Of a stretch of 64,000 nt of DNA, positions 1 to 64,000 are shown piece after piece. The position numbers were made by a program, and so were the translations under genes. Numbering within the stretch: position 1 is the stretch's first letter; each line of letters starts with the position of its first letter. Location: positions 1 to 64,000 of the forward strand of contig JALNLN010000007.1 in assembly GCA_023267855.1 (NCBI GenBank), read 5' to 3'. Source of the DNA: Candidatus Geocrenenecus dongiae. GTDB lineage: Archaea > Thermoproteota > Nitrososphaeria_A > Caldarchaeales > Wolframiiraptoraceae. A model generated the notes under the pieces. It ran no database searches and was not told the origin of the DNA. It saw only the letters and a list, made by a program, of their open reading frames with translations.

Positions 1-2
1 AC

Positions 3-251
3 ACGGTATTAGAGAAGCTGTCTGGAGAGTTGAGTAGCATCAACATACCTATCTATGCATACGTTATGGTTGAAACCCAGAAGAATAGAGGAACTATAAA
101 TAGAATTGGGTGGAAACCTACGACCACGATAGAAAATATAGGAAACACTATAGAGAGACTGGAAAAAATTGCGGAAGGAGTCGTAATTGCATGTGCAGGT
201 GATGATGAAGGAGGAGTAGAAGTTTTAAGAAGACTAAAGAAACATACATAA
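3..251 (+). CDS. C-terminal end of an unrecognised protein (cut by window start)
   Basis: The reading frame is open from the first bases of the window to a TAA at 249-251, so this is probably the end of a gene that begins upstream; a TTG at 30 could be an internal start but nothing favours it. About 82 residues are visible. They contain a mixed beta/alpha pattern with a Lys/Arg-rich middle and an acidic stretch (GDDEGG) before a basic helix at the C-terminus. I do not recognise a family, and no catalytic motif can be assigned. The nearest gene on the same strand starts about 450 bases further on, so no operon partner can be named. Confidence 0.5.
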   Translation, partial: TVLEKLSGELSSINIPIYAYVMVETQKNRGTINRIGWKPTTTIENIGNTIERLEKIAEGVVIACAGDDEGGVEVLRRLKKHT

Positions 252-703
252 GATTATCAAAGAGATGACTACACGTTGAATTTGCTATAAAAGGAAAAGA
301 ATTTACAAGATTCTCTAAATCTCTAACATAATCTTAATGGAATCTCCTAAACATAATCTAAATCTATACAAAGCTTATCTGTTTTCTCAACTACTCTTTC
401 TTAGGGATCTTCTCATTATGAATCCCTAAATCAGGGATTTTACAAGCATTAGAACTCTGAATGTTTGAATAAAAACAACCAGAACTAAGAAGAAGAGAAT
501 TAAAAGGCAATTTTCTTGATTGATGCTTTAGCGACGCTTGAGAAAAGAACAAACACTCAAGTAAAAATGTAGATAATTTCCATATGGAGAAGAGATATTC
601 AACTGGATTAAACTGTTGCAGGCTAACTCTACTTCCATCGTTCTCTATGGTCTTTTGACTCATGTGTTTTAGATTTAAGTCTAAGATAATCGCTATTTCC
701 AGT
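252..703. other. Intergenic stretch before the repair island
   Basis: About 450 bases hold no gene that I can support. An open frame on the minus strand (391-897) runs antisense into the glycosylase gene and its product is low-complexity and unlike any family I know, so I treat it as chance. Near the right end, a TATA-like run (TTTAGATTTAAG, about 669-680) sits roughly 25-30 nt before the GTG at 704 and could be the promoter of the glycosylase gene. Confidence 0.4.
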
Positions 704-1480
704 GTGGTTGAGGGGCCGACAGCTAAAGCATATGCCATTGAGATTTGCAAAAAGTTCTCAAACGAAAGAATTAAAGGGATTTTTGTGAGGTCTAGGAAGG
801 TTTTCGCTCCTGTTGAAGAGATCGTTGGAAGAAAGTTCGTTAAATCAGATTCAATCGGCAAAAATATCTTATTCTTCTTTGACTGCCACATAGTCATCAG
901 AGTTCATTTAATGATGTATGGCGTAATACATGTCTACAAGGCAGACGAACCTCTTCTCAAACCTATGGATAGGGTTAGATTGATGCTTATCGGGGATAGC
1001 AGGAAAATTGTCATCTATAATGCACCGATAGTGGAGATCGGGCTACGGGATCAAGTATTGGGGCGGCTGAAGACAGAGCTTGGTCCAGATCCACTAAGCG
1101 ATGAATGGGATGAGGAGCGCGTATACGAGAACATCACAAAGTTTCGGGAGGAGAAGATCGGGATCGTGCTACTTAATCAGTCAGTTATAGCAGGGATAGG
1201 GAATATTCTGAGAAATGAAATCCTTTTCAGAGTAGGCGTCAATCCTGAGAGAAAAGTAGGGGACTTATCTCCAGAAGAGATACATAAGATAATTTATTAT
1301 GCGAAAGAGTTAAGTAGGCAATATCTAGAACTCAAAATTCAAGGGAAGAGGATAAAGGACATATTACGGGTCTATAATAGGTTCAGCAGCATTTGCGAGA
1401 TCTGTGGGCATCCTATTAAATTCTATAGACAGAAACCTATAAACAGGAAAACATTCGTCTGCGAAAATTGTCAAAGATAA
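704..1480 (+). CDS. Fpg/Nei-family DNA glycosylase with N-terminal Val-Glu
   Basis: Predicted base-excision repair glycosylase/AP lyase acting on oxidised bases. I start at the GTG at 704 because it places VEGPT right after the initiator, where the family has its catalytic N-terminus; the frame stays open 14 codons upstream to an ATG at 662, but that would bury the essential terminus. Visible family marks are Val2-Glu3, a Lys in SIGKN, the HLMMYG strand, the helix-two-turn-helix segment (NQSVIAGIGNILRNE) and a C-terminal zinc finger with two CxxC pairs near residues 231-256 ending TFVCENCQ. Length (258 aa) is normal for Fpg/Nei. The oddity is Val instead of the usual Pro2, as in vertebrate NEIL3. 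No Shine-Dalgarno is seen; a TATA-like run at 669-680 fits a leaderless transcript. It belongs to the GC-richer repair island with the genes to the right. Confidence 0.85.
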   Translation: MVEGPTAKAYAIEICKKFSNERIKGIFVRSRKVFAPVEEIVGRKFVKSDSIGKNILFFFDCHIVIRVHLMMYGVIHVYKADEPLLKPMDRVRLMLIGDSRKIVIYNAPIVEIGLRDQVLGRLKTELGPDPLSDEWDEERVYENITKFREEKIGIVLLNQSVIAGIGNILRNEILFRVGVNPERKVGDLSPEEIHKIIYYAKELSRQYLELKIQGKRIKDILRVYNRFSSICEICGHPIKFYRQKPINRKTFVCENCQR

Positions 1481-1513
1481 GTCACGGGAAAATCAGAGAC
1501 TTCAATCATATGT

Positions 1514-2461
1514 CTATTCATTCACATGCATCTGATCTAGCTCCTCAGGGTATGGGTCTATGAATCTCTGCTCTGCTAGATACTCGTTTCCTAGTCTGTA
1601 TATAAATCCCCTGAAGTATGCTATGAGTGTCTTTAGGAGAACTTTCTGCGTCCTATATCCTTCTATAAGGGCTAAGATGTATTTTCTCTCCTTTTCAACT
1701 AAATCTTCTTTGATGTGGCTATAGAGATGCACGAAGACGTTTGCGTATGATCCTCTTCCCGGATTTCTAGAAAGAGCCTCTAGAAAAGTTCTACTATATT
1801 CTCTCTTTAACTCCCACGTTTCTCTTAGATCTCTTTCAGCTATAAGTCTGCCAAGCTTCTTGAGAAGATGCGGACTGTGTAACATTAGTATGTACTTGTT
1901 CCTACGATGAAACGCTACGAGCTCCTTCGACCCGGCCCCTAAAAGGGTTTCTCTAAGATCGGCTATAGAAAAGATCTTCGTAAAGAAGTTTCTTCTCATC
2001 TCATATTTAAGTAGACGTTTCTCGCTTTCAATTGGTAAAAGTGGGAAGAATTCCCTCATAAGCTTCGTAAAAACACCGTCAGACCTGCCGATCACGGCCC
2101 GATCCTTTCCATATATCTTCGCATCGCCGACACCGCAAGATGGACTCTTAGACTTCATAAGGAAGCCGTCAATATCATTGAGGTAGCTTATGAATGAGTG
2201 AGCAAACTCCTTCATACGGTGTGAAAAATTCTCCCCGGTCTTCGTATCCAATAGGTAGATCTCATTCATATTTCTTGTAAGCACTAGTGGGTTCCTAGGG
2301 ATTCCCAGCCCTATTCTAACCTCGGGGCACACTGGTATAAAATCAGTAAATTTTTTCATGGTTTCAACAGTCTCATCGTAAATTATGTTACCATCATATC
2401 TGGTGGGTCTGAAGCCAAGACACTCGCTTACAACCACTCTAGGTCTGGGGTATCTCACCAT
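1514..2461 (-). CDS. DUF523-DUF1722 protein (YbgA-like C-terminal half)
   Basis: A 315-residue two-domain protein. The N-terminal half is DUF523: VVSECLGF.PTRYDG at the start and KSKSPSCG near residue 105, the conserved cysteine motifs of the family. The C-terminal half (from about 185) is DUF1722, recognisable by AFHRRNKYILMLHSP and the following helical Leu/Arg-rich region ending near EQRFIDPYP. The biochemical role is not known. In bacteria DUF1722 genes (ybgA) are often next to a photolyase gene, and here the gene lies between the glycosylase and the UV endonuclease/photolyase pair, on the opposite strand. This context suggests a link to UV-damage repair, which is inference. It shares the higher GC of its neighbours. 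Confidence 0.85.
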   Translation of the reverse strand: MVRYPRPRVVVSECLGFRPTRYDGNIIYDETVETMKKFTDFIPVCPEVRIGLGIPRNPLVLTRNMNEIYLLDTKTGENFSHRMKEFAHSFISYLNDIDGFLMKSKSPSCGVGDAKIYGKDRAVIGRSDGVFTKLMREFFPLLPIESEKRLLKYEMRRNFFTKIFSIADLRETLLGAGSKELVAFHRRNKYILMLHSPHLLKKLGRLIAERDLRETWELKREYSRTFLEALSRNPGRGSYANVFVHLYSHIKEDLVEKERKYILALIEGYRTQKVLLKTLIAYFRGFIYRLGNEYLAEQRFIDPYPEELDQMHVNE

Positions 2462-2539
2462 TTCTAATCCATCTTTAATGAATTCAAACGCTTAACTTTT
2501 AAGATTGCTCTTTAAACATAGAGAACATAGTGTGTTGAG

Positions 2540-3466
2540 TTGAAAGTGGGGCTCGGATTCTTCTGCTCGACGAGCGATAACAGTCTATCCACGAATCATA
2601 GGATAAAGCTCCGTAGCCTGAGAGAGGATAAGTTGCTGGAGGTTTTCAAGAAGAACTTGGATGATCTTATGAAGCTCTTAGACCTATCTAGGAGAATGGG
2701 TTTGACGATATTTAGACTGGGCTCCAATTTCATTCCATTTGCATCTCATCCACGCTTCAATCGAGAATGGTTTAAGAAGATCGAGAGAATCTTGAGAGAA
2801 GCTGCAGATAGGGTGAGAGGCTACGGCATCAGGATAACTATGCATCCGGGGCAATACGTGGTGCTCAATAGTCCAAACGAAAACGTCGTAATGAGATCTT
2901 TAGCGGAGTTGAGGTATCATTTCTGGGTGCTAGACACTCTAGGTCTGGGAGATGAGAGCCTCGTGGTAGTGCATGTCGGTGGAGTTTACGATGATAAAAT
3001 GAGAGCCCTCAAAAGATTTGAGGAAACGGTAGAGAACAATGAGTGGCTTACAAGAAGGCTTGCACTGGAAAATGATGAGAGACATTACACGATGTCCGAG
3101 GTGATAGAGATATCCGAGTCGCTCGGCCTCCCAGCGGTCCTCGATTATTACCATCACACACTAAACCCGTCAAAATTCAGCATAGATAGATTGATCTCCA
3201 CTTGGAGGAACATAGTCCCAGAGACTCATCTGTCATCAGCACCGCAACGAGCTCACCGATTTGGCGAGCACGGAGATTACGTAGACATAAAAGACTTCAA
3301 AAACCTGATTTCCTTATTTCTCGGCGAGCGAGCGATAGACATAATCGTTGAGGCAAAGAAAAAGGAGAAAGCTATTTCAAGACTGCTTGAAGAGCTTAAA
3401 AAAGATGAGATAATGCACTTGATAACCTTGGGGAGGTTGGGTGATGAGGGTTCTATACTGGTTTAG
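2540..3466 (+). CDS. uvsE: UV-damage endonuclease, UvdE/UvsE family
   Basis: Predicted endonuclease that nicks 5' to UV photoproducts, a TIM-barrel related to endonuclease IV. Family marks run through the 308 residues: MKVGLGFFC at the start, LTIFRLGSN..PFASHP near 60, MHPGQYVVLNSP near 100, VVVHVGGVYDDK near 142, LENDERHYT near 180 and DYYHH near 207, which together supply the His/Asp/Glu metal ligands. I keep the TTG at 2540 since it gives the usual short N-terminus; no good Shine-Dalgarno is seen. The end overlaps the photolyase start by more than 20 bases, so the two are almost certainly co-transcribed and translationally coupled. Base composition is richer in G+C than the genes beyond 4.9 kb. 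Confidence 0.92.
   Translation: MKVGLGFFCSTSDNSLSTNHRIKLRSLREDKLLEVFKKNLDDLMKLLDLSRRMGLTIFRLGSNFIPFASHPRFNREWFKKIERILREAADRVRGYGIRITMHPGQYVVLNSPNENVVMRSLAELRYHFWVLDTLGLGDESLVVVHVGGVYDDKMRALKRFEETVENNEWLTRRLALENDERHYTMSEVIEISESLGLPAVLDYYHHTLNPSKFSIDRLISTWRNIVPETHLSSAPQRAHRFGEHGDYVDIKDFKNLISLFLGERAIDIIVEAKKKEKAISRLLEELKKDEIMHLITLGRLGDEGSILV
3431..3437 (+). promoter_or_regulatory. Ribosome binding site deciding the photolyase start
   Basis: GGGAGGT lies six bases before the ATG at 3444. The frame also has a GTG at 3441, but the spacing favours the ATG. The site lies inside the 3' end of the uvsE gene, consistent with coupled translation. Confidence 0.7.
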
Positions 3467-4769
3467 ACGCGATCTCAGGATAAGAGATAACAAAGCGCTA
3501 ATCAAGGCGGTATCTAAGGCCGATAAAGTAGTAGCTGTCTTTGTAATAGATCCTGAAGCCCTGAGAGATCGAAAGATAAACTTCGACGACCCGCGCTTCA
3601 TATTCCTTCTAGACGCCCTGAAAAACTTAAGTTCCAAAATAAGGTTGCATGTACTCTACGATAGGACACGTGAAGCATTTGAACACTTATTGGGGAGATA
3701 TAAGTTTGATGCAATCTACACTGCATCACCTCTGTCCTGGCATGAAGACACATTAATTCAGGAGGTTAAGGATATCTGTGGAAGAAGCGGCGTAAGACTC
3801 ATCGAGGTGGTTGACAATCTACTGGCCGACCCCTCTTCCGTAGGCTCTCCCATAAATTTCACAATGTTTTATAGAAGATGGAGAAAACTCGTCAACGCTA
3901 AAACTGTTGGAGAAATTCCATCCGATAACATCGTCGAGATAGATGAAACGGATCTTAATGAGCTGTGTAGGAAAAATGGTTGGAGAATCCCTGAGAAGCG
4001 AATGTGGAGAGCCGACTGGTACCATCATAGACTTCAATCATTCAACTACAGAAAATACGCCGTAAGCAAGGATTACCCTTACCTGGATGGGACCTCAAAG
4101 CTGTCCCCATACATAAGCCTCGGCATAGTCTCTGTGAGGGAGGTATTCAACCAGGCAGTGAAACTCTCTGAAGAGTTTGTGAGGCAGTTGGCTTGGAGAG
4201 AGTTTTACTACTATCTAAAATATAGATACCCTCATATGAAAAATTTGGAGCTTAATCCTCATAGAAGGGGAATCGCATGGGAGAATGACAAGTATCTAAT
4301 TAGCGTCTTTAAAGAGGGAAAGACTGGTTATCCAATCGTGGATGCTGGTATTAGGCAGCTGAAGACTGAAAAGTGGATGCATAACAGGGTAAGGTTAATA
4401 GTAGCCAACTTTTTGGTTAAAGATCTCCTCGTAGATTGGAGAATTGGAGAAGAATTCTTCAAAGAACATCTCATAGATTACGACGAGGTTCTTAACATTG
4501 GCAACTGGCAGTGGTCCGCCTCGGTGGGCATAGACCCTATACCGATCAGAATATTCAACCCAACAACACAGGCAGAAAAATATGACCCATCATGTCACTA
4601 CATAAAGAGATATATCCCCGAGTTAAGAGACTATGAGTGCGAGAAGATCCTCAACCCTATAAAATACAAGATAAGTAATTATTATGAGCCCATAGTAGAC
4701 CACTATGAGCGAATAAGAAAGTTTAAAGATATAGTGAGTCGCGCTAGGGAAAACAGCACTTATCACTAA
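3444..4769 (+). CDS. phr: Deoxyribodipyrimidine photolyase (class I type)
   Basis: Light-driven repair of cyclobutane pyrimidine dimers. The N-terminal alpha/beta antenna domain starts VLYWFRRDLRIRDNKAL (residues 3-19). The C-terminal FAD-binding helical domain carries the classic signatures: QLAWREFYY near 246, GYPIVDAGIRQL near 300, TEKWMHNRVR.IVANFL, and NIGNWQWSAS.G.DP..IRIFNP near 360-385. Length (441 aa) is ordinary for a single-domain class I photolyase. I use the ATG at 3444 with a strong GGGAGGT site. The 5' end overlaps uvsE, so the cell would make a light-dependent and a light-independent UV repair enzyme from one transcript. Photolyase suggests ancestors exposed to sunlight, which sits oddly with the otherwise anaerobic-looking metabolism of the window. 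Confidence 0.95.
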   Translation: MRVLYWFRRDLRIRDNKALIKAVSKADKVVAVFVIDPEALRDRKINFDDPRFIFLLDALKNLSSKIRLHVLYDRTREAFEHLLGRYKFDAIYTASPLSWHEDTLIQEVKDICGRSGVRLIEVVDNLLADPSSVGSPINFTMFYRRWRKLVNAKTVGEIPSDNIVEIDETDLNELCRKNGWRIPEKRMWRADWYHHRLQSFNYRKYAVSKDYPYLDGTSKLSPYISLGIVSVREVFNQAVKLSEEFVRQLAWREFYYYLKYRYPHMKNLELNPHRRGIAWENDKYLISVFKEGKTGYPIVDAGIRQLKTEKWMHNRVRLIVANFLVKDLLVDWRIGEEFFKEHLIDYDEVLNIGNWQWSASVGIDPIPIRIFNPTTQAEKYDPSCHYIKRYIPELRDYECEKILNPIKYKISNYYEPIVDHYERIRKFKDIVSRARENSTYH

Positions 4770-4894
4770 TACCGCGAGCAAGCTCTGCATCTTCACTCAG
4801 CATTCTAGGCCTTCTCTGTTATTGTAAGCTTTAATGTCTGGGGTTTTAAGAAGAGGATTGAAGGAGATTTTTTAGTTTTTAGCTTGGGTAGTGG

Positions 4895-5614
4895 TTAGGA
4901 TTTTTCTTCAAGTAGGTTCTTCATGGTTAAAGCATTTTCAAGCATTCCATGATCATTATTAAAGTATATGTACTTCTTTTCTGCATCTATTCTTCTAATT
5001 TTTTCTGCGAGATCAATTAATTCTTCATAACTATACTCGTATGCATACCATTCAGTTCTGCCATGTAGTCTAAGATAAACTATGTTGTTAGATGAAATTA
5101 TATCATTTGGTAGTTCTGGTGCATCTATAGAACAGAATACAGCTCCAGCTTCTTCTACATATCTCCTATTCTTCCACCAACCTGGATCTCTAAACTCCAT
5201 CACAATACTACCTATACTCTCAGCTTCTCTAAGAAAAGATTTAATTCTAAAGATGTTCTCATGGGTAGGTTTAAAATATTCTGGAAATTGGAAGAGCCAG
5301 AAAACTATCTTCTTCTCAAGAGGTTTAAATAATTCTCTAAACTTTATCCACAGATCTATAGATCTCGGTCCAAGCCTAGACATATGTGTAATACTTCTAT
5401 GGACTTTTATACTAAAATCGAATTCTCTTGGAGAATGTGTAGTCCATGCTTTCACCCAGCTTCTTCTTGGAAAAGAATAGAATGAAGCATTAATTTCAAC
5501 AGTTTTAAAGCCTTTCGATACATACCACTTAAAAGGATTCTTCTTATCTGGATTCCAGAAATAACTATACCCAGACGTACCAACCTTAACGATAACCATA
5601 ACTTCTCTAGACAA
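4895..5614 (-). CDS. DUF72 family protein (YecE-like TIM barrel)
   Basis: A 239-residue DUF72 protein. Family marks: VGTSGYSYFWNPDK near the N-terminus, VEINASFYSFPR near 38, FDFSIKVHRSITH near 66, WLFQFPEYF near 105, VMEFRDPGWW near 138, and YLRLHGRTEWYAYEYS near 178. The function is not established for the family. The longest frame begins at 5614, but a Met five codons in (MVIVKVGTSG) matches the usual N-terminus better. Base composition drops back to the AT-rich level of the rest of the window here, so the gene probably lies outside the repair island. Confidence 0.88.
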   Translation of the reverse strand: MSREVMVIVKVGTSGYSYFWNPDKKNPFKWYVSKGFKTVEINASFYSFPRRSWVKAWTTHSPREFDFSIKVHRSITHMSRLGPRSIDLWIKFRELFKPLEKKIVFWLFQFPEYFKPTHENIFRIKSFLREAESIGSIVMEFRDPGWWKNRRYVEEAGAVFCSIDAPELPNDIISSNNIVYLRLHGRTEWYAYEYSYEELIDLAEKIRRIDAEKKYIYFNNDHGMLENALTMKNLLEEKS

Positions 5615-5654
5615 CTATGCGTCCTGCCAGTTATAATTATTCTCCTAGATTATT

Positions 5655-6119
5655 TTACTCATACATTGGAAGTCTACGGGTAGCAGCACTCACATAGATC
5701 TCTATCAACTCTATCTTCTTCAGTAGAGCTTTCGCTAAATCAGATATCGTTACTATTCCAACCAATGTCTTATCTTTTATTACTGCAAGCCTCCTAACCT
5801 TATTCTCAAACATAGCTCTTAAAGCATCTTCTACAGATGCATCTGGATCTATAGCAATCAATGGTTTAGACATTATCTCCGAGACTTTTACTTTATCTGG
5901 ATCAAGCTTGTTCGCAACAACCCTCCTAACTATATCTCTTTCAGTAACTATCCCTAAAACTTTCCCATCAGACTCAACGAATATTGCTCCAACACCCCTC
6001 TCAGCCATCTTTACAGCAGCCTCTCTTATAGTAGCATTCTCACTTATAGTTAAAGGATTAGTGGACATAAACATCTTAACTGTAAGTATACCGTTCTCTC
6101 CTTCTACCTCAAGACCCAT
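5655..6119 (-). CDS. Two-CBS-domain protein
   Basis: A stand-alone pair of CBS domains (154 aa). The first covers about residues 14-75 (MFMSTNPLTISENATIREAA ... GIVTERDIVRR), the second about 80-140 (MSKPLIAIDPDASVEDALRAM ... GIVTISDLAKAL). Such Bateman modules usually bind adenine nucleotides or S-adenosylmethionine and sense energy or methylation state; ligand and target cannot be read from sequence. It is divergent from the stomatin gene, with a short shared AT-rich region between them. A second CBS pair of different build is encoded at 32911-33453. Confidence 0.88.
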   Translation of the reverse strand: MGLEVEGENGILTVKMFMSTNPLTISENATIREAAVKMAERGVGAIFVESDGKVLGIVTERDIVRRVVANKLDPDKVKVSEIMSKPLIAIDPDASVEDALRAMFENKVRRLAVIKDKTLVGIVTISDLAKALLKKIELIEIYVSAATRRLPMYE

Positions 6120-6184
6120 AAATCAAGAAGAATCTCTTGGAGGTTAAAAAATTTAACTCTTTTCAAAAAGAACATCACATGTAA

Positions 6185-7057
6185 TTGTTGAAAAATGTGT
6201 TTATTCAGAATCTTTTTATCTTGGTAGTTCAATTGATATTTGTGGTTTATAGTATGTTAGCGCAGATAGGTGTTGGAACTCTTTTTCTCGCATTCTTCAT
6301 AACACTTTTCATAATAATTATATTAGCATCATCGATAAAGATAGTTACAGAGTACGAGAGAGTTGTGATATTTAGAGTTGGGAGGCTTAAAGGTGCTAAG
6401 GGTCCAGGACTAGTAATAATACTACCGATAATAGATAGAAAGAAAGTAATAGATCTTAGACTTCTAACTCTAGATGTACCTAAACAGAGGATAATAACTA
6501 AAGATAACGTAACTGTAGATGTAGATGCAGTAGTCTACTTCAGAGTTAGCGATCCAGTTGCAGCAGCCGTAAAAGTAAGAGATTATGTTATGGCCTCCAG
6601 TCTACTGGCTCAAACAACTCTAAGAGATGTTATAGGTCAAGTTGAATTAGATGAATTACTCAGTAAAAGAGAAGAATTAAGTAAAAGGATACAATCTATA
6701 CTAGATGAAGCTACAGAAGCCTGGGGCGTGAAAGTAACAGCTGTCGCTATTAGAGATGTCGTAATTCCAGAATCTATGCAGAGGGCTATGGCTAAGCAAG
6801 CTGAAGCAGAAAGAGAGAGGAGGAGTAGAGTAATAATGGCTGAAGGAGAGCTGGAGGCAGCGAAGAAGATGGCTGAAGCTGCAAGCTACTATGCTGAGAG
6901 ACCTATAGCCTTAAGATTGAGAGAACTACAAACATGGAGTGAGATAGCTCGAGAAAAGAACATGATAGTTGTAACGGAAAGCGCATTCTCCCAGCAATTC
7001 GGAGCACTGCTCGGATTAATTAAGAGTAGTCAGAGAGAAAGTAGTCAGAAAGAATGA
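6185..7057 (+). CDS. Stomatin/prohibitin-like SPFH membrane protein (slipin)
   Basis: Membrane-anchored SPFH/band-7 protein. After a hydrophobic N-terminus comes KIVTEYERVVIFRVGRLKGAKGPG, the start of the SPFH domain, then DVTVDAVVYFRV, QTTLRDVIGQVELDELLS and a long charged helix (AEAERERRSRVIMAEGELEAAKK) likely to form a coiled coil. A TTG at 6185 gives two hydrophobic segments and lies about 30 nt after an AT box (6146-6155); an ATG at 6254 gives the single segment typical of archaeal slipins, so the start is uncertain. The stop overlaps the next ATG by 4 bases. In Pyrococcus the NfeD-type protease partner cleaves the stomatin C-terminus; the coupling here predicts the same pair. Confidence 0.93.
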   Translation: MLKNVFIQNLFILVVQLIFVVYSMLAQIGVGTLFLAFFITLFIIIILASSIKIVTEYERVVIFRVGRLKGAKGPGLVIILPIIDRKKVIDLRLLTLDVPKQRIITKDNVTVDVDAVVYFRVSDPVAAAVKVRDYVMASSLLAQTTLRDVIGQVELDELLSKREELSKRIQSILDEATEAWGVKVTAVAIRDVVIPESMQRAMAKQAEAERERRSRVIMAEGELEAAKKMAEAASYYAERPIALRLRELQTWSEIAREKNMIVVTESAFSQQFGALLGLIKSSQRESSQKE

Positions 7058-8352
7058 AGAATATGGTCATAGTACTCATAACTATAGCTTTAATCTCTAC
7101 ACTCCTACAGTTCAGTATTGTCGATGGAGAACAAGTTAAAGTAGCTTGGATTAAGATTACAGGCTACATATCTCCCGCAACATTAGAATATGTCAGATCA
7201 GCTTTTTCAGAAAATGTTGAAGAATACGATGTCTTCTTAATCACGTTAGATACTCTCGGTGGAGATGCTTCATCAACGCTTGAGATCATAAAGATAATAC
7301 AGCTTTCTGAGAAACCAGTCCTATGCTTAGTGTATCCAGAGGGCGCAGATGCGATGTCCGCTGGAACATTCATACTCATGGCATGCCACTTATCAGGAAT
7401 GGCCCCCAACACATTGATAGGTGCATGTCAGCCGGTAGTAGGCGGCGCACCATCAAATGATACAAAACTAATCAACTTCCTAGTAGAGAAGATGATATCA
7501 CTCGCACGTACACAAGGTAGGAATGAGACAGCTGCAAGAGACTTTGTTACAAAAAACCTTGTCTTAAATCATGAAGAAGCTCTAAGATATAAAGTAGTAG
7601 AAGTAGTAGCGAGAGATCCTAGAGAATTCCTAGAGAAGGTAGATGGTATGAATGTGAAAGTTTCTGGAAGAGATTTAATTCTAAATACACGTGGAAGTAT
7701 CTTGATAGAGTATGGTAAACCTGTAAAAGTGTTACTGATGGAAGTCTTGTCAGATCCACTGATTTCTTCTATACTACTTGCAGTAGGTATAATGACTCTT
7801 CTACTAGGCTTAACATCACCTGGATTCGGCGCAGAGATTGCTGGAGGAATAATGATACTACTCGGATTAATAGGACAAGGGTTCAATGTAAATCTCGTAG
7901 GATTACTTCTAGTAGTTATCGGAGCAGGACTACTTGTCTACGAAATCTTCACTCAAAGTTTTGGAGCTATGGCTATCGGAGGAATAATATCTCTAAGCAT
8001 AGGAATAATACTCATAGCAGGTTCTCCTCCCAGACCGATCTACGTTTCCCAAGCATGGTTCAACGAAATAATAACAAACGTAACAATAGCTATGATAATC
8101 ATAGCAGCATTCTTCGGATTCCTAATATACAAAACAATAAAAGCCATAAGAATGAAACCATATCTAAAAGAGATTCCAGGAGAGTATGGAAAAGCTGTAG
8201 ATCATATAACCCCAAGCTCAGAGGGATACGTTATGATTGAAGGAGAACTTTGGAGAGCTACATCTAGAGAAGAGATAAAACCTGGGGATAAGATAAAAGT
8301 TGTTGGAAGATCTGGCAGAACATTAATAGTAGAAAAAATTGAACAAGAATAG
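7054..8352 (+). CDS. NfeD-type membrane serine protease (ClpP class)
   Basis: A 432-residue membrane protease. It has an N-terminal hydrophobic signal/anchor (residues 3-22), a ClpP-like protease domain (about 27-200), four or five membrane helices (about 230-345) and a C-terminal NfeD OB-fold (about 375-430: GKAVDHITPSSEGYVMIEG, GDKIKVVGRSG). The likely nucleophile is Ser102 in DAMSAGTF and the general base Lys138 in NDTKLIN, the Ser-Lys dyad arrangement of the Pyrococcus NfeD homologue; LGGDAS at 68-73 lines the oxyanion hole. It is coupled to the stomatin gene by an ATGA overlap and directly abuts the next gene. Expected role: membrane protein quality control together with the SPFH protein. 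Confidence 0.93.
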   Translation: MKNMVIVLITIALISTLLQFSIVDGEQVKVAWIKITGYISPATLEYVRSAFSENVEEYDVFLITLDTLGGDASSTLEIIKIIQLSEKPVLCLVYPEGADAMSAGTFILMACHLSGMAPNTLIGACQPVVGGAPSNDTKLINFLVEKMISLARTQGRNETAARDFVTKNLVLNHEEALRYKVVEVVARDPREFLEKVDGMNVKVSGRDLILNTRGSILIEYGKPVKVLLMEVLSDPLISSILLAVGIMTLLLGLTSPGFGAEIAGGIMILLGLIGQGFNVNLVGLLLVVIGAGLLVYEIFTQSFGAMAIGGIISLSIGIILIAGSPPRPIYVSQAWFNEIITNVTIAMIIIAAFFGFLIYKTIKAIRMKPYLKEIPGEYGKAVDHITPSSEGYVMIEGELWRATSREEIKPGDKIKVVGRSGRTLIVEKIEQE

Positions 8353-9063
8353 ATGAAGATAATTGAAGATGAATCTCTTAGAGAGAAGGTAAATGTTTTT
8401 AGAGATAGAATTGATGCTGGAGAACGTTTAGCAGAGAAGCTTAAAGAATATGCTGGTAGAGAAGACGTAGTAATTCTAGCTATACCGTCGGGAGGGGTGC
8501 CAGTCGGTCTAACAATAGCCTCAAAACTAAACTGTAGATTCAACTTACTCCCGGTAAGAAAGCTACATTTACCCTGGGATCCAGAGGCAGGGTTTGGAGC
8601 AGTAAGCTGGGATGGAACATACATATTAAACGAGAAACTTGTGAAAACATTAAGATTTTCCAAAAAAGATGTTGAGGAGATCGTTAAACTAGAGTTGAAC
8701 GAGTTAAAGAGACGTTTAAAATACTGGGGGATATCTGACTATAAGCCATATGTTAAAGACATGATAGCAGTAATTGTAGACGACGGATTAGCATCTGGCT
8801 ATACAATGAAAGCAGGCATAGAATCTTTAAAGAAATATGGTCCCAAGGAAATAGTCGTATCTGTTCCAACAGCTTCAGTAGACTCTATAAAACTATTAGA
8901 AAACAGAGTAGACAAGATCGTCTGTTTAAACATAAGATCAAGCTTAATCTTCGCAGTTGCTGATGCGTACACAGAATGGAGAGATATTTCAGAGAGAGAA
9001 GTTAAGAAGTTACTAGAAGAATACAGAGAACATGTAAGAAGGACTTCGATTTCAACGGGATGA
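8353..9063 (+). CDS. Phosphoribosyltransferase-family protein
   Basis: A 236-residue protein of the type I PRTase fold. The PRPP-binding loop is seen as VIVDDGLASGYTMKAGI near residues 140-156, and an upstream loop AIPSGGVPVGLTIA near 44-57 precedes it. It resembles the group of predicted phosphoribosyltransferases often found beside hydrolases or membrane genes and not assigned to a base; the substrate is unknown. Its ATG follows the nfeD stop with no gap, so it is the third gene of the stomatin operon. Why a PRTase belongs there is unclear. Confidence 0.85.
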   Translation: MKIIEDESLREKVNVFRDRIDAGERLAEKLKEYAGREDVVILAIPSGGVPVGLTIASKLNCRFNLLPVRKLHLPWDPEAGFGAVSWDGTYILNEKLVKTLRFSKKDVEEIVKLELNELKRRLKYWGISDYKPYVKDMIAVIVDDGLASGYTMKAGIESLKKYGPKEIVVSVPTASVDSIKLLENRVDKIVCLNIRSSLIFAVADAYTEWRDISEREVKKLLEEYREHVRRTSISTG

Positions 9064-9136
9064 ATAGAAATCTAAGCTGGTAACTGGATAAGATTCTAAT
9101 ACTATTCTTCGAGTTAGTAGTATAGTGAATTTGCAT

Positions 9137-9964
9137 ATGGAGTTTAGGAGGCTTGGGAAAACCGATACATACATACCTATACTAGGATTTGGAACATGGG
9201 AGATAGGGGGAAGATTTGAGCCAGACTATTCCAAAGATAAAGAAGCAGTAGAGATAATTAGGTTAGCTATAAAGAAGGGGATGAAGCTGATAGATACAGC
9301 TGAAATATATGGTGGCGGTCATGCAGAAGAGATTGTAGGAGAAGCAGTAAAAGAATTTGATAGAAATGAAGTCTTCATAGCTACCAAAGTATGGTCGTCA
9401 AATCTTAGATACAATGACGTTCTGAAAGCGTTAGAAAGAAGTTTAAAGAGGCTTGGATTAGAATATGTTGACCTTTACCAAATACATTGGCCTAATCCTG
9501 GAATACCTCTACGAGAAACTATGAAAGCTATGGAGAAGCTAGTACTAGAAGGGAAGACTAGGTACATAGGTGTAAGCAATTTCAATATAAAAGATCTAGA
9601 AGATGCTATGTCGTATCTATCTCATGTAGACATAGTTTCAAATCAGGTCTTATACAATGTTATAGATAAAGCAATAGAAGACGAAATACTACCATTCTGC
9701 AAAAAGAATAATATTACGGTTATAGCTTATAGACCTCTAGCTAAAGGATTGATTGTCCGTGAGCCATATAAGAGTAAACTAGAAAGTATAGGAATGAATT
9801 ATGGAAGGACTGCTGTACAAGTAGCCTTGAATTGGGTTCTGAGACATGAAAATGTAGTAGCTTTAGTAAAGACTATGGATAAACAGCATCTAGAAGAAAT
9901 TCTCGGTTCGATAGGATGGAGTATGAGGAAAGAAGATTACGATAAAATTTCTAAAATGTTTTAA
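9137..9964 (+). CDS. Aldo/keto reductase
   Basis: NAD(P)H-dependent reductase of the aldo/keto reductase superfamily (TIM barrel, about 275 aa). The catalytic tetrad is visible: Asp in KLIDTAE, Tyr in EIYGGGHAEE, Lys in FIATKVW and His in YQIHWP; the cofactor end is seen in the C-terminal part (AVQVALNWVLRH, ALVKTMDKQHLEE). I choose the ATG at 9137 (MEFRRLGKTD) over an upstream in-frame GTG at 9125, because it fits the family N-terminus. It stands alone between the stomatin operon and the phosphohexomutase gene. The substrate cannot be predicted. Confidence 0.9.
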   Translation: MEFRRLGKTDTYIPILGFGTWEIGGRFEPDYSKDKEAVEIIRLAIKKGMKLIDTAEIYGGGHAEEIVGEAVKEFDRNEVFIATKVWSSNLRYNDVLKALERSLKRLGLEYVDLYQIHWPNPGIPLRETMKAMEKLVLEGKTRYIGVSNFNIKDLEDAMSYLSHVDIVSNQVLYNVIDKAIEDEILPFCKKNNITVIAYRPLAKGLIVREPYKSKLESIGMNYGRTAVQVALNWVLRHENVVALVKTMDKQHLEEILGSIGWSMRKEDYDKISKMF

Positions 9965-9981
9965 GTTTTCAGACTGTCCCG

Positions 9982-10023
9982 TATACATCATCCCTTTCTC
10001 AGAGGACTGATTATACATCATCC
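9982..10023. repeat. Two copies of a 12-base direct repeat
   Basis: TATACATCATCC occurs at 9982-9993 and again at 10012-10023, a 30-base period, in the short gap after the aldo/keto reductase stop. Only two copies are present, so it is not an array. It could be a protein site for the downstream end of either neighbour or chance. Confidence 0.4.
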
Positions 10024-10216
10024 TAAACATTATTAACAATCTCTTCTATTTATCTTCTCTCAAATTGAGGAAACTAATATTTTAAAGATTGTAGGGTATG
10101 GGGTTCAGAGCTTTTGACCATCTTCATATAGGATCTGACAGCCAGGATTCATCATTACCCTCAATAATCTTACATAGTAGCTTTTTCTCATAAATTTATC
10201 TCTTAGAATCTAGGTT

Positions 10217-11599
10217 TCATGACCTTAGCTCTTTTATAGTTTTGATTATCAGTTCTCTTCCATAGTTTACGATTTGTTTTAATCTTTCTTCAGATGATGC
10301 TTCTGCTGACATTTTTATTTGAGGCATAGTGTTAGATGGTCTTATCAGAATCCATCCATCTTTAAAGTAAGCTTTAACACCATCTATCCTATTTATGTTT
10401 AAAGCTTCTTTCTCAAGTTTCTCAGCGATAAGGTCTACAACTTTCCATTTAACCTCGTCTGGACAATCGAATACTATTATAGGTGTAGATGGATATTTAG
10501 GGATCTCGTCAACTATTTCTGAGAGCTTCCTACCACTTTTCGATAAAATCTCAGCCATCTTTAGTAAAGCGTATATAGCATCATCGAAACCCCATAATTC
10601 TGAGAAGTATATATGATTACTTTTTTCTCCAGCTATTACTCCATTCATCTCTCTAATAGCTCTTAGAAAGAATGCTCTCCCAACCCTCATCTCTACGGGT
10701 TCGCATCCACATGAAAGTATGACTTCTCGTAGAGCTGAACTTGAATTCACATCGTATAATACGCGCCCTTTCTTCTCTAGATATTTAACGAATACTGCTA
10801 GCGTTATGTCTCCAGCTAGGAGCCTTCCTTTTTCATCTACAAACACTACTCTATCTCCATCTCCATCAAAACCTGCTCCAAGATCTGCTTTAACCTCAAT
10901 AACTTTTTTCTGAAGATCTTTTAAAGTTTCTTCATTAGGTTCGGGTAGATGTCCAGGGAATAAACCATTCGGTTCTTTATTCAATTCTATGAGTTCTAAT
11001 CCAAGTTGTTCAGCGATCTTAGGGAAGACGATACTCACAGCACCGTTGGAATAATCTACAACTATTCTTAGCTTCCTATCACCTATCTTAACTTTCGATA
11101 AGAGAAATTCTACATAATCTTTGATTAAATCTCTAGAAATCTCAACACCAATTCTATCTACCTTAATGATTTTTGATTCTAATGCTATCTTCTTTAATTC
11201 CTCCATCCCAGCTCCCTCAGAGATTGTTCCACCATCTTCTGTTATCAACTTCATCCCATTCCATTCTGGCGGGTTGTGACTAGCAGTTATCTGTACACCT
11301 CCTTTCAGCTTCCAGTAGACTACTCCAAAGTATGCTCCAGGTGTTGGTACAATTCCTACATCAACTACATCGCATCCAGATTCTCTGAGACCAGTAGATA
11401 CAGCTTTAGCTAAACTTTCTCCACTTAATCTCACATCTCTACCAACTAGCACAGTTCCACTATTCCCCAACATAGTAGCAAAAGAAGACGCAATCACCTT
11501 CACCGATTCTTCTCTTAAATCTCTACCATAAACTCCTCTAATATCATAAGCTCTAAATATGTGGGGAGGTATAGACAGTTCTCCTACCACCACATCCAC
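10217..11599 (-). CDS. Phosphomannomutase/phosphoglucomutase family enzyme
   Basis: Alpha-D-phosphohexomutase of 460 residues, interconverting hexose 1- and 6-phosphates. All four family loops are visible: FRAYDIRGVYG near the N-terminus, the phosphoserine loop QITASHNPPEWNG near 102, the metal loop GFDGDGDRVVF near 243, the sugar loop GEKSNHIYF near 327 and the phosphate loop RPSNTMP near 424. The sugar loop has GEKSNH where GEMSGH is common, which may shift specificity; glucosamine versus mannose cannot be told. Together with the nucleotidyltransferase (24875-25618) and GlmS (27452-29272) it could serve nucleotide-sugar synthesis for glycans. Confidence 0.93.
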   Translation of the reverse strand: MDVVVGELSIPPHIFRAYDIRGVYGRDLREESVKVIASSFATMLGNSGTVLVGRDVRLSGESLAKAVSTGLRESGCDVVDVGIVPTPGAYFGVVYWKLKGGVQITASHNPPEWNGMKLITEDGGTISEGAGMEELKKIALESKIIKVDRIGVEISRDLIKDYVEFLLSKVKIGDRKLRIVVDYSNGAVSIVFPKIAEQLGLELIELNKEPNGLFPGHLPEPNEETLKDLQKKVIEVKADLGAGFDGDGDRVVFVDEKGRLLAGDITLAVFVKYLEKKGRVLYDVNSSSALREVILSCGCEPVEMRVGRAFFLRAIREMNGVIAGEKSNHIYFSELWGFDDAIYALLKMAEILSKSGRKLSEIVDEIPKYPSTPIIVFDCPDEVKWKVVDLIAEKLEKEALNINRIDGVKAYFKDGWILIRPSNTMPQIKMSAEASSEERLKQIVNYGRELIIKTIKELRS

Positions 11600-11940
11600 C
11601 TAGAATAATATTGATCTGGAAGTAGAAAAACGTAAAACTACTTTTCTCTAAAAAGATGATTCAAAATTCTTAAAGCATTTCTGGCCAAAATTTTCATAAG
11701 AATTCTTCATAAAGAATCTATTGAAAGGATACCGTATAACGAGATCTGGATAAATAAGAGTGAACGTACTCGTAAGTTCTACCTCATATATCTTTCTGTA
11801 GCTACATAATCGAGAAACATCTCCTAGAAATGAATCCTAACATATATAATATGTATGTAATACTCGATGAATCCTTCTCTCTACACATCTAGAAAAACTA
11901 AATTACCTGGATTTACTAAATATTTCCTAGTGAATTGAGT
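11600..11940. other. Histone upstream region with inverted repeat and TATA-like box
   Basis: About 340 bases without a gene. An exact inverted repeat, ACATAT-ATA-ATATGT, lies at 11840-11854. An AT box (TTTACTAAATATTT, 11912-11925) lies about 20-25 nt before the histone ATG at 11941 and fits a leaderless or near-leaderless promoter. I see no tRNA fold and no small frame worth reporting. Confidence 0.45.
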
Positions 11941-12117
11941 ATGGCGAGAGAACGCATAGTAGTTGAGTCAAAAGTGAGAGAGTTGCTACCTGAAGGTATC
12001 AGGCTATCGGCAGATGCTCTAGATGGACTAGATTCAGTTGTAAGAGAGATAATTAAGAAAGCTGTCCAAAGATGTCAAGCAAATGGAAGAAAAACAATCA
12101 TTAAAGAAGACTTCTAG
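11941..12117 (+). CDS. Very short histone-fold protein (58 aa)
   Basis: A 58-residue protein matching the short histone-fold family. VESKVRELLP is the N-terminal part, LSADALDGLDSVVREIIKKA the long central helix and NGRKTIIKEDF the loop that ends most archaeal histones before the last helix. The chain stops right there, so the third helix of classic archaeal histones is missing. This build is like the short histones of some archaea and of Bdellovibrio, not like HMfA/HMfB. I prefer ATG 11941 to the in-frame TTG at 11935. It is likely a DNA-binding nucleoid protein. It is monocistronic with a TATA-like box just upstream. Confidence 0.82.
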   Translation: MARERIVVESKVRELLPEGIRLSADALDGLDSVVREIIKKAVQRCQANGRKTIIKEDF

Positions 12118-12264
12118 AAATAAAACTCAAAAATATATCACCAAATTTTTATCCACAAAACCAAAAGTTTTCATATTGGTTATTTAGAAGAATCTCGTAT
12201 TTTTATCTTTAATCTGTAAAGACACTTATAGAAGTATGAAGTAGAAAATCTCGGAGGGGAAGAT

Positions 12265-13236
12265 ATGTCGGTTGAGACTCGTAGAGGAGATGTGAGGATA
12301 TCTCTTATAAAGCTTAGGTTGTCTATGATAGGTGTTTGGGCGATAATAACATCTCTAGCAACACTCATACTTATCGTCGTACTATCAATTTTAGGAATAC
12401 CGTACTTTGGTTTATATGGAATACTCGGTTTTGTGATCTTCTTCCACTTCTTCCAGTGGCTGATCGGACCATACATTATAAATGCTGTTTACAGAGTTAG
12501 AGAACTTAAGCTAGATGAATATCCATGGCTTCATGAAATCGTTGAGAGGCTCTCTAGAAATAGCGGTATGGATAAACCTCCTAAATTGATGTTAGCTGAG
12601 ATAGATATTCCTAATGCTTTTGCTTATGGTAGTCCACTTACCGGCAACATGGTTGCTGTCACAAGAGGGTTGCTGAGAACATTAGATAGAGATGAGATCG
12701 AAGCTGTAATTGGACACGAGCTTGGACACCTAAAACACAAAGACGTAGTCGTAATGATGATGATAAGCATTATACCTGCGTTGATATACTACCTAGGATA
12801 CACATTATATATCTCTGGATGGGTTGGCGATAGTAGAAGGAACAATACAGCTTTAGCAGTATTAATGGGGCTTGGTTTAATGGTGTTGAGCTTCATCTTC
12901 AATCTCTTCGTCTTCTACATGAGTAGGCTTAGAGAATACTATTCAGATGCTCATTCAGCTATGACTGCTAGGAATGGTGCTAGAAATCTGCAAAGAGCAC
13001 TTGTAAGGATAATGGCAGCTTCTGGAAGAATAAGTAGAAAGATTAGAGGAGAATATGAACAGTTTAAAGCATTCTTCATCTCAGACCCAGAAGTCACAAT
13101 AAAAACATATGATAGAGATGTAGATAGATTGATAGATGAATTGAAGAACCAGAAACCAAGCATATTCGAAGAACTATTCAGCACCCATCCACATCCAGCT
13201 AAAAGACTAAGATTCCTAGATCAGTTCATAACCTAA
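12265..13236 (+). CDS. htpX: HtpX-family membrane zinc metalloprotease
   Basis: Membrane M48 protease of 323 residues involved in quality control of membrane proteins. The zinc motif HELGH is at residues 151-155, and the third ligand is the Glu in REYYSDAHSA near 228. Hydrophobic segments lie near 22-45, 50-72, 165-188 and 195-216; the sequence ends FSTHPHPAKRLRFL, the usual M48B tail. The start is decided by GGAGGGG at 12253-12259, five bases before the ATG. An AT box (TATTTTTATC, 12198-12207) lies further upstream. With the stomatin-NfeD operon it gives the window two membrane-proteolysis systems. Confidence 0.93.
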   Translation: MSVETRRGDVRISLIKLRLSMIGVWAIITSLATLILIVVLSILGIPYFGLYGILGFVIFFHFFQWLIGPYIINAVYRVRELKLDEYPWLHEIVERLSRNSGMDKPPKLMLAEIDIPNAFAYGSPLTGNMVAVTRGLLRTLDRDEIEAVIGHELGHLKHKDVVVMMMISIIPALIYYLGYTLYISGWVGDSRRNNTALAVLMGLGLMVLSFIFNLFVFYMSRLREYYSDAHSAMTARNGARNLQRALVRIMAASGRISRKIRGEYEQFKAFFISDPEVTIKTYDRDVDRLIDELKNQKPSIFEELFSTHPHPAKRLRFLDQFIT

Positions 13237-13317
13237 ATTATTTCATTTCTATGTGAGGATTTTTGAATAGAATACACTTATCTAGAAGAAGTAGAAACAA
13301 TCTCAGGTGGATAGAAT

Positions 13318-14634
13318 ATGGTTACTCCTATAAAGATCCTCGAAGAATTAAGGCTTAGTAGATTCCACTATATCTTACTCACTATAACGTCTCTTGTTTA
13401 TGCTTTAGCTGCGATGAATGTTATGCTTATAGGCGCTCTGCTTCCAGCTATCCAGAAAGAATGGAAGTTAACACCTTCAGAAGCAGGATACATGTTAAGC
13501 TTCGGCTATCTTGGAATGTTCTTCGGAGCTATACTTAGCGGTAGAATCTCTGATAAGATTGGTAGAAAGTATACCATGATTTTGATGCTCTCCATAGCAT
13601 CTATCTTCACTGGTTTATGTGGAATTGCATGGGATTTCTGGAGTATGTCAATTATGAGAATTATAGCGGGAATAGGGTTGGGCGGGACCCTACCATTACC
13701 AGGTGTCTATATTTCTGAATATCCTCCAGCAAGATATAGGGGAAGATTTGTAGGACTTGTTGAAACAGCATGGGTTTACGGAGTAATATTATCAATAATA
13801 TTCGCAAGAATAATAATGCCTACGGTGGGATGGAGAACAGTCTTCGTAGCATCCTACATACCTCTCTTACTCATACCATTCATAATCTTCTACATACCGG
13901 AATCCATAAGATTTTTAGAGAAGAAGAATAAGCCAGATGAGATTAAACAGATATTTAAGAAATATGGTTTGGTAGAAGATGTAGAGAAGATAGAATTAAG
14001 TTTGGGAAAACATGAGGAGACACGTATACTAGAATTGTTTACAAGAGATTATATGAAAAGAACGATTCTGCTCTGGGTGCTGTGGGCTGTCTTAGTTTAC
14101 ACGTATCATGGAATATTCATCTGGCTTCCATCAATATACGCTAGCCTATTCCAGTACGAAATTGTGAAAAGTCTAGAATGGGTTTTAATAATAACTCTGG
14201 CACAGATTCCAGGATACTATAGCGCTACATTTCTACTTGATAAGATCGGAAGGAAACTTGTTCTGGAAATATATTTGACGGTAGCCGGGGTTGCTTGCCT
14301 ACTACTTGCGACAACAATTGACATCAACATGATACTCATGTACAGCATCGTTATCTCATTCTTTAATCTAGGTGCTTGGGCTGGACTATACACATATACT
14401 CCAGAACTCTATCCAACTAGGATAAGAGGGACTGGGACAGGTGTGGCAGCAAGTATAGGTAGACTGGCCGGCATACTAGCTCCATCTATCACAGGATACT
14501 TATTTGAAGTTGGTGGCGGATCACTACTACACGCATTCATAATATTTGCTCTAGCACACATAATTGCAGCATTATCAACATTGATAATTGGAGAAGAGAC
14601 TAAGGAGAAGATGTTGGAAGAAATTGCGAGATAG
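13318..14634 (+). CDS. Major facilitator superfamily transporter
   Basis: A 438-residue transporter with about twelve membrane helices. The loop between helices 2 and 3 has the MFS motif GRISDKIGRKYTMI; the equivalent in the second half is LLDKIGRKLVLE, and PELYPTRIRGTGTGVAASIGRLAG is typical of the sugar-porter and aromatic-acid/anion symporter groups. ISEYPPARYRGRFVGL after helix 4 supports the same groups. Substrate is probably an organic acid or sugar; it cannot be narrowed further. A weak GGTGG lies about eight bases before the ATG. It stands alone, convergent with the Rad50-like gene. Confidence 0.9.
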   Translation: MVTPIKILEELRLSRFHYILLTITSLVYALAAMNVMLIGALLPAIQKEWKLTPSEAGYMLSFGYLGMFFGAILSGRISDKIGRKYTMILMLSIASIFTGLCGIAWDFWSMSIMRIIAGIGLGGTLPLPGVYISEYPPARYRGRFVGLVETAWVYGVILSIIFARIIMPTVGWRTVFVASYIPLLLIPFIIFYIPESIRFLEKKNKPDEIKQIFKKYGLVEDVEKIELSLGKHEETRILELFTRDYMKRTILLWVLWAVLVYTYHGIFIWLPSIYASLFQYEIVKSLEWVLIITLAQIPGYYSATFLLDKIGRKLVLEIYLTVAGVACLLLATTIDINMILMYSIVISFFNLGAWAGLYTYTPELYPTRIRGTGTGVAASIGRLAGILAPSITGYLFEVGGGSLLHAFIIFALAHIIAALSTLIIGEETKEKMLEEIAR

Positions 14635-14649
14635 AGATCCATACATTCA

Positions 14650-16632
14650 TTATTGTTCTACTCTAGATACGCCCTCACTATCCTTGTAGACCTTTATGAT
14701 ATTATCTGCTTCTTCTACACCATATCCGTGATGAGTTACTAGAATTACTTGTTTCATGTATTTCTTGAGTTTAGAGAAGTAGTTTAAGAGTATTTCTAAG
14801 TTCTCCTGATCTACCCCGTATGTTGGTTCATCTAGGATTATTAAGTTTCTGAACCCTATGTATTCGAGGATGGCTAATCTGAGTGCGAGTGATATTAATG
14901 TTTGATGTCCACCTCCAACATATACTGCTGGTATGGGTTCTATCAAACCTACTGGATGAACATACACTGAATAGTTTTCAGGGTCTATCAATATCGCTCG
15001 GTATACTTTTTGATCCGTTAGAGAATCTAGTATCTGGAGAGATCTATAGGAGATGGACTCTAACATTGCTTTACGTTCTTCTTCGATAGATTCAGTAAGC
15101 TTCTCCAAGAACTTTCTACTCAAGCTTAATGCTTTAACTCTTTTCTCTACTTCTCTTAACCTATTCTTCTCTCTTTCAAGTTTTCTAGCAATTTCATATC
15201 TCAACTTCATCTTTTCTTTCAACTTCTGTTCAAGCTCGGTTTTCTTAGCCTTTTTTAATTCTACTTCTTCCCGTGAAGCGATAAGTCTACCCACTTTTTC
15301 CATAAGCCTCTCCCCCCTTAAATCTATATCTATTTTGAGAGAATTAGCTAAGCCTTCAACTTCATTCTCCAACATTTTTATAATTTTCATTATCTTCATC
15401 TCTCTTTCATCAAGTTCTTTAAAAGTCTCGACGAGAGCTGAGAGTCTTTCTTTCCTTTCTCTCACACGTCTTTCTTCTTGCTTTTTCTCTTCAAGCTTCT
15501 TCTCAAGTTCCGATATCTCTACATTAATACGTGATTCTTCTTCCCTAAGTCTCTTTAATTCATTTTCTTCATCTATTATGAGACTGTGAATTATTAATGG
15601 GCTGATGGGTTGACCGCAGGTTGGACAGGTAGCTTTCCCAGATTGTAAGAGTTTCATTTGGTTTTCTAAGAGTTCTTTTAAGTTTAAGATCTTGCTTGAG
15701 ATTGATGTGCTTTCAGACAATCTTCTACGTAGCTCCATCTCCATTAACGGGATCTCTCTAGCCAGGTCTTCAAGTTCTTTCTTCAATCTACTTTCTTCTC
15801 TCTTTACACTATCTATGCTCTCCAAACCGTATTTGGATAACAGTTCCCTTCTAGTGTTTTTGATTTCCTGGTTCATGTTTCTATACTTCTCTAGTTCTGA
15901 GATTTTGTTTATGAGTATCTGTATTGTTGGAGACTCCATTATCGAAATCTCTTTCTCAAGTTGCTTCAATTCTTCTGAGAGAGATGATAAGTCTTCTTCT
16001 ACTTCTTTTAATCTTTCTTCGTAGATTGGAATCACGTTCATTATGAGGTTCCTGTATTCTGCTTCTACATCTAATCCATCTATCTTCGACAATCTTCTAC
16101 CTGCTTGTTCTATCTGTTCACATATCTCTCTGAGGAGAGTTATACCAAACACGGTATCCATTTCTTCTTTCTTAGGCTCAATTATTTCTGTCAGCTTTCC
16201 TTGACGTATATAGACGAGCCAGTTAAACGATCTATAACCTACGCCTAGAAGTAGAGTTATCTTTCTTCTAAGATCTTCCTGACTTTCTAGAGGAATCTCC
16301 TTACTGTTTATGAAAAGCCTTATACTAGAAGTGTAAGCTCTACCATACCTGTATTCTAGAGTTCTATAGACTTCTACAATACTTGAGTCTCTTGGGCTCT
16401 TAAATTTAATATAGACTTGTAGGTTTCTTGCATCTTTCTTCTTAGAGAATAGTAGCCTTTGATCTATTCCAGGAATGGCGCCATACAATCCATAGAGTAT
16501 GCTTTCAAGTATAGCTGTCTTTCCAGTAGAGTTTCTACCTGTAATCAAGTTTAATCCTTCAGTGAACCTTACTTCAGCGTACTCGTATCCTAAAAAGTTC
16601 TTTAATCTAACTTCTTCTATCATTCTTCTCAC
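14650..16632 (-). CDS. Rad50-like ATPase with zinc hook
   Basis: SMC/Rad50-type ATPase of 660 residues, predicted to work with the Mre11-like nuclease encoded just before it in DNA double-strand break processing. Walker A is GRNSTGKTA near 33-41, the Q-loop is YIRQGKLTE near 142, a coiled coil surrounds a CPTCGQPI zinc hook near 335, the signature is VGGGHQTL, Walker B is LIILDEPTYGVD and the H-loop VTHHG. The signature motif is altered from the usual LSGGE and the coiled coil is short, as archaeal Rad50 usually has about 850-900 residues. The gene overlaps the end of the mre11-like gene by 26 bases. It could be a paralogue rather than the main Rad50. Confidence 0.85.
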   Translation of the reverse strand: MRRMIEEVRLKNFLGYEYAEVRFTEGLNLITGRNSTGKTAILESILYGLYGAIPGIDQRLLFSKKKDARNLQVYIKFKSPRDSSIVEVYRTLEYRYGRAYTSSIRLFINSKEIPLESQEDLRRKITLLLGVGYRSFNWLVYIRQGKLTEIIEPKKEEMDTVFGITLLREICEQIEQAGRRLSKIDGLDVEAEYRNLIMNVIPIYEERLKEVEEDLSSLSEELKQLEKEISIMESPTIQILINKISELEKYRNMNQEIKNTRRELLSKYGLESIDSVKREESRLKKELEDLAREIPLMEMELRRRLSESTSISSKILNLKELLENQMKLLQSGKATCPTCGQPISPLIIHSLIIDEENELKRLREEESRINVEISELEKKLEEKKQEERRVRERKERLSALVETFKELDEREMKIMKIIKMLENEVEGLANSLKIDIDLRGERLMEKVGRLIASREEVELKKAKKTELEQKLKEKMKLRYEIARKLEREKNRLREVEKRVKALSLSRKFLEKLTESIEEERKAMLESISYRSLQILDSLTDQKVYRAILIDPENYSVYVHPVGLIEPIPAVYVGGGHQTLISLALRLAILEYIGFRNLIILDEPTYGVDQENLEILLNYFSKLKKYMKQVILVTHHGYGVEEADNIIKVYKDSEGVSRVEQ

Positions 16633-17941
16633 CCTTCAATCTCTCCGCTTCCATAATCTTCTCAGCTTTCTCCAAGAATATCTTAACCCACTTATCTACA
16701 AAAATAGATCTATCGGAATCTTTCAACAATCCTGTTCTCTCACTACCTTTTTCTTCAAGAGCCACTGTCGTTTCTTCAACTATCTCTGCTACAGATTCTT
16801 CTTCAACATCTTTAAAGACACTTCTGATTAATTCTTCTCTAGAGAATCTCTTAAAAGCTGTATATTCAGCAGGAGAAACGATTGATTTAAGATTTTCCTC
16901 AATATCTATGAATAGTAGTAGAGGGTTCTCTTTCATAATTTTCTCCAACTCATTTTCATGGAATATCTTTGACACATATTTTTCTTCGAGAAGTGTTCCC
17001 TGAAGTTTTATCTTTAAGATTCCTTGAATTCTCTCCTCATATAATTTTGCCGCAAATCTTAAAATTTCTTCTACAGCTCTTTTCTTATACCATTCTATAG
17101 ATTGAGGTTTCTCTGAATATATTTTAACTATTTCTATTTTTTGGAGAGGTTTGATAGGTATAAATCTAGAATCCAGGTTCTTTTCTTCATCTACATCAAT
17201 TATGTATACTCCGAATGGTCCCTTCTCATCTAAATCTATTGCTTCGGTAGCTCCAGGAATAATTATCTTAATGCCTCTACCTACATTTATTATGTTATCT
17301 CTTTCATGGTAGTGTCCTGCAACCACTATGTCTAGATTGAGTTTCATTACATCGTCTAAGTCTATCAACGTATGTTGAGGCGAGGGAGGAACGTTAGAAA
17401 TACTCTCAATGTAGTTGTGGATTAAAAGTATCCTAGTTAAATCACTCTCCAATGAAGAGAATACTGAGTTGATATCGTCCAGCATATTCTTAAACCTACT
17501 TCTTATATGTGGATAGTACCCCACTCCAATCACGGCCACATTACTATCTATATAATATCCTTCTAAACCAGTTTCTTTATCGAACTCTAGTACTCTGAAG
17601 TAGTCTGCCAATGGGTGTGTTACATAATCTAGTACTGAGTTTAAAAATGTCCCATCATGATTACCTCTGATAATTAGTATGTTTACATCTTTAACCGATC
17701 TTTCCTTAACGTTCTTGACGAGTCTGTAAAACTCATCCTTAACGAATACTGCATCCTCACTTCTCATACTCTTCTTCTCAAATAAGTCTCCTGCATGTAA
17801 AACCAAGTCTACATCTGAGTTTATGAGTATATTTACAGCTTCTCTAAATGCATGTCTAAATGCTTTTCTCCTTGCTTCTCCAACAATCTTCGGTATATCT
17901 CTACCTACATGTGTATCACTTAAAATTCCGATCCTAACCAT
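16607..17941 (-). CDS. Mre11-like metallophosphoesterase nuclease
   Basis: Calcineurin-like phosphoesterase of the Mre11/SbcD family (444 aa). Metal motifs in order are GILSDTHVGRD (residues 5-15), LVLHAGDLFEKK near 45, IRGNHDGT near 92, ILLIHNYIE near 170 and VVAGHYHERDN near 206. After the nuclease domain comes a cap-like region and a charged, Glu/Lys-rich C-terminus likely to contact the Rad50 coiled coil. It precedes the Rad50-like gene and overlaps it, so the two are one unit. Unlike in many archaea, herA and nurA are not in this operon; they form their own operon at 29269-31835. Confidence 0.9.
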   Translation of the reverse strand: MVRIGILSDTHVGRDIPKIVGEARRKAFRHAFREAVNILINSDVDLVLHAGDLFEKKSMRSEDAVFVKDEFYRLVKNVKERSVKDVNILIIRGNHDGTFLNSVLDYVTHPLADYFRVLEFDKETGLEGYYIDSNVAVIGVGYYPHIRSRFKNMLDDINSVFSSLESDLTRILLIHNYIESISNVPPSPQHTLIDLDDVMKLNLDIVVAGHYHERDNIINVGRGIKIIIPGATEAIDLDEKGPFGVYIIDVDEEKNLDSRFIPIKPLQKIEIVKIYSEKPQSIEWYKKRAVEEILRFAAKLYEERIQGILKIKLQGTLLEEKYVSKIFHENELEKIMKENPLLLFIDIEENLKSIVSPAEYTAFKRFSREELIRSVFKDVEEESVAEIVEETTVALEEKGSERTGLLKDSDRSIFVDKWVKIFLEKAEKIMEAERLKGEKNDRRS

Positions 17942-18010
17942 TTCAATACTCTATGTAAAAGAATTGAGGGGTGGTTGATAAAATATGTAATGTAGATCTT
18001 ATATTAAATC

Positions 18011-18445
18011 TTACCTAGATATTCTCAACAGATTTACAAGCTCATCGAGTTTACGTGTAACTTCTTCAAGCATGTTCTTTAAAGTTGTTATCTGACTACT
18101 TACCTCGCTGAGCTTTTCTTCTAAAACATACTGGATAGGTCCAAATCCTTCATGTAATTCATCTCCTATAGTTCCATATTTTACCATAAATGATTTTAGT
18201 TTAGAATCAGGTTTCGTTTCTTCTATGGAAAGTTCTTTTACATATACATGTGGAGGCAATGTTTTCAGTTTATCCACAAATTCTTCTACAGATTTATCTT
18301 CTCCTTGAATATGTATTAGTAGATCTCCGTTTTCCGTAAACTCTACTGTACCTTGTAGTTTGAGATTTCTAGCAAGTTCTACTATAAGCCATCTATAACC
18401 TGTTCTCTGAATTCTTCCAGAGATTTTTATCTTAAGAGCTTTCAT
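18011..18445 (-). CDS. Acylphosphatase-like domain with C-terminal coiled coil, probably inactive
   Basis: A 144-residue protein. Residues 1-90 match the acylphosphatase fold: KIKISGRIQRTGYRW corresponds to the phosphate loop GRVQGVGFR, and the following helix and strands fit. The catalytic Arg is kept (GYRW), but the loop glycines are partly replaced and the catalytic Asn of the VxN strand is not found (GTVEFTENG). Residues 100-144 form a heptad-like helix (EEKLSEVSSQITTLKNMLEEV). I infer a binding rather than a catalytic role. It lies between the mre11-like gene and proS, same strand, with small gaps (69 and 35 bases), so co-transcription with either is possible. Confidence 0.7.
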   Translation of the reverse strand: MKALKIKISGRIQRTGYRWLIVELARNLKLQGTVEFTENGDLLIHIQGEDKSVEEFVDKLKTLPPHVYVKELSIEETKPDSKLKSFMVKYGTIGDELHEGFGPIQYVLEEKLSEVSSQITTLKNMLEEVTRKLDELVNLLRISR

Positions 18446-18480
18446 AGAAATTTATGTAATAGAAGATGTATTTAATCTTG

Positions 18481-19932
18481 TTAGTAAGCTCTTGCAACAT
18501 AGACGATTGTTCTTGCTTCTTTTCCACATGCTATGCAAGGTCTATCAGGTCTTTCCGCTATATCGTATCTCTCCCCCCTAATCTCTCCTCCAACATTTTC
18601 TCTAATCTTCTGAGCACATTCGAGAGACCCACACCAAGCCACTCTAACTATATTCTTATCGTCCACGGCCTTCGTTGCTTCCTCCATACTTCTAGCATCA
18701 ACAATCAATTTATGTAACATTCTTTCACTTCTCTCTCTGAGATTACGTAAAATATCATCCATAAGAAATGTTATCTTATCTATAAGCTTATCTTTACTAC
18801 ACTGTATTCTCTCTAAAGTATCTCTTCTAGTTAATGTTACAGTACCTTCGATTACTTCTTTTGGACCAACCTCGATTCTTATAGGTGTGCCCATCAATTC
18901 CCAGTGATAGAATTTCTCTCCAGGTGTTACGTCTTCTCTATCGTCTAGTACTGTTCTCCATCTATCTTTGACTTCTCTGTATATTTCTTCAGCATACTTC
19001 ATTACTTCTTTTTCCTGACCTTTGAACAGTATTGGTATGATTACTATCTGTGTAGGTGCAACTGCTGGTGGGAGCACCAATCCTCTATCATCTCCATGTT
19101 GCGAGATAATTGCTGCAAGCACTCTGCTATACCCAAAACCATAACATAATTGATAAACGTATCCTCTAGAACCATCTTTCTTCTCAAACGTTATATCATA
19201 TGCTTTAGCGAAATTCCTACCTAGATTGTGAACTGTCGCAACTTGATTTACTCTCCCATCGGGGTTCCAAGCATCAAATGCTATAGAGTAAACTGCTCCA
19301 GCAAATTTATCGAAATCCGGTCTTTTTAATAGTAGGAAACTTATGCCGAGTTCTTTGAGGACTTGTGAGTATATTTCTATTGCTTCTCTTACTTGTCTCT
19401 CAGCATCTGTTGGAGACTCATGAGCTGTATGTGCTTCATTCCACGGTATCTCTCTAACTCTATAGAGAGGTCTAGTGGCCTTAGTCTCATACCTGTAGAC
19501 GTTAACACTTTGGTGGACTTTTAACGGTAAGTCTGCGTGGCTTCTAATCCATAGCTTAAACATTGGATATATTATAGTTTCAGAGGTGGGTCGGATAATT
19601 AGAGTACGCTGAGATTCTTTATCACCTTTCAGTTCTATTTTAAAGACTTCTCCAGAGAATCCTTTAATATGTTCAGCTTCTTTAGCGAAGAGTTCATCAG
19701 TTGTAACTAGTGGGAAAAGCATAAGCTTATGCCCAGTCTTCTCAAGTTTTTCTTCAAGCATTTTCCGGATTTTATCCATTATATACGCTCCATTCTCTAA
19801 GTAAACTAGAAACCCCTTCACTGGAAATCTATTATCAACTATTTTTGCGTTTAGGAGTATTTCATCAAACCACACCGTAAAATTCGTAAACTTCTTTAAA
19901 CATGAAGCAGATTGCTGTTTCTCTGAAGTCAT
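18481..19932 (-). CDS. proS: Prolyl-tRNA synthetase, archaeal/eukaryal type
   Basis: Class II synthetase charging tRNA-Pro, 483 residues, without the bacterial editing insertion. Family marks: VKGFLVYLENGAYIMDKIR near 38-56, RPTSETIIYPMFKLWIRS (motif 1 region), YRVREIPWNEAHTAHES (motif 2), HGDDRGLVLPPAVAPTQIVI (motif 3 and start of the anticodon domain) and a C-terminal zinc-binding-like domain with CGSLECA and CIACGKEA. The frame starts MTSEKQQS; a later start is possible but the aligned start of the catalytic core needs nearly all of it. It is the housekeeping copy as far as this window shows. Confidence 0.95.
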   Translation of the reverse strand: MTSEKQQSASCLKKFTNFTVWFDEILLNAKIVDNRFPVKGFLVYLENGAYIMDKIRKMLEEKLEKTGHKLMLFPLVTTDELFAKEAEHIKGFSGEVFKIELKGDKESQRTLIIRPTSETIIYPMFKLWIRSHADLPLKVHQSVNVYRYETKATRPLYRVREIPWNEAHTAHESPTDAERQVREAIEIYSQVLKELGISFLLLKRPDFDKFAGAVYSIAFDAWNPDGRVNQVATVHNLGRNFAKAYDITFEKKDGSRGYVYQLCYGFGYSRVLAAIISQHGDDRGLVLPPAVAPTQIVIIPILFKGQEKEVMKYAEEIYREVKDRWRTVLDDREDVTPGEKFYHWELMGTPIRIEVGPKEVIEGTVTLTRRDTLERIQCSKDKLIDKITFLMDDILRNLRERSERMLHKLIVDARSMEEATKAVDDKNIVRVAWCGSLECAQKIRENVGGEIRGERYDIAERPDRPCIACGKEARTIVYVARAY

Positions 19933-20020
19933 TTCTTCTCAAGCCCTAAATTCTAAAAAGATATTATTAATCTTTCCGTTTAGTTTGATGAGATATATGT
20001 ATCACTTTGTATAAATTGAG

Positions 20021-20404
20021 ATGGACTTGAAAGTTATAGTAAAGAGAGAGGTATTGGAAGCTTTACTAGAAGTTGCTTCTAGAGTTTATCCTAGAGAGAT
20101 GCTGACTCTTCTAAGAGGTAGGAAGAGGAAAGACGTGGTAGAGATTTATGAAGTACTTATAGCTCCTCTTTCTACACATGGCTTAGATTCAGCTCATTTT
20201 AGACTCGACCTCCTACCTCTCGACTTTACTATAGTAGGTTTAGCTCACTCTCATCCTTCTGGAGATCCTAGACCATCTATAGAAGATCTCCACAATTTTA
20301 TAGGGCTCGTTATGTTAATACTCACACCACCCTACAAGACTTCTAGAGATGTCCATGCATACAATTCTAGTGGAGACCATTTAGACCTAGAAGTTAAAGA
20401 CTAA
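20021..20404 (+). CDS. JAMM/MPN-domain metalloprotease
   Basis: A 127-residue single-domain JAB1/MPN protein with a complete JAMM zinc site: Glu26 in YPREMLTLL, His76-x-His78 in AHSHPSGDPRP, Ser86 and Asp89 in SIED. Archaeal proteins of this size (HvJAMM1 type) cleave ubiquitin-like SAMP modifiers from their targets, or release ThiS/MoaD-type sulfur carriers. A MoaD-type protein ending in Gly-Gly is encoded at 34885-35169 and could be a substrate, which is inference. The gene is monocistronic, divergent from proS. Confidence 0.9.
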   Translation: MDLKVIVKREVLEALLEVASRVYPREMLTLLRGRKRKDVVEIYEVLIAPLSTHGLDSAHFRLDLLPLDFTIVGLAHSHPSGDPRPSIEDLHNFIGLVMLILTPPYKTSRDVHAYNSSGDHLDLEVKD

Positions 20405-20495
20405 GTAAACTCCCTCTTTGCTGACTTTCAAGGAGACTGTGGAGAGTTTAGATTTTCGTAAATATTTATTATATGCTAGATTCTAAGTATTCGTG

Positions 20496-22844
20496 ATGTC
20501 TTCTATCACTTATCTTGAATCTCAGAAAGATGAATATAGAATCTTGGATCAATGGTTGAAGGCTAGAGAATATGTCTATGTTGGTAAAGATGTTAAGAGG
20601 ATAGACGCTCTAGATAAAGTAACTGGTAGAGCGAGGTATGTTGAGGATTTTCTTGTTGAAGGCTTGACATACGCAAGGATAGTGAAGAGCGATATCCCGC
20701 ATGGTGTTATAGAATGGATCAGACCTGGAAGAGCTGTAGAACATCCAGATTTCATAGCTTTAGTAACGTGTGAAGATATTCCAGGACTTAACCAGGTAGG
20801 ATACTATATTCCAGATCAACCTGCTCTAGCTGAGAAGAAAGTGAGGTTTCACGGAGAGCCTGTCGCACTGATCGTTTCTTCTAAACCTGATTCACTTGAA
20901 GAATTAAGAAATCTTGTAGAAGTTGAGATCAAGCCTTTGAAAGCTGTTTATGATCCTCTTGAAGCTTTAAAGGACAAGGTTTTGGTACATGAAGAACATG
21001 GAAGTAATATTGTTCTAAGAACTAAGGTTAAGAAGGGGGATGTTTCTAAAGCTTTAGAAAACACTGACTACGTTGTTGAGAATGTTTACAAGACAGGTTA
21101 CCAGGAACATGCATATCTAGAACCAGAAGGTGCTTTAGCGATACCGATGGATGGAGGGATGACTATTATCCTTCCCGCTCAGTATCCTCATTTAGCCCAA
21201 TCTATCATAGCACGTGTCTTAGGATATCCACAAAGTAAGATTAGGATAATACAACCAGTTATAGGTGGAGGATTTGGTGGAAAAGACGATATGGGCCCAA
21301 TCATAGGTGCACAAGCAGCTATAGCAGCCTACAAAGTTCGTAGACCAGTCCTCCTAGTATACACTAGAGAAGATAGTTTTACAAGTCATTGTAAACGTGA
21401 TCCAGCATACATAAGATATAAAAGTGGTGCAAATAGAGATGGAAAACTAACATTTGTAGATGTTGAGATAATATTTGATGCAGGTGCTTATGCTAATCGG
21501 GGGCCATTCACTCTTTGGAGAGCTACAGCACATGCTACAGGTCCCTACGAAGTACCTAACGTTGATGTAAGAGGGATCTTGGTGTACACGAATAAGGTTT
21601 ATCAAGGAAGTTTTAGAGGTTTCGGCAATCCTCAGGTTCAGTTTGCAGCAGAGAGGCAGATGGATGAGTTAGCAGATAAAATAGGAATAGACCCGCTAGA
21701 ATTTAGGTTAAAGAATATTCTGAGAATCGGTAGTAGGATTTCTACAGACCAGGTACTAGAAGATAGTGTTGGAGTAGGTGAAGCATTAGTGAGAGTTGCT
21801 GAAAAATGTGGATGGTTTGAGAAAAGGAAGAAATATGGTAAGATTGTAGATGGAAAAGCTAGAGGAATAGGATTGGCATGTGCATGGCATGGTATAAGTA
21901 CGAGTAGAGGTGTGCCAGACTGGTGTAATGCATACATTAATGTTTCAAAAGATGGAAGTGTCTCAATATATACTGGAATCGTTGAGATAGGTCAAGGAAC
22001 ACACACAGGTTTAATACAGATAGCTGCAGAAGCTTTAGGAATCCCAGTAGAAAAAATAAACTTGATCGGAGGAACAACCGATGCACCTGATACTGGTGCG
22101 ACCCATGGATCTAGAGGTTTATCTTTTGGTGGAGTAGCTATATTACTAGCTGCGAGTAAGATTAGAGAAAAAGTTCAGAAAGTTGCATCAAGAATATTTG
22201 AATGTAAGCCAGAGGATGTTGAGATTAGAGATGGATGGGTTTTTGAAAAGATTAAACCTGAGAAGAGAATTTCTTGGGAAGAGGCTGTAAAGAGATGTTA
22301 TGCTGAAGGTGAAGAACTATCTGCTACAGGCTACTTCTTTATGCCTAAAGGTAAATTTGATGAAGAGAAGGGACAGGGATTTGCATACATAGTCTTCAGC
22401 TACATGGTTTCAGCTGTAGAAGTAGAAGTAGATTTGGAAACAGGTTTAACTAGAATTCTAAAAGTATGGCCTGCAATATGTGCTGGGAAGATAGTAAACC
22501 CGAAGCTTGCAGTAACCCAGATACATGGAGCAACAGTACAAGGAATAGGATATACATTGATGGAGGAAGTTGTAATCGAAGATGGAAAGATAGTAAATAC
22601 GAATTATACAGACTATCTAATCCCAACAATCTCAGACATACCAGAAATAGATGAACCAATATTTGTTGAAGATTACTTTAAGTTTGGTCCTATGGGTGCG
22701 AAAGGTTTAGCGGAGATGGCTCTTATACCGATCCCAGCAGCAATCACTAACGCTATTAAGCATGCGGTAGGTGTGAAGCCAAGCGAGATACCATATACTC
22801 CAGAGAAATTGTACAGAGATCTATTAAGAAGGATGAGAGAATGA
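20496..22844 (+). CDS. Molybdopterin-binding large subunit, xanthine/aldehyde/CO dehydrogenase family
   Basis: A 782-residue Moco subunit of the xanthine dehydrogenase family. Visible: VGKDVKRIDALDKVTGRARYVED at the N-terminus, PVIGGGFGGKDD (Moco contact), YQGSFRGFGNPQVQFAAE (the loop that in CO dehydrogenase carries Cys is here GSFRGFG), VEIGQGTHTGL, GATHGSRGLSFGG, and MGAKGLAEMALIPIPAAI holding the catalytic Glu region. I prefer ATG 20496 to the GTG one codon earlier; AAATATTTATTATA (20457-20470) is a likely TATA region. It overlaps the FAD-subunit gene by 4 bases. No [2Fe-2S] subunit gene is adjacent. The substrate (aldehyde, purine or other hydroxylation) is not readable; CO is unlikely without the Cys loop. 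Confidence 0.92.
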   Translation: MSSITYLESQKDEYRILDQWLKAREYVYVGKDVKRIDALDKVTGRARYVEDFLVEGLTYARIVKSDIPHGVIEWIRPGRAVEHPDFIALVTCEDIPGLNQVGYYIPDQPALAEKKVRFHGEPVALIVSSKPDSLEELRNLVEVEIKPLKAVYDPLEALKDKVLVHEEHGSNIVLRTKVKKGDVSKALENTDYVVENVYKTGYQEHAYLEPEGALAIPMDGGMTIILPAQYPHLAQSIIARVLGYPQSKIRIIQPVIGGGFGGKDDMGPIIGAQAAIAAYKVRRPVLLVYTREDSFTSHCKRDPAYIRYKSGANRDGKLTFVDVEIIFDAGAYANRGPFTLWRATAHATGPYEVPNVDVRGILVYTNKVYQGSFRGFGNPQVQFAAERQMDELADKIGIDPLEFRLKNILRIGSRISTDQVLEDSVGVGEALVRVAEKCGWFEKRKKYGKIVDGKARGIGLACAWHGISTSRGVPDWCNAYINVSKDGSVSIYTGIVEIGQGTHTGLIQIAAEALGIPVEKINLIGGTTDAPDTGATHGSRGLSFGGVAILLAASKIREKVQKVASRIFECKPEDVEIRDGWVFEKIKPEKRISWEEAVKRCYAEGEELSATGYFFMPKGKFDEEKGQGFAYIVFSYMVSAVEVEVDLETGLTRILKVWPAICAGKIVNPKLAVTQIHGATVQGIGYTLMEEVVIEDGKIVNTNYTDYLIPTISDIPEIDEPIFVEDYFKFGPMGAKGLAEMALIPIPAAITNAIKHAVGVKPSEIPYTPEKLYRDLLRRMRE

Positions 22845-23695
22845 TACCTGAAATAGAATATCACAGATTTAGTAGACTTGAAGATGCATTGAGATTCTTA
22901 TCAGAGAATCCTGATTCGAAAATAATTGCAGGTGGGACAGATCTTCTAGTACAATTAAGAGCTAGAAAGATTAATGTAAAAAAGCTTGTAGATATATACA
23001 ATATAGGAGAATTAAGATACATATCTGAAGATTCTGGAGAAGTGAAGATTGGTGCTTTAACAACAATAGAAGAATTGAAAAATAGCAAGATCGTTGAAAA
23101 ATATGTCCAACCTCTTCATATAGCTTCAAGATCATTTGCAACATGGCAGGTAAGAAATATAGCAACTATAGGTGGGAATCTTTGTAATGCTTCTCCAGCA
23201 GCAGATACAGCACCACCACTAATAGTTGCTGGAGCACGATTAAGGCTGAAAAGTATTAGAAGAGAAAGAATAGTGCCGATAGAAGAATTCTTTAGAGGTC
23301 CAGGTCAAACAATACTTAACCCAGATGAAGTCTTGGTAGAAGTAAATATACCTAAGCATTCTGGACAATGGTTCTTTAATTTTATGAAGTTGGGGAGAAG
23401 GGTTAGCCATATTCTAAGCATAGTGAATGTAGCTGTAGCTGTAAAACTTGATGGAGGCAGGATAGAAGATGTAAAGATAGCTTTAGGTAGCGTAGCACCA
23501 ACACCTATTAGAGCTAAAAGTGTAGAAGAATACTTAAAAAATCGTGAAGCTACACTAGAAAATATAGAGAAATCATCTCTAGAAGTTGTAAAAGATATTA
23601 AGCCGATCTCAGATGTGAGAGCATCTGCAGAGTATAGGATAGAGATGTCTAAGGTGATGGTTAAGAGATGTTTGAGAGAAGCTTTAAAACTCTAG
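22841..23695 (+). CDS. FAD-binding medium subunit, xanthine/CO dehydrogenase family
   Basis: A 284-residue flavoprotein subunit (CoxM/XdhB type). The FAD sites are KIIAGGTDLLVQLR near residues 30-43 and ATIGGNLCNASPAADTAPPL near 107-126; DEVLVEVNIPK near 166 and KLGRRVSHILSIVNVAVAVKLDGG near 183-206 follow the family pattern. The start overlaps the large-subunit stop (ATGA), so the pair is translationally coupled. Electrons would normally reach this FAD from Moco through two [2Fe-2S] clusters on a small subunit, which is not encoded on either side. Confidence 0.93.
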   Translation: MIPEIEYHRFSRLEDALRFLSENPDSKIIAGGTDLLVQLRARKINVKKLVDIYNIGELRYISEDSGEVKIGALTTIEELKNSKIVEKYVQPLHIASRSFATWQVRNIATIGGNLCNASPAADTAPPLIVAGARLRLKSIRRERIVPIEEFFRGPGQTILNPDEVLVEVNIPKHSGQWFFNFMKLGRRVSHILSIVNVAVAVKLDGGRIEDVKIALGSVAPTPIRAKSVEEYLKNREATLENIEKSSLEVVKDIKPISDVRASAEYRIEMSKVMVKRCLREALKL

Positions 23696-23716
23696 CAAGA
23701 GAATGTTGAGCTAGAA

Positions 23717-24805
23717 TTATATCTTTACAATATTGTATCCACTTGCTTTACGCAACCTATTCATTATCGTTAACCCTAAGCCTCTTTCTTCAAATCCTTC
23801 CACTACTGCTAAATCTACACCAAGTTCATCAATAGATCTCAGGATGGGGAAAAGATTTTTAGCAATTTCAAATAGGTTCTTCCTGGAACCTAAAACTAAA
23901 ACATTAGCATCTAGACCTCGATACAAGTTTTCTGTTTCTCTAGAAGCGAGTACGAGAATCTTTTTTCCAGAACTCTTCAAAACACTAATATACTCTAAGA
24001 TCTTTTCAACATAACCCTGGAGATTAGAGTAGTCTTCAGCCTCTAAAACTATCAATGGTGTATTAGGTGCATAGTGTCTATACTTCATACCTGGAGAAAG
24101 AGGTTCAGGTGCTTCAGCAATACCTCTTGCAAAATCAGGTACAACTATCTTCTTTTGTAAATATTTTTCAACTTCTTCTACTGGTACTGCTCCAGGTCTG
24201 AGAAGTATTGGTGGATCTCTAGTTAAATCTATTATAGTAGATTCTACACCGTACAATGTTTCTCCAGAATCTAATATTACATCTACTCTACCCATCATAT
24301 CTTTTATAACATGTTCTGGAAGTGTGGGAGATGGTTTACCAGAGAGATTAGCGCTAGGAGCTGCGATAGGAGTTCTACTTAACTCGATGAGTTTTAATGC
24401 TACTGGATGTGCAGGCATTCTAACAGCTACAGTATTTTTCCCAGCTGTAACTTCATATGGAACATGCTGAGCCTTCGGAAGAATGAATGTTAAAGGTCCA
24501 GGCCAGAATTTCTCCATCAACCTATAGACGTCCAGCTTAACGAATTTTAAATCTACTACTTCTTCTAGTTGATCAGTAGAAGCTATGTGGATTATTAGAG
24601 GGTTGTCTAAAGGTCTACCCTTAGCTTCAAAGATTTTTACTATAGCTCCTCTATTAAAGGTGTCTGCTCCGAGACCATAAACAGTTTCTGTGGGAAAAAC
24701 TACTAAACCCCCATCTCTAATTACTTTTACAGCTTCTTCAATAAATCTTATCTCGATATGGTCTGGACCTACTTTAAACACCTTGGTATTCAAGATTCTA
24801 TGCAT
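23717..24805 (-). CDS. sua5: Threonylcarbamoyl-AMP synthase (Sua5)
   Basis: Enzyme making threonylcarbamoyl-AMP for the universal t6A tRNA modification. The YrdC domain covers about residues 18-205: GLVVFPTETVYGLGADTF, KIFEAKGRPLDNPLIIHI, FWPGPLTFIL, TVAVRMPAHPVALKLI, PIAAPSANLSGKPSPT and ESTIIDLTRDPPILLRPGAV. The Sua5-specific C-terminal domain follows (PLSPGMKYRHYAPNTPL onward, 235-362). Total length 362 is typical of Sua5 rather than the short YrdC. It is convergent with the FAD-subunit gene, with a 21-base gap. Confidence 0.95.
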   Translation of the reverse strand: MHRILNTKVFKVGPDHIEIRFIEEAVKVIRDGGLVVFPTETVYGLGADTFNRGAIVKIFEAKGRPLDNPLIIHIASTDQLEEVVDLKFVKLDVYRLMEKFWPGPLTFILPKAQHVPYEVTAGKNTVAVRMPAHPVALKLIELSRTPIAAPSANLSGKPSPTLPEHVIKDMMGRVDVILDSGETLYGVESTIIDLTRDPPILLRPGAVPVEEVEKYLQKKIVVPDFARGIAEAPEPLSPGMKYRHYAPNTPLIVLEAEDYSNLQGYVEKILEYISVLKSSGKKILVLASRETENLYRGLDANVLVLGSRKNLFEIAKNLFPILRSIDELGVDLAVVEGFEERGLGLTIMNRLRKASGYNIVKI

Positions 24806-24874
24806 CAGCCCAATACTACCTAATAATCTAGCAGTCTTTAAGTCTTACAGAAATATAAACTAAAATGTAATGCT

Positions 24875-25618
24875 CTAATCCAGCAACTCTGAGAAATATT
24901 TTTCAATAGTTTGATGGTCTAACTTTTCGTACTTTTCTATCGAACCCACATCATACCAGAATGAATCGTATATGTATGCTCTAACATTTCTATTACTTTC
25001 TATGAGATACGGTATGAAGTGTGACATTATATCTAAGGTCTGGTTTTTCTCCGCAAGTTTTATAAATTCTCTAATAAGTTGAATTTTCATTATGAGTATT
25101 CCTATGCTTACATAGATATTTATCTTAGGTTTTTCTCTGAATGCTTTAACTCTACCTTCTTCATCTACTTCTGCAACACCTACAGGTAGCTCGTAGGAAG
25201 GTGCCAAGACTATAGTGACGTCTGCAGAACTCCTTCTATGTTTAGCTATAAGATCAGATAGATCCATGGCTGATAAGATATCTCCATAGTGGATTAGTAG
25301 ATCGCCAGAATTTCCAAGTAGATCTTTCATGTAAGCATTAAGTAGTGAGCCGCCAGTTCCTCTAAGATTGGGATCATCGTGAACGTATCTAATCTTTAAA
25401 CCAATTCTTGAACCATCTCCAAAATAATTAATTATCTGCTCAGCCTTATACCCAACACCTATAACTACATCTCTAATACCATGTTTCTTAAAGTTTAGTA
25501 AGATATACTCTAAGAGAGGCTTCTGGTTCATTCCTATTGGAACCATACACTTCTGTATATAATACGTTATAGGTCTGAATCTAGTACCCTCACCACCTGC
25601 TAAGATAAACCCCAACAT
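24875..25618 (-). CDS. Sugar-phosphate nucleotidyltransferase
   Basis: NTP:sugar-1-phosphate transferase of 247 residues. The nucleotide loop is LAGGEGTRFRPITYYIQKCMVP at the N-terminus (residues 7-28, with the usual K in the second part), followed by PLLEYILLNFKKHGIRDVVIGVGYKAEQI, GTGGSLLNAY and LIHYGDILSAMDL, where the Asp binds metal. No C-terminal hexapeptide or acyltransferase repeat is present. It probably makes a GDP-, UDP- or dTDP-sugar; which one is not clear. It may act with the phosphohexomutase and GlmS of this window. Confidence 0.9.
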   Translation of the reverse strand: MLGFILAGGEGTRFRPITYYIQKCMVPIGMNQKPLLEYILLNFKKHGIRDVVIGVGYKAEQIINYFGDGSRIGLKIRYVHDDPNLRGTGGSLLNAYMKDLLGNSGDLLIHYGDILSAMDLSDLIAKHRRSSADVTIVLAPSYELPVGVAEVDEEGRVKAFREKPKINIYVSIGILIMKIQLIREFIKLAEKNQTLDIMSHFIPYLIESNRNVRAYIYDSFWYDVGSIEKYEKLDHQTIEKYFSELLD

Positions 25619-25717
25619 AGCTAATACTATAAATCTAAAAGAAGAAACCTAGAAATATAGATTTCTATTTCTTAGAATATTCTTTCGATTTTCATCTGGA
25701 AAACTTTTTACAGATTA

Positions 25718-26401
25718 TTATTCTTTTAGCCATTCATCTTTAATTAACGTTTGGTTTATAGCGTCTCCTAAAGCCATGAATACTGAAGACCATGAATTAT
25801 ATCCATCTTCTCCCTTCATCATGTCTATGTGTAGTGTTGCTCCAAGACCTTTCACGAATTCATTAAAGAATATTTTTAGATTTTCTTCTGAAATATCTCC
25901 AATCTTTCCAAATATTTTTACCCTAGGATCTCTGTAGAAGATCAACTTCGGCTTGTTATTTATGACTACACCGACAGATGTAAAAGATTCTTCAATGATG
26001 CCGTGGCCAGCACCGTATCCCTTTATCCCATCTATCTTCTTTATGTTTTCTCCAAGCATTGAGATGGCTTTGCCGAGAACCCATCCAACATCTTCAAAAA
26101 TATTCTTCATAGATTTATTTTTCTGCTTAAACTCGATTTTTAAAGTAATATTAAGTCTTGCATAGTATGCGAATGTATTTAGTAATTTGTCTAGTAGAGA
26201 AATCTTTGTATCGATATATGTAGGTTTCTTAGGTCCTCTCTCAATTTCACATTCTATAGTGTAGCTTTCTCTTTCAAATAATAGAGATATTAGGGAAACT
26301 TCTTTCTTCAATATTTTCAGATTCTTCTCACTAATAGTTTTTAAACTAGAAGTTACAGACTCTTTTGTCACGTAGCCTTCAGCAGTTGGTTTTAGCCCCA
26401 A
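25718..26401 (-). CDS. HisB-fold protein lacking the metal-binding histidines
   Basis: A 227-residue protein that follows imidazoleglycerol-phosphate dehydratase (HisB) along its length: YVTKESVTSSLKTI (HisB RTTKET), DTKISLLDKLLNTFAYYA (TGIGFLDHMLxxxxxH), NIFEDVGWVLGKAI (DxHHTVEDVAI.LG), GIKGYG, HGIIEESFTSVGVVINNKP (the PMDEAL region) and LGATLHIDMMKGEDGYNSWSSVF.ALGDAI (TLHI...G.N.HH..E..FKA). The histidines of all the metal-binding motifs are replaced, so dehydratase activity is unlikely. The frame opens with TTG at 26401, but a TATA-like TTTATATA only 7-14 bases upstream suggests the GTG at 26371, just before TKES. I infer a ligand-binding or repurposed enzyme. Function unknown. Confidence 0.7.
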   Translation of the reverse strand: MGLKPTAEGYVTKESVTSSLKTISEKNLKILKKEVSLISLLFERESYTIECEIERGPKKPTYIDTKISLLDKLLNTFAYYARLNITLKIEFKQKNKSMKNIFEDVGWVLGKAISMLGENIKKIDGIKGYGAGHGIIEESFTSVGVVINNKPKLIFYRDPRVKIFGKIGDISEENLKIFFNEFVKGLGATLHIDMMKGEDGYNSWSSVFMALGDAINQTLIKDEWLKE

Positions 26402-26407
26402 ACCTAA

Positions 26408-26425
26408 TTTATATACGTTAAACGT
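26408..26425 (-). promoter_or_regulatory. TATA-like box next to an 11-base palindrome upstream of the HisB-like gene
   Basis: TTTATATA at 26408-26415 (plus-strand reading; TATATAAA on the coding strand) touches the exact inverted repeat ACGTT-A-AACGT at 26415-26425. The repeat sits where a TFB/BRE contact or a repressor would lie for transcription toward lower coordinates. Confidence 0.4.
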
Positions 26426-26515
26426 GGTATTTTTATTTTTCTATAATGTTCAAGAAATAGCGTATTAAAATAAAATAAATACTGCTTTTCATGGATTAGA
26501 AGATTTTTGTTTCTA

Positions 26516-27250
26516 CTAAATTTCTTCAACTTCTATCAAACCTTTCTTTTCTAGCGATTCTATTATCTGTCTTATTTCTCGTATATCTAGATTCAATTCT
26601 CTTGAACATTTTCTTAAATCTATCTCTCCTCCGCTATTCGAGATGTATGTGTAGACTCTTTTTTCATACTCTGTAAGCGATGGGATTTCTGGAAATCTGT
26701 TTTTGATAACTTCTATTGCATGTTTTTGAGCTTCTACTAGTATTGTCTCTGCTTCTTTACTTAATTCTTGATATTTTACTGGTTCTATTTCTTGACTCAC
26801 CATAGTAGATGTAAACTCTTCTATACATATTGATAGTTCACGTAGGTTCTGTACTACTTCAGGTGCTACAACCTTTAGATCATCTTCTACTTCTGTTATG
26901 AGTGATGTTAGAGGTGTTATGAGACCTATAACTTCTGTTATTTCTATAATTGTTTCAAGTCTTATCTTTACTTGGAGTAGTAGGAGTTGGCTCTTCTTAA
27001 CGATCTCTGCAAGTTTCCTTATCTCTGCTATTTCTTCAGCATATATCTTAGCTCTTTCTTCATCCATGTTTACAAGACATTCTATTACTTTCTCAAAGTA
27101 TTCTTTACTTCTCATCTCCATCTCAGCATACCTATTTTTAAGTTTCTCAATCTGTACGTTAAGTATGCTTAATGATTTTTCAAGTCTACTTCTAAAATCT
27201 ATTCTAGAATTTTCATCCATAAACTCTAAGTGATCCATACCGTCTATCAT
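26516..27250 (-). CDS. cdvB: ESCRT-III/CdvB-family cell-division protein with C-terminal winged helix
   Basis: A 244-residue Snf7/ESCRT-III protein. The long helical hairpin (about residues 22-150) carries the CdvB pattern: LEKSLSILNVQIEKLKNRYAEME, DEERAKIYAEEIAEIRKLAEIV and LETIIEITEVIGLITPL. From about 190 a winged-helix-like domain follows (TEYEKRVYTYISNSGGEIDLRKCSRELNLD ... ESLEKKGLIEVEEI), comparable with the C-terminal wing that in Sulfolobus CdvB contacts CdvA. ESCRT-III polymers constrict membranes in archaeal division. No cdvA or cdvC (Vps4) lies beside it; the gene seems single. Its presence is the best argument for a TACK rather than a euryarchaeal host. Confidence 0.85.
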   Translation of the reverse strand: MIDGMDHLEFMDENSRIDFRSRLEKSLSILNVQIEKLKNRYAEMEMRSKEYFEKVIECLVNMDEERAKIYAEEIAEIRKLAEIVKKSQLLLLQVKIRLETIIEITEVIGLITPLTSLITEVEDDLKVVAPEVVQNLRELSICIEEFTSTMVSQEIEPVKYQELSKEAETILVEAQKHAIEVIKNRFPEIPSLTEYEKRVYTYISNSGGEIDLRKCSRELNLDIREIRQIIESLEKKGLIEVEEI

Positions 27251-27330
27251 CTAGAAGCATAGAAAATACAGAAGATTTAATTCTTATCTGAGAGAAGACT
27301 ATTGTAGATTCTTTAGAGATTACCATGGAA

Positions 27331-27345
27331 ATATCTAGTAGATAT
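27331..27345. repeat. 15-base inverted repeat upstream of glmS
   Basis: ATATCTA-G-TAGATAT is an exact 7+1+7 inverted repeat. TAGAT/ATCTA words are common in this genome, so it may be chance, but a second palindrome stands closer to the same gene. Confidence 0.35.
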
Positions 27346-27408
27346 CTCTAGATTGGCCATCGAGATTCTAGATATCAGAATACGGCTATCTATCTTTCTA
27401 GAAAGAAT

Positions 27409-27432
27409 ATTTTTAAAATGTGGTTGGCCAAC
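27409..27432 (+). promoter_or_regulatory. glmS promoter with a 10-base palindrome
   Basis: A TATA-like box TATTTTTAAA (27409-27418) lies 34-43 bases before the glmS ATG. It is followed at 27423-27432 by the exact palindrome GTTGGCCAAC, i.e. between the box and the expected transcription start. TTGGCC occurs once more at 27353-27358. The arrangement suits an operator that blocks initiation. Confidence 0.5.
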
Positions 27433-27451
27433 ATATCTTAAGGTAGTCTAG

Positions 27452-29272
27452 ATGTGCGGTATAGCTGGATGTATCTCTAAGCATGGAGCTGTCTCAAAGA
27501 TACTTTTCAATGCTTTAAAAAGATTAGAGTATAGAGGTTATGATTCAGCAGGTATGTGTACTATTAATAATGGATATTTACAGATAAAGAAAGATCAAGG
27601 CAAGATTGATGAAATAAACGCTAGACTGAACTTCTTAAGTTTAGAGGGGAATATTGGGATAGCTCATACTAGGTGGGCTACACATGGCGCCCCCTCTCAA
27701 GTTAACGCTCACCCACATGTAGATTGTGAGAAAAAGATAGCTGTTGTACATAATGGAGTTCTAGAAAATTTCCTTGAAATTAAACAAGAACTAGAAGCTA
27801 GAAAACATGTATTCTTATCGAAAACAGACACGGAGGTGATACCACACCTTATAGAAGAATATCTAAAACTTGGATTAAGTTTTAAGGATGCTGTTAGAGA
27901 GGCATGCAAAAAACTTCGTGGAAGCTACGCTATAGCTGTAATATGTGTTGAAGAGCCAGATAAGATAGTAATTGCAAGGAATGAGTCTCCTCTAGTTGTT
28001 GGGTTGAGGGATGATATAAAGTTCGTGGCGAGTGATGTAGCGGCAATAATAGAGTATACGAATAAAGTGATTTTTCTCGAGAATGGTGATATGGCAGTGG
28101 TAACTCCTGAGATTGTTGAGATTATGAGGATAGATTCAGGAGTACTTGTTGAGAGAAGAATAACAGAATTAAACTGGACTGTAGAGATGGCGTCTAAAGG
28201 CGGCTACCTCCACTACTTCATAAAAGAGATCTATGAACAACCTCACACAATTAAAGAAGCCTTAAGAGTTCAAGAAAAATATCTCGATCTACTTACAGAA
28301 TTTCTAGATAGAGGTAAAGAAATATTCTTACTTGCTTCAGGAACATCTTATAATGCTTGTATCGCTGGATCTTATATGTTTTCGAAACTTGCAAGACTTA
28401 CAACGTTTCCTGTAATTGCTTCAGAGTTCATAGAAAATTACGGTAGATCAATAAGCATAGATACTGTCATACTTGCTGTAAGCCAATCAGGTGAAACGGC
28501 AGATGTGCTAACTGCTCTAGACTACGCGAGATATAGAGCTGCAACGATAATTGCTATAACTAACGTTCTTGGATCTACCTTAACGAGAATAGCTAGAGCT
28601 TACGTTCTCCAGAATGCTGGACCTGAGATAGGTGTAGCAGCGTCGAAAACATTTACCTCCCAGTTGATGGTACTAGCATTACTTGCACTCAGATTGGCTA
28701 GAAAGAGAGGCAAGATATCACAATTCGAAATAGATGATTTCTCAGATAAGCTGAATAGTATGCCTTCACTTGTTAAGAAGGTTTTAGAGATTTCAGATAA
28801 ACCAGTAAAAGAACTATCTAAAGAAGTCGCCAAATTTAACAGTATCTTCTTTCTGGGAAGAGGGATAAGTTATGCAACAGCTTTAGAAGCTAGATTAAAA
28901 GTTATGGAGTTAACATATATTCCATGTATAGCTTATCCAGCTGGTGAGAGTAAGCATGGTCCCATAAGTGTTATCGAAGATGGTTATCCTGTATTTTTCA
29001 TAGCTCCGAATGATGAAACACGCAAACACGTAATAGGGAATATTATGGAGATGAAAGCTAGAGGAGCAAAGATATACTGTGTAGGTTCTGAAGATGATAG
29101 AGAACTTATAGAATTGTCAGACTGGTATCTTGGCCTACCCCACGTCCATGAACTACTATCCCCGGTAATTTATGTGATCCCATTCCAGCTACTGGCATAC
29201 TACACAGCTTTAGAGAAGAAACTGGATCCAGATAAACCTAGAAATCTAGCGAAAAGTGTAACTGTACTTTAA
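27452..29272 (+). CDS. glmS: Glutamine--fructose-6-phosphate aminotransferase (isomerising)
   Basis: Makes glucosamine 6-phosphate from fructose 6-phosphate and glutamine, the entry to UDP-GlcNAc and N-glycans. The N-terminal class II glutaminase domain begins MCGIAGC with Cys2 as nucleophile; RLEYRGYDSAGM, IAHTRWATHGAPSQVNAHPH and HNGVLENF follow. The C-terminal half has two SIS domains (LASGTSYNACIAGSYMFSKLA, AVSQSGETADVL, FLGRGISYATALEARLKVMELTYI, AGESKHGPISVIE) and ends KPRNLAKSVTVL, the usual tail. At 606 residues it is full length. Its stop overlaps the end of the convergent herA gene by 4 bases. Confidence 0.97.
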   Translation: MCGIAGCISKHGAVSKILFNALKRLEYRGYDSAGMCTINNGYLQIKKDQGKIDEINARLNFLSLEGNIGIAHTRWATHGAPSQVNAHPHVDCEKKIAVVHNGVLENFLEIKQELEARKHVFLSKTDTEVIPHLIEEYLKLGLSFKDAVREACKKLRGSYAIAVICVEEPDKIVIARNESPLVVGLRDDIKFVASDVAAIIEYTNKVIFLENGDMAVVTPEIVEIMRIDSGVLVERRITELNWTVEMASKGGYLHYFIKEIYEQPHTIKEALRVQEKYLDLLTEFLDRGKEIFLLASGTSYNACIAGSYMFSKLARLTTFPVIASEFIENYGRSISIDTVILAVSQSGETADVLTALDYARYRAATIIAITNVLGSTLTRIARAYVLQNAGPEIGVAASKTFTSQLMVLALLALRLARKRGKISQFEIDDFSDKLNSMPSLVKKVLEISDKPVKELSKEVAKFNSIFFLGRGISYATALEARLKVMELTYIPCIAYPAGESKHGPISVIEDGYPVFFIAPNDETRKHVIGNIMEMKARGAKIYCVGSEDDRELIELSDWYLGLPHVHELLSPVIYVIPFQLLAYYTALEKKLDPDKPRNLAKSVTVL

Positions 29273-30735
29273 TCTCTCAAACTAAGATAGGTCTTCTCTA
29301 CATTAAAGTACAGCTTTGTTTCTCCCATAGTAACTAGCGGTAGGCTTCTTGTCTTCACGACTATTGGTAAATCATTTACAACTTTTCCAATAACTAGACA
29401 TCTTCTAGGTGGAAGATTCTTCACAATCTTCTTCACAGTTTCTGCATCAACTCTAGAAGCTTTTGCAAGATAATCTAGATCAGAATCATTTGTAAAATTG
29501 AAGATGAAGATATTGTCTGCCTGTCTATACACTGAGTCTGGAATCATGTCGGGCTGGTTTGTAACAAATATTGGGAAGACGCCTATGTGTCTCATTCTAG
29601 TTACTAGATCATCCCAGTAGGTTTCTCTAAGATATAGATGAGCTTCTTCAGCTACTAGAAAAAGTGGAGGAATAGATTCATCTTTCAACATACTTGAAAG
29701 CTTGCTGAGAAGATACTCTACAACAACCCTCCTCCCCTGGGGCGAAGTTTTCGATAAATCTATTATTAATGCTGCACCGTAAGAAAGCTTGCTTAAAAAT
29801 TCTTGAAGAGAGAAATCTCCAGAATCATTAAAGAATTCTAGAGATTCTATTGATTGTAGTCTACTTAGGAGAGCGTCTCTAATAGATTCATTCATCTGGA
29901 TTTTTGAGATAGCTTCCACTAATCCTCTTAAAGATATTTTCCCATTAAGTTTCTCAACAATATACCATGCTCTAGAGAATTCTCTTAAGCTAGCTGTAGG
30001 GGTCTCATAAACATATTTCAATATATCTAACATAGTTCTTAAACCTGTTTCAGATAGAGAGACTCTAAAATTCTCTCCAGGAGTAAGTATGAATAGTTTT
30101 CTAGAAATTTCACTTTCACCTCCATCTATTTTTCTAGACAATCCTACATACTCGCCATTGATATCTAGAACCATTACTTTTGCACCATACTCGACTAGGT
30201 TTACGACAAGCATTTTAGCTAGATGGGATTTCCCCATCTCTTTCTTACCAGTTATTATTGTGAGGGCACCGTCTAGAGCTTCAGCTGTTATCGAAATCCA
30301 TCCACCCATACATTCTCCAATCAAAATATTCCTTCTACCAATACTTTTAGATAGCTCCATTATTAGAGAAGGTGGAGTCTTGCTGATCTTTGATCTAAAT
30401 CTAGATGGAAGCCAGAGAACGTCATTTCTAAGCTCACCGTTCATCACGACACCTCTAACCTTCGCTATCACTAATCTTGCATCTCTAATATTAGCTATTA
30501 CGGAACCTAGAGAATATGGATCAATAGAACTAGAATCTACGAAATCTTCACTTGAGAGTTCTCTTAAAGCATCTTCAAGTACACCTGGTACATCAGCGTA
30601 TTCTATATCTATCACTTGAGCTAAAAGCGTCTTTCCACCATCTTCTATCGTTAAGTAGTCTCCTCTCTCAAGTATCTCTTCTTCAGGGTTAGCGAGTATT
30701 TCTAGTGTATCTCCATTCTTCGCCAAGATCTTCAT
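29269..30735 (-). CDS. herA: HerA-type DNA-end-resection ATPase
   Basis: HerA/FtsK-superfamily hexameric ATPase of 488 residues working with NurA in end resection. The N-terminal HAS-barrel covers about 1-100 (ILERGDYLTIEDGGKTLLAQVIDI). Walker A is TGKKEMGKSHLAK near 163, then VMVLDINGEYVG; Walker B is FLVAEEAHLYLRE near 367, followed by IGVFPIFVTNQPDMIPDSVYRQADN, the sensor/arginine-finger region. The last residues (LPLVTMGETKLYF) are the usual tail. The start overlaps the nurA stop by 4 bases, so nurA-herA form one operon, transcribed toward lower coordinates. Confidence 0.92.
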   Translation of the reverse strand: MKILAKNGDTLEILANPEEEILERGDYLTIEDGGKTLLAQVIDIEYADVPGVLEDALRELSSEDFVDSSSIDPYSLGSVIANIRDARLVIAKVRGVVMNGELRNDVLWLPSRFRSKISKTPPSLIMELSKSIGRRNILIGECMGGWISITAEALDGALTIITGKKEMGKSHLAKMLVVNLVEYGAKVMVLDINGEYVGLSRKIDGGESEISRKLFILTPGENFRVSLSETGLRTMLDILKYVYETPTASLREFSRAWYIVEKLNGKISLRGLVEAISKIQMNESIRDALLSRLQSIESLEFFNDSGDFSLQEFLSKLSYGAALIIDLSKTSPQGRRVVVEYLLSKLSSMLKDESIPPLFLVAEEAHLYLRETYWDDLVTRMRHIGVFPIFVTNQPDMIPDSVYRQADNIFIFNFTNDSDLDYLAKASRVDAETVKKIVKNLPPRRCLVIGKVVNDLPIVVKTRSLPLVTMGETKLYFNVEKTYLSLRD

Positions 30736-31835
30736 ACAACATCACCATCTATAGGATTGAAGAGTAAATCTCGAGTGGAAGTTGGCGAAACTATTTCTAT
30801 ATCCATCTTCCTAAGTAATGTGTGGATTGTTATTACATCCATCTTTGTAAATGTAGAGTAATCGTGAGCGAGTATAAGTGTCTCTGGATAACCGTAGATA
30901 AGTGGATCATTACCAACAAGAATGCCGACCAACATGCTTGGATCACTTACATTTAATGGAGCATCAACTCTATAACCTGGACATCTATTTGTTAAGTGTG
31001 CGAGGAAAACTCTTCCAAGAAGACGTATTCCACTAAAATTTCTAAGAAAGACGTGTGTAAGATCTACTAGATATGGAGGCTTAAAGTTTTCAAGATTCAA
31101 CTGTTTAATCAGAATCTCCAAATCTATTGAAGTTGTCTTGGAGAATGCTAGTACATCATTACCATTCTCTAAACATTTCTTTAATATTTCTTCAAGAATA
31201 CTGGGTGAATATACTCTATCGCTTACCGTTAATGAGCCGTCGAAAAGAATTAGAGTATTCTTAAATATCTCCGCAACGTATTTTTGTATCTTTCTCTCTA
31301 AAATTTCTGCAAAAATCTTCTGAGAATATCTATAGAATTCGTATCTATCTCTACTGTATATGGGTTTATAATGTTCTCCAAGAAGTTTTCTGAAATTCTT
31401 CTTTGTAACATAGAATAAAAATGGACCTATAACGGTACACTTAATTTTTTTATTAGTCCTCTTATGAATTACCGCTCCTTTAACAGCTATGATTACTCCT
31501 CTAGATGATTCAGCAATTCTTATAGAAGATGTATCTACAGCCACTATCTCTTTCTTATCTTTTATCGGGTTTACTTTATAGATGCTGGGTGAGATATAGT
31601 CGTCTAAAGTTAGATTAGTTCTTGACTCATCTAGATACTCTATCATGAGATCTTCAGATGGAATTGTGTACATTTTGAGATCAATATTATCTTTTAAACT
31701 CTGTCTACTAAGTTCATAGAAAGCCTTAAAATAATCTTCAACTAATTGTAATTGGGGTTGGGATTGGATCAATTCGCAGTTTCCCCTAATATTATAGTTG
31801 AATATTTGTTTATAAATGTTGCTCAAATTGAGCAT
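30732..31835 (-). CDS. nurA: NurA 5'-3' nuclease
   Basis: NurA-domain nuclease (about 367 aa), partner of HerA. The first catalytic motif is EIVAVDTSSIRI near 98, with Asp, the second is LILFDGSLTVSDR near 203, with Asp, and further conserved parts are VLAFSKTTSIDLE and a C-terminal DVITIHTLLRKM. I use the ATG at 31835; a TTG two codons earlier (31841) is also open. The 5' end is nearly back-to-back with the divergent gene at 31844, and a palindrome plus a TATA box for that gene lie inside the first nurA codons. nurA and herA overlap by 4 bases. Confidence 0.9.
   Translation of the reverse strand: MLNLSNIYKQIFNYNIRGNCELIQSQPQLQLVEDYFKAFYELSRQSLKDNIDLKMYTIPSEDLMIEYLDESRTNLTLDDYISPSIYKVNPIKDKKEIVAVDTSSIRIAESSRGVIIAVKGAVIHKRTNKKIKCTVIGPFLFYVTKKNFRKLLGEHYKPIYSRDRYEFYRYSQKIFAEILERKIQKYVAEIFKNTLILFDGSLTVSDRVYSPSILEEILKKCLENGNDVLAFSKTTSIDLEILIKQLNLENFKPPYLVDLTHVFLRNFSGIRLLGRVFLAHLTNRCPGYRVDAPLNVSDPSMLVGILVGNDPLIYGYPETLILAHDYSTFTKMDVITIHTLLRKMDIEIVSPTSTRDLLFNPIDGDVV
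31809..31833. promoter_or_regulatory. TATA box and 13-base palindrome between divergent nurA and winged-helix gene
   Basis: TTTATAAAT at 31809-31817 lies 27-35 bases before the ATG at 31844 and is a good archaeal promoter element. The exact palindrome GCTCAA-A-TTGAGC at 31821-31833 follows at the expected transcription start and also contains the first codons of nurA. A DNA-binding protein there would touch both transcription units. Confidence 0.55.
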
Positions 31836-31843
31836 GATCAAAA

Positions 31844-32254
31844 ATGAATGAAAAAGAAAAAATTAAAATAGAAGTAACCGTAGGACCTGCAACAGTTAGA
31901 ATAGAAGCTCCTCCAGATAAATTAGAAGAAGCTCTAAGACAAGTAATAATGGTTTTAAAAGAGACTTTACCACAAAGCGGGTTAAAAGAAGAGATTGTTG
32001 AAAAGAAATCTAGTGGAAAAGTTTCACCAACTTGTTCAACATTATTGAAGAATCTTGTTGAAGAAGGATGGTTTGATAAACCTAGAAGTCTTTCTGAAAC
32101 TGTTCAAGAATTGGCCAAAAGAGGATATAATTATGATTCAACTGCTGTCTCCCATTCTCTACTAGATTTAGTAAGAGAAAAAGTACTTGCAAGAGAGGGC
32201 ACTCCTAGAAGATACATCTACTATAGTATTCAGAAGAAGATCCAATCTGAATAA
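31844..32254 (+). CDS. Small winged-helix protein with N-terminal beta-beta-alpha domain
   Basis: A 136-residue protein of a type seen in several TACK archaea but without a known function. Residues 5-45 form a short domain (KIEVTVGPATVRIEAPPDKLEEALRQ split over two strands and a helix). Residues 60-130 look like a winged helix: TLLKNLVEEGWFDKPRSLSE, ELAKRGYNYDSTAVSHSL, LDLVREKVLAREGTPRRYIYY. It has a leaderless-type promoter with a palindrome (31809-31833) and is divergent from nurA. The next gene, in opposite orientation, encodes a protein with a similar N-terminal domain, which suggests a related pair. DNA binding is inferred from the fold only. Confidence 0.65.
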   Translation: MNEKEKIKIEVTVGPATVRIEAPPDKLEEALRQVIMVLKETLPQSGLKEEIVEKKSSGKVSPTCSTLLKNLVEEGWFDKPRSLSETVQELAKRGYNYDSTAVSHSLLDLVREKVLAREGTPRRYIYYSIQKKIQSE

Positions 32255-32302
32255 GTATAGGATCACGATTATGTAGGTAGCTTCGAGACTTAATTAATCT
32301 GA

Positions 32303-32809
32303 CTAGGATTCTCTTCTTACTCCATATTTTTCTACTAGATACTTTACTCCAGTTACTGTTATCACGTAATCTCCTCTATCTAATCTTCTCAAGAAACCTT
32401 GTTTAATTAATTCACTTAATCTTCCCGAAATTGTCTTTTCTTTTTTCTGTAAGTTCTTTGACAAGTCTACTATAGATATGGCTGGGTCTTCTCTCCTCCC
32501 AATCTTATGCTCAATATGATTTTTTAATGCAAAGAATAGTATCGCATCTTGGGAAGGTAGATCTACTAGATTCTTTAAGAATATTATGCCTTCCTCACTA
32601 TTATACGCTATGCTATCTGAAAGCTTTTCGAAAATTTCTTCTAAACCAATTTCTAGAATTATCTTAGAAGCTAAAGTATATGTGGGAATAACCTTTTCCA
32701 TAAATTTTACAACTTGCATATAGACTTCTCTCGGCTCTCCTGCAAATTGAGCTTCAATATCTCGGTATCTTATAGTAACCTTCATTTCATTTTCCAACAT
32801 ACATACCAC
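32303..32809 (-). CDS. Winged-helix protein related to its convergent neighbour
   Basis: A 168-residue protein. Its N-terminus (MKVTIRYRDIEAQFAGEPR, then EVYMQVVKFMEKVIP) has the same strand-strand-helix pattern as the start of the 31844 gene product. A helical middle (about 45-105) is followed by a winged helix (about 108-168: SIVDLSKNLQKKEKTISGRL, ELIKQGFLRRLDRGDYVITVTGVKYLV). The frame opens with GTG at 32809; ATGs at 32800 and 32785 are alternatives, and the last (MKVTIRY) gives the cleanest domain start. Function unknown; a transcription regulator is the simplest guess. Confidence 0.65.
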   Translation of the reverse strand: MVCMLENEMKVTIRYRDIEAQFAGEPREVYMQVVKFMEKVIPTYTLASKIILEIGLEEIFEKLSDSIAYNSEEGIIFLKNLVDLPSQDAILFFALKNHIEHKIGRREDPAISIVDLSKNLQKKEKTISGRLSELIKQGFLRRLDRGDYVITVTGVKYLVEKYGVRRES

Positions 32810-32910
32810 TATAAAGTAGAAGTTAGAGATAGCTCATAAATATTAATCTACCTATTCCATACTTCTACAGATTGTAAATATTCATATTCATCCTGAAAGT
32901 AGTTTTGGTT

Positions 32911-33453
32911 ATGATAGATAAGATTCTAGATGAGGAAGTTGAGAAATATGTTCAGAAAGAGTTTATTATAGTAGATTCTAAGATGAGTGTGGTTGATGCT
33001 GTTAGAATAATGAGAGAAAAGAAGATTGATTGTGTAATAGTTTATGAAGATAATAAGCCTGTAGGTATGCTTACTTTGAGAGATATAGTGTATAAGGTTC
33101 TCGCTGAGAATAGAGATCCATCTAAAACAAAGATTGGAGATGTTGCTTCAAAACCATTGATCTACGTTCTTCCCGATACGAAGGTTAGAGATGCTTTAAA
33201 GATAATGATGGAGAAAGATATTAGAAGACTTCCAGTAATAGATAGAGATAAGATTATAGGTGTACTTGTCTTAAGAATGGTGGTAGGAAATCTTGCTGAA
33301 AGATCTATACCTATTCTAGATCTAGAACCTCCAGAAGGTTATAAGTGTCCATACTGTGGTTCAGTATTCAAGACTAGTGATGAATTATCTAAACATATAG
33401 ATAGAGTTCACATAGGACACGGACTACTTGAAGGAATAACTCGGAAAGAATGA
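32911..33453 (+). CDS. CBS-domain pair fused to a C2H2 zinc finger
   Basis: About 180 residues. Two CBS domains occupy roughly 12-130 (FIIVDSKMSVVDAVRIMREK ... GMLTLRDIVYKVLAE, then SKPLIYVLPDTKVRDALKIM ... RRLPVIDRDKIIGVLVL). After a short linker comes YKCPYCGSVFKTSDELSK and HIDRVH, a C-x2-C-x12-H-x4-H finger. CBS modules usually sense adenylate nucleotides, so the finger may carry that signal to DNA, RNA or a protein partner; this is inference. ATG 32911 is chosen over a TTG two codons before. It stands upstream of the PfkB kinase gene with a 40-base gap. Confidence 0.85.
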   Translation: MIDKILDEEVEKYVQKEFIIVDSKMSVVDAVRIMREKKIDCVIVYEDNKPVGMLTLRDIVYKVLAENRDPSKTKIGDVASKPLIYVLPDTKVRDALKIMMEKDIRRLPVIDRDKIIGVLVLRMVVGNLAERSIPILDLEPPEGYKCPYCGSVFKTSDELSKHIDRVHIGHGLLEGITRKE

Positions 33454-33493
33454 ATAGAGCCGGGGAAAGAGACATTAAAGTGGCTGGTGCTAG

Positions 33494-34399
33494 ATGTCTT
33501 CAGAGATATCTGTAGTAGGTCATCTAACTATCGACGAAATCATATATCCTAGTGGAGAGAAGAGGATAGCTCCTGGTGGTTCTTCATTTTATGTCTCCGT
33601 AGTTGCTAGACTCTTGGATTCAAGTGTTAAAGTATATTCTAAAATTGGGTTCGATTATCCTAGAGAGTACGTTGAATTTTTAGAGAAGATTGGAGTTGAT
33701 TTAAGTGGAGTTGTGAGAGAGACAAGTTCTAAAACCACCCATTATAGGATAGAGTATATTGGAGATGAGAGAAATATGTATCTTTTATCGAAGTGTTCTA
33801 AAATAGATATTCCCAGTAAATTAGATTCTGAGTTAGTGTATCTTGGTCCAGTTGCTTTAGAGATAGATCAAGTTCAAGTTGAGAAGATATCCCTCAACTA
33901 TAAGTGTGTTCTAGACCCCCAGGGTCTAGTTAGAGATGTAGATGAATATGGTAGAGTTAGATTGGAGAAGAAACTCGCCTTAGATGTGTTGAAGAACCTA
34001 TGGATTTTGAGATTGTCTGAAGATGAAGGGAGAATTCTAACAGGCATAGATGATGTTTTTAAGATTTGTAGTTGTCTTAGCGGACTAGGTGTTGAGTATG
34101 TGGTTCTCAGTATGGGTTCAAGAGGTACTATTATCTCCAGTAGTAGGAGATCAATCTACATTCCATCCTACAGAGATGTGAATGTAGTAGATACTACTGG
34201 AGCTGGAGATGTACTTGGAGCAGTATTCTCGATAATGCTTCATAGATCAAATGATTTAGAATGGTCTTCTAGTATGGCTGTTTCAGCAGCTTCCATAGCT
34301 ATTGAAGGTTACTGTGTAGATGCATTAATGTCAAGGAACTTTATGAAAAGACTTATGGAAAGAGCGGAAAAGATAAATGAAACAATAGTTAGACTTTGA
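33494..34399 (+). CDS. PfkB-family (ribokinase-like) sugar/nucleoside kinase
   Basis: A 301-residue ribokinase-family kinase. The N-terminal sugar site is ISVVGHLTIDEIIYPSGEKRIAPGGSSFYVSVVARLL (family GG motif, near residues 5-41, read in parts). The ATP/anion-hole motif is VVDTTGAGDVLGAVFS near 233-248 with the catalytic Asp in GAGD. The middle has YLGPVALEIDQVQVEKI. The substrate is not clear; a nucleoside or a sugar are both possible. It follows the CBS-zinc-finger gene and precedes moaE, which starts 44 bases later, so the three may be one unit. Confidence 0.88.
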   Translation: MSSEISVVGHLTIDEIIYPSGEKRIAPGGSSFYVSVVARLLDSSVKVYSKIGFDYPREYVEFLEKIGVDLSGVVRETSSKTTHYRIEYIGDERNMYLLSKCSKIDIPSKLDSELVYLGPVALEIDQVQVEKISLNYKCVLDPQGLVRDVDEYGRVRLEKKLALDVLKNLWILRLSEDEGRILTGIDDVFKICSCLSGLGVEYVVLSMGSRGTIISSSRRSIYIPSYRDVNVVDTTGAGDVLGAVFSIMLHRSNDLEWSSSMAVSAASIAIEGYCVDALMSRNFMKRLMERAEKINETIVRL

Positions 34400-34443
34400 G
34401 ATATGGGTAAGCTAGCAATCATACATTACTGGAGGGGGTAAGA

Positions 34444-34884
34444 TTGTTAGAGCATTATAAACCAGGTGTTTACGAGAAGAGTGAAATCGATTTTAGAGAA
34501 ATCTTTAGAGAAATCTTATCGAAGAATTTTAATGGAGGGTTAGGAGCGGTAGCTATCTTTTTAGGTAAAGTGAAAGGTGTTGGAAGAGATGGGAAGTCAG
34601 TCTCATATTTAGAGATAGAATCTTACAAACAGCATGCAGATAAAACTCTACACAAAATATGTGATGAAGTTAAAGTAAAATATGGATTATCTTTTGCAGG
34701 TATATGGCATCTTATTGGAAGATTTGAAATAGGTGAACCGTTAGTTTTTGTTATTGCTTCTGGCAGAAGCCGTAGTCAAGTTTTTAGAGCTCTAGAAGAA
34801 CTTGTAGAGAGGTATAAGAGAGAGCCAGCTATATTTAAGAAAGAAGTTTATGTAGACGGATCTTACACTTGGATTGAAGAATAG
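34444..34884 (+). CDS. moaE: Molybdopterin synthase large subunit (MoaE)
   Basis: Large subunit of molybdopterin synthase (146 aa), which inserts two sulfurs into precursor Z. GAVAIFLGKVKGVGRDGKSV is near residue 35, then YLEIESY, GIWHLIGRFEIGEPLVFVIASGRSRSQVFRALEELVERYKREP (in parts) and AIFKKEVYVDGSYTWIE, including the two catalytic-site lysines (ERYK and FKK). It starts with TTG at 34444, supported by a very strong GGAGGGGGT at 34431-34439. Its stop abuts the stop of moaD on the other strand with no bases between. The Moco product could serve the hydroxylase encoded at 20496-23695. Confidence 0.9.
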   Translation: MLEHYKPGVYEKSEIDFREIFREILSKNFNGGLGAVAIFLGKVKGVGRDGKSVSYLEIESYKQHADKTLHKICDEVKVKYGLSFAGIWHLIGRFEIGEPLVFVIASGRSRSQVFRALEELVERYKREPAIFKKEVYVDGSYTWIEE

Positions 34885-35169
34885 TTATCCACCTGCGATC
34901 GGTGGAATTATAACTACTTCATCCCCATCTCTTAGTAGTGTCTGCTCATATCTACTTCTAGGAACAACATCACCATTTACAGCTACATTTATACCATCTC
35001 TAAGCTTACCATCATTAGACAACAAGTACTTTTTAGCTTCTGGATATCTCTTAAGAATTTCTTCGATATAAGTTGTTATAGTAGCATTTTCAGGTAATTC
35101 TATCTCTTCTCCAGGTTTCTCAGTAAACTCTCTCATAGCCGCCAGGTATTTTGTTCTAACTTTTGTCAT
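34885..35169 (-). CDS. moaD: MoaD/ThiS-type ubiquitin-like sulfur carrier
   Basis: A 94-residue beta-grasp protein: KVRTKYLAAMREFTEKPGEE at the start, EEILKRYPEAKKYLLS in the middle, GINVAVNGDVV, LLRDGDEVVIIPPIAGG at the end. The terminal Gly93-Gly94 is needed for adenylation and thiocarboxylation. Such proteins serve as the small subunit of molybdopterin synthase, and in some archaea as a ubiquitin-like modifier (SAMP). It is tail-to-tail with moaE, so the two synthase subunits are made from opposite strands rather than one operon. Confidence 0.92.
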   Translation of the reverse strand: MTKVRTKYLAAMREFTEKPGEEIELPENATITTYIEEILKRYPEAKKYLLSNDGKLRDGINVAVNGDVVPRSRYEQTLLRDGDEVVIIPPIAGG

Positions 35170-35225
35170 CTCAATCTATTTCTTTGATTTTCGAGATATT
35201 AACTTTTAATCTTCTATTTTTTCTC

Positions 35226-35348
35226 TTAATCTATTTCTATACCGTGTTTTCTCAGAGCTTCTTTAATCTTAGCTATCTCCATCTTAAGTGCTTGAATCTC
35301 TCTTATCAACATCTCTATGTCTGATGGAAAAATAGTTGAAGGTATCAT
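35226..35348 (-). CDS. Predicted 40-residue helical microprotein
   Basis: A short frame between moaD and gcvT, read on the minus strand from ATG at 35348 to TAA at 35226. The peptide starts MIPSTIFPSDIEML and continues as an amphipathic helix (IREIQALKMEIAKIKEALRK) ending HGIEID. The heptad-like spacing of Ile/Leu suggests a coiled coil. Codon use (AGA, ATA, GAA) is like its neighbours. It could be a free adaptor or antitoxin-like peptide; no partner is evident. The gcvT gene ends 50 bases upstream of the ATG on the same strand. Confidence 0.5.
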   Translation of the reverse strand: MIPSTIFPSDIEMLIREIQALKMEIAKIKEALRKHGIEID

Positions 35349-35398
35349 AGTTGATATTCTGCATTTCTTCCCTATTAACTTTCAATACAGCTAATTCG

Positions 35399-36508
35399 TT
35401 AGGCTTCCTTCATTCTATGTGGGACAATTGGGTTTAATGTTATCTCTATTTCTCTCTCTTTATCTTTTACTTTCAGTTTTAGTCTTTCTCCTTCTCTTGC
35501 ATAATCTGATTTTACATAACATAACCCTATACCTATTCCTAATGTGAATGAGAATCCTCCACTCGTTACTTCTCCTACCAATCTTCCATTCATATCTAAT
35601 ATCTGGTAACCTCTACGAGGTATTGCTCTTTCAATACATTTAAAGTATACTAAGAATCTTTTAGGACCTTCTTCTCTCAGAATTTTCTCTATGGATTCTT
35701 TTCCAGTAAATTTCTGTTTAGACATATCAACAGCGAACATTAATCTAGCTTCAACAGGGTTTGTTTCTTCATCTATGTCCTGTCCATAGAGTGGGTAGCC
35801 GGATTCGAGCCTTAGGCTATCTCTGGCTGCCAGCCCGCACGGTGTTACGCCAAGCTTTACGATATCATTCCATATCTTCTTCAACTTCTCTATATCCCAA
35901 CTCCATAAAAGTAGCTCGTACCCATTCTCACCCGTATATCCACTCCTGATCAATAATGTTTCTACACCTTCTATGTTTGTTTCGATTGATGTAAACCACT
36001 TTAAGTTTTTTAGATCAAGGTTCGTGAATTTAGAGACAACTTCAAGAGATCTTGGACCTTGAATTGCGAATAAACATGTCTTGAAAGTTATGTCTTCTAT
36101 CTCAACGTTTAGATTCTGGGAACTTGATTTAAGTATTCTCAAAACTTTGTCATGTGTTACAGCGTTAGATGTGATGATGTATCTTTCAGGTATTGATGGA
36201 TGTTTCAAGATTGTTAGATCGTCTATTATTCCACCTGCCTCGTTACACATTAGAGAATACTTCATCTTACCTGACTTAATCTTCTGGACATCTATGGTTA
36301 GTTTTTCTTGGAGAAGTTTTTCTGCATCTCTACCTTCTACCAGTATTCTAGTCATGTGTGTTACGTCGAAGATCCCAGCGCTTGATCTAACAGCTATATG
36401 TTCTTCTCTATTACTAGTAAACCAGAGAGGTGTTCTCCAATTTGCAAACTCTCCTATCTCTGCTCCTATCTCAGAGTAATGTTGGAGGAGGGGTGTTGAT
36501 TTACTCAT
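35399..36508 (-). CDS. gcvT: Glycine cleavage system T protein (aminomethyltransferase)
   Basis: Tetrahydrofolate/tetrahydropterin-dependent aminomethyltransferase of the glycine cleavage system (369 aa). Family marks: TPLLQHYSEIGAEIGEFANWRTPLWFT at the N-terminus (read in parts), RSSAGIFDVTHMTRILVEG, NEAGGIIDDLTIL, FAIQGPRSLEVVSKF, IRSGYTGENGYELLL, CGLAARDSLRLESGYPLYGQDID and a C-terminal RRGYQILDMNGRLVGEVTSGGFSFTLG. The Asp of the active site is in the AARDSLR region. It is the third gene of gcvPA-gcvPB-gcvT, overlapping gcvPB by 4 bases. The H protein is not encoded here. Confidence 0.96.
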   Translation of the reverse strand: MSKSTPLLQHYSEIGAEIGEFANWRTPLWFTSNREEHIAVRSSAGIFDVTHMTRILVEGRDAEKLLQEKLTIDVQKIKSGKMKYSLMCNEAGGIIDDLTILKHPSIPERYIITSNAVTHDKVLRILKSSSQNLNVEIEDITFKTCLFAIQGPRSLEVVSKFTNLDLKNLKWFTSIETNIEGVETLLIRSGYTGENGYELLLWSWDIEKLKKIWNDIVKLGVTPCGLAARDSLRLESGYPLYGQDIDEETNPVEARLMFAVDMSKQKFTGKESIEKILREEGPKRFLVYFKCIERAIPRRGYQILDMNGRLVGEVTSGGFSFTLGIGIGLCYVKSDYAREGERLKLKVKDKEREIEITLNPIVPHRMKEA

Positions 36509-38040
36509 ACTCTCTCCCTAGTTTTGTATATTCTCCATGAAGGTATCATAGTTTTAGGATGAGAAGCCCTAAATTCATCTACTCTACCTACAGAAGTATT
36601 GTGGGGCGCCGTCTTAATTTTCTCAGGATCTTCATACGCTTCTTCAATAATCTTTGATAACACGTTATAGAAATTATCTATTTCCTTCTTAGATTCTGAT
36701 TCTGTAGGTTCTATCATGAATGCTTCTTCAACTATCGTTGGAAAGTATATTGTAGGTGCATGATAACCATAGTCTAGAAGTCTCTTAGCAACATCTTTAG
36801 CTGAGATCCCTGTCTCTTTATAGAGTTTAGAGAGGCTAACAACGAATTCATGTTTCCTGGGAGATTCTGGAGCGTACGGTAGAGTAATACCTTTAAGCTT
36901 CCTGATTTTATGGAGTAGGTAGTTGGATGCTAAAACACTTGTCTCAGCTACTTTTACAAGACCTTCTCCACCTATTCTAAGAAGATATACGTAAGCTTTC
37001 ACTAAAACTGAGAAGTTTCCATAAAACATCTTAATCTTTCCTACAGATTTCGGTCTATTGTAATCTAGATAAAAGATGTCTTCTTTCTCATCGTATTCAA
37101 CTAAAGGTGGAGGAAGATAATCCACCAGTTTCTCCACAACTCCTACAGGTCCAGATCCAGGCCCACCTCCCCCGTGAGGTGTTGAGAACGTTTTATGTAA
37201 ATTCAAGTGTACTATATCAAAACCCATGTCAGCTGGTCTAACCTTCCCCAGTAATGCATTTAGATTCGCACCATCATAGTAGAGTAAACCATCAACTCCA
37301 TGTATTATATCAACTATCTTATCTATATTCTTCTCAAAGACCCCCAAAGTATTTGGATTAGTTAACATTATGCCTGCAACATTTTCATCAACGATTTTTT
37401 CAAGCATCTCTATATCTACACATCCATCCTTATCACTCTTCACAACTCTTACTTCATACCCGGCCATGGCTGCACTAGCTGGATTTGTTCCATGGGCAGA
37501 ATCTGGAACTATCATGACATTCTTATGCAACATGCCTTTATCTCTATGGTATGCTCTTATTATGAGGCATCCTAAGAATTCTCCATGGGCTCCTGCAGCA
37601 GGCTGGAAGCTGAATCTAGCCATCCCAGTAATTTCTTTCAAGATCTGTTCAAGCCTCCACATAATTTCTAAACATCCTTGAATAGTCTCTAATGGTTGGA
37701 GTGGATGTATATATGTGATTCTTTCATCATCTACTAATTCTTCTGAGATTGCTGGATTATATTTCATAGTACAGCTTCCTAGGGGATACATTCCAGAATT
37801 TACACCATAATTCATCTGGCTTAAACGTGTAAAGTGTCTAACAACTTCCAGTTCTGAGAGTTCCGGTAAACCTAGATCATTTCTCTTAAGATCTTCTGGA
37901 ATTTCTTTAAAAGCATTTTTAAGAGATTTTTCTAATTCAGGGTCGAGTTCTGGAAAATCTACACCAACGGCTCCACTCCTACTCAACTCGAAGACTGTGG
38001 GCTCCAACCATCTAGCTTGTCTATAACCATTACTGATCAC
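36505..38040 (-). CDS. gcvPB: Glycine dehydrogenase (decarboxylating) subunit 2
   Basis: PLP-containing half of the split P protein (511 aa). The PLP lysine is in HLNLHKTFSTPHGGGGPG near 272. Other marks: YPLGSCTMKYNP near 82, SFQPAAGAHGEFLG, MIVPDSAHGTNPASAAMAGYEV, LTNPNTLGVFE and DGANLNALLG. With GcvPA it decarboxylates glycine and passes the aminomethyl group to lipoyl-GcvH. It overlaps both neighbours by 4 bases, giving tight translational coupling. Confidence 0.96.
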   Translation of the reverse strand: MISNGYRQARWLEPTVFELSRSGAVGVDFPELDPELEKSLKNAFKEIPEDLKRNDLGLPELSELEVVRHFTRLSQMNYGVNSGMYPLGSCTMKYNPAISEELVDDERITYIHPLQPLETIQGCLEIMWRLEQILKEITGMARFSFQPAAGAHGEFLGCLIIRAYHRDKGMLHKNVMIVPDSAHGTNPASAAMAGYEVRVVKSDKDGCVDIEMLEKIVDENVAGIMLTNPNTLGVFEKNIDKIVDIIHGVDGLLYYDGANLNALLGKVRPADMGFDIVHLNLHKTFSTPHGGGGPGSGPVGVVEKLVDYLPPPLVEYDEKEDIFYLDYNRPKSVGKIKMFYGNFSVLVKAYVYLLRIGGEGLVKVAETSVLASNYLLHKIRKLKGITLPYAPESPRKHEFVVSLSKLYKETGISAKDVAKRLLDYGYHAPTIYFPTIVEEAFMIEPTESESKKEIDNFYNVLSKIIEEAYEDPEKIKTAPHNTSVGRVDEFRASHPKTMIPSWRIYKTRERV

Positions 38041-39410
38041 TTCTCCAACACCTCTCTTAGAGATTTAACATAATGATCTATGTCTTCTTTAGAATGTACT
38101 TCTGTTGTACAAGTTAAGATGCTTTCTCCAAGTTCCTTAAACCATTTTCCAACACATATTCCAGCCATAATACCTTTCTCCATCATTTCTAAAATTACTT
38201 TTGAAGAATTCTTGCCCTTCACCCTATATGTAAATTCTTTGAAATGTATCGTCTTGAATAATGGAGCTTCTACACCATCTATCCTAGATAACTGTTCCAT
38301 CATGTATTTTGTTCTAGCGAGTATCTGTTCTCCAAGCTTCTTAAACCCATTCTTACCTAGTAGTGAGAGGTAGATTGCAGTAGCTATAGCGCAGAGAGCT
38401 TGATTAGTACAGATGTTACTCGTAGCTTTCTCTCTCTTTATATGTTGTTCTCTTGCTTGTAAGATCATTGTGAAAGCTCTTTCACCTTTAATAGTGCTGG
38501 TCATGCCTATCAATCTACCTGGAAGTTGATGGATTAACTTGATATCCATTCTACACCCCATAATGCCTAGAAGAGGACCACCGAAGTTCATCGGCAATCC
38601 GAGTGGCTGTCCTTCTCCAACAACTATATCTGCTCCAAGTTTTCCCGGAGATTGGAATATTCCTAGAATTGTTGGATCAACACCAATAATAAATAAAGCT
38701 CCATGATCATGCGCTATCTCACCAGCCTTCTTAATATTTAACGGTATGAAGCCTAGGTATGATGGATACTCTACGTAGACTGCAGCTACATCTTCCCCAA
38801 TCTTCTCTTCTAGATCACCTATATCTATCCTACCATCATTAATGTTTTGAGCATATTCTTCTAGTTTTATCTTAGATGGTTCAGTATAGGTTTCAGCTAT
38901 CTCTAATCTTTCTGGAGATATGTAGTGGGGGTAGAGTATCTTATTTCTGCCAGTTACTCTTTTAGCCATTCTGAAAGCTTCTCCGAGAGCTGTACCCCAA
39001 TCATACATAGATGCATTAACAACTTCTACGTCGAGTAGTTCTGCCATTAGGCTTTGGTATTCGAATAAAGCTTGTAGTACTCCTTGAGAAACTTCTGGCT
39101 GGTAGGGGGTGTACGAAGAATAAAACTCACCCCTCTTTAAGAGTTCTCTAACTATTGATGGTACTACGTGAGGCCAAACCCCACCTCCGATAAACAATCT
39201 TCCATAAAATAGCACTCTATTCTTACTGAGAATATTCTTAATATGGGTTCTTACTTCCCATTCAGAAAGAGGTTTGGAATACTTAGAACTCTTCTTCAAG
39301 AAGTATCTTGATGGAATATCTTCAAACAACTTGTCAATTGAATCTAACCCCATCTCTTGTAGCATCAACTTTACTTCTTCTTCTGTTAAACCAATATACG
39401 GATGAATCAT
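38037..39410 (-). CDS. gcvPA: Glycine dehydrogenase (decarboxylating) subunit 1
   Basis: Non-PLP-binding half of the split P protein (457 aa), first gene of the gcv operon. Family marks: HPYIGLTEEEVKLMLQEMGL at the N-terminus, FYGRLFIGGGVWPHVVP near 94, SYTPYQPEVSQGVLQALFEYQ near 119, NASMYDWGTALGEA near 152, DIVVGEGQPLGLPMNFGGPLLG near 255 and ATSNICTNQALCAIATAIYLSLLG near 331. It is divergent from tpiA across about 120 bases that must hold both promoters. With IorAB and GDH it marks amino-acid use as a main theme here. Confidence 0.96.
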   Translation of the reverse strand: MIHPYIGLTEEEVKLMLQEMGLDSIDKLFEDIPSRYFLKKSSKYSKPLSEWEVRTHIKNILSKNRVLFYGRLFIGGGVWPHVVPSIVRELLKRGEFYSSYTPYQPEVSQGVLQALFEYQSLMAELLDVEVVNASMYDWGTALGEAFRMAKRVTGRNKILYPHYISPERLEIAETYTEPSKIKLEEYAQNINDGRIDIGDLEEKIGEDVAAVYVEYPSYLGFIPLNIKKAGEIAHDHGALFIIGVDPTILGIFQSPGKLGADIVVGEGQPLGLPMNFGGPLLGIMGCRMDIKLIHQLPGRLIGMTSTIKGERAFTMILQAREQHIKREKATSNICTNQALCAIATAIYLSLLGKNGFKKLGEQILARTKYMMEQLSRIDGVEAPLFKTIHFKEFTYRVKGKNSSKVILEMMEKGIMAGICVGKWFKELGESILTCTTEVHSKEDIDHYVKSLREVLEK

Positions 39411-39534
39411 ACTAAATTAATAACTTAATAAAACTGTATTATTACTTTTCCTATTCTCACACAATGTCCAGGTTTAGTCTTTGGCAGATATCTAAATGTT
39501 AAGGTTTATTTCTATGATGATTATTGGAGAAGGC

Positions 39535-40245
39535 ATGATAAGTTATCCTTTGATAATTCTAAACTTTAAAGTTTACAGAGAATCTATTGGGAAGAATGCT
39601 GTAAGATTGGCTAAGTACGCTGAAGAAGTTTCTAGAGAACTCGGTATCTCTATTGCTGTGGCCCCTGCTTTTACGGATTTGAAGATGGTTGTTGATTCTG
39701 TTAGTATACCTGTTCTTTCCCAACATGTTGATCCTTATCCTCCCGGCAGCTGGACAGGATCTATAGTTGTAGAGATGTTGAGAGAAGTAGGTGTAGTAGG
39801 TTCTATCGTAAACCATTCTGAGAAGAGGTTGATCTTAGCAGATATACCAGTAGTGTTGAGTAGGTTGAGAGAGCATGGATTAATATCAGTACTCTGTACA
39901 GATACTGTTGAGACTACTAAAGCTGGAGCAACACTGTCTCCAGATATAATAGCTATAGAACCACCAGAACTAATAGGGACAGGCATATCTGTATCTAAAG
40001 CTAAACCAGAAGTAGTCACTAAAGCTGTTGAGATTGTTAAAGAAGTAAACCCTCATGTACATGTACTTTGTGGAGCAGGGATATCTTTAGGAGAAGATGT
40101 TAGGAGAGCTATAGAACTGGGTGCGGAAGGAGTTCTCTTAGCCAGCGCATATGTTAAAGCTAAAGATCCAAAAGAACTCCTCAAATCTATGGCTGAAGAT
40201 GCCTTAAAAGCTTGGGAAAGAAGAAAACATCATCTGAATTTATAG
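39535..40245 (+). CDS. tpiA: Triosephosphate isomerase, archaeal short form
   Basis: Interconverts dihydroxyacetone phosphate and glyceraldehyde 3-phosphate. I start at the ATG at 39535 because it gives ISYPLIILNFKVY, the archaeal N-terminus, and has a GGAGA site at 39526-39530; the frame is open 13 codons further up to 39496. Family marks: SQHVDPYPPGSWTG near 65, VNHSEKRLIL near 95 (catalytic His), AIEPPELIGTGISV near 143 (catalytic Glu and loop) and CGAGISLGEDVRRAIELGAEGVLLASAYVKA near the end. About 236 residues, as usual for archaeal tetrameric TIM, shorter than bacterial TIM. Confidence 0.95.
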   Translation: MISYPLIILNFKVYRESIGKNAVRLAKYAEEVSRELGISIAVAPAFTDLKMVVDSVSIPVLSQHVDPYPPGSWTGSIVVEMLREVGVVGSIVNHSEKRLILADIPVVLSRLREHGLISVLCTDTVETTKAGATLSPDIIAIEPPELIGTGISVSKAKPEVVTKAVEIVKEVNPHVHVLCGAGISLGEDVRRAIELGAEGVLLASAYVKAKDPKELLKSMAEDALKAWERRKHHLNL

Positions 40246-40257
40246 CATACTATTACT

Positions 40258-40839
40258 CTATAGTTTTAATCCCAGTCTAAAAGCTTCTATCGCTTTTTCA
40301 GCTTTTGCCCCTAGAACTATCTTTATTGCTTCTTCAATCTTTTCTATAGGCAGCACTCTTTCTATACTTATTAGTTTACCTAGGAGAAGAATGTTGGCAG
40401 ACATTCTGGCATTAATTTTTTCAGCTTCTCTTCTAGCTTCTACAATATGTAGCCTACTTGTTTTATTCTTTAATATCTCTAATAATTTTTCAACTTCTGG
40501 ATATTTTTCTATTCCAACTAGATTATAGATTGTTGGTATTGGTTCTGGGTCTAGTACTATAATCGTTTGTGGACCTATGTAGCGGAGAGCTCTAACTGTT
40601 TCCAGAGGCTCCATACCTATGAGAGCATTAGCTGAACCATTCTTCACCAACGGGCTCCATACATTTCTACCTATTTTTACATAGCTCTGAACACTGCCAC
40701 CTCTCTGAGACATTCCTAGGGTTTCACCTATCTTTACGCTTAAACCTGAAGAGATAGATGCATGGGCAATGATTCTAGATAATGTTAATCCTCCTTGTCC
40801 TCCTACTCCAGCGATAACTATAGAATATTCTTTAATCAT
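40258..40839 (-). CDS. iorB: Indolepyruvate ferredoxin oxidoreductase beta subunit
   Basis: Gamma-type domain subunit of the 2-oxoacid oxidoreductase for aromatic 2-oxoacids (193 aa). Marks: SIVIAGVGGQGGLTLSRIIAHA at the N-terminus, KIGETLGMSQRGGSVQSYVKIG near 37 and MEPLETVRAL near 77. It follows iorA with a 4-base gap and completes the two-subunit enzyme, which oxidises arylpyruvates from aromatic amino acids to aryl-acetyl-CoA with reduction of ferredoxin. The gene is convergent with tpiA. Confidence 0.95.
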   Translation of the reverse strand: MIKEYSIVIAGVGGQGGLTLSRIIAHASISSGLSVKIGETLGMSQRGGSVQSYVKIGRNVWSPLVKNGSANALIGMEPLETVRALRYIGPQTIIVLDPEPIPTIYNLVGIEKYPEVEKLLEILKNKTSRLHIVEARREAEKINARMSANILLLGKLISIERVLPIEKIEEAIKIVLGAKAEKAIEAFRLGLKL

Positions 40840-40843
40840 AAGC

Positions 40844-42685
40844 TTACCTCTCCTTAATCTTTTCCACGATTATAGCGTCATATGGGCAGACCTGCATGCA
40901 TAGTGTACATCCATTACAATTGTCTTCAATTATTTCAACTCTATTTTCAGTAGGTTTCAGAGCGGGACATCCAGTAAGTTTTATACATGCAAGACAGTTG
41001 GTACATTTTTCTTTATCTACTATACAAATCTGCGTTAAACCTTTCCTTCTAGTTAAGATTGCACATAAACCTCTAGATACTATTACTTTTACTCCAGGCT
41101 CTCTAAGAAACTTTCTTACTTTTTCTGCAACTTCTCTATAATTGTATGCATTAACTATGGCTAGCTTCTCTACGCCGAGTCCTTCTAATACCGATTCTAT
41201 CTTTAATGCTTTCAAGATTTTTCCACTCTGACTTAGATTATTTTCAGGTGTTGTTTGATGTCCAGTCATGGCTACTGTAGAGTTATCCATGATTACAACT
41301 AGTATATCCACGTTTTTGTGTAATGCTTCTATTAGAGATGTTATTCCTGAGTGGAAAAATGTACTATCACCGATAACAGCTATCACAGGCTTATGGTATC
41401 CAGCTACCTTTAAGCCCATGGCCATAGATATACTTGCACCCATACTATGTTCTGTCCATATACTTTCGAATGGAGGATTGAGGCCGAGAGCATAGCAACC
41501 TATGTCTCCCATTAGGGGTATCTCACCCCACTTGTACCCAGCTTTAGATACGCCAAGCCTTAAACCCATGTATGTTCCAATATGTGGGCAACCAGGACAG
41601 AAAGGAGGAGGGCGTCTCGGAAGTGGATAAGTGGGCTCAGAGTTTAAGATATTCTTCTTGCCTAAGATCCAAGACTCTACGTCATCTAATGTTAATTCAC
41701 CTGCTTTTGGGAATATTTCTTCTCTTCCTTCTATCTTTACATCTAATTCTAGTTCATGGGCTAAGGCTTTCAACTTTAACTCAATGTATGGATCTATCTC
41801 TTCTACGACGATAACTTTCTCAACGTTTTCCAAGAATTTTCTAAGAAGCTTCTTAGGTAATGGGTGGATTAGACCGAGTTTTAGTAACTTATAATCTTGT
41901 AAAAGATTATTCTTTTCCAAGGTTTCTAGAACGTAGAGATATGATGGACCTGAACAGACTATGCCGATCTTTCCAGATCCTAAGATCTTATTTAACTCTA
42001 GGTTTTCTGAAACTTCTTCTACTTTAGCTAAAGTCTCTAAGACTTCTAAGTGTCTCTCTCTATTCCAATACATTACAGCTCTTAGATATCTCTTAGGATT
42101 CTTAGAGAAATTTGGAGCATACTTGTACTCGTTAAATTCTCCAACTTCTACATCACTTACAGTATGGTTTACTCTTGTAGTTGTTCTAAGTATTACTGGG
42201 AGCTTCAATTTCTCACTAAGCTCATAACCTTTAATCGTAAACTCGTATGCTTCCTGAGGATCTGAAGGCTCGATTACTGGGAGTTTCGCTAACTCTCCAT
42301 ACCATCTACTATCTTGCTCTGTTTGGGTAGTATGGGGACCTGGATCATCTGCTACAAGTACAAGCATTCCAGCCTCAACACCAGAGTAAGCTGAAGATAA
42401 TAAGGGGTCTGAGGCAACGTTTAATCCAGGAGCTTTCATGGTAACTAGAGAACGTGCACCAGCTAGAGACGCACCTAAACATATTTCAAATGCTACTCTC
42501 TCATTTACAGCCCATTCCACATAAGGTATCTTAACATGTCCAGACTTAACCATCTCGAGCAACGTTTCTATAACCTCACTACTAGGGGTACCTGGATAAC
42601 CGGAGACAACAGCTACACCAACGGTAAGAGCACCGTAAGCTATGGCCTCATTACCCATCAAAATAAGTCTCCTAGAATTATGCAT
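40844..42685 (-). CDS. iorA: Indolepyruvate ferredoxin oxidoreductase alpha subunit
   Basis: Thiamine-diphosphate, iron-sulfur subunit (613 aa). The N-terminal pyrimidine-binding-like domain begins LILMGNEAIAYGALTVGVAVVSGYPGTPSSEV (read in parts); the ThDP-binding half has PFCPGCPHIGTYMGL near 362, MGDIGCYALGLNPP and VIGDSTFFHSGI (GDS...N type). The C-terminus has two [4Fe-4S] motifs: CTNCLACIKLTGCPAL and CNGCTLCMQVCPYDAI. It serves catabolism of Trp, Phe and Tyr and gives reduced ferredoxin. iorA-iorB is the operon order. Confidence 0.96.
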   Translation of the reverse strand: MHNSRRLILMGNEAIAYGALTVGVAVVSGYPGTPSSEVIETLLEMVKSGHVKIPYVEWAVNERVAFEICLGASLAGARSLVTMKAPGLNVASDPLLSSAYSGVEAGMLVLVADDPGPHTTQTEQDSRWYGELAKLPVIEPSDPQEAYEFTIKGYELSEKLKLPVILRTTTRVNHTVSDVEVGEFNEYKYAPNFSKNPKRYLRAVMYWNRERHLEVLETLAKVEEVSENLELNKILGSGKIGIVCSGPSYLYVLETLEKNNLLQDYKLLKLGLIHPLPKKLLRKFLENVEKVIVVEEIDPYIELKLKALAHELELDVKIEGREEIFPKAGELTLDDVESWILGKKNILNSEPTYPLPRRPPPFCPGCPHIGTYMGLRLGVSKAGYKWGEIPLMGDIGCYALGLNPPFESIWTEHSMGASISMAMGLKVAGYHKPVIAVIGDSTFFHSGITSLIEALHKNVDILVVIMDNSTVAMTGHQTTPENNLSQSGKILKALKIESVLEGLGVEKLAIVNAYNYREVAEKVRKFLREPGVKVIVSRGLCAILTRRKGLTQICIVDKEKCTNCLACIKLTGCPALKPTENRVEIIEDNCNGCTLCMQVCPYDAIIVEKIKER

Positions 42686-42837
42686 ACCTCAAACTATTCT
42701 TCAACAATCCTCTTAATAAATTGGAATCCACTACAAAGAATATCAGCTCAATTTTCTTTCTTAAAATATTGAAATTTTGCTTCTAGAAATTAATTAAGAA
42801 TATGCATATTGTAAAAACTCGGAGAATGTTTTAGCGG

Positions 42838-43494
42838 CTACACAATCTCTAGTCCAGGTATTTTTAATCTTTCTTCAAGTTTCTTAAAGAAAAATGTAGC
42901 TACTGTTGCCATAAAAGCATAGATTAACGCTGTCGTAGAGAAGATTTCTATTGGTCTGAATTGTAGAGAATTGAAATGTTTAGCTGTTGCAAATATCTCT
43001 TGTACACCTATTATGTATGCTAGAGATGAATACAATATAAGGTATATTATCTCGTTTGAAATACCTGGTAAAGCTCTTCTAAACGCTTGTGGAAGAATTA
43101 TATGTACTACTTCTTGTAGTTTCGTCATTCCGAGAGCTTGTGCTGCAAGTGATTGACCTACATCTATAGATTGTATAGCTGCTCTAACATATTCTGATTG
43201 ATAAGCTCCACTACACATTATAAACGCTATTACAGCTGACCAGAACGGGTCAAAGTATAAGCCTATTCTAGGTAAAGCAAAAAACACTATTAACAATGTA
43301 ACCACTAACGGCAGACCTCTCAATAAAGCAACAAACCCAGCGGCTATAAGTGATACTACTTTATTTCCGTAAACTCTGGCGGTGGCCAGAGCTAGACCGA
43401 GCAGTATGCTGAGAGGTATAGATAGCGCTAAGAGCTCGACTGTCATGATCCAGCCTCTCATCAAATATGCTATGAATTCTTCCCAGAAACTCAT
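42838..43494 (-). CDS. Polar amino-acid ABC transporter permease
   Basis: HisM/GlnP-type permease (218 aa) with about five membrane helices. Marks: GWIMTVELLALSIPLSILLGL near the N-terminus, LLRGLPLVVTLLIVFFALP near 57, GAYQSEYVRAAIQSIDVGQSLAAQALGM near 96 and the EAA-like loop QEVVHIILPQAFRRALPGISNE near 126-148, which contacts the ATPase. It overlaps the ATPase gene by 4 bases. A second permease is encoded upstream in the same operon (44261-44923), so the channel is probably a heterodimer. Confidence 0.93.
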   Translation of the reverse strand: MSFWEEFIAYLMRGWIMTVELLALSIPLSILLGLALATARVYGNKVVSLIAAGFVALLRGLPLVVTLLIVFFALPRIGLYFDPFWSAVIAFIMCSGAYQSEYVRAAIQSIDVGQSLAAQALGMTKLQEVVHIILPQAFRRALPGISNEIIYLILYSSLAYIIGVQEIFATAKHFNSLQFRPIEIFSTTALIYAFMATVATFFFKKLEERLKIPGLEIV

Positions 43495-44273
43495 CTTTTC
43501 TCCCTTCCATAAAGTTCCTGTATTCTTTCAAAGAACTTTTTAGCTATTTCAGTCTTAGGATTGTGGATAACTTCTTCAGGTGGTCCACGTTCAATTATCT
43601 TACCATCATACATAAACAACATTTCATCTCCCACAGATTGTGCAAACCCCATCTCATGTGTTACGACTATACTTGTAACTTTTTCTCTAGCAAGAGCTTT
43701 CATAACTTCAAGTACTTCTCCTATTAACTGTGGATCCAGAGCAGAGGTAGGCTCATCGTACAAAATTATCGATGGGTTCATAGCGAGCGCTCTTGCTATA
43801 GCTACTCTCTGCTTCTGTCCTCCCGATAATTCTGCAGGATATTTGTGAGCGTGTTCTTCTAAACCTACTTTTCTTAATACCTCCATAGCTCTCTTGTAGG
43901 CTTCTTCTCTTTTCATTTTCTTAACAACTTCCAGACCTATGCTAACATTCCTGAGAGCTGTTAGATGATTGAAAAGATTAAATTCTTGAAAAACGAAACC
44001 TATCTTCTGTCTAACTTTATTTATGTTGATAGATCGGGTTGTTAATTCTTCTCCTTCAAGCCAGATCATTCCTTTATCAGGTTTTGTTAAAAGATTTATA
44101 CATCTTAAGAGAGTACTCTTACCAGAACCTGAAGGTCCACATATTATCTTTGTTTCACCTCTACGAACTTCGAAGGAAATCCCCTTCAAAACAATTACAT
44201 TATTATAACTTTTGTATAGATCTTCAACTTTGAGAACGATTTCATCTTCAACCATAGACTCTACATCCTCCAT
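43491..44273 (-). CDS. Polar amino-acid ABC transporter ATPase
   Basis: ATP-binding subunit of the GlnQ/HisP type (260 aa). Walker A is CGPSGSGKSTLLRCINLL near 47, the Q-loop FVFQEFNLFNHLTALRN, the signature ELSGGQKQRVAIARALAM, Walker B ILYDEPTSALDPQ, H-loop VVTHEMGFA. The spelling of the signature and the DEPTSALDP stretch are canonical, so activity is expected. It lies between the two permease genes and overlaps both. Confidence 0.95.
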   Translation of the reverse strand: MEDVESMVEDEIVLKVEDLYKSYNNVIVLKGISFEVRRGETKIICGPSGSGKSTLLRCINLLTKPDKGMIWLEGEELTTRSININKVRQKIGFVFQEFNLFNHLTALRNVSIGLEVVKKMKREEAYKRAMEVLRKVGLEEHAHKYPAELSGGQKQRVAIARALAMNPSIILYDEPTSALDPQLIGEVLEVMKALAREKVTSIVVTHEMGFAQSVGDEMLFMYDGKIIERGPPEEVIHNPKTEIAKKFFERIQELYGREKR

Positions 44274-44923
44274 ATTAATCCAGGTATCTTCAACTTATCA
44301 TATATGGTGTTTAGTATTTTAGTTCCACTATATGTTAAAACTATGAAGAGTGCTCCTGCTATGAAGTACGGTATAAGAGGTTCTAGCGTAGCCATTACCA
44401 CGTATCTGGTTCTAGTCAAAATCTCCATAACGCCTAGCGTAAAACATATTGCTGAGTCTTTTAATATTATTGCATACTCGTTCGCCCATCCTGGTATTGA
44501 GATTCTTAAAGCCTGCGGTAGTACTATATGATATATTGCTCTCATCTTACTCATACCGAGAGTTCTAGCAGCTATGTACTGTCCTTCACCTACAGATGTA
44601 ATCGCACCACGAAATATCTGAGATTGATATGCTCCACTCCTTATACCGAGTACTAGAATACTACAGGTAAGTGGATCTAGTTTAAAACCTAGAGCTGGAA
44701 AGATGCCCCAGTAAAATAAGAAGAGTAGAACTAGTAGTGGTACGCTTCTAAAAAACCATGCATAAACTTCTACCATAATCTTTAAGAAACGATGTCCGTA
44801 GACCTGAGCTATTGCAGATGGCAAACCTACTATGAATCCTATTAATAATCCTCCACCTACAAGTCCTAGAGTCCACAGAACACCTTCAAGAATATATGGA
44901 ACATAGTCTACTACTGAAACCAT
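44261..44923 (-). CDS. Polar amino-acid ABC transporter permease (second subunit)
   Basis: A 220-residue permease like its neighbour: VLWTLGLVGGGLLIGFIVGLPS near 14, WFFRSVPLLVLLFLFYWG near 56, GAYQSQIFRGAITSVGEGQYIAARTLGM near 96 and RAIYHIVLPQALRISIPGWANE near 127. Together with the ATPase, the other permease and the substrate-binding protein encoded divergently at 45068 it makes a complete importer. First gene of the minus-strand operon; its promoter shares about 145 bases with the divergent binding-protein gene. Confidence 0.93.
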   Translation of the reverse strand: MVSVVDYVPYILEGVLWTLGLVGGGLLIGFIVGLPSAIAQVYGHRFLKIMVEVYAWFFRSVPLLVLLFLFYWGIFPALGFKLDPLTCSILVLGIRSGAYQSQIFRGAITSVGEGQYIAARTLGMSKMRAIYHIVLPQALRISIPGWANEYAIILKDSAICFTLGVMEILTRTRYVVMATLEPLIPYFIAGALFIVLTYSGTKILNTIYDKLKIPGLIWRM

Positions 44924-44991
44924 GCATCTTCAAGAAGATGAAACAGAAAGCCTACTATAAAGTTATTTCTTATTCTTAAGCCCGGAATATT

Positions 44992-45043
44992 AAAAATTAA
45001 AATTTTTCTATTTCTGATAAATATTTTCTTAAAAGTTTATCTA
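44992..45043. promoter_or_regulatory. Divergent promoter region of the amino-acid ABC transporter
   Basis: AAAAATT-AA-AATTTTT is an exact inverted repeat at 44992-45007. TTTATCTA at 45036-45043 lies 25-32 bases before the ATG at 45068 and is a probable TATA element for the binding-protein gene. The inverted repeat is pure A/T, so a specific site is uncertain. Confidence 0.4.
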
Positions 45044-45067
45044 TACGTTTTCTCTAAAATCTTAGTA

Positions 45068-45976
45068 ATGAGTAGGAAGTCAGTTAATAAAAGTTTTCAG
45101 AGTAGAAGATTTTCTAGAAGAGAAGCTGTAAGTACTGCTGCTAAAGTTGCTGGTTCTGCTGTTGCTGGATTAGTTATTGGTGGTGTAGCAGGATATGTGC
45201 TTAAACCAGCGGCTCCGGCTGAAGTAAAAACGACAACCATAGTTACTGAGAAGAAAGGAAAATTCACAGATCCACCTCCACCTGGAACAAAAATTGTAAT
45301 AATACATGGGTTTGATGCAGCCTACCCGCCTTTCACAGAAGTTACACCAACAGGTGAAGTACAGGGATTTGATATAGATGTCATAAAATGGATAGCTAAT
45401 AAGTATGGCTGGGAGGTTGTTCCAAAACCATGGGATTGGGCTACGATAATTACAGCTCTACTTAATGGAGATATAGATATTATAGCTTCAGGAATGACCC
45501 ATACAGCTGCTAGAGCAGAGAAAGTATGGTACTCGATACCCTACTACGTCTACTATCATCATCTACTAACTCTGAAAGAAGATACTAGAAGTATGGAGGA
45601 AATACTAAACTCTGGAGAATATATTTCATGCCAACTTGGAGCTACAAGTGATGAATGGGCTGAGAAACTCTTAAAACAAGGATACAAATTCAAGAAATTA
45701 GCATTAGATTCTTATGCACTCGCATTTCAAGCAGTATTGGAAGGAAGAGCCATAGCAGTAATAAGTGATAGTGCTTTTACAGAACCATACTTTAAAGAGA
45801 AGCCAGAGGTAGGACAGAGATTTAGAGAAGTTGGTAGACTAGGAGGAATAAAGACATATGCAATAGCCACCAGACCAGAAGATTATTGGTTAAGAAATAT
45901 GATAAACCATGCGCTTACAGAATTAATGGATAGCCCATTATGGAATGAACTACTAACTAAATGGAACCTAAGATAG
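45068..45976 (+). CDS. Amino-acid ABC transporter substrate-binding protein
   Basis: Family 3 solute-binding protein (302 aa). The N-terminus has SRREAVSTAAK followed by an Ala/Gly/Val-rich hydrophobic stretch (about residues 25-47), which looks like a twin-arginine (Tat) signal or an anchor; a Thr/Lys-rich linker leads into the binding domain. The core shows DAAYPPFTEVTPTGEVQGFDIDVIKWIA (in parts), NGDIDIIASGMTHTAARAEKVWYSIPYY and a second lobe with the tail MINHALTELMDSPLWNELLTKW. Divergent from the permease/ATPase operon. Probably a polar or charged amino acid; a link to glutamate or glycine catabolism is guesswork. Confidence 0.92.
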   Translation: MSRKSVNKSFQSRRFSRREAVSTAAKVAGSAVAGLVIGGVAGYVLKPAAPAEVKTTTIVTEKKGKFTDPPPPGTKIVIIHGFDAAYPPFTEVTPTGEVQGFDIDVIKWIANKYGWEVVPKPWDWATIITALLNGDIDIIASGMTHTAARAEKVWYSIPYYVYYHHLLTLKEDTRSMEEILNSGEYISCQLGATSDEWAEKLLKQGYKFKKLALDSYALAFQAVLEGRAIAVISDSAFTEPYFKEKPEVGQRFREVGRLGGIKTYAIATRPEDYWLRNMINHALTELMDSPLWNELLTKWNLR

Positions 45977-46103
45977 AACTTCCAACCTCCTCATTTTTAT
46001 TTTCGCTATTAGGATGGTATCGTCTCTAGTATATGGAACCATCTAATTTGATCTAACTGAGAAACAAAGATAAAATATGGGATTGATAAGTGTATAGGCG
46101 ACG

Positions 46104-47117
46104 ATGAGGAGTATTAAGTTTGCAGTTTATGGTTTAGGTCCTATCGGCTCTTTAATTGTTAAGTATGGCTTGGAGAGAAGCTGGATGGAGCTTGTAGCTG
46201 CCTTCGATATTGATCCCCTAAAGGTTGGAAGAGACGTAGGAGAAGTTGTAGGTTTAGATGAGAAAGTAGGTGTAATCGTTGAGAAGAATGTTAAGGAGGT
46301 TCTGGATAAGACTAGACCTGATATAGTCTTACATGCTACTGGAAGTTATCTGGATAAGATTTATACTCAGATACTTGATGCTGTGAAAGTAGGGGCAGAC
46401 ATTATTTCAACATGCGAAACCCTCTCCTACCCGTACTATAGATACCCGGAAATCTCTAAGAAGCTTGATGAAGAAGCTAAGAAGAATAGTTCAACTATTC
46501 TGGGTACAGGCATAAATCCGGGCTTCCTCCTAGATCTGCTTCCAGCAGTAATGACTACACCATGTCTTAAAGTTGAGAAGATCATAGCTAGGAGGATTAT
46601 AGATGCTTCGAAGAGGAGAGAATCGTTTAGGAAGAAGATAGGGCTTGGACTCGATAAAAAAATGTTTGATGAGAAGATTAAGAGTGGAGAGATTACAGCA
46701 CATGTAGGCTACGCTGAATCAGTATGCTTAATATCACATGCATTAAGATTAAAATTAGATTCTGTCAAAGAATATCAAGAAGCAATAATAGCAGAGAAGG
46801 AGATAGAGCTAGGCGGAATCAAGATAAATTCTGGAAAAGTTCGAGGTGTTAGAGGTTTCGGTATAGGTTTAAAGAATGGTGAAGAAATTGTAAAGATAGA
46901 GTTTACTGCAGCTGTAGGTATAGAAGAAGAGTTCGAAGAAATAATTATTGAAGGTCTCCCAAAACTTGTTTGGAGAAATCTTAACGGAACGCCCGGAGAT
47001 ACAGCCACAGTAGCTGTAGTCTTAAATTATGTACCAGTAGTCTTAGAATCAGAACCAGGTCTCAAGATAATCACACAATTAAAACCTCCATCATATTGTA
47101 CTTACTTCGAACAATAA
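46104..47117 (+). CDS. 2,4-diaminopentanoate dehydrogenase-like / DapB-fold oxidoreductase
   Basis: A 337-residue NAD(P)-dependent dehydrogenase. The Rossmann loop is FAVYGLGPIGSLIVKYG near 6-22, followed by AAFDIDPLKVGRDVGEVVG; further marks are VLHATGSYLDKI, ISTCETLSYPYY and TGINPGFLLDLLPAVMT near 143. These fit the DapB-like group that includes 2,4-diaminopentanoate dehydrogenase of oxidative ornithine fermentation. I cannot verify the substrate, and no other ornithine-pathway gene is adjacent. It lies between the amino-acid ABC transporter and glutamate dehydrogenase. Confidence 0.8.
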   Translation: MRSIKFAVYGLGPIGSLIVKYGLERSWMELVAAFDIDPLKVGRDVGEVVGLDEKVGVIVEKNVKEVLDKTRPDIVLHATGSYLDKIYTQILDAVKVGADIISTCETLSYPYYRYPEISKKLDEEAKKNSSTILGTGINPGFLLDLLPAVMTTPCLKVEKIIARRIIDASKRRESFRKKIGLGLDKKMFDEKIKSGEITAHVGYAESVCLISHALRLKLDSVKEYQEAIIAEKEIELGGIKINSGKVRGVRGFGIGLKNGEEIVKIEFTAAVGIEEEFEEIIIEGLPKLVWRNLNGTPGDTATVAVVLNYVPVVLESEPGLKIITQLKPPSYCTYFEQ

Positions 47118-47189
47118 AACTACGATCATATACTCCTAAACTTAACAGCTTCTGAAACCATTCTTATAGTTCATGTCTACTCTTTTCCT

Positions 47190-47351
47190 TTAATCTAAAA
47201 CTCTTTTAAATACTTCAACAAATTCTTCATGCATTTTTAAGAATTTTCTCATTTCATCCGCCCTAGAGAAGATTTTCATTTCAATCTTTCCATGTTTTAC
47301 AAAAGAAAGATGTTTGAATAATTTTTCTAGATTTCTTGGAAGGGAAACCTT
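47190..47351 (-). other. Open frame continuing in phase after the gdhA stop (53 codons)
   Basis: Directly after the TAA of gdhA, the same frame stays open for 53 codons to a TAA at 47190-47192. The predicted peptide begins KVSLPRNLEKLFKHLSF and ends MRKFLKMHEEFVEVFKRVLD, with an amphipathic helical look. The only ATGs are internal (the first at 47279, giving 29 residues). It may be a tiny separate gene, an old longer end of GdhA, a remnant, or chance. Nothing I know of would make the stop codon readable. Confidence 0.3.
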
Positions 47352-48632
47352 TTATCTGCATGGATGTGATTTTTCAGATTCTGTTTCAGACATTAGTGTG
47401 TATTCGTATTCTTCTTCTCTCGCATATGCTTCTGTTGCTATATCTATTGCTCCTGCTCTTAGTAGCATGGCTTTTCTAACTCTGTTCTTAGCTATCTCTA
47501 AGGCTATTTCACGTGGCCACTTACCTGTCTCAAATGTTTTCATTAAGACTTGGCGTACATTGCTAGTGATTTTATAGTGTATGTAGTCGAATGCTTGTTT
47601 TACTGTGCCTCCAATGTATTCGATGTATGATCCGATAACTCCACCTGCATTAACTAGAAAATCTGGCATAACCCAGACACCGTTCTCTTTAAGAATCTTC
47701 TCTGCAGTTGGGGTAGTCGGTATATTTGCAGCTTCAATAACTAGTTTAACACCAGAATCTATCAAATGCTTAACGGTTTCTTCATTTATCGTGAAGGAGC
47801 CGGCTGCAGGTATAAAGATATCTGCAGGTATATGGTATATCTTATCTCTTGGCTCTTTACTGTAACCTTCGAGGTCTACGAGTTCAGGGTACTTTACTTT
47901 TCTTCTCAGATTCCTCAACTCTTTCATCATTTTAGGTATGTCAAGCCCTTTCTCATCATATATGCATGCAGAAATATCGTTTATAGCAACTATCTTGTAA
48001 CCCATCTCATCTAGGAACTTAGCTGTATAGCTTCCAACATTCCCAAATCCTTGTATAGCTATCCTAACATTTTTCGGATCTATTTTGAGAACATTGAATT
48101 TTGTCAAAAGTTTCAAAGTCGTGTCTAATGCTATTGCAACACCATACCCTGTTGTTCCAAGTTCATGTGGTATCCCACCTAGCTCGAGAGGCTTACCAGT
48201 ACATGCTTTCATATCTCCAATCTCGTGTGCAAATACAGCCATATCCATCTCATTCGTTCCCATATCTGTTGCAGCTACATATTGTAAAGGTACGTATGGT
48301 TTTATTGCTTTAGCATAAGCTTTGATCCAAGCAACTCTATCAACTTTTGTTGGATCTCCAATGATGCCGCCTTTTGCACCACCGAAAGGTAGACCTGCGA
48401 GAGCACATTTCCAAGTCATAGCTCTAGCCAGCAAGAATACTTCATAAGGAGTTACATTTGGCTGGAATCTTATACCTCCCTTCCCAGGACCCATAGCTGT
48501 ATTATCGATTACGAGGATGCCACGCATCTTTACGTCTGGATCGTATGTTAAGATTATCTTTTCCGGACCCCATTCATCTGCTACACTCCAAAAATCTTGA
48601 GTTTCAAGTTTAATCATAGATGTGTGACTCAT
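47352..48632 (-). CDS. gdhA: Glutamate dehydrogenase
   Basis: Glu/Leu/Phe/Val dehydrogenase family (426 aa), most like NAD(P)-dependent glutamate dehydrogenase. Marks: GILVIDNTAMGPGKGGIRFQP near 38, MTWKCALAGLPFGGAKGGI near 72 with the catalytic Lys, AATDMGTNEMDMAVFA, ELGTTGYGVAIALD, and the NAD loop IAIQGFGNVGSYTAKFLDEMGYKI near 193. The C-terminus has a tail of about 30 residues (YAREEEYEYTLMSETE) that is longer than in many archaeal GDHs. It lies 84 bases after the gltB FMN-domain gene on the same strand, so it may be the last gene of the large Hdr/GltS unit. Confidence 0.94.
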   Translation of the reverse strand: MSHTSMIKLETQDFWSVADEWGPEKIILTYDPDVKMRGILVIDNTAMGPGKGGIRFQPNVTPYEVFLLARAMTWKCALAGLPFGGAKGGIIGDPTKVDRVAWIKAYAKAIKPYVPLQYVAATDMGTNEMDMAVFAHEIGDMKACTGKPLELGGIPHELGTTGYGVAIALDTTLKLLTKFNVLKIDPKNVRIAIQGFGNVGSYTAKFLDEMGYKIVAINDISACIYDEKGLDIPKMMKELRNLRRKVKYPELVDLEGYSKEPRDKIYHIPADIFIPAAGSFTINEETVKHLIDSGVKLVIEAANIPTTPTAEKILKENGVWVMPDFLVNAGGVIGSYIEYIGGTVKQAFDYIHYKITSNVRQVLMKTFETGKWPREIALEIAKNRVRKAMLLRAGAIDIATEAYAREEEYEYTLMSETESEKSHPCR

Positions 48633-48716
48633 ACAAATCCTACACTCTGATTTACTATCTAGCGTTATTTATGTTTATAAATTTAACAAAAATTTATGAT
48701 TAGGGTGGTGGATCTT

Positions 48717-50234
48717 TTAGTAGCCTATTAATTTTACACCTGTGATTGTTGCAACATTAATGTTTAGAGCTCTTAGATCTTCTTTTGATAATTCTCTAAT
48801 ATCATTATGACCTGAAAGCATGGTCAACATCTTGACTTCTTCTGTCATTGCTTTAAGGAAGTTTACTAATCTGTCAGCTGCTTTTTCAGGTTGGAGTCTT
48901 CTTCTTAGTTCTGGGTCTTGTGACGTGATACCGTAGGGACATTTACCTTTCAAACACTGTGTACATACTCTGCATCCCATAGCTATTAAAGCTGCGGAGG
49001 CTATTGCTACACAATCCGCTCCTAGTGCTATAGCTTTTACAACGTCTGCTCCATTGCGTATCCCACCCATAACTATTAATTTAACTTCTCCACGTAATCC
49101 TACATCTTCTAGTGCTTTAACTGCAGGCGGTATGCATCCTATTGTTGGGATTCCCGCATGCTGGATAGATATCTCTGGAGATGTTCCCGTACCTCCTTGT
49201 GAACCATCAATTGCAATTGCATCTGCACCTGCTTTCGCCGCTATCTCTACATCTTTGTAAACTCTTCCAGGTCCAAGTTTAACTATTATTGGTTTTTCGT
49301 AATTGGTTATGTTTCTCAGTAGGTCGATCTGTTTCTTTAGATCTTTCTCTACATCTTGTATATCGTAATGTCTAGCTGGCGATAGACAATCTGTGCCTAC
49401 AGGTATACCTCTTATCTTAGCTATTTCTTCTGTAACCTTCTCTCCGAGTAGATGTCCACCCATGCCTGGTTTCGCTCCCTGACCTATCTTAATCTCAACA
49501 GCATCTGATCTCTCTAGATAATCTATTGAAACTCCCCATCTACCACTAGCCCACTGTACTATCAGATATCCTCCAGGTTCATACGTCTTCCTACCACTCT
49601 TAAATTCTTCTTCATTCTTAAAGCCGTGTGCTAGATAGTATTCTTCAGGGAAAGATCCACCCTCACCTGTACACACTGCTGTCCCAAGTCTTGCAGTCGC
49701 TATAGCTAGAGCTATCTTAGCTTCTCTCGAGATTGCACCATAAGACATCGCTGCAAATATTATGGGTATCTTAAGCTTCAGAGGTTTATCAACTCTCCCT
49801 TCTCCAATCACAACCTCTACATTACATTCTTCTCTATACTTATCTTTAGGTTCAGGTGGGTAGAGTTGGGCTGGAACTACGACTAGATCATCGAAGTGTG
49901 GTAGTGAACGCATCGCACCGTACCCTCTCAGAATATACTTACCTGTTTGAGCTTTGTAATGTATTTCATCTACTGTCTGGAATGTCCATAATCCTTTTGT
50001 AAATGTTTCAGGCTCAGCAGGTCTGATATGGATCACATTGTTTGGACAGTATTCTATGCAGATTCTACATCCTACACATGCTAGATCATTCATAACGTAT
50101 GCTCTACCTACTTCATCTACAGCGAAGACAGAGTTTGGGCAAACTTCTACACATGTTGAACATTTCCAAGGCATCTTCCAGCTAATACATCTTTCTTTAT
50201 CCATTGTAACACAAAATGCACCTGAGATAGGCAT
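48717..50234 (-). CDS. Glutamate synthase FMN domain with N-terminal ferredoxin (archaeal GltB domain 2)
   Basis: A 505-residue FMN/iron-sulfur protein of the archaeal split glutamate synthase. Residues 20-75 hold two [4Fe-4S] motifs (CSTCVEVCPNS, CVGCRICIEYCPNN). The FMN-binding TIM barrel follows: PIIFAAMSYGAISREAKIALA near 157, GTAVCTGEGGSFPEEY, IKIGQGAKPGMGGHL near 254, IVKLGPGRVYKDVEIAAKAGADAIAIDGSQGGTG (in parts), GGIRNGADVVKAIALGAD, and the [3Fe-4S] loop MGCRVCTQCLKGKCP near 420-433. It would reduce 2-oxoglutarate imine to glutamate if ammonia is supplied. It is six bases after the GXGXG-domain gene. Confidence 0.93.
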   Translation of the reverse strand: MPISGAFCVTMDKERCISWKMPWKCSTCVEVCPNSVFAVDEVGRAYVMNDLACVGCRICIEYCPNNVIHIRPAEPETFTKGLWTFQTVDEIHYKAQTGKYILRGYGAMRSLPHFDDLVVVPAQLYPPEPKDKYREECNVEVVIGEGRVDKPLKLKIPIIFAAMSYGAISREAKIALAIATARLGTAVCTGEGGSFPEEYYLAHGFKNEEEFKSGRKTYEPGGYLIVQWASGRWGVSIDYLERSDAVEIKIGQGAKPGMGGHLLGEKVTEEIAKIRGIPVGTDCLSPARHYDIQDVEKDLKKQIDLLRNITNYEKPIIVKLGPGRVYKDVEIAAKAGADAIAIDGSQGGTGTSPEISIQHAGIPTIGCIPPAVKALEDVGLRGEVKLIVMGGIRNGADVVKAIALGADCVAIASAALIAMGCRVCTQCLKGKCPYGITSQDPELRRRLQPEKAADRLVNFLKAMTEEVKMLTMLSGHNDIRELSKEDLRALNINVATITGVKLIGY

Positions 50235-50240
50235 GTTTAC

Positions 50241-50918
50241 TCACCTCCCGTAGAATGGTCTAAGTGATATAGGAGTAAGCTTCTTCATATTTCTAGGATC
50301 AGCATCTACTCTAAAAGCATCAAAGTAGTTCTTTAATCTCCTTATGTCTTCGGTTCCGATAGGTGTTTCTTTACAATTGTGGCCCAGACTCTTGTATTTC
50401 CCATCTATGAATATGTTGCCACGTATGATCCAGTCTCCAACTTTCTCACCTACGTCTCCTAAAATTATGATTTCACCTCCAACCATATATGTTCCTACAT
50501 TATCTCCACAATCTCCTGTTACTATGATTACTGCACCTTTGTTTAAAGCTCCTAAGAAGTCTCCAGAATCTCCATCTACGAATATTATTCCTCCGTAACA
50601 ATATACTCCACAACCATATCCTACATCTCCATTCACAATTACAACACCCTTAGTCATATTATCTGCTAAGAATCTTCCCGCATCTCCATTTATTGTTATT
50701 GATGCACCATCATTCAAAGCCGCCGTATAGTCTCCCGTATCACTATTCACTATTATATTTCCTTGTTTTAATCCAGATGCGAGACCGTGGAGATGGGAAG
50801 CATTATCTATCAAGATTTTGGATGCACCATTCTGTAATGCTTTCCTAATTTCAGAATTCACAAATCTTAAATCTTTATTACTTGCATCTATCCTATACTC
50901 CACGTTCTTCACCTCCAA
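50241..50918 (-). CDS. Glutamate synthase GXGXG domain protein (archaeal GltB domain 3)
   Basis: A 225-residue right-handed beta-helix protein with the repeated GxGxG-type pattern: INGDAGRFLADNMTKG, VNGDVGYGCGVYCYGGIIFVDGDSGDFLGALNKGA (read in parts), VTGDCGDNVGTYMVGGEIIILGDVG and IDGKYKSLGHNC near the end. In full-length GltB this domain is structural and holds the ammonia tunnel and FMN-domain arrangement in place. Archaea often encode it as its own gene next to the FMN domain, as here. It overlaps the frhB-like gene by 10 bases. The glutaminase domain (GltB domain 1) is not encoded in the operon or elsewhere in the window. Confidence 0.93.
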   Translation of the reverse strand: MEVKNVEYRIDASNKDLRFVNSEIRKALQNGASKILIDNASHLHGLASGLKQGNIIVNSDTGDYTAALNDGASITINGDAGRFLADNMTKGVVIVNGDVGYGCGVYCYGGIIFVDGDSGDFLGALNKGAVIIVTGDCGDNVGTYMVGGEIIILGDVGEKVGDWIIRGNIFIDGKYKSLGHNCKETPIGTEDIRRLKNYFDAFRVDADPRNMKKLTPISLRPFYGR

Positions 50919-52018
50919 GCTATCTTTAACTTCTCTCTAACTTCATCTCTACTCTTTTTACCGAGTAGGCTTTCTAGCATAAGTGATGTTAGAGAATCTA
51001 TTTCTTGTGCACGTTTTCTCCTCTCCTTATCTATAACAAGCTTCTGTATTTCTTCTAAGCTGATGGATGTTTCTGAAGGTTTCAGAGTTTTTTCCATGAA
51101 AGCGTATTTTAGACTTCTCTCCCCTAAAGGTGTTCTCACGATGACCATAGTTCCTTTTTCTTCTAAACCTATTGTTCCAACAGATATGTCTGCGCACTCA
51201 GCTGTAAAATCTGTACAACGTGCACATCCCTGCTTCATGTATCTTCGTATTTCTGGTAGTGGGATACCCTTCATCAACCCTTCCTGCATAACGATTCTAA
51301 GAACCTTATTCTTAATGTCCATTATCAACCTATTTAGTTCATATGGATTAATATCAAATCTATCCACAATCTCTTGTACTAGTTGTTGAGTATATGCTCC
51401 TTCGCAGAAAACCCCTATCATCAAGTATATTGAGTTTTTGTAAACTTTGAGTTTATTGTTATTAGATGTACGTATGGCTTTTACTGCTTGTGCTATACAT
51501 GGGGGGCCGACCACTGCTATCTTCTTTAATCCCTTCTTATATATTGCATCATTTAAAACCTCTAAGATGGGATGCCATAGATACTGGTATCCGCTCGTAG
51601 TTAGTATTTCTTCTTCTCTTGTAACTATCTTTGGTATTGGTTTGAATGTTTCCCTATCTATATCCCATGTAACTGCTCCATCTACTAGTTTTCTTCTTAT
51701 CGAAGCTATTAGGAGAGCATTCACAATACTGGTATCTGGAAGTCTTGAAGTTACTGTAACTGTATGTAGTATTTGTCCTTTCTCCCATTCTCTTAGTCTA
51801 GGACAACTATCTTCACAAGGTTTTTCACAAAAGAAGCATGTATCTACAACTATGTGTGATGATCCTATACGTTTCTCTCTAACTTCTAGTTCAGGATGAT
51901 CTCCATCTCTTGGAGATCTTAGAATATTCTTTGAACAAGTTGATATACATGCACCACATTCACAACATCTACCAACGTACCATACATCTTTCTTTAATCT
52001 ATAAACCATGTTCCTCAC
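50909..52018 (-). CDS. FrhB/FpoF-type flavoprotein (coenzyme F420 oxidoreductase beta-like)
   Basis: A 369-residue FrhB-family FAD/iron-sulfur protein. The N-terminus has Cys-rich motifs RCCECGACISTCSKN (residues 17-31) and CFFCEKPCEDSCP (61-73). The FrhB core has ITTSGYQYLW-like DKL variants, KIAVVGPPCIAQAVKAIR near 178, LMIGVFCEG near 209 and the GCARCTDFTAECADISVGTIG motif near 258-278, which carries iron-sulfur ligands. Homologues move electrons between F420H2 (or in some cases ferredoxin/thioredoxin) and a partner. Here it lies between hdrB and the GltS genes (overlaps of 20 and 10 bases), so it is the natural bridge between the Hdr module and glutamate synthase. Confidence 0.9.
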   Translation of the reverse strand: MRNMVYRLKKDVWYVGRCCECGACISTCSKNILRSPRDGDHPELEVREKRIGSSHIVVDTCFFCEKPCEDSCPRLREWEKGQILHTVTVTSRLPDTSIVNALLIASIRRKLVDGAVTWDIDRETFKPIPKIVTREEEILTTSGYQYLWHPILEVLNDAIYKKGLKKIAVVGPPCIAQAVKAIRTSNNNKLKVYKNSIYLMIGVFCEGAYTQQLVQEIVDRFDINPYELNRLIMDIKNKVLRIVMQEGLMKGIPLPEIRRYMKQGCARCTDFTAECADISVGTIGLEEKGTMVIVRTPLGERSLKYAFMEKTLKPSETSISLEEIQKLVIDKERRKRAQEIDSLTSLMLESLLGKKSRDEVREKLKIAWR

Positions 52019-52901
52019 CCCAAATAGTTTTCAAAGTTTCTAAGAATTTATCTATACCAGTCTTGTTGAGGTGTAGACCTACTTCTTCAGGTTTAAGCCC
52101 TATGGAGAGTCCGAGAAGCTGTGGATAAAGGATTACGGGTATATCGTATCTTTCTCCACTAATCCTAGAAGCTTCATTCTGCATAAAGTCGAATTGGAGT
52201 TGGCATGAAGGACATATAACTACAATACAATCAGCTTCAGAATCTTTAGCACTTTTCAATTTCGCACATGTTAATGACAGGCTTAAATCTCTATCTATAG
52301 CAAGTATTGGAGAACCACAGCACCATAGTTTTAACATCCAGTATATACTTTTAGCTTCAGTAACTTCTATCAATTCATCGAGGATTTTGGGATTCTCAGG
52401 ATTATCAGACTTTAATTTATTTGAGGGTCTCAAGATGTGGCAACCGTAATGTGCAGCAACTCTTAAACCTTTTAGAGAACGTTTTATCTTACCCCTAATA
52501 TTCTTAAGTCCAAGATCTTCGTAAAGAACATGTATGAGATGCTTAACTTCCACTTCTCCACTATATGTAAGACCATCTAACTTCTTCAATATCGTGTTGA
52601 CTTCTTCTTTAAAACTAGTATTGTTATGGAATGTTTCCTGAGCTTCTTTAAGAGATTCGTAACATCCTGGGCAGGTGACAAGTAAGTTTAGATTCTTATT
52701 CTCTGCTAATGCGAGTATTCTTGTACTCATTACTAGATTTGTTTTAGCGTCTACTGAACGTGTAATTACTGTACCACAGCATCCTGCATCTTCTAGATCT
52801 ACAAGTTCTACTCCAAGTTCTTTTAGTACATTTCGTACTGCTAGATCATATTGATTTAATCTTGAAGGTACCACACATCCCATATAGTATGCATACCTCA
52901 T
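51999..52901 (-). CDS. hdrB: HdrB-type subunit with two CCG domains
   Basis: A 300-residue heterodisulfide reductase B-like protein. The first CCG domain has Cys9, AGCCGTVITR at 39-48 and LVTCPGCYESL near 74-84. The second has HYGCHIL near 148, LWCCGSPILAID near 204 and VICPSCQLQFDF near 241-252. These Cys-rich motifs bind the noncubane [4Fe-4S] clusters that reduce disulfides in methanogen HdrB. A true heterodisulfide is not expected outside methanogens; a thiol or another acceptor may be used. It overlaps hdrC by 4 bases and frhB by 20 bases. Confidence 0.93.
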   Translation of the reverse strand: MRYAYYMGCVVPSRLNQYDLAVRNVLKELGVELVDLEDAGCCGTVITRSVDAKTNLVMSTRILALAENKNLNLLVTCPGCYESLKEAQETFHNNTSFKEEVNTILKKLDGLTYSGEVEVKHLIHVLYEDLGLKNIRGKIKRSLKGLRVAAHYGCHILRPSNKLKSDNPENPKILDELIEVTEAKSIYWMLKLWCCGSPILAIDRDLSLSLTCAKLKSAKDSEADCIVVICPSCQLQFDFMQNEASRISGERYDIPVILYPQLLGLSIGLKPEEVGLHLNKTGIDKFLETLKTIWGEEHGL

Positions 52902-53422
52902 TTCACAGTACCTCCAATAATCTTTAAGAATCCTACTTCTTCCAGCATCTTCCTAATCTTCTCAGCATCTACTGGAGGTGCTTTCGGAAGCCCGAGTTTC
53001 TCCCTCTCTTTTTCTCGTCCAGCACTGATTTTAATAATTCTACCATCTTTAACTATATTCATACAGATCTCTACCAACTCTCTCGGTACATATCCAAGTT
53101 TTGATGCAGTATTTCTTAAAGTGAAGAGTATGTTCGCTGGATCAACTTCCTGAGGGCATCTCTCAGAACATGTGAAACAAGTTGTACACAACCATATTTC
53201 TCTAGAACTTATCAATTGTTCTACTAAACCTAGATTGACCATCTTGACTATTCTGTGAGGTTTGATTATGTATCCTAGAGGGCATCCAGAGGTACATATT
53301 CCACACTGAACGCATTTAGATGGATCACCGCTCACTATATTGTTTAGAATTTCAGATCTCAGAGCCGGATCCATTTTAATATTTTTTAGAGAGATTGTTT
53401 GTACACTCATTTCTACATACAC
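52898..53422 (-). CDS. hdrC: HdrC-type iron-sulfur subunit
   Basis: A 174-residue ferredoxin-like subunit. Two [4Fe-4S] motifs are present: CVQCGICTSGCP (Cys37, 40, 43, 47) and CTTCFTCSERCPQEVD (Cys79, 82, 85, 89). The helical remainder ends KLGLPKAPPVDAEKIRKMLEEVG, as HdrC proteins do. It passes electrons from HdrA to HdrB. It overlaps hdrA by 10 bases and hdrB by 4 bases. The lack of membrane helices sets it apart from QmoC and HdrE. Confidence 0.93.
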   Translation of the reverse strand: MYVEMSVQTISLKNIKMDPALRSEILNNIVSGDPSKCVQCGICTSGCPLGYIIKPHRIVKMVNLGLVEQLISSREIWLCTTCFTCSERCPQEVDPANILFTLRNTASKLGYVPRELVEICMNIVKDGRIIKISAGREKEREKLGLPKAPPVDAEKIRKMLEEVGFLKIIGGTVK

Positions 53423-56400
53423 CTCCTCAAGGGGTTGTAACCAACCTCTTCAATCTTATGTGTAAATTCCTTGATGATCTTACTTAACCTAAATCCTTCA
53501 CCTGCTGAAGCCCATTCTATCCTAACCCTTTCCGGATTCAAGCCTAATGCACCAATTAATTCTCTGAGTCTAGTTACTCTATCTTCTGCTCTAAGATTTC
53601 CTGAAAGATAGTGGCAGTCTCCTGGATGACATCCAACAATAAGTATACCATCAGCACCTAGAAGTAGAGCGTATAGTATGTAGAGGGGGTCAACTCTAGC
53701 ACTACACATTACTCTAATTATCTCTACTGTTGGGGGATACTCGTAGCGGCTTATCCCAGCCATGTCTGCAGCAGCGTAACCACACCAATTACAGAAGAAA
53801 GCTATTATCTTCGGCCTATCTTTAGGAGATGGTTTTCTGAAAGCTGCTTCTATCATAGCTAGTAATTGGTCATTTCTAAATTGGTGTACTGTTATTGCTT
53901 TCGAGGGGCACTCAACGGCACATGAGCCACATCCTTTGCATAGAAATGGATTAATCTTCGCTACCAAGATATTCTCAGGTCTAGTTTCTAGCTGGATAGC
54001 TTTGAATTCACATACATTTAAGCATCTTCCACAACCTGTACAGGTTAGTGGGTTGACTTCAGCGACGATAGGTTCTGTAACAATCTTACCATGCATGAGT
54101 AATGTTAATGCACGTGAAGCTGAAGCTAATCCTTGAAATATATTCTCCTCTAATCTTTGAGGACCGTAAGCCAGTCCACATAGATAAATCCCATTAACTG
54201 AGAAATCTACAGGTCTAAGTTTTGGATGAGCTTCTATAAAGAATCCATAACTATTTAGTGGAACTTTCAATCTAGAAGAAATTTCATGGTTTTCTAATGA
54301 AGGTAGGATAGGTGTAGCCAAGACTATTGTATTGACAGGTATTTCAAACACAACGTTTAGTGTGGTATCATAGGTGTTTAAGAAAAGCTCGCCATCTTTA
54401 CTGTAGACTTCTGGCGGTCTACTTAAAGAATATCTTAGAAAGTGTATTCCTGATTTACGTGCTTCCCGATAAATCTTCTCCCCATTAACTGGTAGCCTCA
54501 TATCTCTGTATAGAACATAGACATTGGACTCTGGATTCTTACGTTTAAAGTTAAGTGCTTCTAAGAGTACTTCTTCGCAACATATAGCAGAACAGTACAT
54601 ACGTCCCTCTATCTCTCTAGCACCAGTACATAAGATGAAAGCTATGTTCCCACCACCAGCACCATTAAGCTTCTTCCTGAATTCTGTTAAAGTGTAGATT
54701 CTATTATCTTCTCCATAACCATAAATTCTCAGTGGTTTAAATTCTCCTCCACCTGAAGCTACAATTATTGTTCCAACATTAATCTCTTTGATTAAACCAT
54801 TCTTACTTAGTTTAATGTTGAAAGCCCCGGCAGATCCTTTAACATCTTCTACCTTTGTTGATAAATGTATTTCCACGTTATCATGTTGTTTAAGAGATTT
54901 GATAATGTTTAGAACCCACTCTGCAACTCTACCGTCATGTTTATAGAATTCGAGATCACTTCCAAGATTTTCCCCCCGCTCAACAACATACACTTTAAAA
55001 CCATTATCAGCTATAGTTTTAGCGGCCACTAACCCACTGACTGTCCCACCAATTATAAGTGTAGATGGAGTAACAGGTGTTTCTGCTCTCTCTAATGGTT
55101 CAAGAAGTCTAGCTTTCGCAATAGCCATTTCAATAAGTTCTCTTGCTTTCTCGGTTGCTTCGTGAGGATATTTTCTATGAACCCAAGAAACATGTTCTCT
55201 AATATTCACCATCTCGAATAGGTATGGGTTCAGGCCTGCCTCCTCACAAACATCTCTAAACAATTTTTCATGAGTACTTGGAGTACATGAAGCTACTACA
55301 ACCCTATTTATTCTATACTTCTTGATAGCTTCCTTAATACGTTCTGTCCCATCCTTAGAACATGCAAACATTAAATCTTCACAGTAAACAACGTCTGGAA
55401 TTCTTGAAACATCTTCCACCACCTTCTTAACATCTACAACAGCAGCTATATTCAATCCACAGTGACATACGAATACCCCTATTCTAGGTTCTTGAACAAC
55501 CTCACCAACCCATATACTACTCCTAGCTTCACTTTTCTGTACCGGCATTTCTACATATTTCTTTAAACTTAAGATTCTCTCTGCTGCTTTAACGGAAGCT
55601 GCCAGAGCTTGCATTACACTATGAGAGATGTCTTTAGGGTTTTGGCACGCTCCACAAACATACACTCCAGGAACATTAGTATCAATAGATGTAATATCTG
55701 TAGATTTGAAGAATCCATGATCATCTAACTCTAAACCAATTATCTTAGCAAGTTTTAGAGAGTCTTCTCGTGGGACTACTGCTGGGCAAAGTACAACTAG
55801 ATCAACTTCTACTGTTTTTACTTCTTCAGAAGATAAGTCAACGTATCTTATAATCAACTTATTCGTCTTCTCATCCCACATAACTTCGCTTGGTAAACTC
55901 TTAACATATTTGATGCCGAATTCCTCAACAGCTCTTCTTATAAGTTCTTCATGACCTTTACCAACAGCATTCAAATCATTATAGAACACTATCACATCTA
56001 TTCTTGGATCATGTTCTTTTGTAACTATAGCTTGTTTCGTAGCATACATACAACATATCTGTGAACAGTAATCTTTCAGCTTCTTATTTCTCGACCCCAC
56101 ACACTGAATTATTGCAATTTTTTCAGGGCTCTTCTTGTCTGAAGGCCTAATGATTTCTCCTCCTGTAGGTCCAGCAGCATTCATGAGACGCTCATACTGT
56201 ATTGATGTTAAGACGTTTGGAAATCTACCGTAGCCATACTGTGGAAGAATAGTTGGATCTAGGAGGGAGAATCCTGTGGCCACGATTATAGAGTATACAT
56301 CCAGATCAACTTCTTCTATTTTTTGTTCAAAATTGATGGCGCCTGAGGGGCAGATTTTTTCACATACTCTACATACACCTTTCGTAAAGTATAGGCAGTG

Positions 56401-56856
56401 TTCTTGATCTATAACTGCGATCTTTGGAACAGCTTGGGGGAAAGGTATGTAGATTGCTTTTCTAAAACCTATGCTTTCTTCAAATTCGCTTGGAACCTTA
56501 ACAGGACACTTCTCCTCACATCTACGACATCCCGTACATTTTACTTCATCTACATATCTTGGCTTCCTAATGATCTTCACATTAAATCTCGATCCATCTT
56601 GAGAACGCTGTACTTCTTTTACCTCCGAATATGTGAATAGATTTATATTAGGATGTCTGGAAACTTCAACCATTTTTGGTCCAAGAATACATATGGAACA
56701 ATCGAGCGTAGGGAAAGTTTTATCAAGCTTAGCCATGTAACCTCCTATCGAAGGTTCTTTCTCAACTAGATACACTTTAAATCCTTTATCTGCAAGTTCT
56801 AAAGATGCTGTGATACCAGCTACACCACCGCCAATTACGAGAACATCACCTTCCAA
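53413..56856 (-). CDS. hdrA: HdrA double-flavin fusion with MvhD-type C-terminus
   Basis: A 1147-residue flavoprotein, roughly twice a normal HdrA. Residues 1-435 form an HdrA/QmoA-like FAD module: VLVIGGGVAGITASLELA, LDKTFPTLDCSICILGPKM, [4Fe-4S] motifs CTGCRRCEEKCPVKVP (107-122) and CRVCEKICPSG (162-172). From 458 follows the HdrA N-terminal domain (VFVCHCGLNI, SCTPSTHEKLF, NIREHVSWVH), then a second FAD fold from about 599 (IIGGTVSGLVAAKTIA, with GGTVSG in place of GGGVAG). Two [4Fe-4S] motifs (CTGCGRCLNVCE, CKGCGSCAVECP) are near 950-1010, and an MvhD/FlpD domain (FFCNWCGYAAADMAG) ends the chain. QmoA and QmoB fused would have this order. It starts with TTG behind GGAGGTGA and opens the operon. 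Confidence 0.92.
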   Translation of the reverse strand: MEGDVLVIGGGVAGITASLELADKGFKVYLVEKEPSIGGYMAKLDKTFPTLDCSICILGPKMVEVSRHPNINLFTYSEVKEVQRSQDGSRFNVKIIRKPRYVDEVKCTGCRRCEEKCPVKVPSEFEESIGFRKAIYIPFPQAVPKIAVIDQEHCLYFTKGVCRVCEKICPSGAINFEQKIEEVDLDVYSIIVATGFSLLDPTILPQYGYGRFPNVLTSIQYERLMNAAGPTGGEIIRPSDKKSPEKIAIIQCVGSRNKKLKDYCSQICCMYATKQAIVTKEHDPRIDVIVFYNDLNAVGKGHEELIRRAVEEFGIKYVKSLPSEVMWDEKTNKLIIRYVDLSSEEVKTVEVDLVVLCPAVVPREDSLKLAKIIGLELDDHGFFKSTDITSIDTNVPGVYVCGACQNPKDISHSVMQALAASVKAAERILSLKKYVEMPVQKSEARSSIWVGEVVQEPRIGVFVCHCGLNIAAVVDVKKVVEDVSRIPDVVYCEDLMFACSKDGTERIKEAIKKYRINRVVVASCTPSTHEKLFRDVCEEAGLNPYLFEMVNIREHVSWVHRKYPHEATEKARELIEMAIAKARLLEPLERAETPVTPSTLIIGGTVSGLVAAKTIADNGFKVYVVERGENLGSDLEFYKHDGRVAEWVLNIIKSLKQHDNVEIHLSTKVEDVKGSAGAFNIKLSKNGLIKEINVGTIIVASGGGEFKPLRIYGYGEDNRIYTLTEFRKKLNGAGGGNIAFILCTGAREIEGRMYCSAICCEEVLLEALNFKRKNPESNVYVLYRDMRLPVNGEKIYREARKSGIHFLRYSLSRPPEVYSKDGELFLNTYDTTLNVVFEIPVNTIVLATPILPSLENHEISSRLKVPLNSYGFFIEAHPKLRPVDFSVNGIYLCGLAYGPQRLEENIFQGLASASRALTLLMHGKIVTEPIVAEVNPLTCTGCGRCLNVCEFKAIQLETRPENILVAKINPFLCKGCGSCAVECPSKAITVHQFRNDQLLAMIEAAFRKPSPKDRPKIIAFFCNWCGYAAADMAGISRYEYPPTVEIIRVMCSARVDPLYILYALLLGADGILIVGCHPGDCHYLSGNLRAEDRVTRLRELIGALGLNPERVRIEWASAGEGFRLSKIIKEFTHKIEEVGYNPLRRCM

Positions 56857-56865
56857 AAACTAAAC

Positions 56866-56873
56866 TCACCTCC
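56866..56873 (-). promoter_or_regulatory. Strong ribosome binding site for the hdrA operon
   Basis: GGAGGTGA on the minus strand lies nine bases before the TTG at 56856 and supports this uncommon start. The 270 bases between here and the RPA gene (57128) must hold the operon's promoter; they are AT-rich and I do not see one clear box. Confidence 0.65.
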
Positions 56874-57128
56874 ATGAACACTAAACCAAATACTCGAAAT
56901 TAGTGCATTATGAACAACATCAATCATAGAATTCATTTCACAATAGACTATAAGATACTCAAAATTAGGCACAAAATAATAAATTCTCAAAGTGGTATTT
57001 AACTGAAACTTCTAATTATGAAGACACTTAACTTATTTAGTAGGTGTAAGAAAGTGTTTATCGGTAGTGTGTCATTAGTTAAGCAGTATTGTCCATTATT
57101 GATATTGTAGAGTTTTCATATGACGCAG

Positions 57129-58562
57129 TTATATTACTTCCTCTATCTTTGAGTATGATTCTACATGTATTTCTGGTTCATTGAATGGGTTTAGTTTAAT
57201 TGTTATCCATTTAAGTCTAATGCGTTTTCCTTCAGGTATCTGAGCTATCTCCGATGCTTTCATTCTCCACGCTATTCCTTGAATTGCTACGTCTCCATCT
57301 CTAATCCAGAATAGTATCTTTTCCCTTAATCCATACCTTGTCTCAATTGTTAGTAAATTGGTTTTTGTGTACAGTATGCCTTCAGTTATAATGTTTCCTG
57401 TGAATGGTTCTCTCTCTTTAACGATTTCTTCCAGACTTATAGTTCTATTTGGTACAGGTATCTCCATAGGGGTTTGATCAGCTTTCTTCAAATTCTCTAC
57501 TCTACATTTTATCACTCTTCCCTCGTATAATTCCTCTTTATTTATACCAGAAAGTTCTATGTAATCTCCTTCCTTGAGATCTATTTTCGGGGAGCCTAGA
57601 GATAGTATGTGGATTATCTTTTCACCATCTGTTACTGTTATATAGGTGTATGTTTGCATAGGCTGGATATCAACCACTCTCAACAATATCTTCGTCTTTC
57701 TTCTATCTTCAACAATCTTTAATAATTCTTCTTTAAGTTCTCTGAAAATTATTGTGCTTTGAGATGTTAGATTTAAACGGTCTCCATCAAATCTTACATC
57801 TGTTATGTATATTTCTTCGCCAATCTTTACATCTTTAATTAACTGGGTTTTTTCACCCCACGCAGTCATCTCAATTTCTTTCTGACCATCTGATACGAGT
57901 AGATCCACCACCAATACTTCTCCACGTTTAGTAGTTACTGTCCTCTCTCCGATGATAGAGATAACCAGCATTTTAATATCGTATATTCCTTCACCTCTTT
58001 CTAAAACTTCTCCAATTGTTTTATAGAATTGGCGGAAATCTGGTAAAGATGGATCTTTCAAAATCTTCTTGACAATACTCGTCTTTTTTAAATGTATCTC
58101 AATTGCTCCTGTTTCTAGTTTTTCTTTAGTGTAGCCGTTTACTATTGCTATGTGGTCTCCCATCTTTACAGATAAGTTTTCAACTTCCTCTATCTTATCT
58201 TCCCACACATATACCTCTGCTGTACCAGTATTATCTCCAATCTTCAATTTAAGTAATCTATAATCTCTACCTACAATAGGTCCTATTACCGCATATACAA
58301 CCCCCTTCACTGAAATATTGCTTAAACCTGGAACAAGGTCTCCTATCTTAGTGTAAGAAAATTCTTCGAGAACTTCCTCTGGCACCTTTTCTCTTATATC
58401 GAATACTCCTAGTTCTTCTGCGACTAGTAGTATTGCTCCAATCTTGTTTAGATAGGGGTTTTCCTTCAACTTGATTTCTACTAATTCTTCGATATCTCTG
58501 CTAGATATTCCTGGAACAGCTTTCAGTATTTTCGACATCAGTCTACTGTATTCTTCACTCAT
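57129..58562 (-). CDS. Multi-OB-fold single-stranded DNA-binding protein (RPA-like)
   Basis: A 477-residue replication protein A type protein with about four OB-folds. The first begins KIGDLVPGLSNISVKGVVYAVIG near 72, with LLKLKIGDNTGTAEVYVWEDK; the second near 195 (IKMLVISIIGERTVTTKRGEVLVVDLLVSDG, read in parts); others begin near 290 and 385. The N-terminal 60 residues are helical. I see no C-terminal zinc finger, which some euryarchaeal RPA41 proteins have. It probably protects single-stranded DNA in replication and repair. It is separate from the flanking operons. Confidence 0.88.
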   Translation of the reverse strand: MSEEYSRLMSKILKAVPGISSRDIEELVEIKLKENPYLNKIGAILLVAEELGVFDIREKVPEEVLEEFSYTKIGDLVPGLSNISVKGVVYAVIGPIVGRDYRLLKLKIGDNTGTAEVYVWEDKIEEVENLSVKMGDHIAIVNGYTKEKLETGAIEIHLKKTSIVKKILKDPSLPDFRQFYKTIGEVLERGEGIYDIKMLVISIIGERTVTTKRGEVLVVDLLVSDGQKEIEMTAWGEKTQLIKDVKIGEEIYITDVRFDGDRLNLTSQSTIIFRELKEELLKIVEDRRKTKILLRVVDIQPMQTYTYITVTDGEKIIHILSLGSPKIDLKEGDYIELSGINKEELYEGRVIKCRVENLKKADQTPMEIPVPNRTISLEEIVKEREPFTGNIITEGILYTKTNLLTIETRYGLREKILFWIRDGDVAIQGIAWRMKASEIAQIPEGKRIRLKWITIKLNPFNEPEIHVESYSKIEEVI

Positions 58563-58642
58563 CTTATCTATAGATATCTTAGTAGTGGTGGTTAAAGAAC
58601 ATGCTCCTACCCATACCAGATTAATCTTTTCTAGTTCTCATC

Positions 58643-59221
58643 TTACTGCCCACTATTCTTCATGCTCCATTCTCTTTCCACGTAGTTGTTCTTTCTATTT
58701 ACGTATCTCCCTAAGATGAATAAGAGTGTAGATAACCTGTTTATGTATGCTAAGATATTCGGTTCGACATCGTACTTCTTTGATAGAGAGACTATTCTTC
58801 TCTCAACTCTCCTAGCAACAGCTCTAGCATAGAAGATGAATGTGGCCACAGGCACACCTGTTAAGAATATGAACTTCTTTAATGGTGGAAGACGTGGCTC
58901 ATATCTAGCTATAACATCTTCGAGATATTTTAATGATTTAAGAACTTCCTCACTGTTTTTCAGATCATGTCTTCCCAGTGAAGCTATATGGTACCCTATG
59001 ATAAATAAGTGTTCTTGTATAGACATCAGGATTTCTGAGATATCTTTATCTTCAATATTTAGATGTGAAATTACAATTCCTATGAGTGAGGAGAGTTCAT
59101 CTATCTGTCCAAGCACTTCCAGTCTTTCATCATCTTTTGAAACTTTCTCACCTGTAAGTAGGAACGTTTCTCCAGAGTCTCCTAAACCATGTCTCCCCAT
59201 AGCCATATCCAGCCCCCACAT
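58643..59221 (-). CDS. PduO-type cobalamin adenosyltransferase-like protein
   Basis: A 192-residue helical-bundle protein of the ATP:cob(I)alamin adenosyltransferase (PduO/MMAB) family: GLGDSGETFLLTGEKVSKDD near the N-terminus, LGQIDELSSLIGIVISH near 37, ARAVARRVERRIVSL near 129-143 and YINRLSTLLFILGRYVN near 159-175. Three positions differ from the usual motifs: the N-terminal TRTGD is reduced to HGLGDSG, FVLPGG reads FIFLTG, and NRLSD reads NRLST. The family arginines in RRVER are kept. Activity is likely but not sure. Length is normal. Confidence 0.82.
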   Translation of the reverse strand: MWGLDMAMGRHGLGDSGETFLLTGEKVSKDDERLEVLGQIDELSSLIGIVISHLNIEDKDISEILMSIQEHLFIIGYHIASLGRHDLKNSEEVLKSLKYLEDVIARYEPRLPPLKKFIFLTGVPVATFIFYARAVARRVERRIVSLSKKYDVEPNILAYINRLSTLLFILGRYVNRKNNYVEREWSMKNSGQ

Positions 59222-59411
59222 ACACTTCCTCTAGATTTCAATCTTACCATCAAGCACTCTATTAATAAGGCTTCATTAGATCGTTTAAGAAATTTCTACC
59301 AATTCAAGATACGTTAACAGTTTCAATCTCAGGAAAGAATTTTCAATTCTCAGAAAGATAAATAGTTTAATAAGTGTATGTAGAGCTATTGCATGTATGT
59401 TAATTACGATT

Positions 59412-61496
59412 TTACAGTGGTTGTATTAGTTCGAGTACGTGTTTTACTGGTAGATGTTTCGAGAGGTTGCTGAATTGTATGTAGCATGCTGTACATTCTG
59501 TTACTATCATTTCTCCTCTAAGCTTCTCGTACATGTCTAGAGTCCATTTACCGATCTCTATACCAATATCGTATCCATGACCATTCTTCTTCATCCCCCA
59601 GGTACCTGCCAAACCACAGCAACCAGCATTCCTAAACATGACGTTAGCATTAAGTTTTTCAATAAAATCTATTACAGGTATGGATCCGTTCTCCATTAAT
59701 GTGTGACATGGTTTATGATAAATCAAACTCATGTTGTCAAGTTTCTTAACAATATTCTCTAATTCACTCCATCCAATAGTTTTCAGTAGACTATAAAAGG
59801 TATACGTATTCTCGGAGACTTTTATTGATTCACGTGTTTGTAGAATTTTCGGATAATATCTTGAAATACAGAGGTAAGATGTAGGTTCAAGGGTAACTAC
59901 TTTGTACCCTCTATCTACAAGTTTATACAAACTACTTACATTATATAACGCTACTTCTCTTGCCTCATTTATGAAACCATTTTGAATGAGAGGCATCCCG
60001 CTACTCTTCTGTTTGGGTAGAATTATCTTGAATCCCAGTTTAGATAAGATATCAACTGCTTTGAGAGCGAGTTCAGGTAGAAAGTAGTATAGCATAGAGT
60101 CTGTAAATAATGCTATCTTCCCCCTCTCACCTCCACCTATTTCTTTAAATATTTCTCCAAGACTTTTAGAAGAAAATCTTGGTAAAGAGATTCTTCTATC
60201 TATTCCAACGTATTCTTCAATAAGCTTCTTGAATAATCTTTGATTCATTATAGTGTTTGAGAATGATGGTAGCTTGCTTCCAAGATCTATTAACTTCTCA
60301 TATCTCTTTATCTTTCTATTTATGCTAGGATAACCATAGGCTTCACCATACATTTTCTTTACAAGTATGTTGAGGTATGGTAGATCAATATCTACGGGGC
60401 ATTCTTCTTTACATAATCCACATATGTTACATAGTTGAGCGAATTCCGTATTTTTCAAGCCATGTGTTATCATAGTCCAAGGTATACCCATGGGGCCACT
60501 GTATATGTATCCAAAGACGTGGCCGCCCAGCATATTGTATGGGGGGCAGACCTCGAGGCATGAAGCACATCTTATACAGTATAATGCTTCTCTAAAATCT
60601 TCATCTCTTCTAGCATTCATTCTACCATTATCTATTAGTATGTAGATTGTTTTACGAATCTTTTTCATACCGTCTTTAGGATATGCAAGAGAGGAGGGAA
60701 CGTTAAACGATACATAAGAACTTAAACGTTGCCCCGTGGCCTTCCTACAAAGTACTTTCAAAATTCTTAGTGCATCTTTGGTTGATGGTACAATTTTCTC
60801 TACGCCAGCTATAACAACATGTATGGGAGCGAATGCTAATGATAATCTATCGTTTCCCTCATTTGTTACCAGTACTATAGCGCCGTTCTCCGCTATAATG
60901 AGATTTGCTCCAGTAATTACCATATCTGCTCTTTGATACTTTTCTCTAAACTCTCTCCTAACTTCTAGAACTATTTCTCTAGGATCTGGTAGAATTTTTC
61001 TTCCATAATATTTGGAGAGTATCTCAGCTACCTCATACCTCGTCATGTGGAGTGCTGGTCCTAAAATGTGTGAAGGCTTCTGTCCCGCAAGCTGTATTAG
61101 TCTTTCTCCAAGATCCGTTTCGATAACTTCTATTCCTTCAGATTCCAGAAACTTATTTAATTCTATTTCTTCCGTAGTTAAAGACTTCGATTTAACGATA
61201 AGCTTAACGTTATTCTCTTTACATATCTTGATAACGATCTTGGATGCTTCAACTCCGTCTCTAGCTATGTATAATTCTGCTCCTTTTTCTTCTAGTACTC
61301 TCTTTAATCTTTCAATATTCTCTTCAAGTTCTTGGATTGCTTTCTCTCTAATACTTCTAACGTTCCTTAAATCTTCCATGCTTATCTCTGGAAGAACTTT
61401 TTCTTTTCTCTCCTTCTTCCTAAGACTACTCTGTAAGATAGGCCACTTCCCTCTAAATGATGAAAGTTTTTCTAAAACTCTCTCTTCCAGCTTCAT
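59412..61496 (-). CDS. LutB-like LUD/ferredoxin protein fused to HdrD/LutA-type CCG domains
   Basis: A 694-residue iron-sulfur protein. Residues 40-290 form a LUD (DUF162) domain as in LutB/YkgF: SKSLTTEEIELNKFLESEGIEVIETDLGE (in parts), ADMVITGANLIIAENGAIVLVTNEGNDRL (in parts) and HVVIAGVEKIVPS. Two [4Fe-4S] motifs follow: CIRCASCLEVCPP (Cys307-317) and CNICGLCKEECPVD (Cys356-366). The C-terminal third has CCG-type motifs (YHKPCHTLM, NAGCCGLAGTWGM, VTECTACYIQF). In bacteria LutA, LutB and LutC oxidise L-lactate; here A-like and B-like parts are joined. It overlaps the lutC-like gene by 4 bases. It is probably an L-lactate or other 2-hydroxyacid dehydrogenase component. Confidence 0.88.
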   Translation of the reverse strand: MKLEERVLEKLSSFRGKWPILQSSLRKKERKEKVLPEISMEDLRNVRSIREKAIQELEENIERLKRVLEEKGAELYIARDGVEASKIVIKICKENNVKLIVKSKSLTTEEIELNKFLESEGIEVIETDLGERLIQLAGQKPSHILGPALHMTRYEVAEILSKYYGRKILPDPREIVLEVRREFREKYQRADMVITGANLIIAENGAIVLVTNEGNDRLSLAFAPIHVVIAGVEKIVPSTKDALRILKVLCRKATGQRLSSYVSFNVPSSLAYPKDGMKKIRKTIYILIDNGRMNARRDEDFREALYCIRCASCLEVCPPYNMLGGHVFGYIYSGPMGIPWTMITHGLKNTEFAQLCNICGLCKEECPVDIDLPYLNILVKKMYGEAYGYPSINRKIKRYEKLIDLGSKLPSFSNTIMNQRLFKKLIEEYVGIDRRISLPRFSSKSLGEIFKEIGGGERGKIALFTDSMLYYFLPELALKAVDILSKLGFKIILPKQKSSGMPLIQNGFINEAREVALYNVSSLYKLVDRGYKVVTLEPTSYLCISRYYPKILQTRESIKVSENTYTFYSLLKTIGWSELENIVKKLDNMSLIYHKPCHTLMENGSIPVIDFIEKLNANVMFRNAGCCGLAGTWGMKKNGHGYDIGIEIGKWTLDMYEKLRGEMIVTECTACYIQFSNLSKHLPVKHVLELIQPL

Positions 61497-62053
61497 CTAG
61501 CCTCCTCCAGTACGAATACATAGAGTACTCTAGGACCGTGTACACCTCTAATTATCTCACCTTCAATATCTGCAGTACTACTTGAACCTGTAATTAGTAA
61601 TAATGATTCTCCTCTCTCCAAAATATTTTCTACAGATAGTTTTTCAAGATCTTCTAGATCATATATGATTCTATCCTTAGAGATTATTGAAATATGTTTT
61701 TCAGGGAAATATAATGAAACTTCTTCTATACTGGAAGAAGCTTTATACACCAGTGTACCTGTATTTGCTAAACCATACTCTGGGAAGCCTATCGAGAGTT
61801 CTATATCTGAGAAAGGTTCTAGAAGATCTGGAACCATGATCCTGAACTTCAACCCATCTTTAAGCATTTTCTTAATTAGTTCTCTACGATAATCTGTACC
61901 GTTTCCAACGATAGGTATAGGTGTCTCCACGTTCTCAACCAAACCTTTAAGATTATCATACAACTCGTCTACGTTTTTACATAAATGTGTGTCTACATCT
62001 ATTTCTCTTAATCTTGTTACAAAAAGTTTTAAGAAATCTCTATTCTCTAACAA
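61493..62053 (-). CDS. LutC-like LUD-domain protein
   Basis: A 186-residue LUD-domain protein, first gene of the two-gene operon with the LutB-like fusion. Visible are the middle DIELSIGFPEYGLANTGTLVYKASS (in parts), PEKHISIISKDRII and the end LLITGSSSTADIEGEIIRGVHGPRVLYVFVL (in parts), as in LutC/YkgG. Function goes with LutB, in oxidation of L-lactate or a related hydroxyacid. It overlaps the next gene by 4 bases. Confidence 0.87.
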   Translation of the reverse strand: MLENRDFLKLFVTRLREIDVDTHLCKNVDELYDNLKGLVENVETPIPIVGNGTDYRRELIKKMLKDGLKFRIMVPDLLEPFSDIELSIGFPEYGLANTGTLVYKASSSIEEVSLYFPEKHISIISKDRIIYDLEDLEKLSVENILERGESLLLITGSSSTADIEGEIIRGVHGPRVLYVFVLEEAR

Positions 62054-62119
62054 TTAACGCCACTTCCTACATTAAGTATGCTGGAAATAAATTTATCTCA
62101 TTAACAATTCTAGGGAATT

Positions 62120-62383
62120 CTATTTACTTGTTCCTCCAATAGTTGTCTTAACATAGTAGGCTACACATTTCCTATTCTCCAGTATGTGTATTATTAGTAC
62201 TACGGTGAGTATTATTGATAAGTTCATGTGTATGTCTCTCCAATCATCTTTTCTGAATCCTAGGATTTCTATTCTTCCAGATTGGGGTCCTTTCGGCCAT
62301 AAGTATAGTAGTACGCCTGTAAACATTACGAGTATACTGAGTATAACCATTACGTAAAAGATTACAGCTCTAGTGGTCAACAT
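62120..62383 (-). CDS. Small membrane protein, DUF4405/cytochrome b561-like
   Basis: An 87-residue protein with two hydrophobic segments (about residues 6-28 and 53-67). It has the pattern of the DUF4405 family: GVLLYLWPKGPQSGR after the first helix, then DDWRDIHMNLSIILTVVLIIHILEN (in parts), where the two histidines about 14 residues apart could ligate heme b. A full DUF4405 protein is often longer, so this may be a half-size form. It lies between the LUD operon and the antiporter, same strand, and could connect the LUD proteins to the membrane; that is inference. Confidence 0.65.
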   Translation of the reverse strand: MLTTRAVIFYVMVILSILVMFTGVLLYLWPKGPQSGRIEILGFRKDDWRDIHMNLSIILTVVLIIHILENRKCVAYYVKTTIGGTSK

Positions 62384-62421
62384 AGAGAAAGTTATATTTA
62401 TGTTATTAAAAAATTTTTACT

Positions 62422-63633
62422 TTAGATTGCTTCTCTCCTGTAAAGGATTGAGAGGATTATCGGTGCAATTATAGATGTCAACATTACCATTCCAATAGAT
62501 TCTACATATATATTTTGATCTATCACCATTTCTTTTAAAGCTAGAGCTGCTATAACCAATCCAAGTTCACCTCTTGGAACCATTCCTACTCCAAGTCTAA
62601 CACTTTTCATTATATTCTTCAATTTTGGGAGCGCAGCAATAAAGGAGCCAGCGAATTTTGAGATAAAAGCCATGGCGGTGAAGAGGAGTGTTCCAAAGAC
62701 CACATGTCCTCCAACAACCGTAATATTCATTTTTGCACCTACAACTGTGAAGAATAGGGGGCTGAATATCTGGTTCAAATGTCTTACGAAATCTTTTACT
62801 CTTACAAGTGCTCTAGATTCAGCTATTGCTAATCCAGCTGCATATGATCCTATAATTGGAGATAAGCCGAGACCTGCAGCTATAGCCGACATTATGAATG
62901 CAATACCTACCGCTGCGGCCTCCACAGCACCTTCAGCTTTAATCAACATTACATGTTCTAGAAATCTTGGAACAAAGTAAGCTCCAATCCCAAGCATTAA
63001 AAGCCATATAATAAAGAATATTGAGACTGTTTCTAGAGCCGTAAATATGTTTAATCCTTGTCCAGGTTTTTCTATTGCAGAAGATATTACAGCTAGTACT
63101 GAAACTCCTATGACATCATCAATAACTGCAGCATTAACTAGTAATTCTCCCTCGATTGTTTTTAATGCATCGAAGTCTTCTAGAACTCTAGTAGTTATAG
63201 CGAGGCTTGTAGCAACCATTATCGATCCAATCATGGATGCTGTTTCCTGAGAATATCCAAGCCACATAGATAGATAATATCCACCTATGAATGGTAGTAA
63301 TGCTCCAAGCGAAGCTATGAGGAATGACCATACACCTGTTTTCCTTAAGCTGGTCATTCCCATCTCTAATCCAGATGAAAACAGTATCATTATTGCTCCA
63401 ATTTCTGCGAAAGCATCAACATACTCATTCAACACCACTAAAGGTTCCTTAAAGATTATTATGGATCCGCCTAGAAGAGTAGGTGATAGAAGGAGCCCAG
63501 CTAGAAGCTCACCTACAATAGGAGGCAGCTTAAAATTTGAGAATATTCCTCCAAATATTTTTGCAAAGAATACCAATACACTTATACTTACAATAGCTCT
63601 AAGTATAGGTTCCATGACTACTCCGCTAACCAA
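62422..63633 (-). CDS. CPA2-family cation/proton antiporter
   Basis: A 403-residue Na+(K+)/H+ antiporter of the KefB/NapA group with about 12 membrane helices. Marks: LPPIVGELLAGLLLSPTLLGG near 37, FSSGLEMGM near 85, MVATSLAITTRVLEDFDAL near 139, VNAAVIDDVIGVSVLAV near 167 with an Asp172-Asp173 pair in the transport helix, and ARGELGLV-like PRGELGLVIAALAL near the end. The DD pair suggests an electrogenic exchanger, as in NapA and NhaA. No TrkA-N regulatory domain is attached. It is probably used for pH and sodium control. Confidence 0.9.
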   Translation of the reverse strand: MVSGVVMEPILRAIVSISVLVFFAKIFGGIFSNFKLPPIVGELLAGLLLSPTLLGGSIIIFKEPLVVLNEYVDAFAEIGAIMILFSSGLEMGMTSLRKTGVWSFLIASLGALLPFIGGYYLSMWLGYSQETASMIGSIMVATSLAITTRVLEDFDALKTIEGELLVNAAVIDDVIGVSVLAVISSAIEKPGQGLNIFTALETVSIFFIIWLLMLGIGAYFVPRFLEHVMLIKAEGAVEAAAVGIAFIMSAIAAGLGLSPIIGSYAAGLAIAESRALVRVKDFVRHLNQIFSPLFFTVVGAKMNITVVGGHVVFGTLLFTAMAFISKFAGSFIAALPKLKNIMKSVRLGVGMVPRGELGLVIAALALKEMVIDQNIYVESIGMVMLTSIIAPIILSILYRREAI

Positions 63634-63713
63634 TATACATAAGTTAGTTTTGAAAAACTTTTCTTAGAACAAGCTCATTCCAGTGTACGGTCTATCTGAA
63701 TTTGAGAAAGATA

Positions 63714-63722
63714 CTTTAAGTA
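63714..63722 (+). promoter_or_regulatory. Putative TATA box of the HAD hydrolase gene
   Basis: CTTTAAGTA ends 20 bases before the GTG at 63743, so transcription would begin close to the start codon. Confidence 0.4.
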
Positions 63723-63742
63723 TCTTTAGAATTTTATTAGAT

Positions 63743-64000
63743 GTGTGCCCATCTAGAAAGATAGAAGCAGTAGTCTTTGATATAGATGGTACCCTCTATA
63801 GATCTGAAAGTTACGAAATACATTTAAGAGATGAGATTTACAAGCTTGTCGCAGAAGTATTAGGTTTAGAATTGGATAAAGCTGTAGAGAAGCTTGAAAG
63901 TATAAAGAAGGTTACGAGAACAGTTACTTTAAGTATAGAGTTGATGGGCATAGATAGAAGAGAATTTTATGATAAGCTTTCTAGAAAGGTGGATCCACGT
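63743..64000 (+). CDS. HAD-superfamily hydrolase, N-terminal part (cut by window end)
   Basis: The first 86 codons of a haloacid dehalogenase-type hydrolase. Motif I is AVVFDIDGTLYRS (residues 10-22), with the nucleophile Asp and the acid/base Asp two residues on, followed by a helical cap segment (VAEVLGLELDKAVEKLESIKK). I use the GTG at 63743 since it follows a TATA-like box; another GTG at 63683 in the same frame would add 20 residues. Substrate not readable from this part. It is divergent from the antiporter gene. Confidence 0.85.
   Translation, partial: MCPSRKIEAVVFDIDGTLYRSESYEIHLRDEIYKLVAEVLGLELDKAVEKLESIKKVTRTVTLSIELMGIDRREFYDKLSRKVDPR

Follow-up and report, generated by a model that had tools for sequence, protein, structure and literature searches.

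A fused, asymmetric HdrA with an eroded second flavin site, encoded beside F420- and glutamate-synthase-like genes in Candidatus Geocrenenecus dongiae

The 64,000-nt stretch analysed here (henceforth the window) encodes, at 53413..56856 on the minus strand, a fused HdrA-HdrA-MvhD protein of 1147 aa, which is, on balance, probably an asymmetric HdrA built from one chain, with a single FAD active in bifurcation, and acting in an Hdr complex linked to F420 and to glutamate. This reading draws upon sequence features, the predicted fold, phylogeny, and gene order. The fused layout itself is not new—it belongs to the type II HdrA proteins that end in MvhD, which are widespread among the Asgard and TACK archaea—and the operon, with its F420- and glutamate-synthase-like genes, is the more unusual feature.

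Domain layout of the fused HdrA

The start codon is a TTG at 56856, with a strong ribosome-binding site (GGAGGTGA, 56866..56873, minus strand) ahead of it at a 9-nt spacing. The preliminary description had located this 1147-residue reading frame exactly, the strand being missing, and had proposed two HdrA/Qmo-type flavin modules plus an MvhD in a single chain, which arrangement was recovered when the domains were assigned by phmmer against the PDB (query numbering starting at residue 2; E-values down to 1e-197): residues ~5–382 matched the HdrA flavin module (5odc_A, 146–517), 455–604 the HdrA N-terminal CHCG domain (5odc_A, 2–151), 872–1008 the end of the TrxR fold plus the C-terminal ferredoxins, and 1014–1141 MvhD. 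The chain comprises, all on the minus strand, module 1, an HdrA flavin fold with an inserted two-cluster ferredoxin (residues 1–430; 55567..56856); an HdrA N-terminal Fe-S domain (455–595; 55072..55494), whose Cys 464, 466, 499, and 524 are invariant; module 2, the second flavin fold (596–925; 54082..55071); a C-terminal ferredoxin with two [4Fe-4S] motifs (929–1007; 53836..54072); and the MvhD domain (1013–1147; 53416..53820). The cysteines were found where they had been placed before—at 107–117, 154–169, 464/466, 939–983, and, in MvhD, 1022–1081—and C56 can be added to them.

The AlphaFold2 model (pLDDT 82.9, pTM 0.82) fell below a pLDDT of 50 solely in the linker 433–454 and at 750–753. With Foldseek, module 1 matched the HdrA chain 8rwn_A at a TM of 0.96 over 428 residues, and whole-HdrA matches reached a TM of 0.74–0.78 of the target. 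An NCBIfam HdrA2 match, scoring 1164.6 against a cut-off of 1100, was discarded as an artefact in which three shuffled stretches are summed.

Complementary halves and an eroded second flavin site

Module 1 retains, as C56 (56689..56691, minus strand), the equivalent of Cys197 of Methanothermococcus thermolithotrophicus HdrA, together with the inserted ferredoxin and the bifurcation residues E356 (E222) and K409 (K274); module 2 has neither Cys197 nor an inserted ferredoxin nor E356/K409, and its fold is preceded by the N-terminal cluster domain. Module 1 and the CHCG domain together hold the feature set of a bifurcating HdrA—the E356/K409 FAD site, the inserted ferredoxin, the cluster domain, and Cys197—and, judged by these residues, the two halves are complementary, as in a heterodimer. 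In the canonical HdrA dimer the N-terminal cluster of one subunit is ligated by Cys197 of the other, and the idea of a covalent heterodimer has already been published (PMC9012536); the bifurcation role of E356/K409 and the type II HdrA class have likewise been described (PMC12054007). That C56 is a metal ligand is supported by two Thermodesulfatator homologs, in which an in-frame TGA, a probable selenocysteine, stands exactly at the Cys197 position. All 45 fused homologs keep Cys56, Lys274, and the middle Gly of module 1, and Glu222 is kept across them as well, being replaced by Asp in four.

Module 2 is, among these 45 homologs, free to vary at the sites that match the active residues of module 1. 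In the window protein (all on the minus strand) Thr605 stands instead of the middle Gly of GxGxxG within a GGTVSG at residues 603–608 (55033..55050), which motif had been correctly read beforehand, R727 instead of E356 (54676..54678), and L765 instead of K409 (54562..54564); G180 is also replaced. The earlier supposition that the second flavin site had been changed or lost is borne out by the substitution of E356, K409, and the middle Gly, and since all three are gone, FAD binding and bifurcation in module 2 are unlikely, although their loss is not thereby proven: bifurcation has probably been lost from the module and FAD itself possibly so. Loss of the middle Gly occurs in only five of the 45, all of them linked to FrhB and glutamate-synthase-like genes and forming one, weakly supported, clade; the absence of E356 and K409 from module 2 extends to the entire subclade of the window protein. 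Module 2 is, moreover, the fastest-changing segment of the chain: compared with the Asgard and Culexarchaeal orthologs it is 57% identical, where module 1, the CHCG domain, and MvhD reach 77–81%, and its terminal branch in the tree is 0.45 versus 0.14.

Module 2 might instead still bind its FAD as an ordinary electron-relay flavin that does not bifurcate, which alternative we hold to be possible, if on the unlikely side. In its favor, the module still has the fold, the glutamate ending strand 2, and a GIYLCG C-terminal flavin motif, and L095–L097, homologs that are close but unlinked, retain GGG despite the absence of E356/K409; with Thr or Ser in place of the middle Gly, however, the pyrophosphate is expected to be crowded, and the rapid change of the module also speaks against a retained flavin. 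The cluster ligands Cys 743, 755, 759, and 760 of module 2 are retained.

Partner genes

Directly downstream of the fused HdrA, and with overlapping reading frames, lie a soluble HdrC (52898..53422) and then an HdrB (51999..52901) with both CCG motifs intact (C9, C41, C42, C77, C80; C154, C194, C195, C230, C233), so that the preliminary description was right in placing the protein with soluble HdrB/HdrC rather than with QmoC. There follow, likewise on the minus strand, an FrhB/FpoF-type F420 oxidoreductase subunit with N-terminal ferredoxin motifs (50909..52018), a GXGXG protein (glutamate synthase C-terminal domain/FwdC fold; 50241..50918), and a GltB2-like FMN synthase domain with two N-terminal [4Fe-4S] motifs (48717..50234), which protein has the three 3Fe-4S cysteines (C421, C427, C432) and a conserved FMN synthase core. 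The FrhB-family gene adjoins the GXGXG and GltB2 genes, as in an F420-dependent glutamate synthase. A glutamate dehydrogenase family protein is encoded 84 nt beyond GltB2 (47352..48632, minus strand), which gene is missing from the conserved six-gene block in other genomes.

The glutamate-synthase-like genes could be mere neighbors, with HdrABC acting as in the relatives that have no Glt genes, and many other fused HdrA loci do possess HdrC/HdrB with the Glt genes absent. We nevertheless consider this explanation unlikely: the reading frames overlap; the order HdrA-C-B-FrhB-GXGXG-GltB2, with its overlaps, is common to four genomes and is held although HdrC identity falls to 43%; and a diverged paralog cluster, 53% identical, contains the same gene set in a different order.

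A class-II glutaminase (GATase_2, PF00310) was found in none of the three genomes searched among the four with the shared gene order (G000, G062, and G063), by a search that was positive in 12 of 14 controls, and the 252-aa neighbor in locus L100 had no Pfam match. No mcrA was found, so the disulfide handled by HdrB is probably not the methanogenic one, and the methanogenic heterodisulfide is accordingly disfavored as a substrate. The cofE gene of F420 biosynthesis is disrupted in the window genome, which weakens the case for F420 as the carrier in vivo here; for the Culexarchaeal and Asgard counterparts cofE is intact. Elsewhere in the genome there is a QmoC-like gene with unfused modules. 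In the openly licensed literature we found no description of a cluster joining Hdr and glutamate synthase genes; the preliminary description had overlooked both this F420/glutamate-synthase-like operon and the known, common status of the fused layout.

Number of working flavins and descent of the halves

In methane archaea, type II HdrA has been suggested to use two working flavins, both residues being reported as kept in 75% of type II sequences, in a study that reports no biochemistry for type II HdrA (PMC12054007), and two sites have been proposed for the HdrA homolog of a benzoyl-CoA reductase complex (PMC9430772). Some fused homologs do have the E and K in module 2. That both flavins should be active in the window protein, giving two bifurcation events per chain, is nonetheless very unlikely, in view of the replacement of E356, K409, the middle Gly, and G180 and of a subclade uniformly devoid of E356/K409 in module 2.

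In the tree the N- and C-halves form two separate old clades, in each of which unfused gene pairs also occur, and a given half is joined in the tree by the corresponding half of homologs from other phyla. The preliminary description had likened the halves to QmoA and QmoB, and the domain order upholds the likeness, the authentic Desulfobacterota proteins being divided in the same way; the descent does not, for the halves are Qmo-like in layout and not in origin. Genuine QmoA and QmoB, fused after descent from the Qmo complex of sulfate reducers, would account for that order, the division of Cys197, the missing inserted ferredoxin in QmoB and the C-half, and the MvhD that ends QmoB, but we judge such an origin highly improbable: authentic QmoA and QmoB from qmoC-linked loci form their own clade (support 100/99), and the AU test rejects the grouping of the N-halves with QmoA (p = 0.0037) and of the C-halves with QmoB (p = 0.0065), in a tree where the long QmoB branch may exert some pull. 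Although both halves are HdrA-type, the idea that one HdrA was recently duplicated in tandem in the window lineage can be practically dismissed, with the halves clustering with their counterparts in other phyla and their placement as sisters rejected (p = 4e-7). The phylogeny of each half, from which a decision between Qmo origin and recent duplication had been expected, therefore points to neither; the test does not reject a single very old HdrA duplication from which both halves arose (p = 0.26).

Proposed working of the complex

The intramolecular pairing, electron route, direction, and substrates of the favored one-flavin complex are what we infer from these data. The protein would do in one chain what the HdrA dimer does in HdrABC complexes: C56 from module 1 and the remaining ligands from the following domain would together hold the N-terminal cluster, so that a pseudo-dimer interface could arise within a single chain. 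Module 1 is the sole site with the residues for flavin-based bifurcation, and module 2, its fold and [4Fe-4S] cluster retained, would serve as scaffold and relay. Mid-potential electrons would pass in or out via MvhD, most likely in exchange with the FrhB-like F420 subunit; at module 1 the pair would split, one electron reaching ferredoxin by way of the inserted ferredoxin while its partner passes to HdrC/HdrB for the reduction of a disulfide, or the whole would run in reverse. The FrhB-GXGXG-GltB2 unit of this subfamily would contribute a half reaction between glutamate and 2-oxoglutarate, which would make the whole an Hdr-F420-glutamate complex.

A bolder version, which we put forward as tentative and rather doubtful, is that this soluble Hdr complex couples glutamate/2-oxoglutarate plus ammonia to F420 and ferredoxin independently of glutamine, by electron bi- or confurcation on a single-FAD covalent HdrA pseudo-dimer, and that the second site decayed as the glutamate module was recruited. 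The six-gene block suggests that, in Asgard and TACK archaea that are not methanogens, Hdr-type energy coupling is tied to the metabolism of glutamate; and, as to whether both flavins are needed in HdrA dimers, a subfamily with one eroded site constitutes a natural one-flavin experiment.

Comparison with known systems

The window protein has the two TrxR-type HdrA flavin domains per chain and the halves from separate clades of a type II HdrA, and it carries E356/K409—whose presence in both modules is typical of that type, but not defining—in module 1 and not in module 2. Like the type II HdrA proteins of archaea that metabolise methane or alkanes (PMC12054007; HdrA3/HdrA4, PMC9012536), it combines two such modules with a complementary Cys197 and N-terminal domain, derives its halves from two distinct HdrA classes, and has HdrBC, MvhD, and an F420 subunit encoded close by, as those proteins often do. 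Unlike them, it has MvhD fused at the C-terminus, a module 2 in which the middle Gly and the two bifurcation residues are gone, and GXGXG and GltB2 as partners where those proteins have Molybdop, and no mcrA was found. The order of the halves is stated to be the opposite in HdrA3/4 (PMC9012536), and since PMC9012536 and PMC12054007 describe that order differently, we dropped a reversed order as a novelty. Duplicated HdrA-MvhD fusions of equal overall architecture are reported as widespread in Lokiarchaeota, Thorarchaeota, and TACK (cluster 77 of PMC11237513), in a passage where neither the halves nor the active-site residues nor the operon partners are discussed on their own.

The FrhB10 of PMC9012536 is, as here, an FrhB-family subunit beside a GltB-type FMN protein, whereas the pair in the window is joined to HdrABC and the GATase_2 glutaminase was not found in the genome. 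QmoABC has an equal domain layout, with Cys197 in QmoA and absent from QmoB as in the respective window halves, and both QmoB and the window C-half lack the inserted ferredoxin and end in MvhD; QmoB, however, retains E356/K409 and GGG, which module 2 does not, and QmoABC consists of two chains plus the membrane subunit QmoC, as opposed to one chain, a linked QmoC being absent, with HdrC/HdrB instead. Finally, all the domains of the window protein are homologous to HdrA or MvhD parts of methanogen HdrA (5odc, 8rvu, 7bkb) and of HdrA2-MvhD, which proteins have one flavin module per chain and assemble as a symmetric dimer or, for HdrA2B2C2, as a heterotrimer.

Gene layout and domain composition

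The open reading frame of the fused HdrA-HdrA-MvhD protein occupies positions 53413-56856 on the minus strand, exactly the coordinates of the preliminary description, and its TTG start lies 9 bases downstream of GGAGGTGA. According to phmmer comparisons with the PDB and to Pfam, an HdrA flavin module with an inserted ferredoxin (module 1; residues ~5-382, reaching ~430) is followed by the HdrA N-terminal CHCG domain (residues 455-604), a second TrxR-type fold (module 2), the HdrA C-terminal ferredoxin, and MvhD. The AlphaFold2 model (pLDDT 82.9, pTM 0.82; alignment of 16 fused homologs) fell below 50 only at the linker 433-454 and at residues 750-753; with Foldseek, module 1 matched the HdrA chain 8rwn_A at a TM of 0.96, and the fused protein matched complete HdrA chains with a target TM of 0.74-0.78. 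To judge from the cysteine motifs, the chain should carry seven [4Fe-4S] clusters and one [2Fe-2S] cluster. Because the cut-off of NCBIfam NF040770 (HdrA2) is passed only by summing three shuffled stretches, the automatic HdrA2 name would mask the double module.

Asymmetry of the flavin modules

Module 1 holds Cys197 (M. thermolithotrophicus HdrA numbering; here C56), the cross-subunit ligand of the N-terminal cluster, together with the bifurcation residues E356 (E222) and K409 (K274) and the eight inserted-ferredoxin cysteines; module 2 is without all of these and retains the cluster cysteines 386, 399, 403, and 404. The GGTVSG noticed earlier in the second flavin fold corresponds to G152T (T605), and is accompanied there by E356R (R727), K409L (L765), and G180S. 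The flavin site of module 1 is intact, that of module 2 eroded. Module 2 is also the fastest-changing segment (57%, versus 77-81% for the rest of the chain).

Across 45 fused proteins, Cys56, K274, and the middle glycine of module 1 were kept in all 45, position 222 being E or D, while the middle glycine of module 2 was lost in only five: the window protein, those of Baldrarchaeota (L009), Culexmicrobium (L010), and a second genome of the former's phylum (L164), and a 53%-identical paralog (L100, genome G279). Among the loci whose surroundings were read, linkage to FrhB and GltB2 occurred at exactly these five. Since the five proteins form one clade, of modest support (90/77), the glycine loss and the linkage would represent a single evolutionary event and not a repeated correlation.

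In two Thermodesulfatator homologs (L107 and L113; one fused and one single HdrA) the codon at precisely the Cys197 position is an in-frame TGA (NDCSA*IL, NDCSI*IL). The simplest reading is a selenocysteine, probably standing in for the cysteine that ligates the cluster across subunits, and this fits C56 as ligand.

Operon and proposed mechanism

The HdrA, HdrC, HdrB, FrhB, and GXGXG genes overlap, with GltB2 6 nt further on, and the identical six-gene order recurs at L009, L010, and L164; the L100 locus has the same set with GXGXG relocated to the front. HdrB has both CCG motifs intact, and GltB2 retains the glutamate synthase FMN core and the 3Fe-4S cysteines. The class-II glutaminase domain GATase_2, present in 12 of 14 control genomes, was not found in the window genome or in genomes G062 and G063, nor was mcrA in the four genomes searched.

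The protein would act as an HdrA dimer that is covalent and asymmetric, with an electron route and direction that we infer as follows. C56 of module 1 would complete the N-terminal cluster belonging to the second half, the FAD of module 1 would bifurcate between ferredoxin (via the inserted ferredoxin) and HdrC/HdrB, and MvhD would be the port to FrhB; via GltB2, glutamate/2-oxoglutarate would additionally accept or donate electrons. The observation of the preliminary description is confirmed and its interpretation supported in part only; further work is best directed at the operon link and the one-flavin pattern.

The genes nearby point to amino-acid metabolism: besides Gdh, they encode a protein resembling 2,4-diaminopentanoate dehydrogenase (264 bits; cut-off 400) and an amino-acid-type ABC transporter with a family-3 binding protein, a permease, and an ATPase. 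The transporter and the dehydrogenase-like gene lie at 43491-47117, possibly an ornithine or amino-acid fermentation island. At 59412-62053 are found a LutB/LdhH-like LUD protein with a CCG domain and a second LUD-domain gene, which resemble lactate oxidation proteins. Just beyond the window, the F420-biosynthesis gene cofE (C13:73855-74608) is interrupted by one in-frame stop codon and by two shifts of frame; it is intact in G062, G063, and G422. The disruption could mean that F420 is scarce in this organism or that the assembly is wrong at cofE.

Descent of the two halves

A tree of 67 flavin modules excised from Qmo proteins (QmoA/QmoB pairs adjoining qmoC among them) and from both fused and unfused proteins, the inserted-ferredoxin columns being left out, gave three clades: the N-halves with unfused single-module genes (97/96), the C-halves with their unfused partners (100/99), and QmoA with QmoB (100/99). 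One old duplication as the source of both sides is compatible with this tree (p=0.26). Derivation from QmoA and QmoB, which had been raised as a possibility, is not, the grouping of N-halves with QmoA (p=0.0037) and of C-halves with QmoB (p=0.0065) both being rejected. A recent tandem duplication, for which a tree of each half had been suggested as the check, is likewise disfavored, the pairing of the two window halves being rejected at p=4e-7.

Unfused pairs (at L101, at L098, and, in the window genome itself, in set C25) fall in both half-clades, and the pairing of the two module types therefore extends beyond the fusion. The C25 set (17125-24870; L104:4126-11870) encodes a QmoC-like protein (HdrC plus a membrane part, scoring below the QmoC cut-off), a QmoA-like single module, an HdrA-like partner without Cys197, and MvhD, followed by [NiFe]-hydrogenase subunits resembling VhuG and VhuA, with a maturation protease, possibly a membrane-anchored Qmo-like hydrogenase complex. 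At L101:5810-11494 (G178:C5) the unfused pair precedes Nfn-like genes for an Fe-S domain of the DHODB type and an NAD(P)H flavoprotein of the GltD type, apparently a further case in which the same HdrA pair has changed partners.

The window genome encodes a second, 41-43% identical fused HdrA-HdrA-MvhD (C19:48067-57015; L102:4068-13016), whose module 2 has an intact GGGVAG and K409, and whose flanking genes are those of 2-oxoacid:ferredoxin oxidoreductase, an HdrD-like gene, and EtfAB, comparable neighborhoods being seen in other genomes of the order.

Comparison with known systems

A homolog at E<=1e-285 was found in 102 of 228 genomes of Baldrarchaeota's phylum. Within the window's class (44 genomes) the ortholog is restricted to this genome, which suggests horizontal transfer, or loss in the rest of the class. 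In Asgard and TACK genomes (L181, L182, L183, L098), multiple HdrA genes, both fused and unfused, stand next to one another in arrays, in some cases with separate MvhD genes.

The architecture itself is not new: PMC11237513 describes two HdrA domains fused to a C-terminal MvhD in Lokiarchaeota, Thorarchaeota, and TACK phyla; fused HdrA pairs with Cys197 in one half and the N-terminal domain in the other, each proposed to be its own heterodimer partner, were reported in PMC9012536, and such pairs were named type II HdrA in PMC12054007. As for Qmo, Cys197 is divided as in the fused HdrA, with QmoA having that residue and QmoB being without it; the resemblance in layout is therefore real, despite the separate descent.
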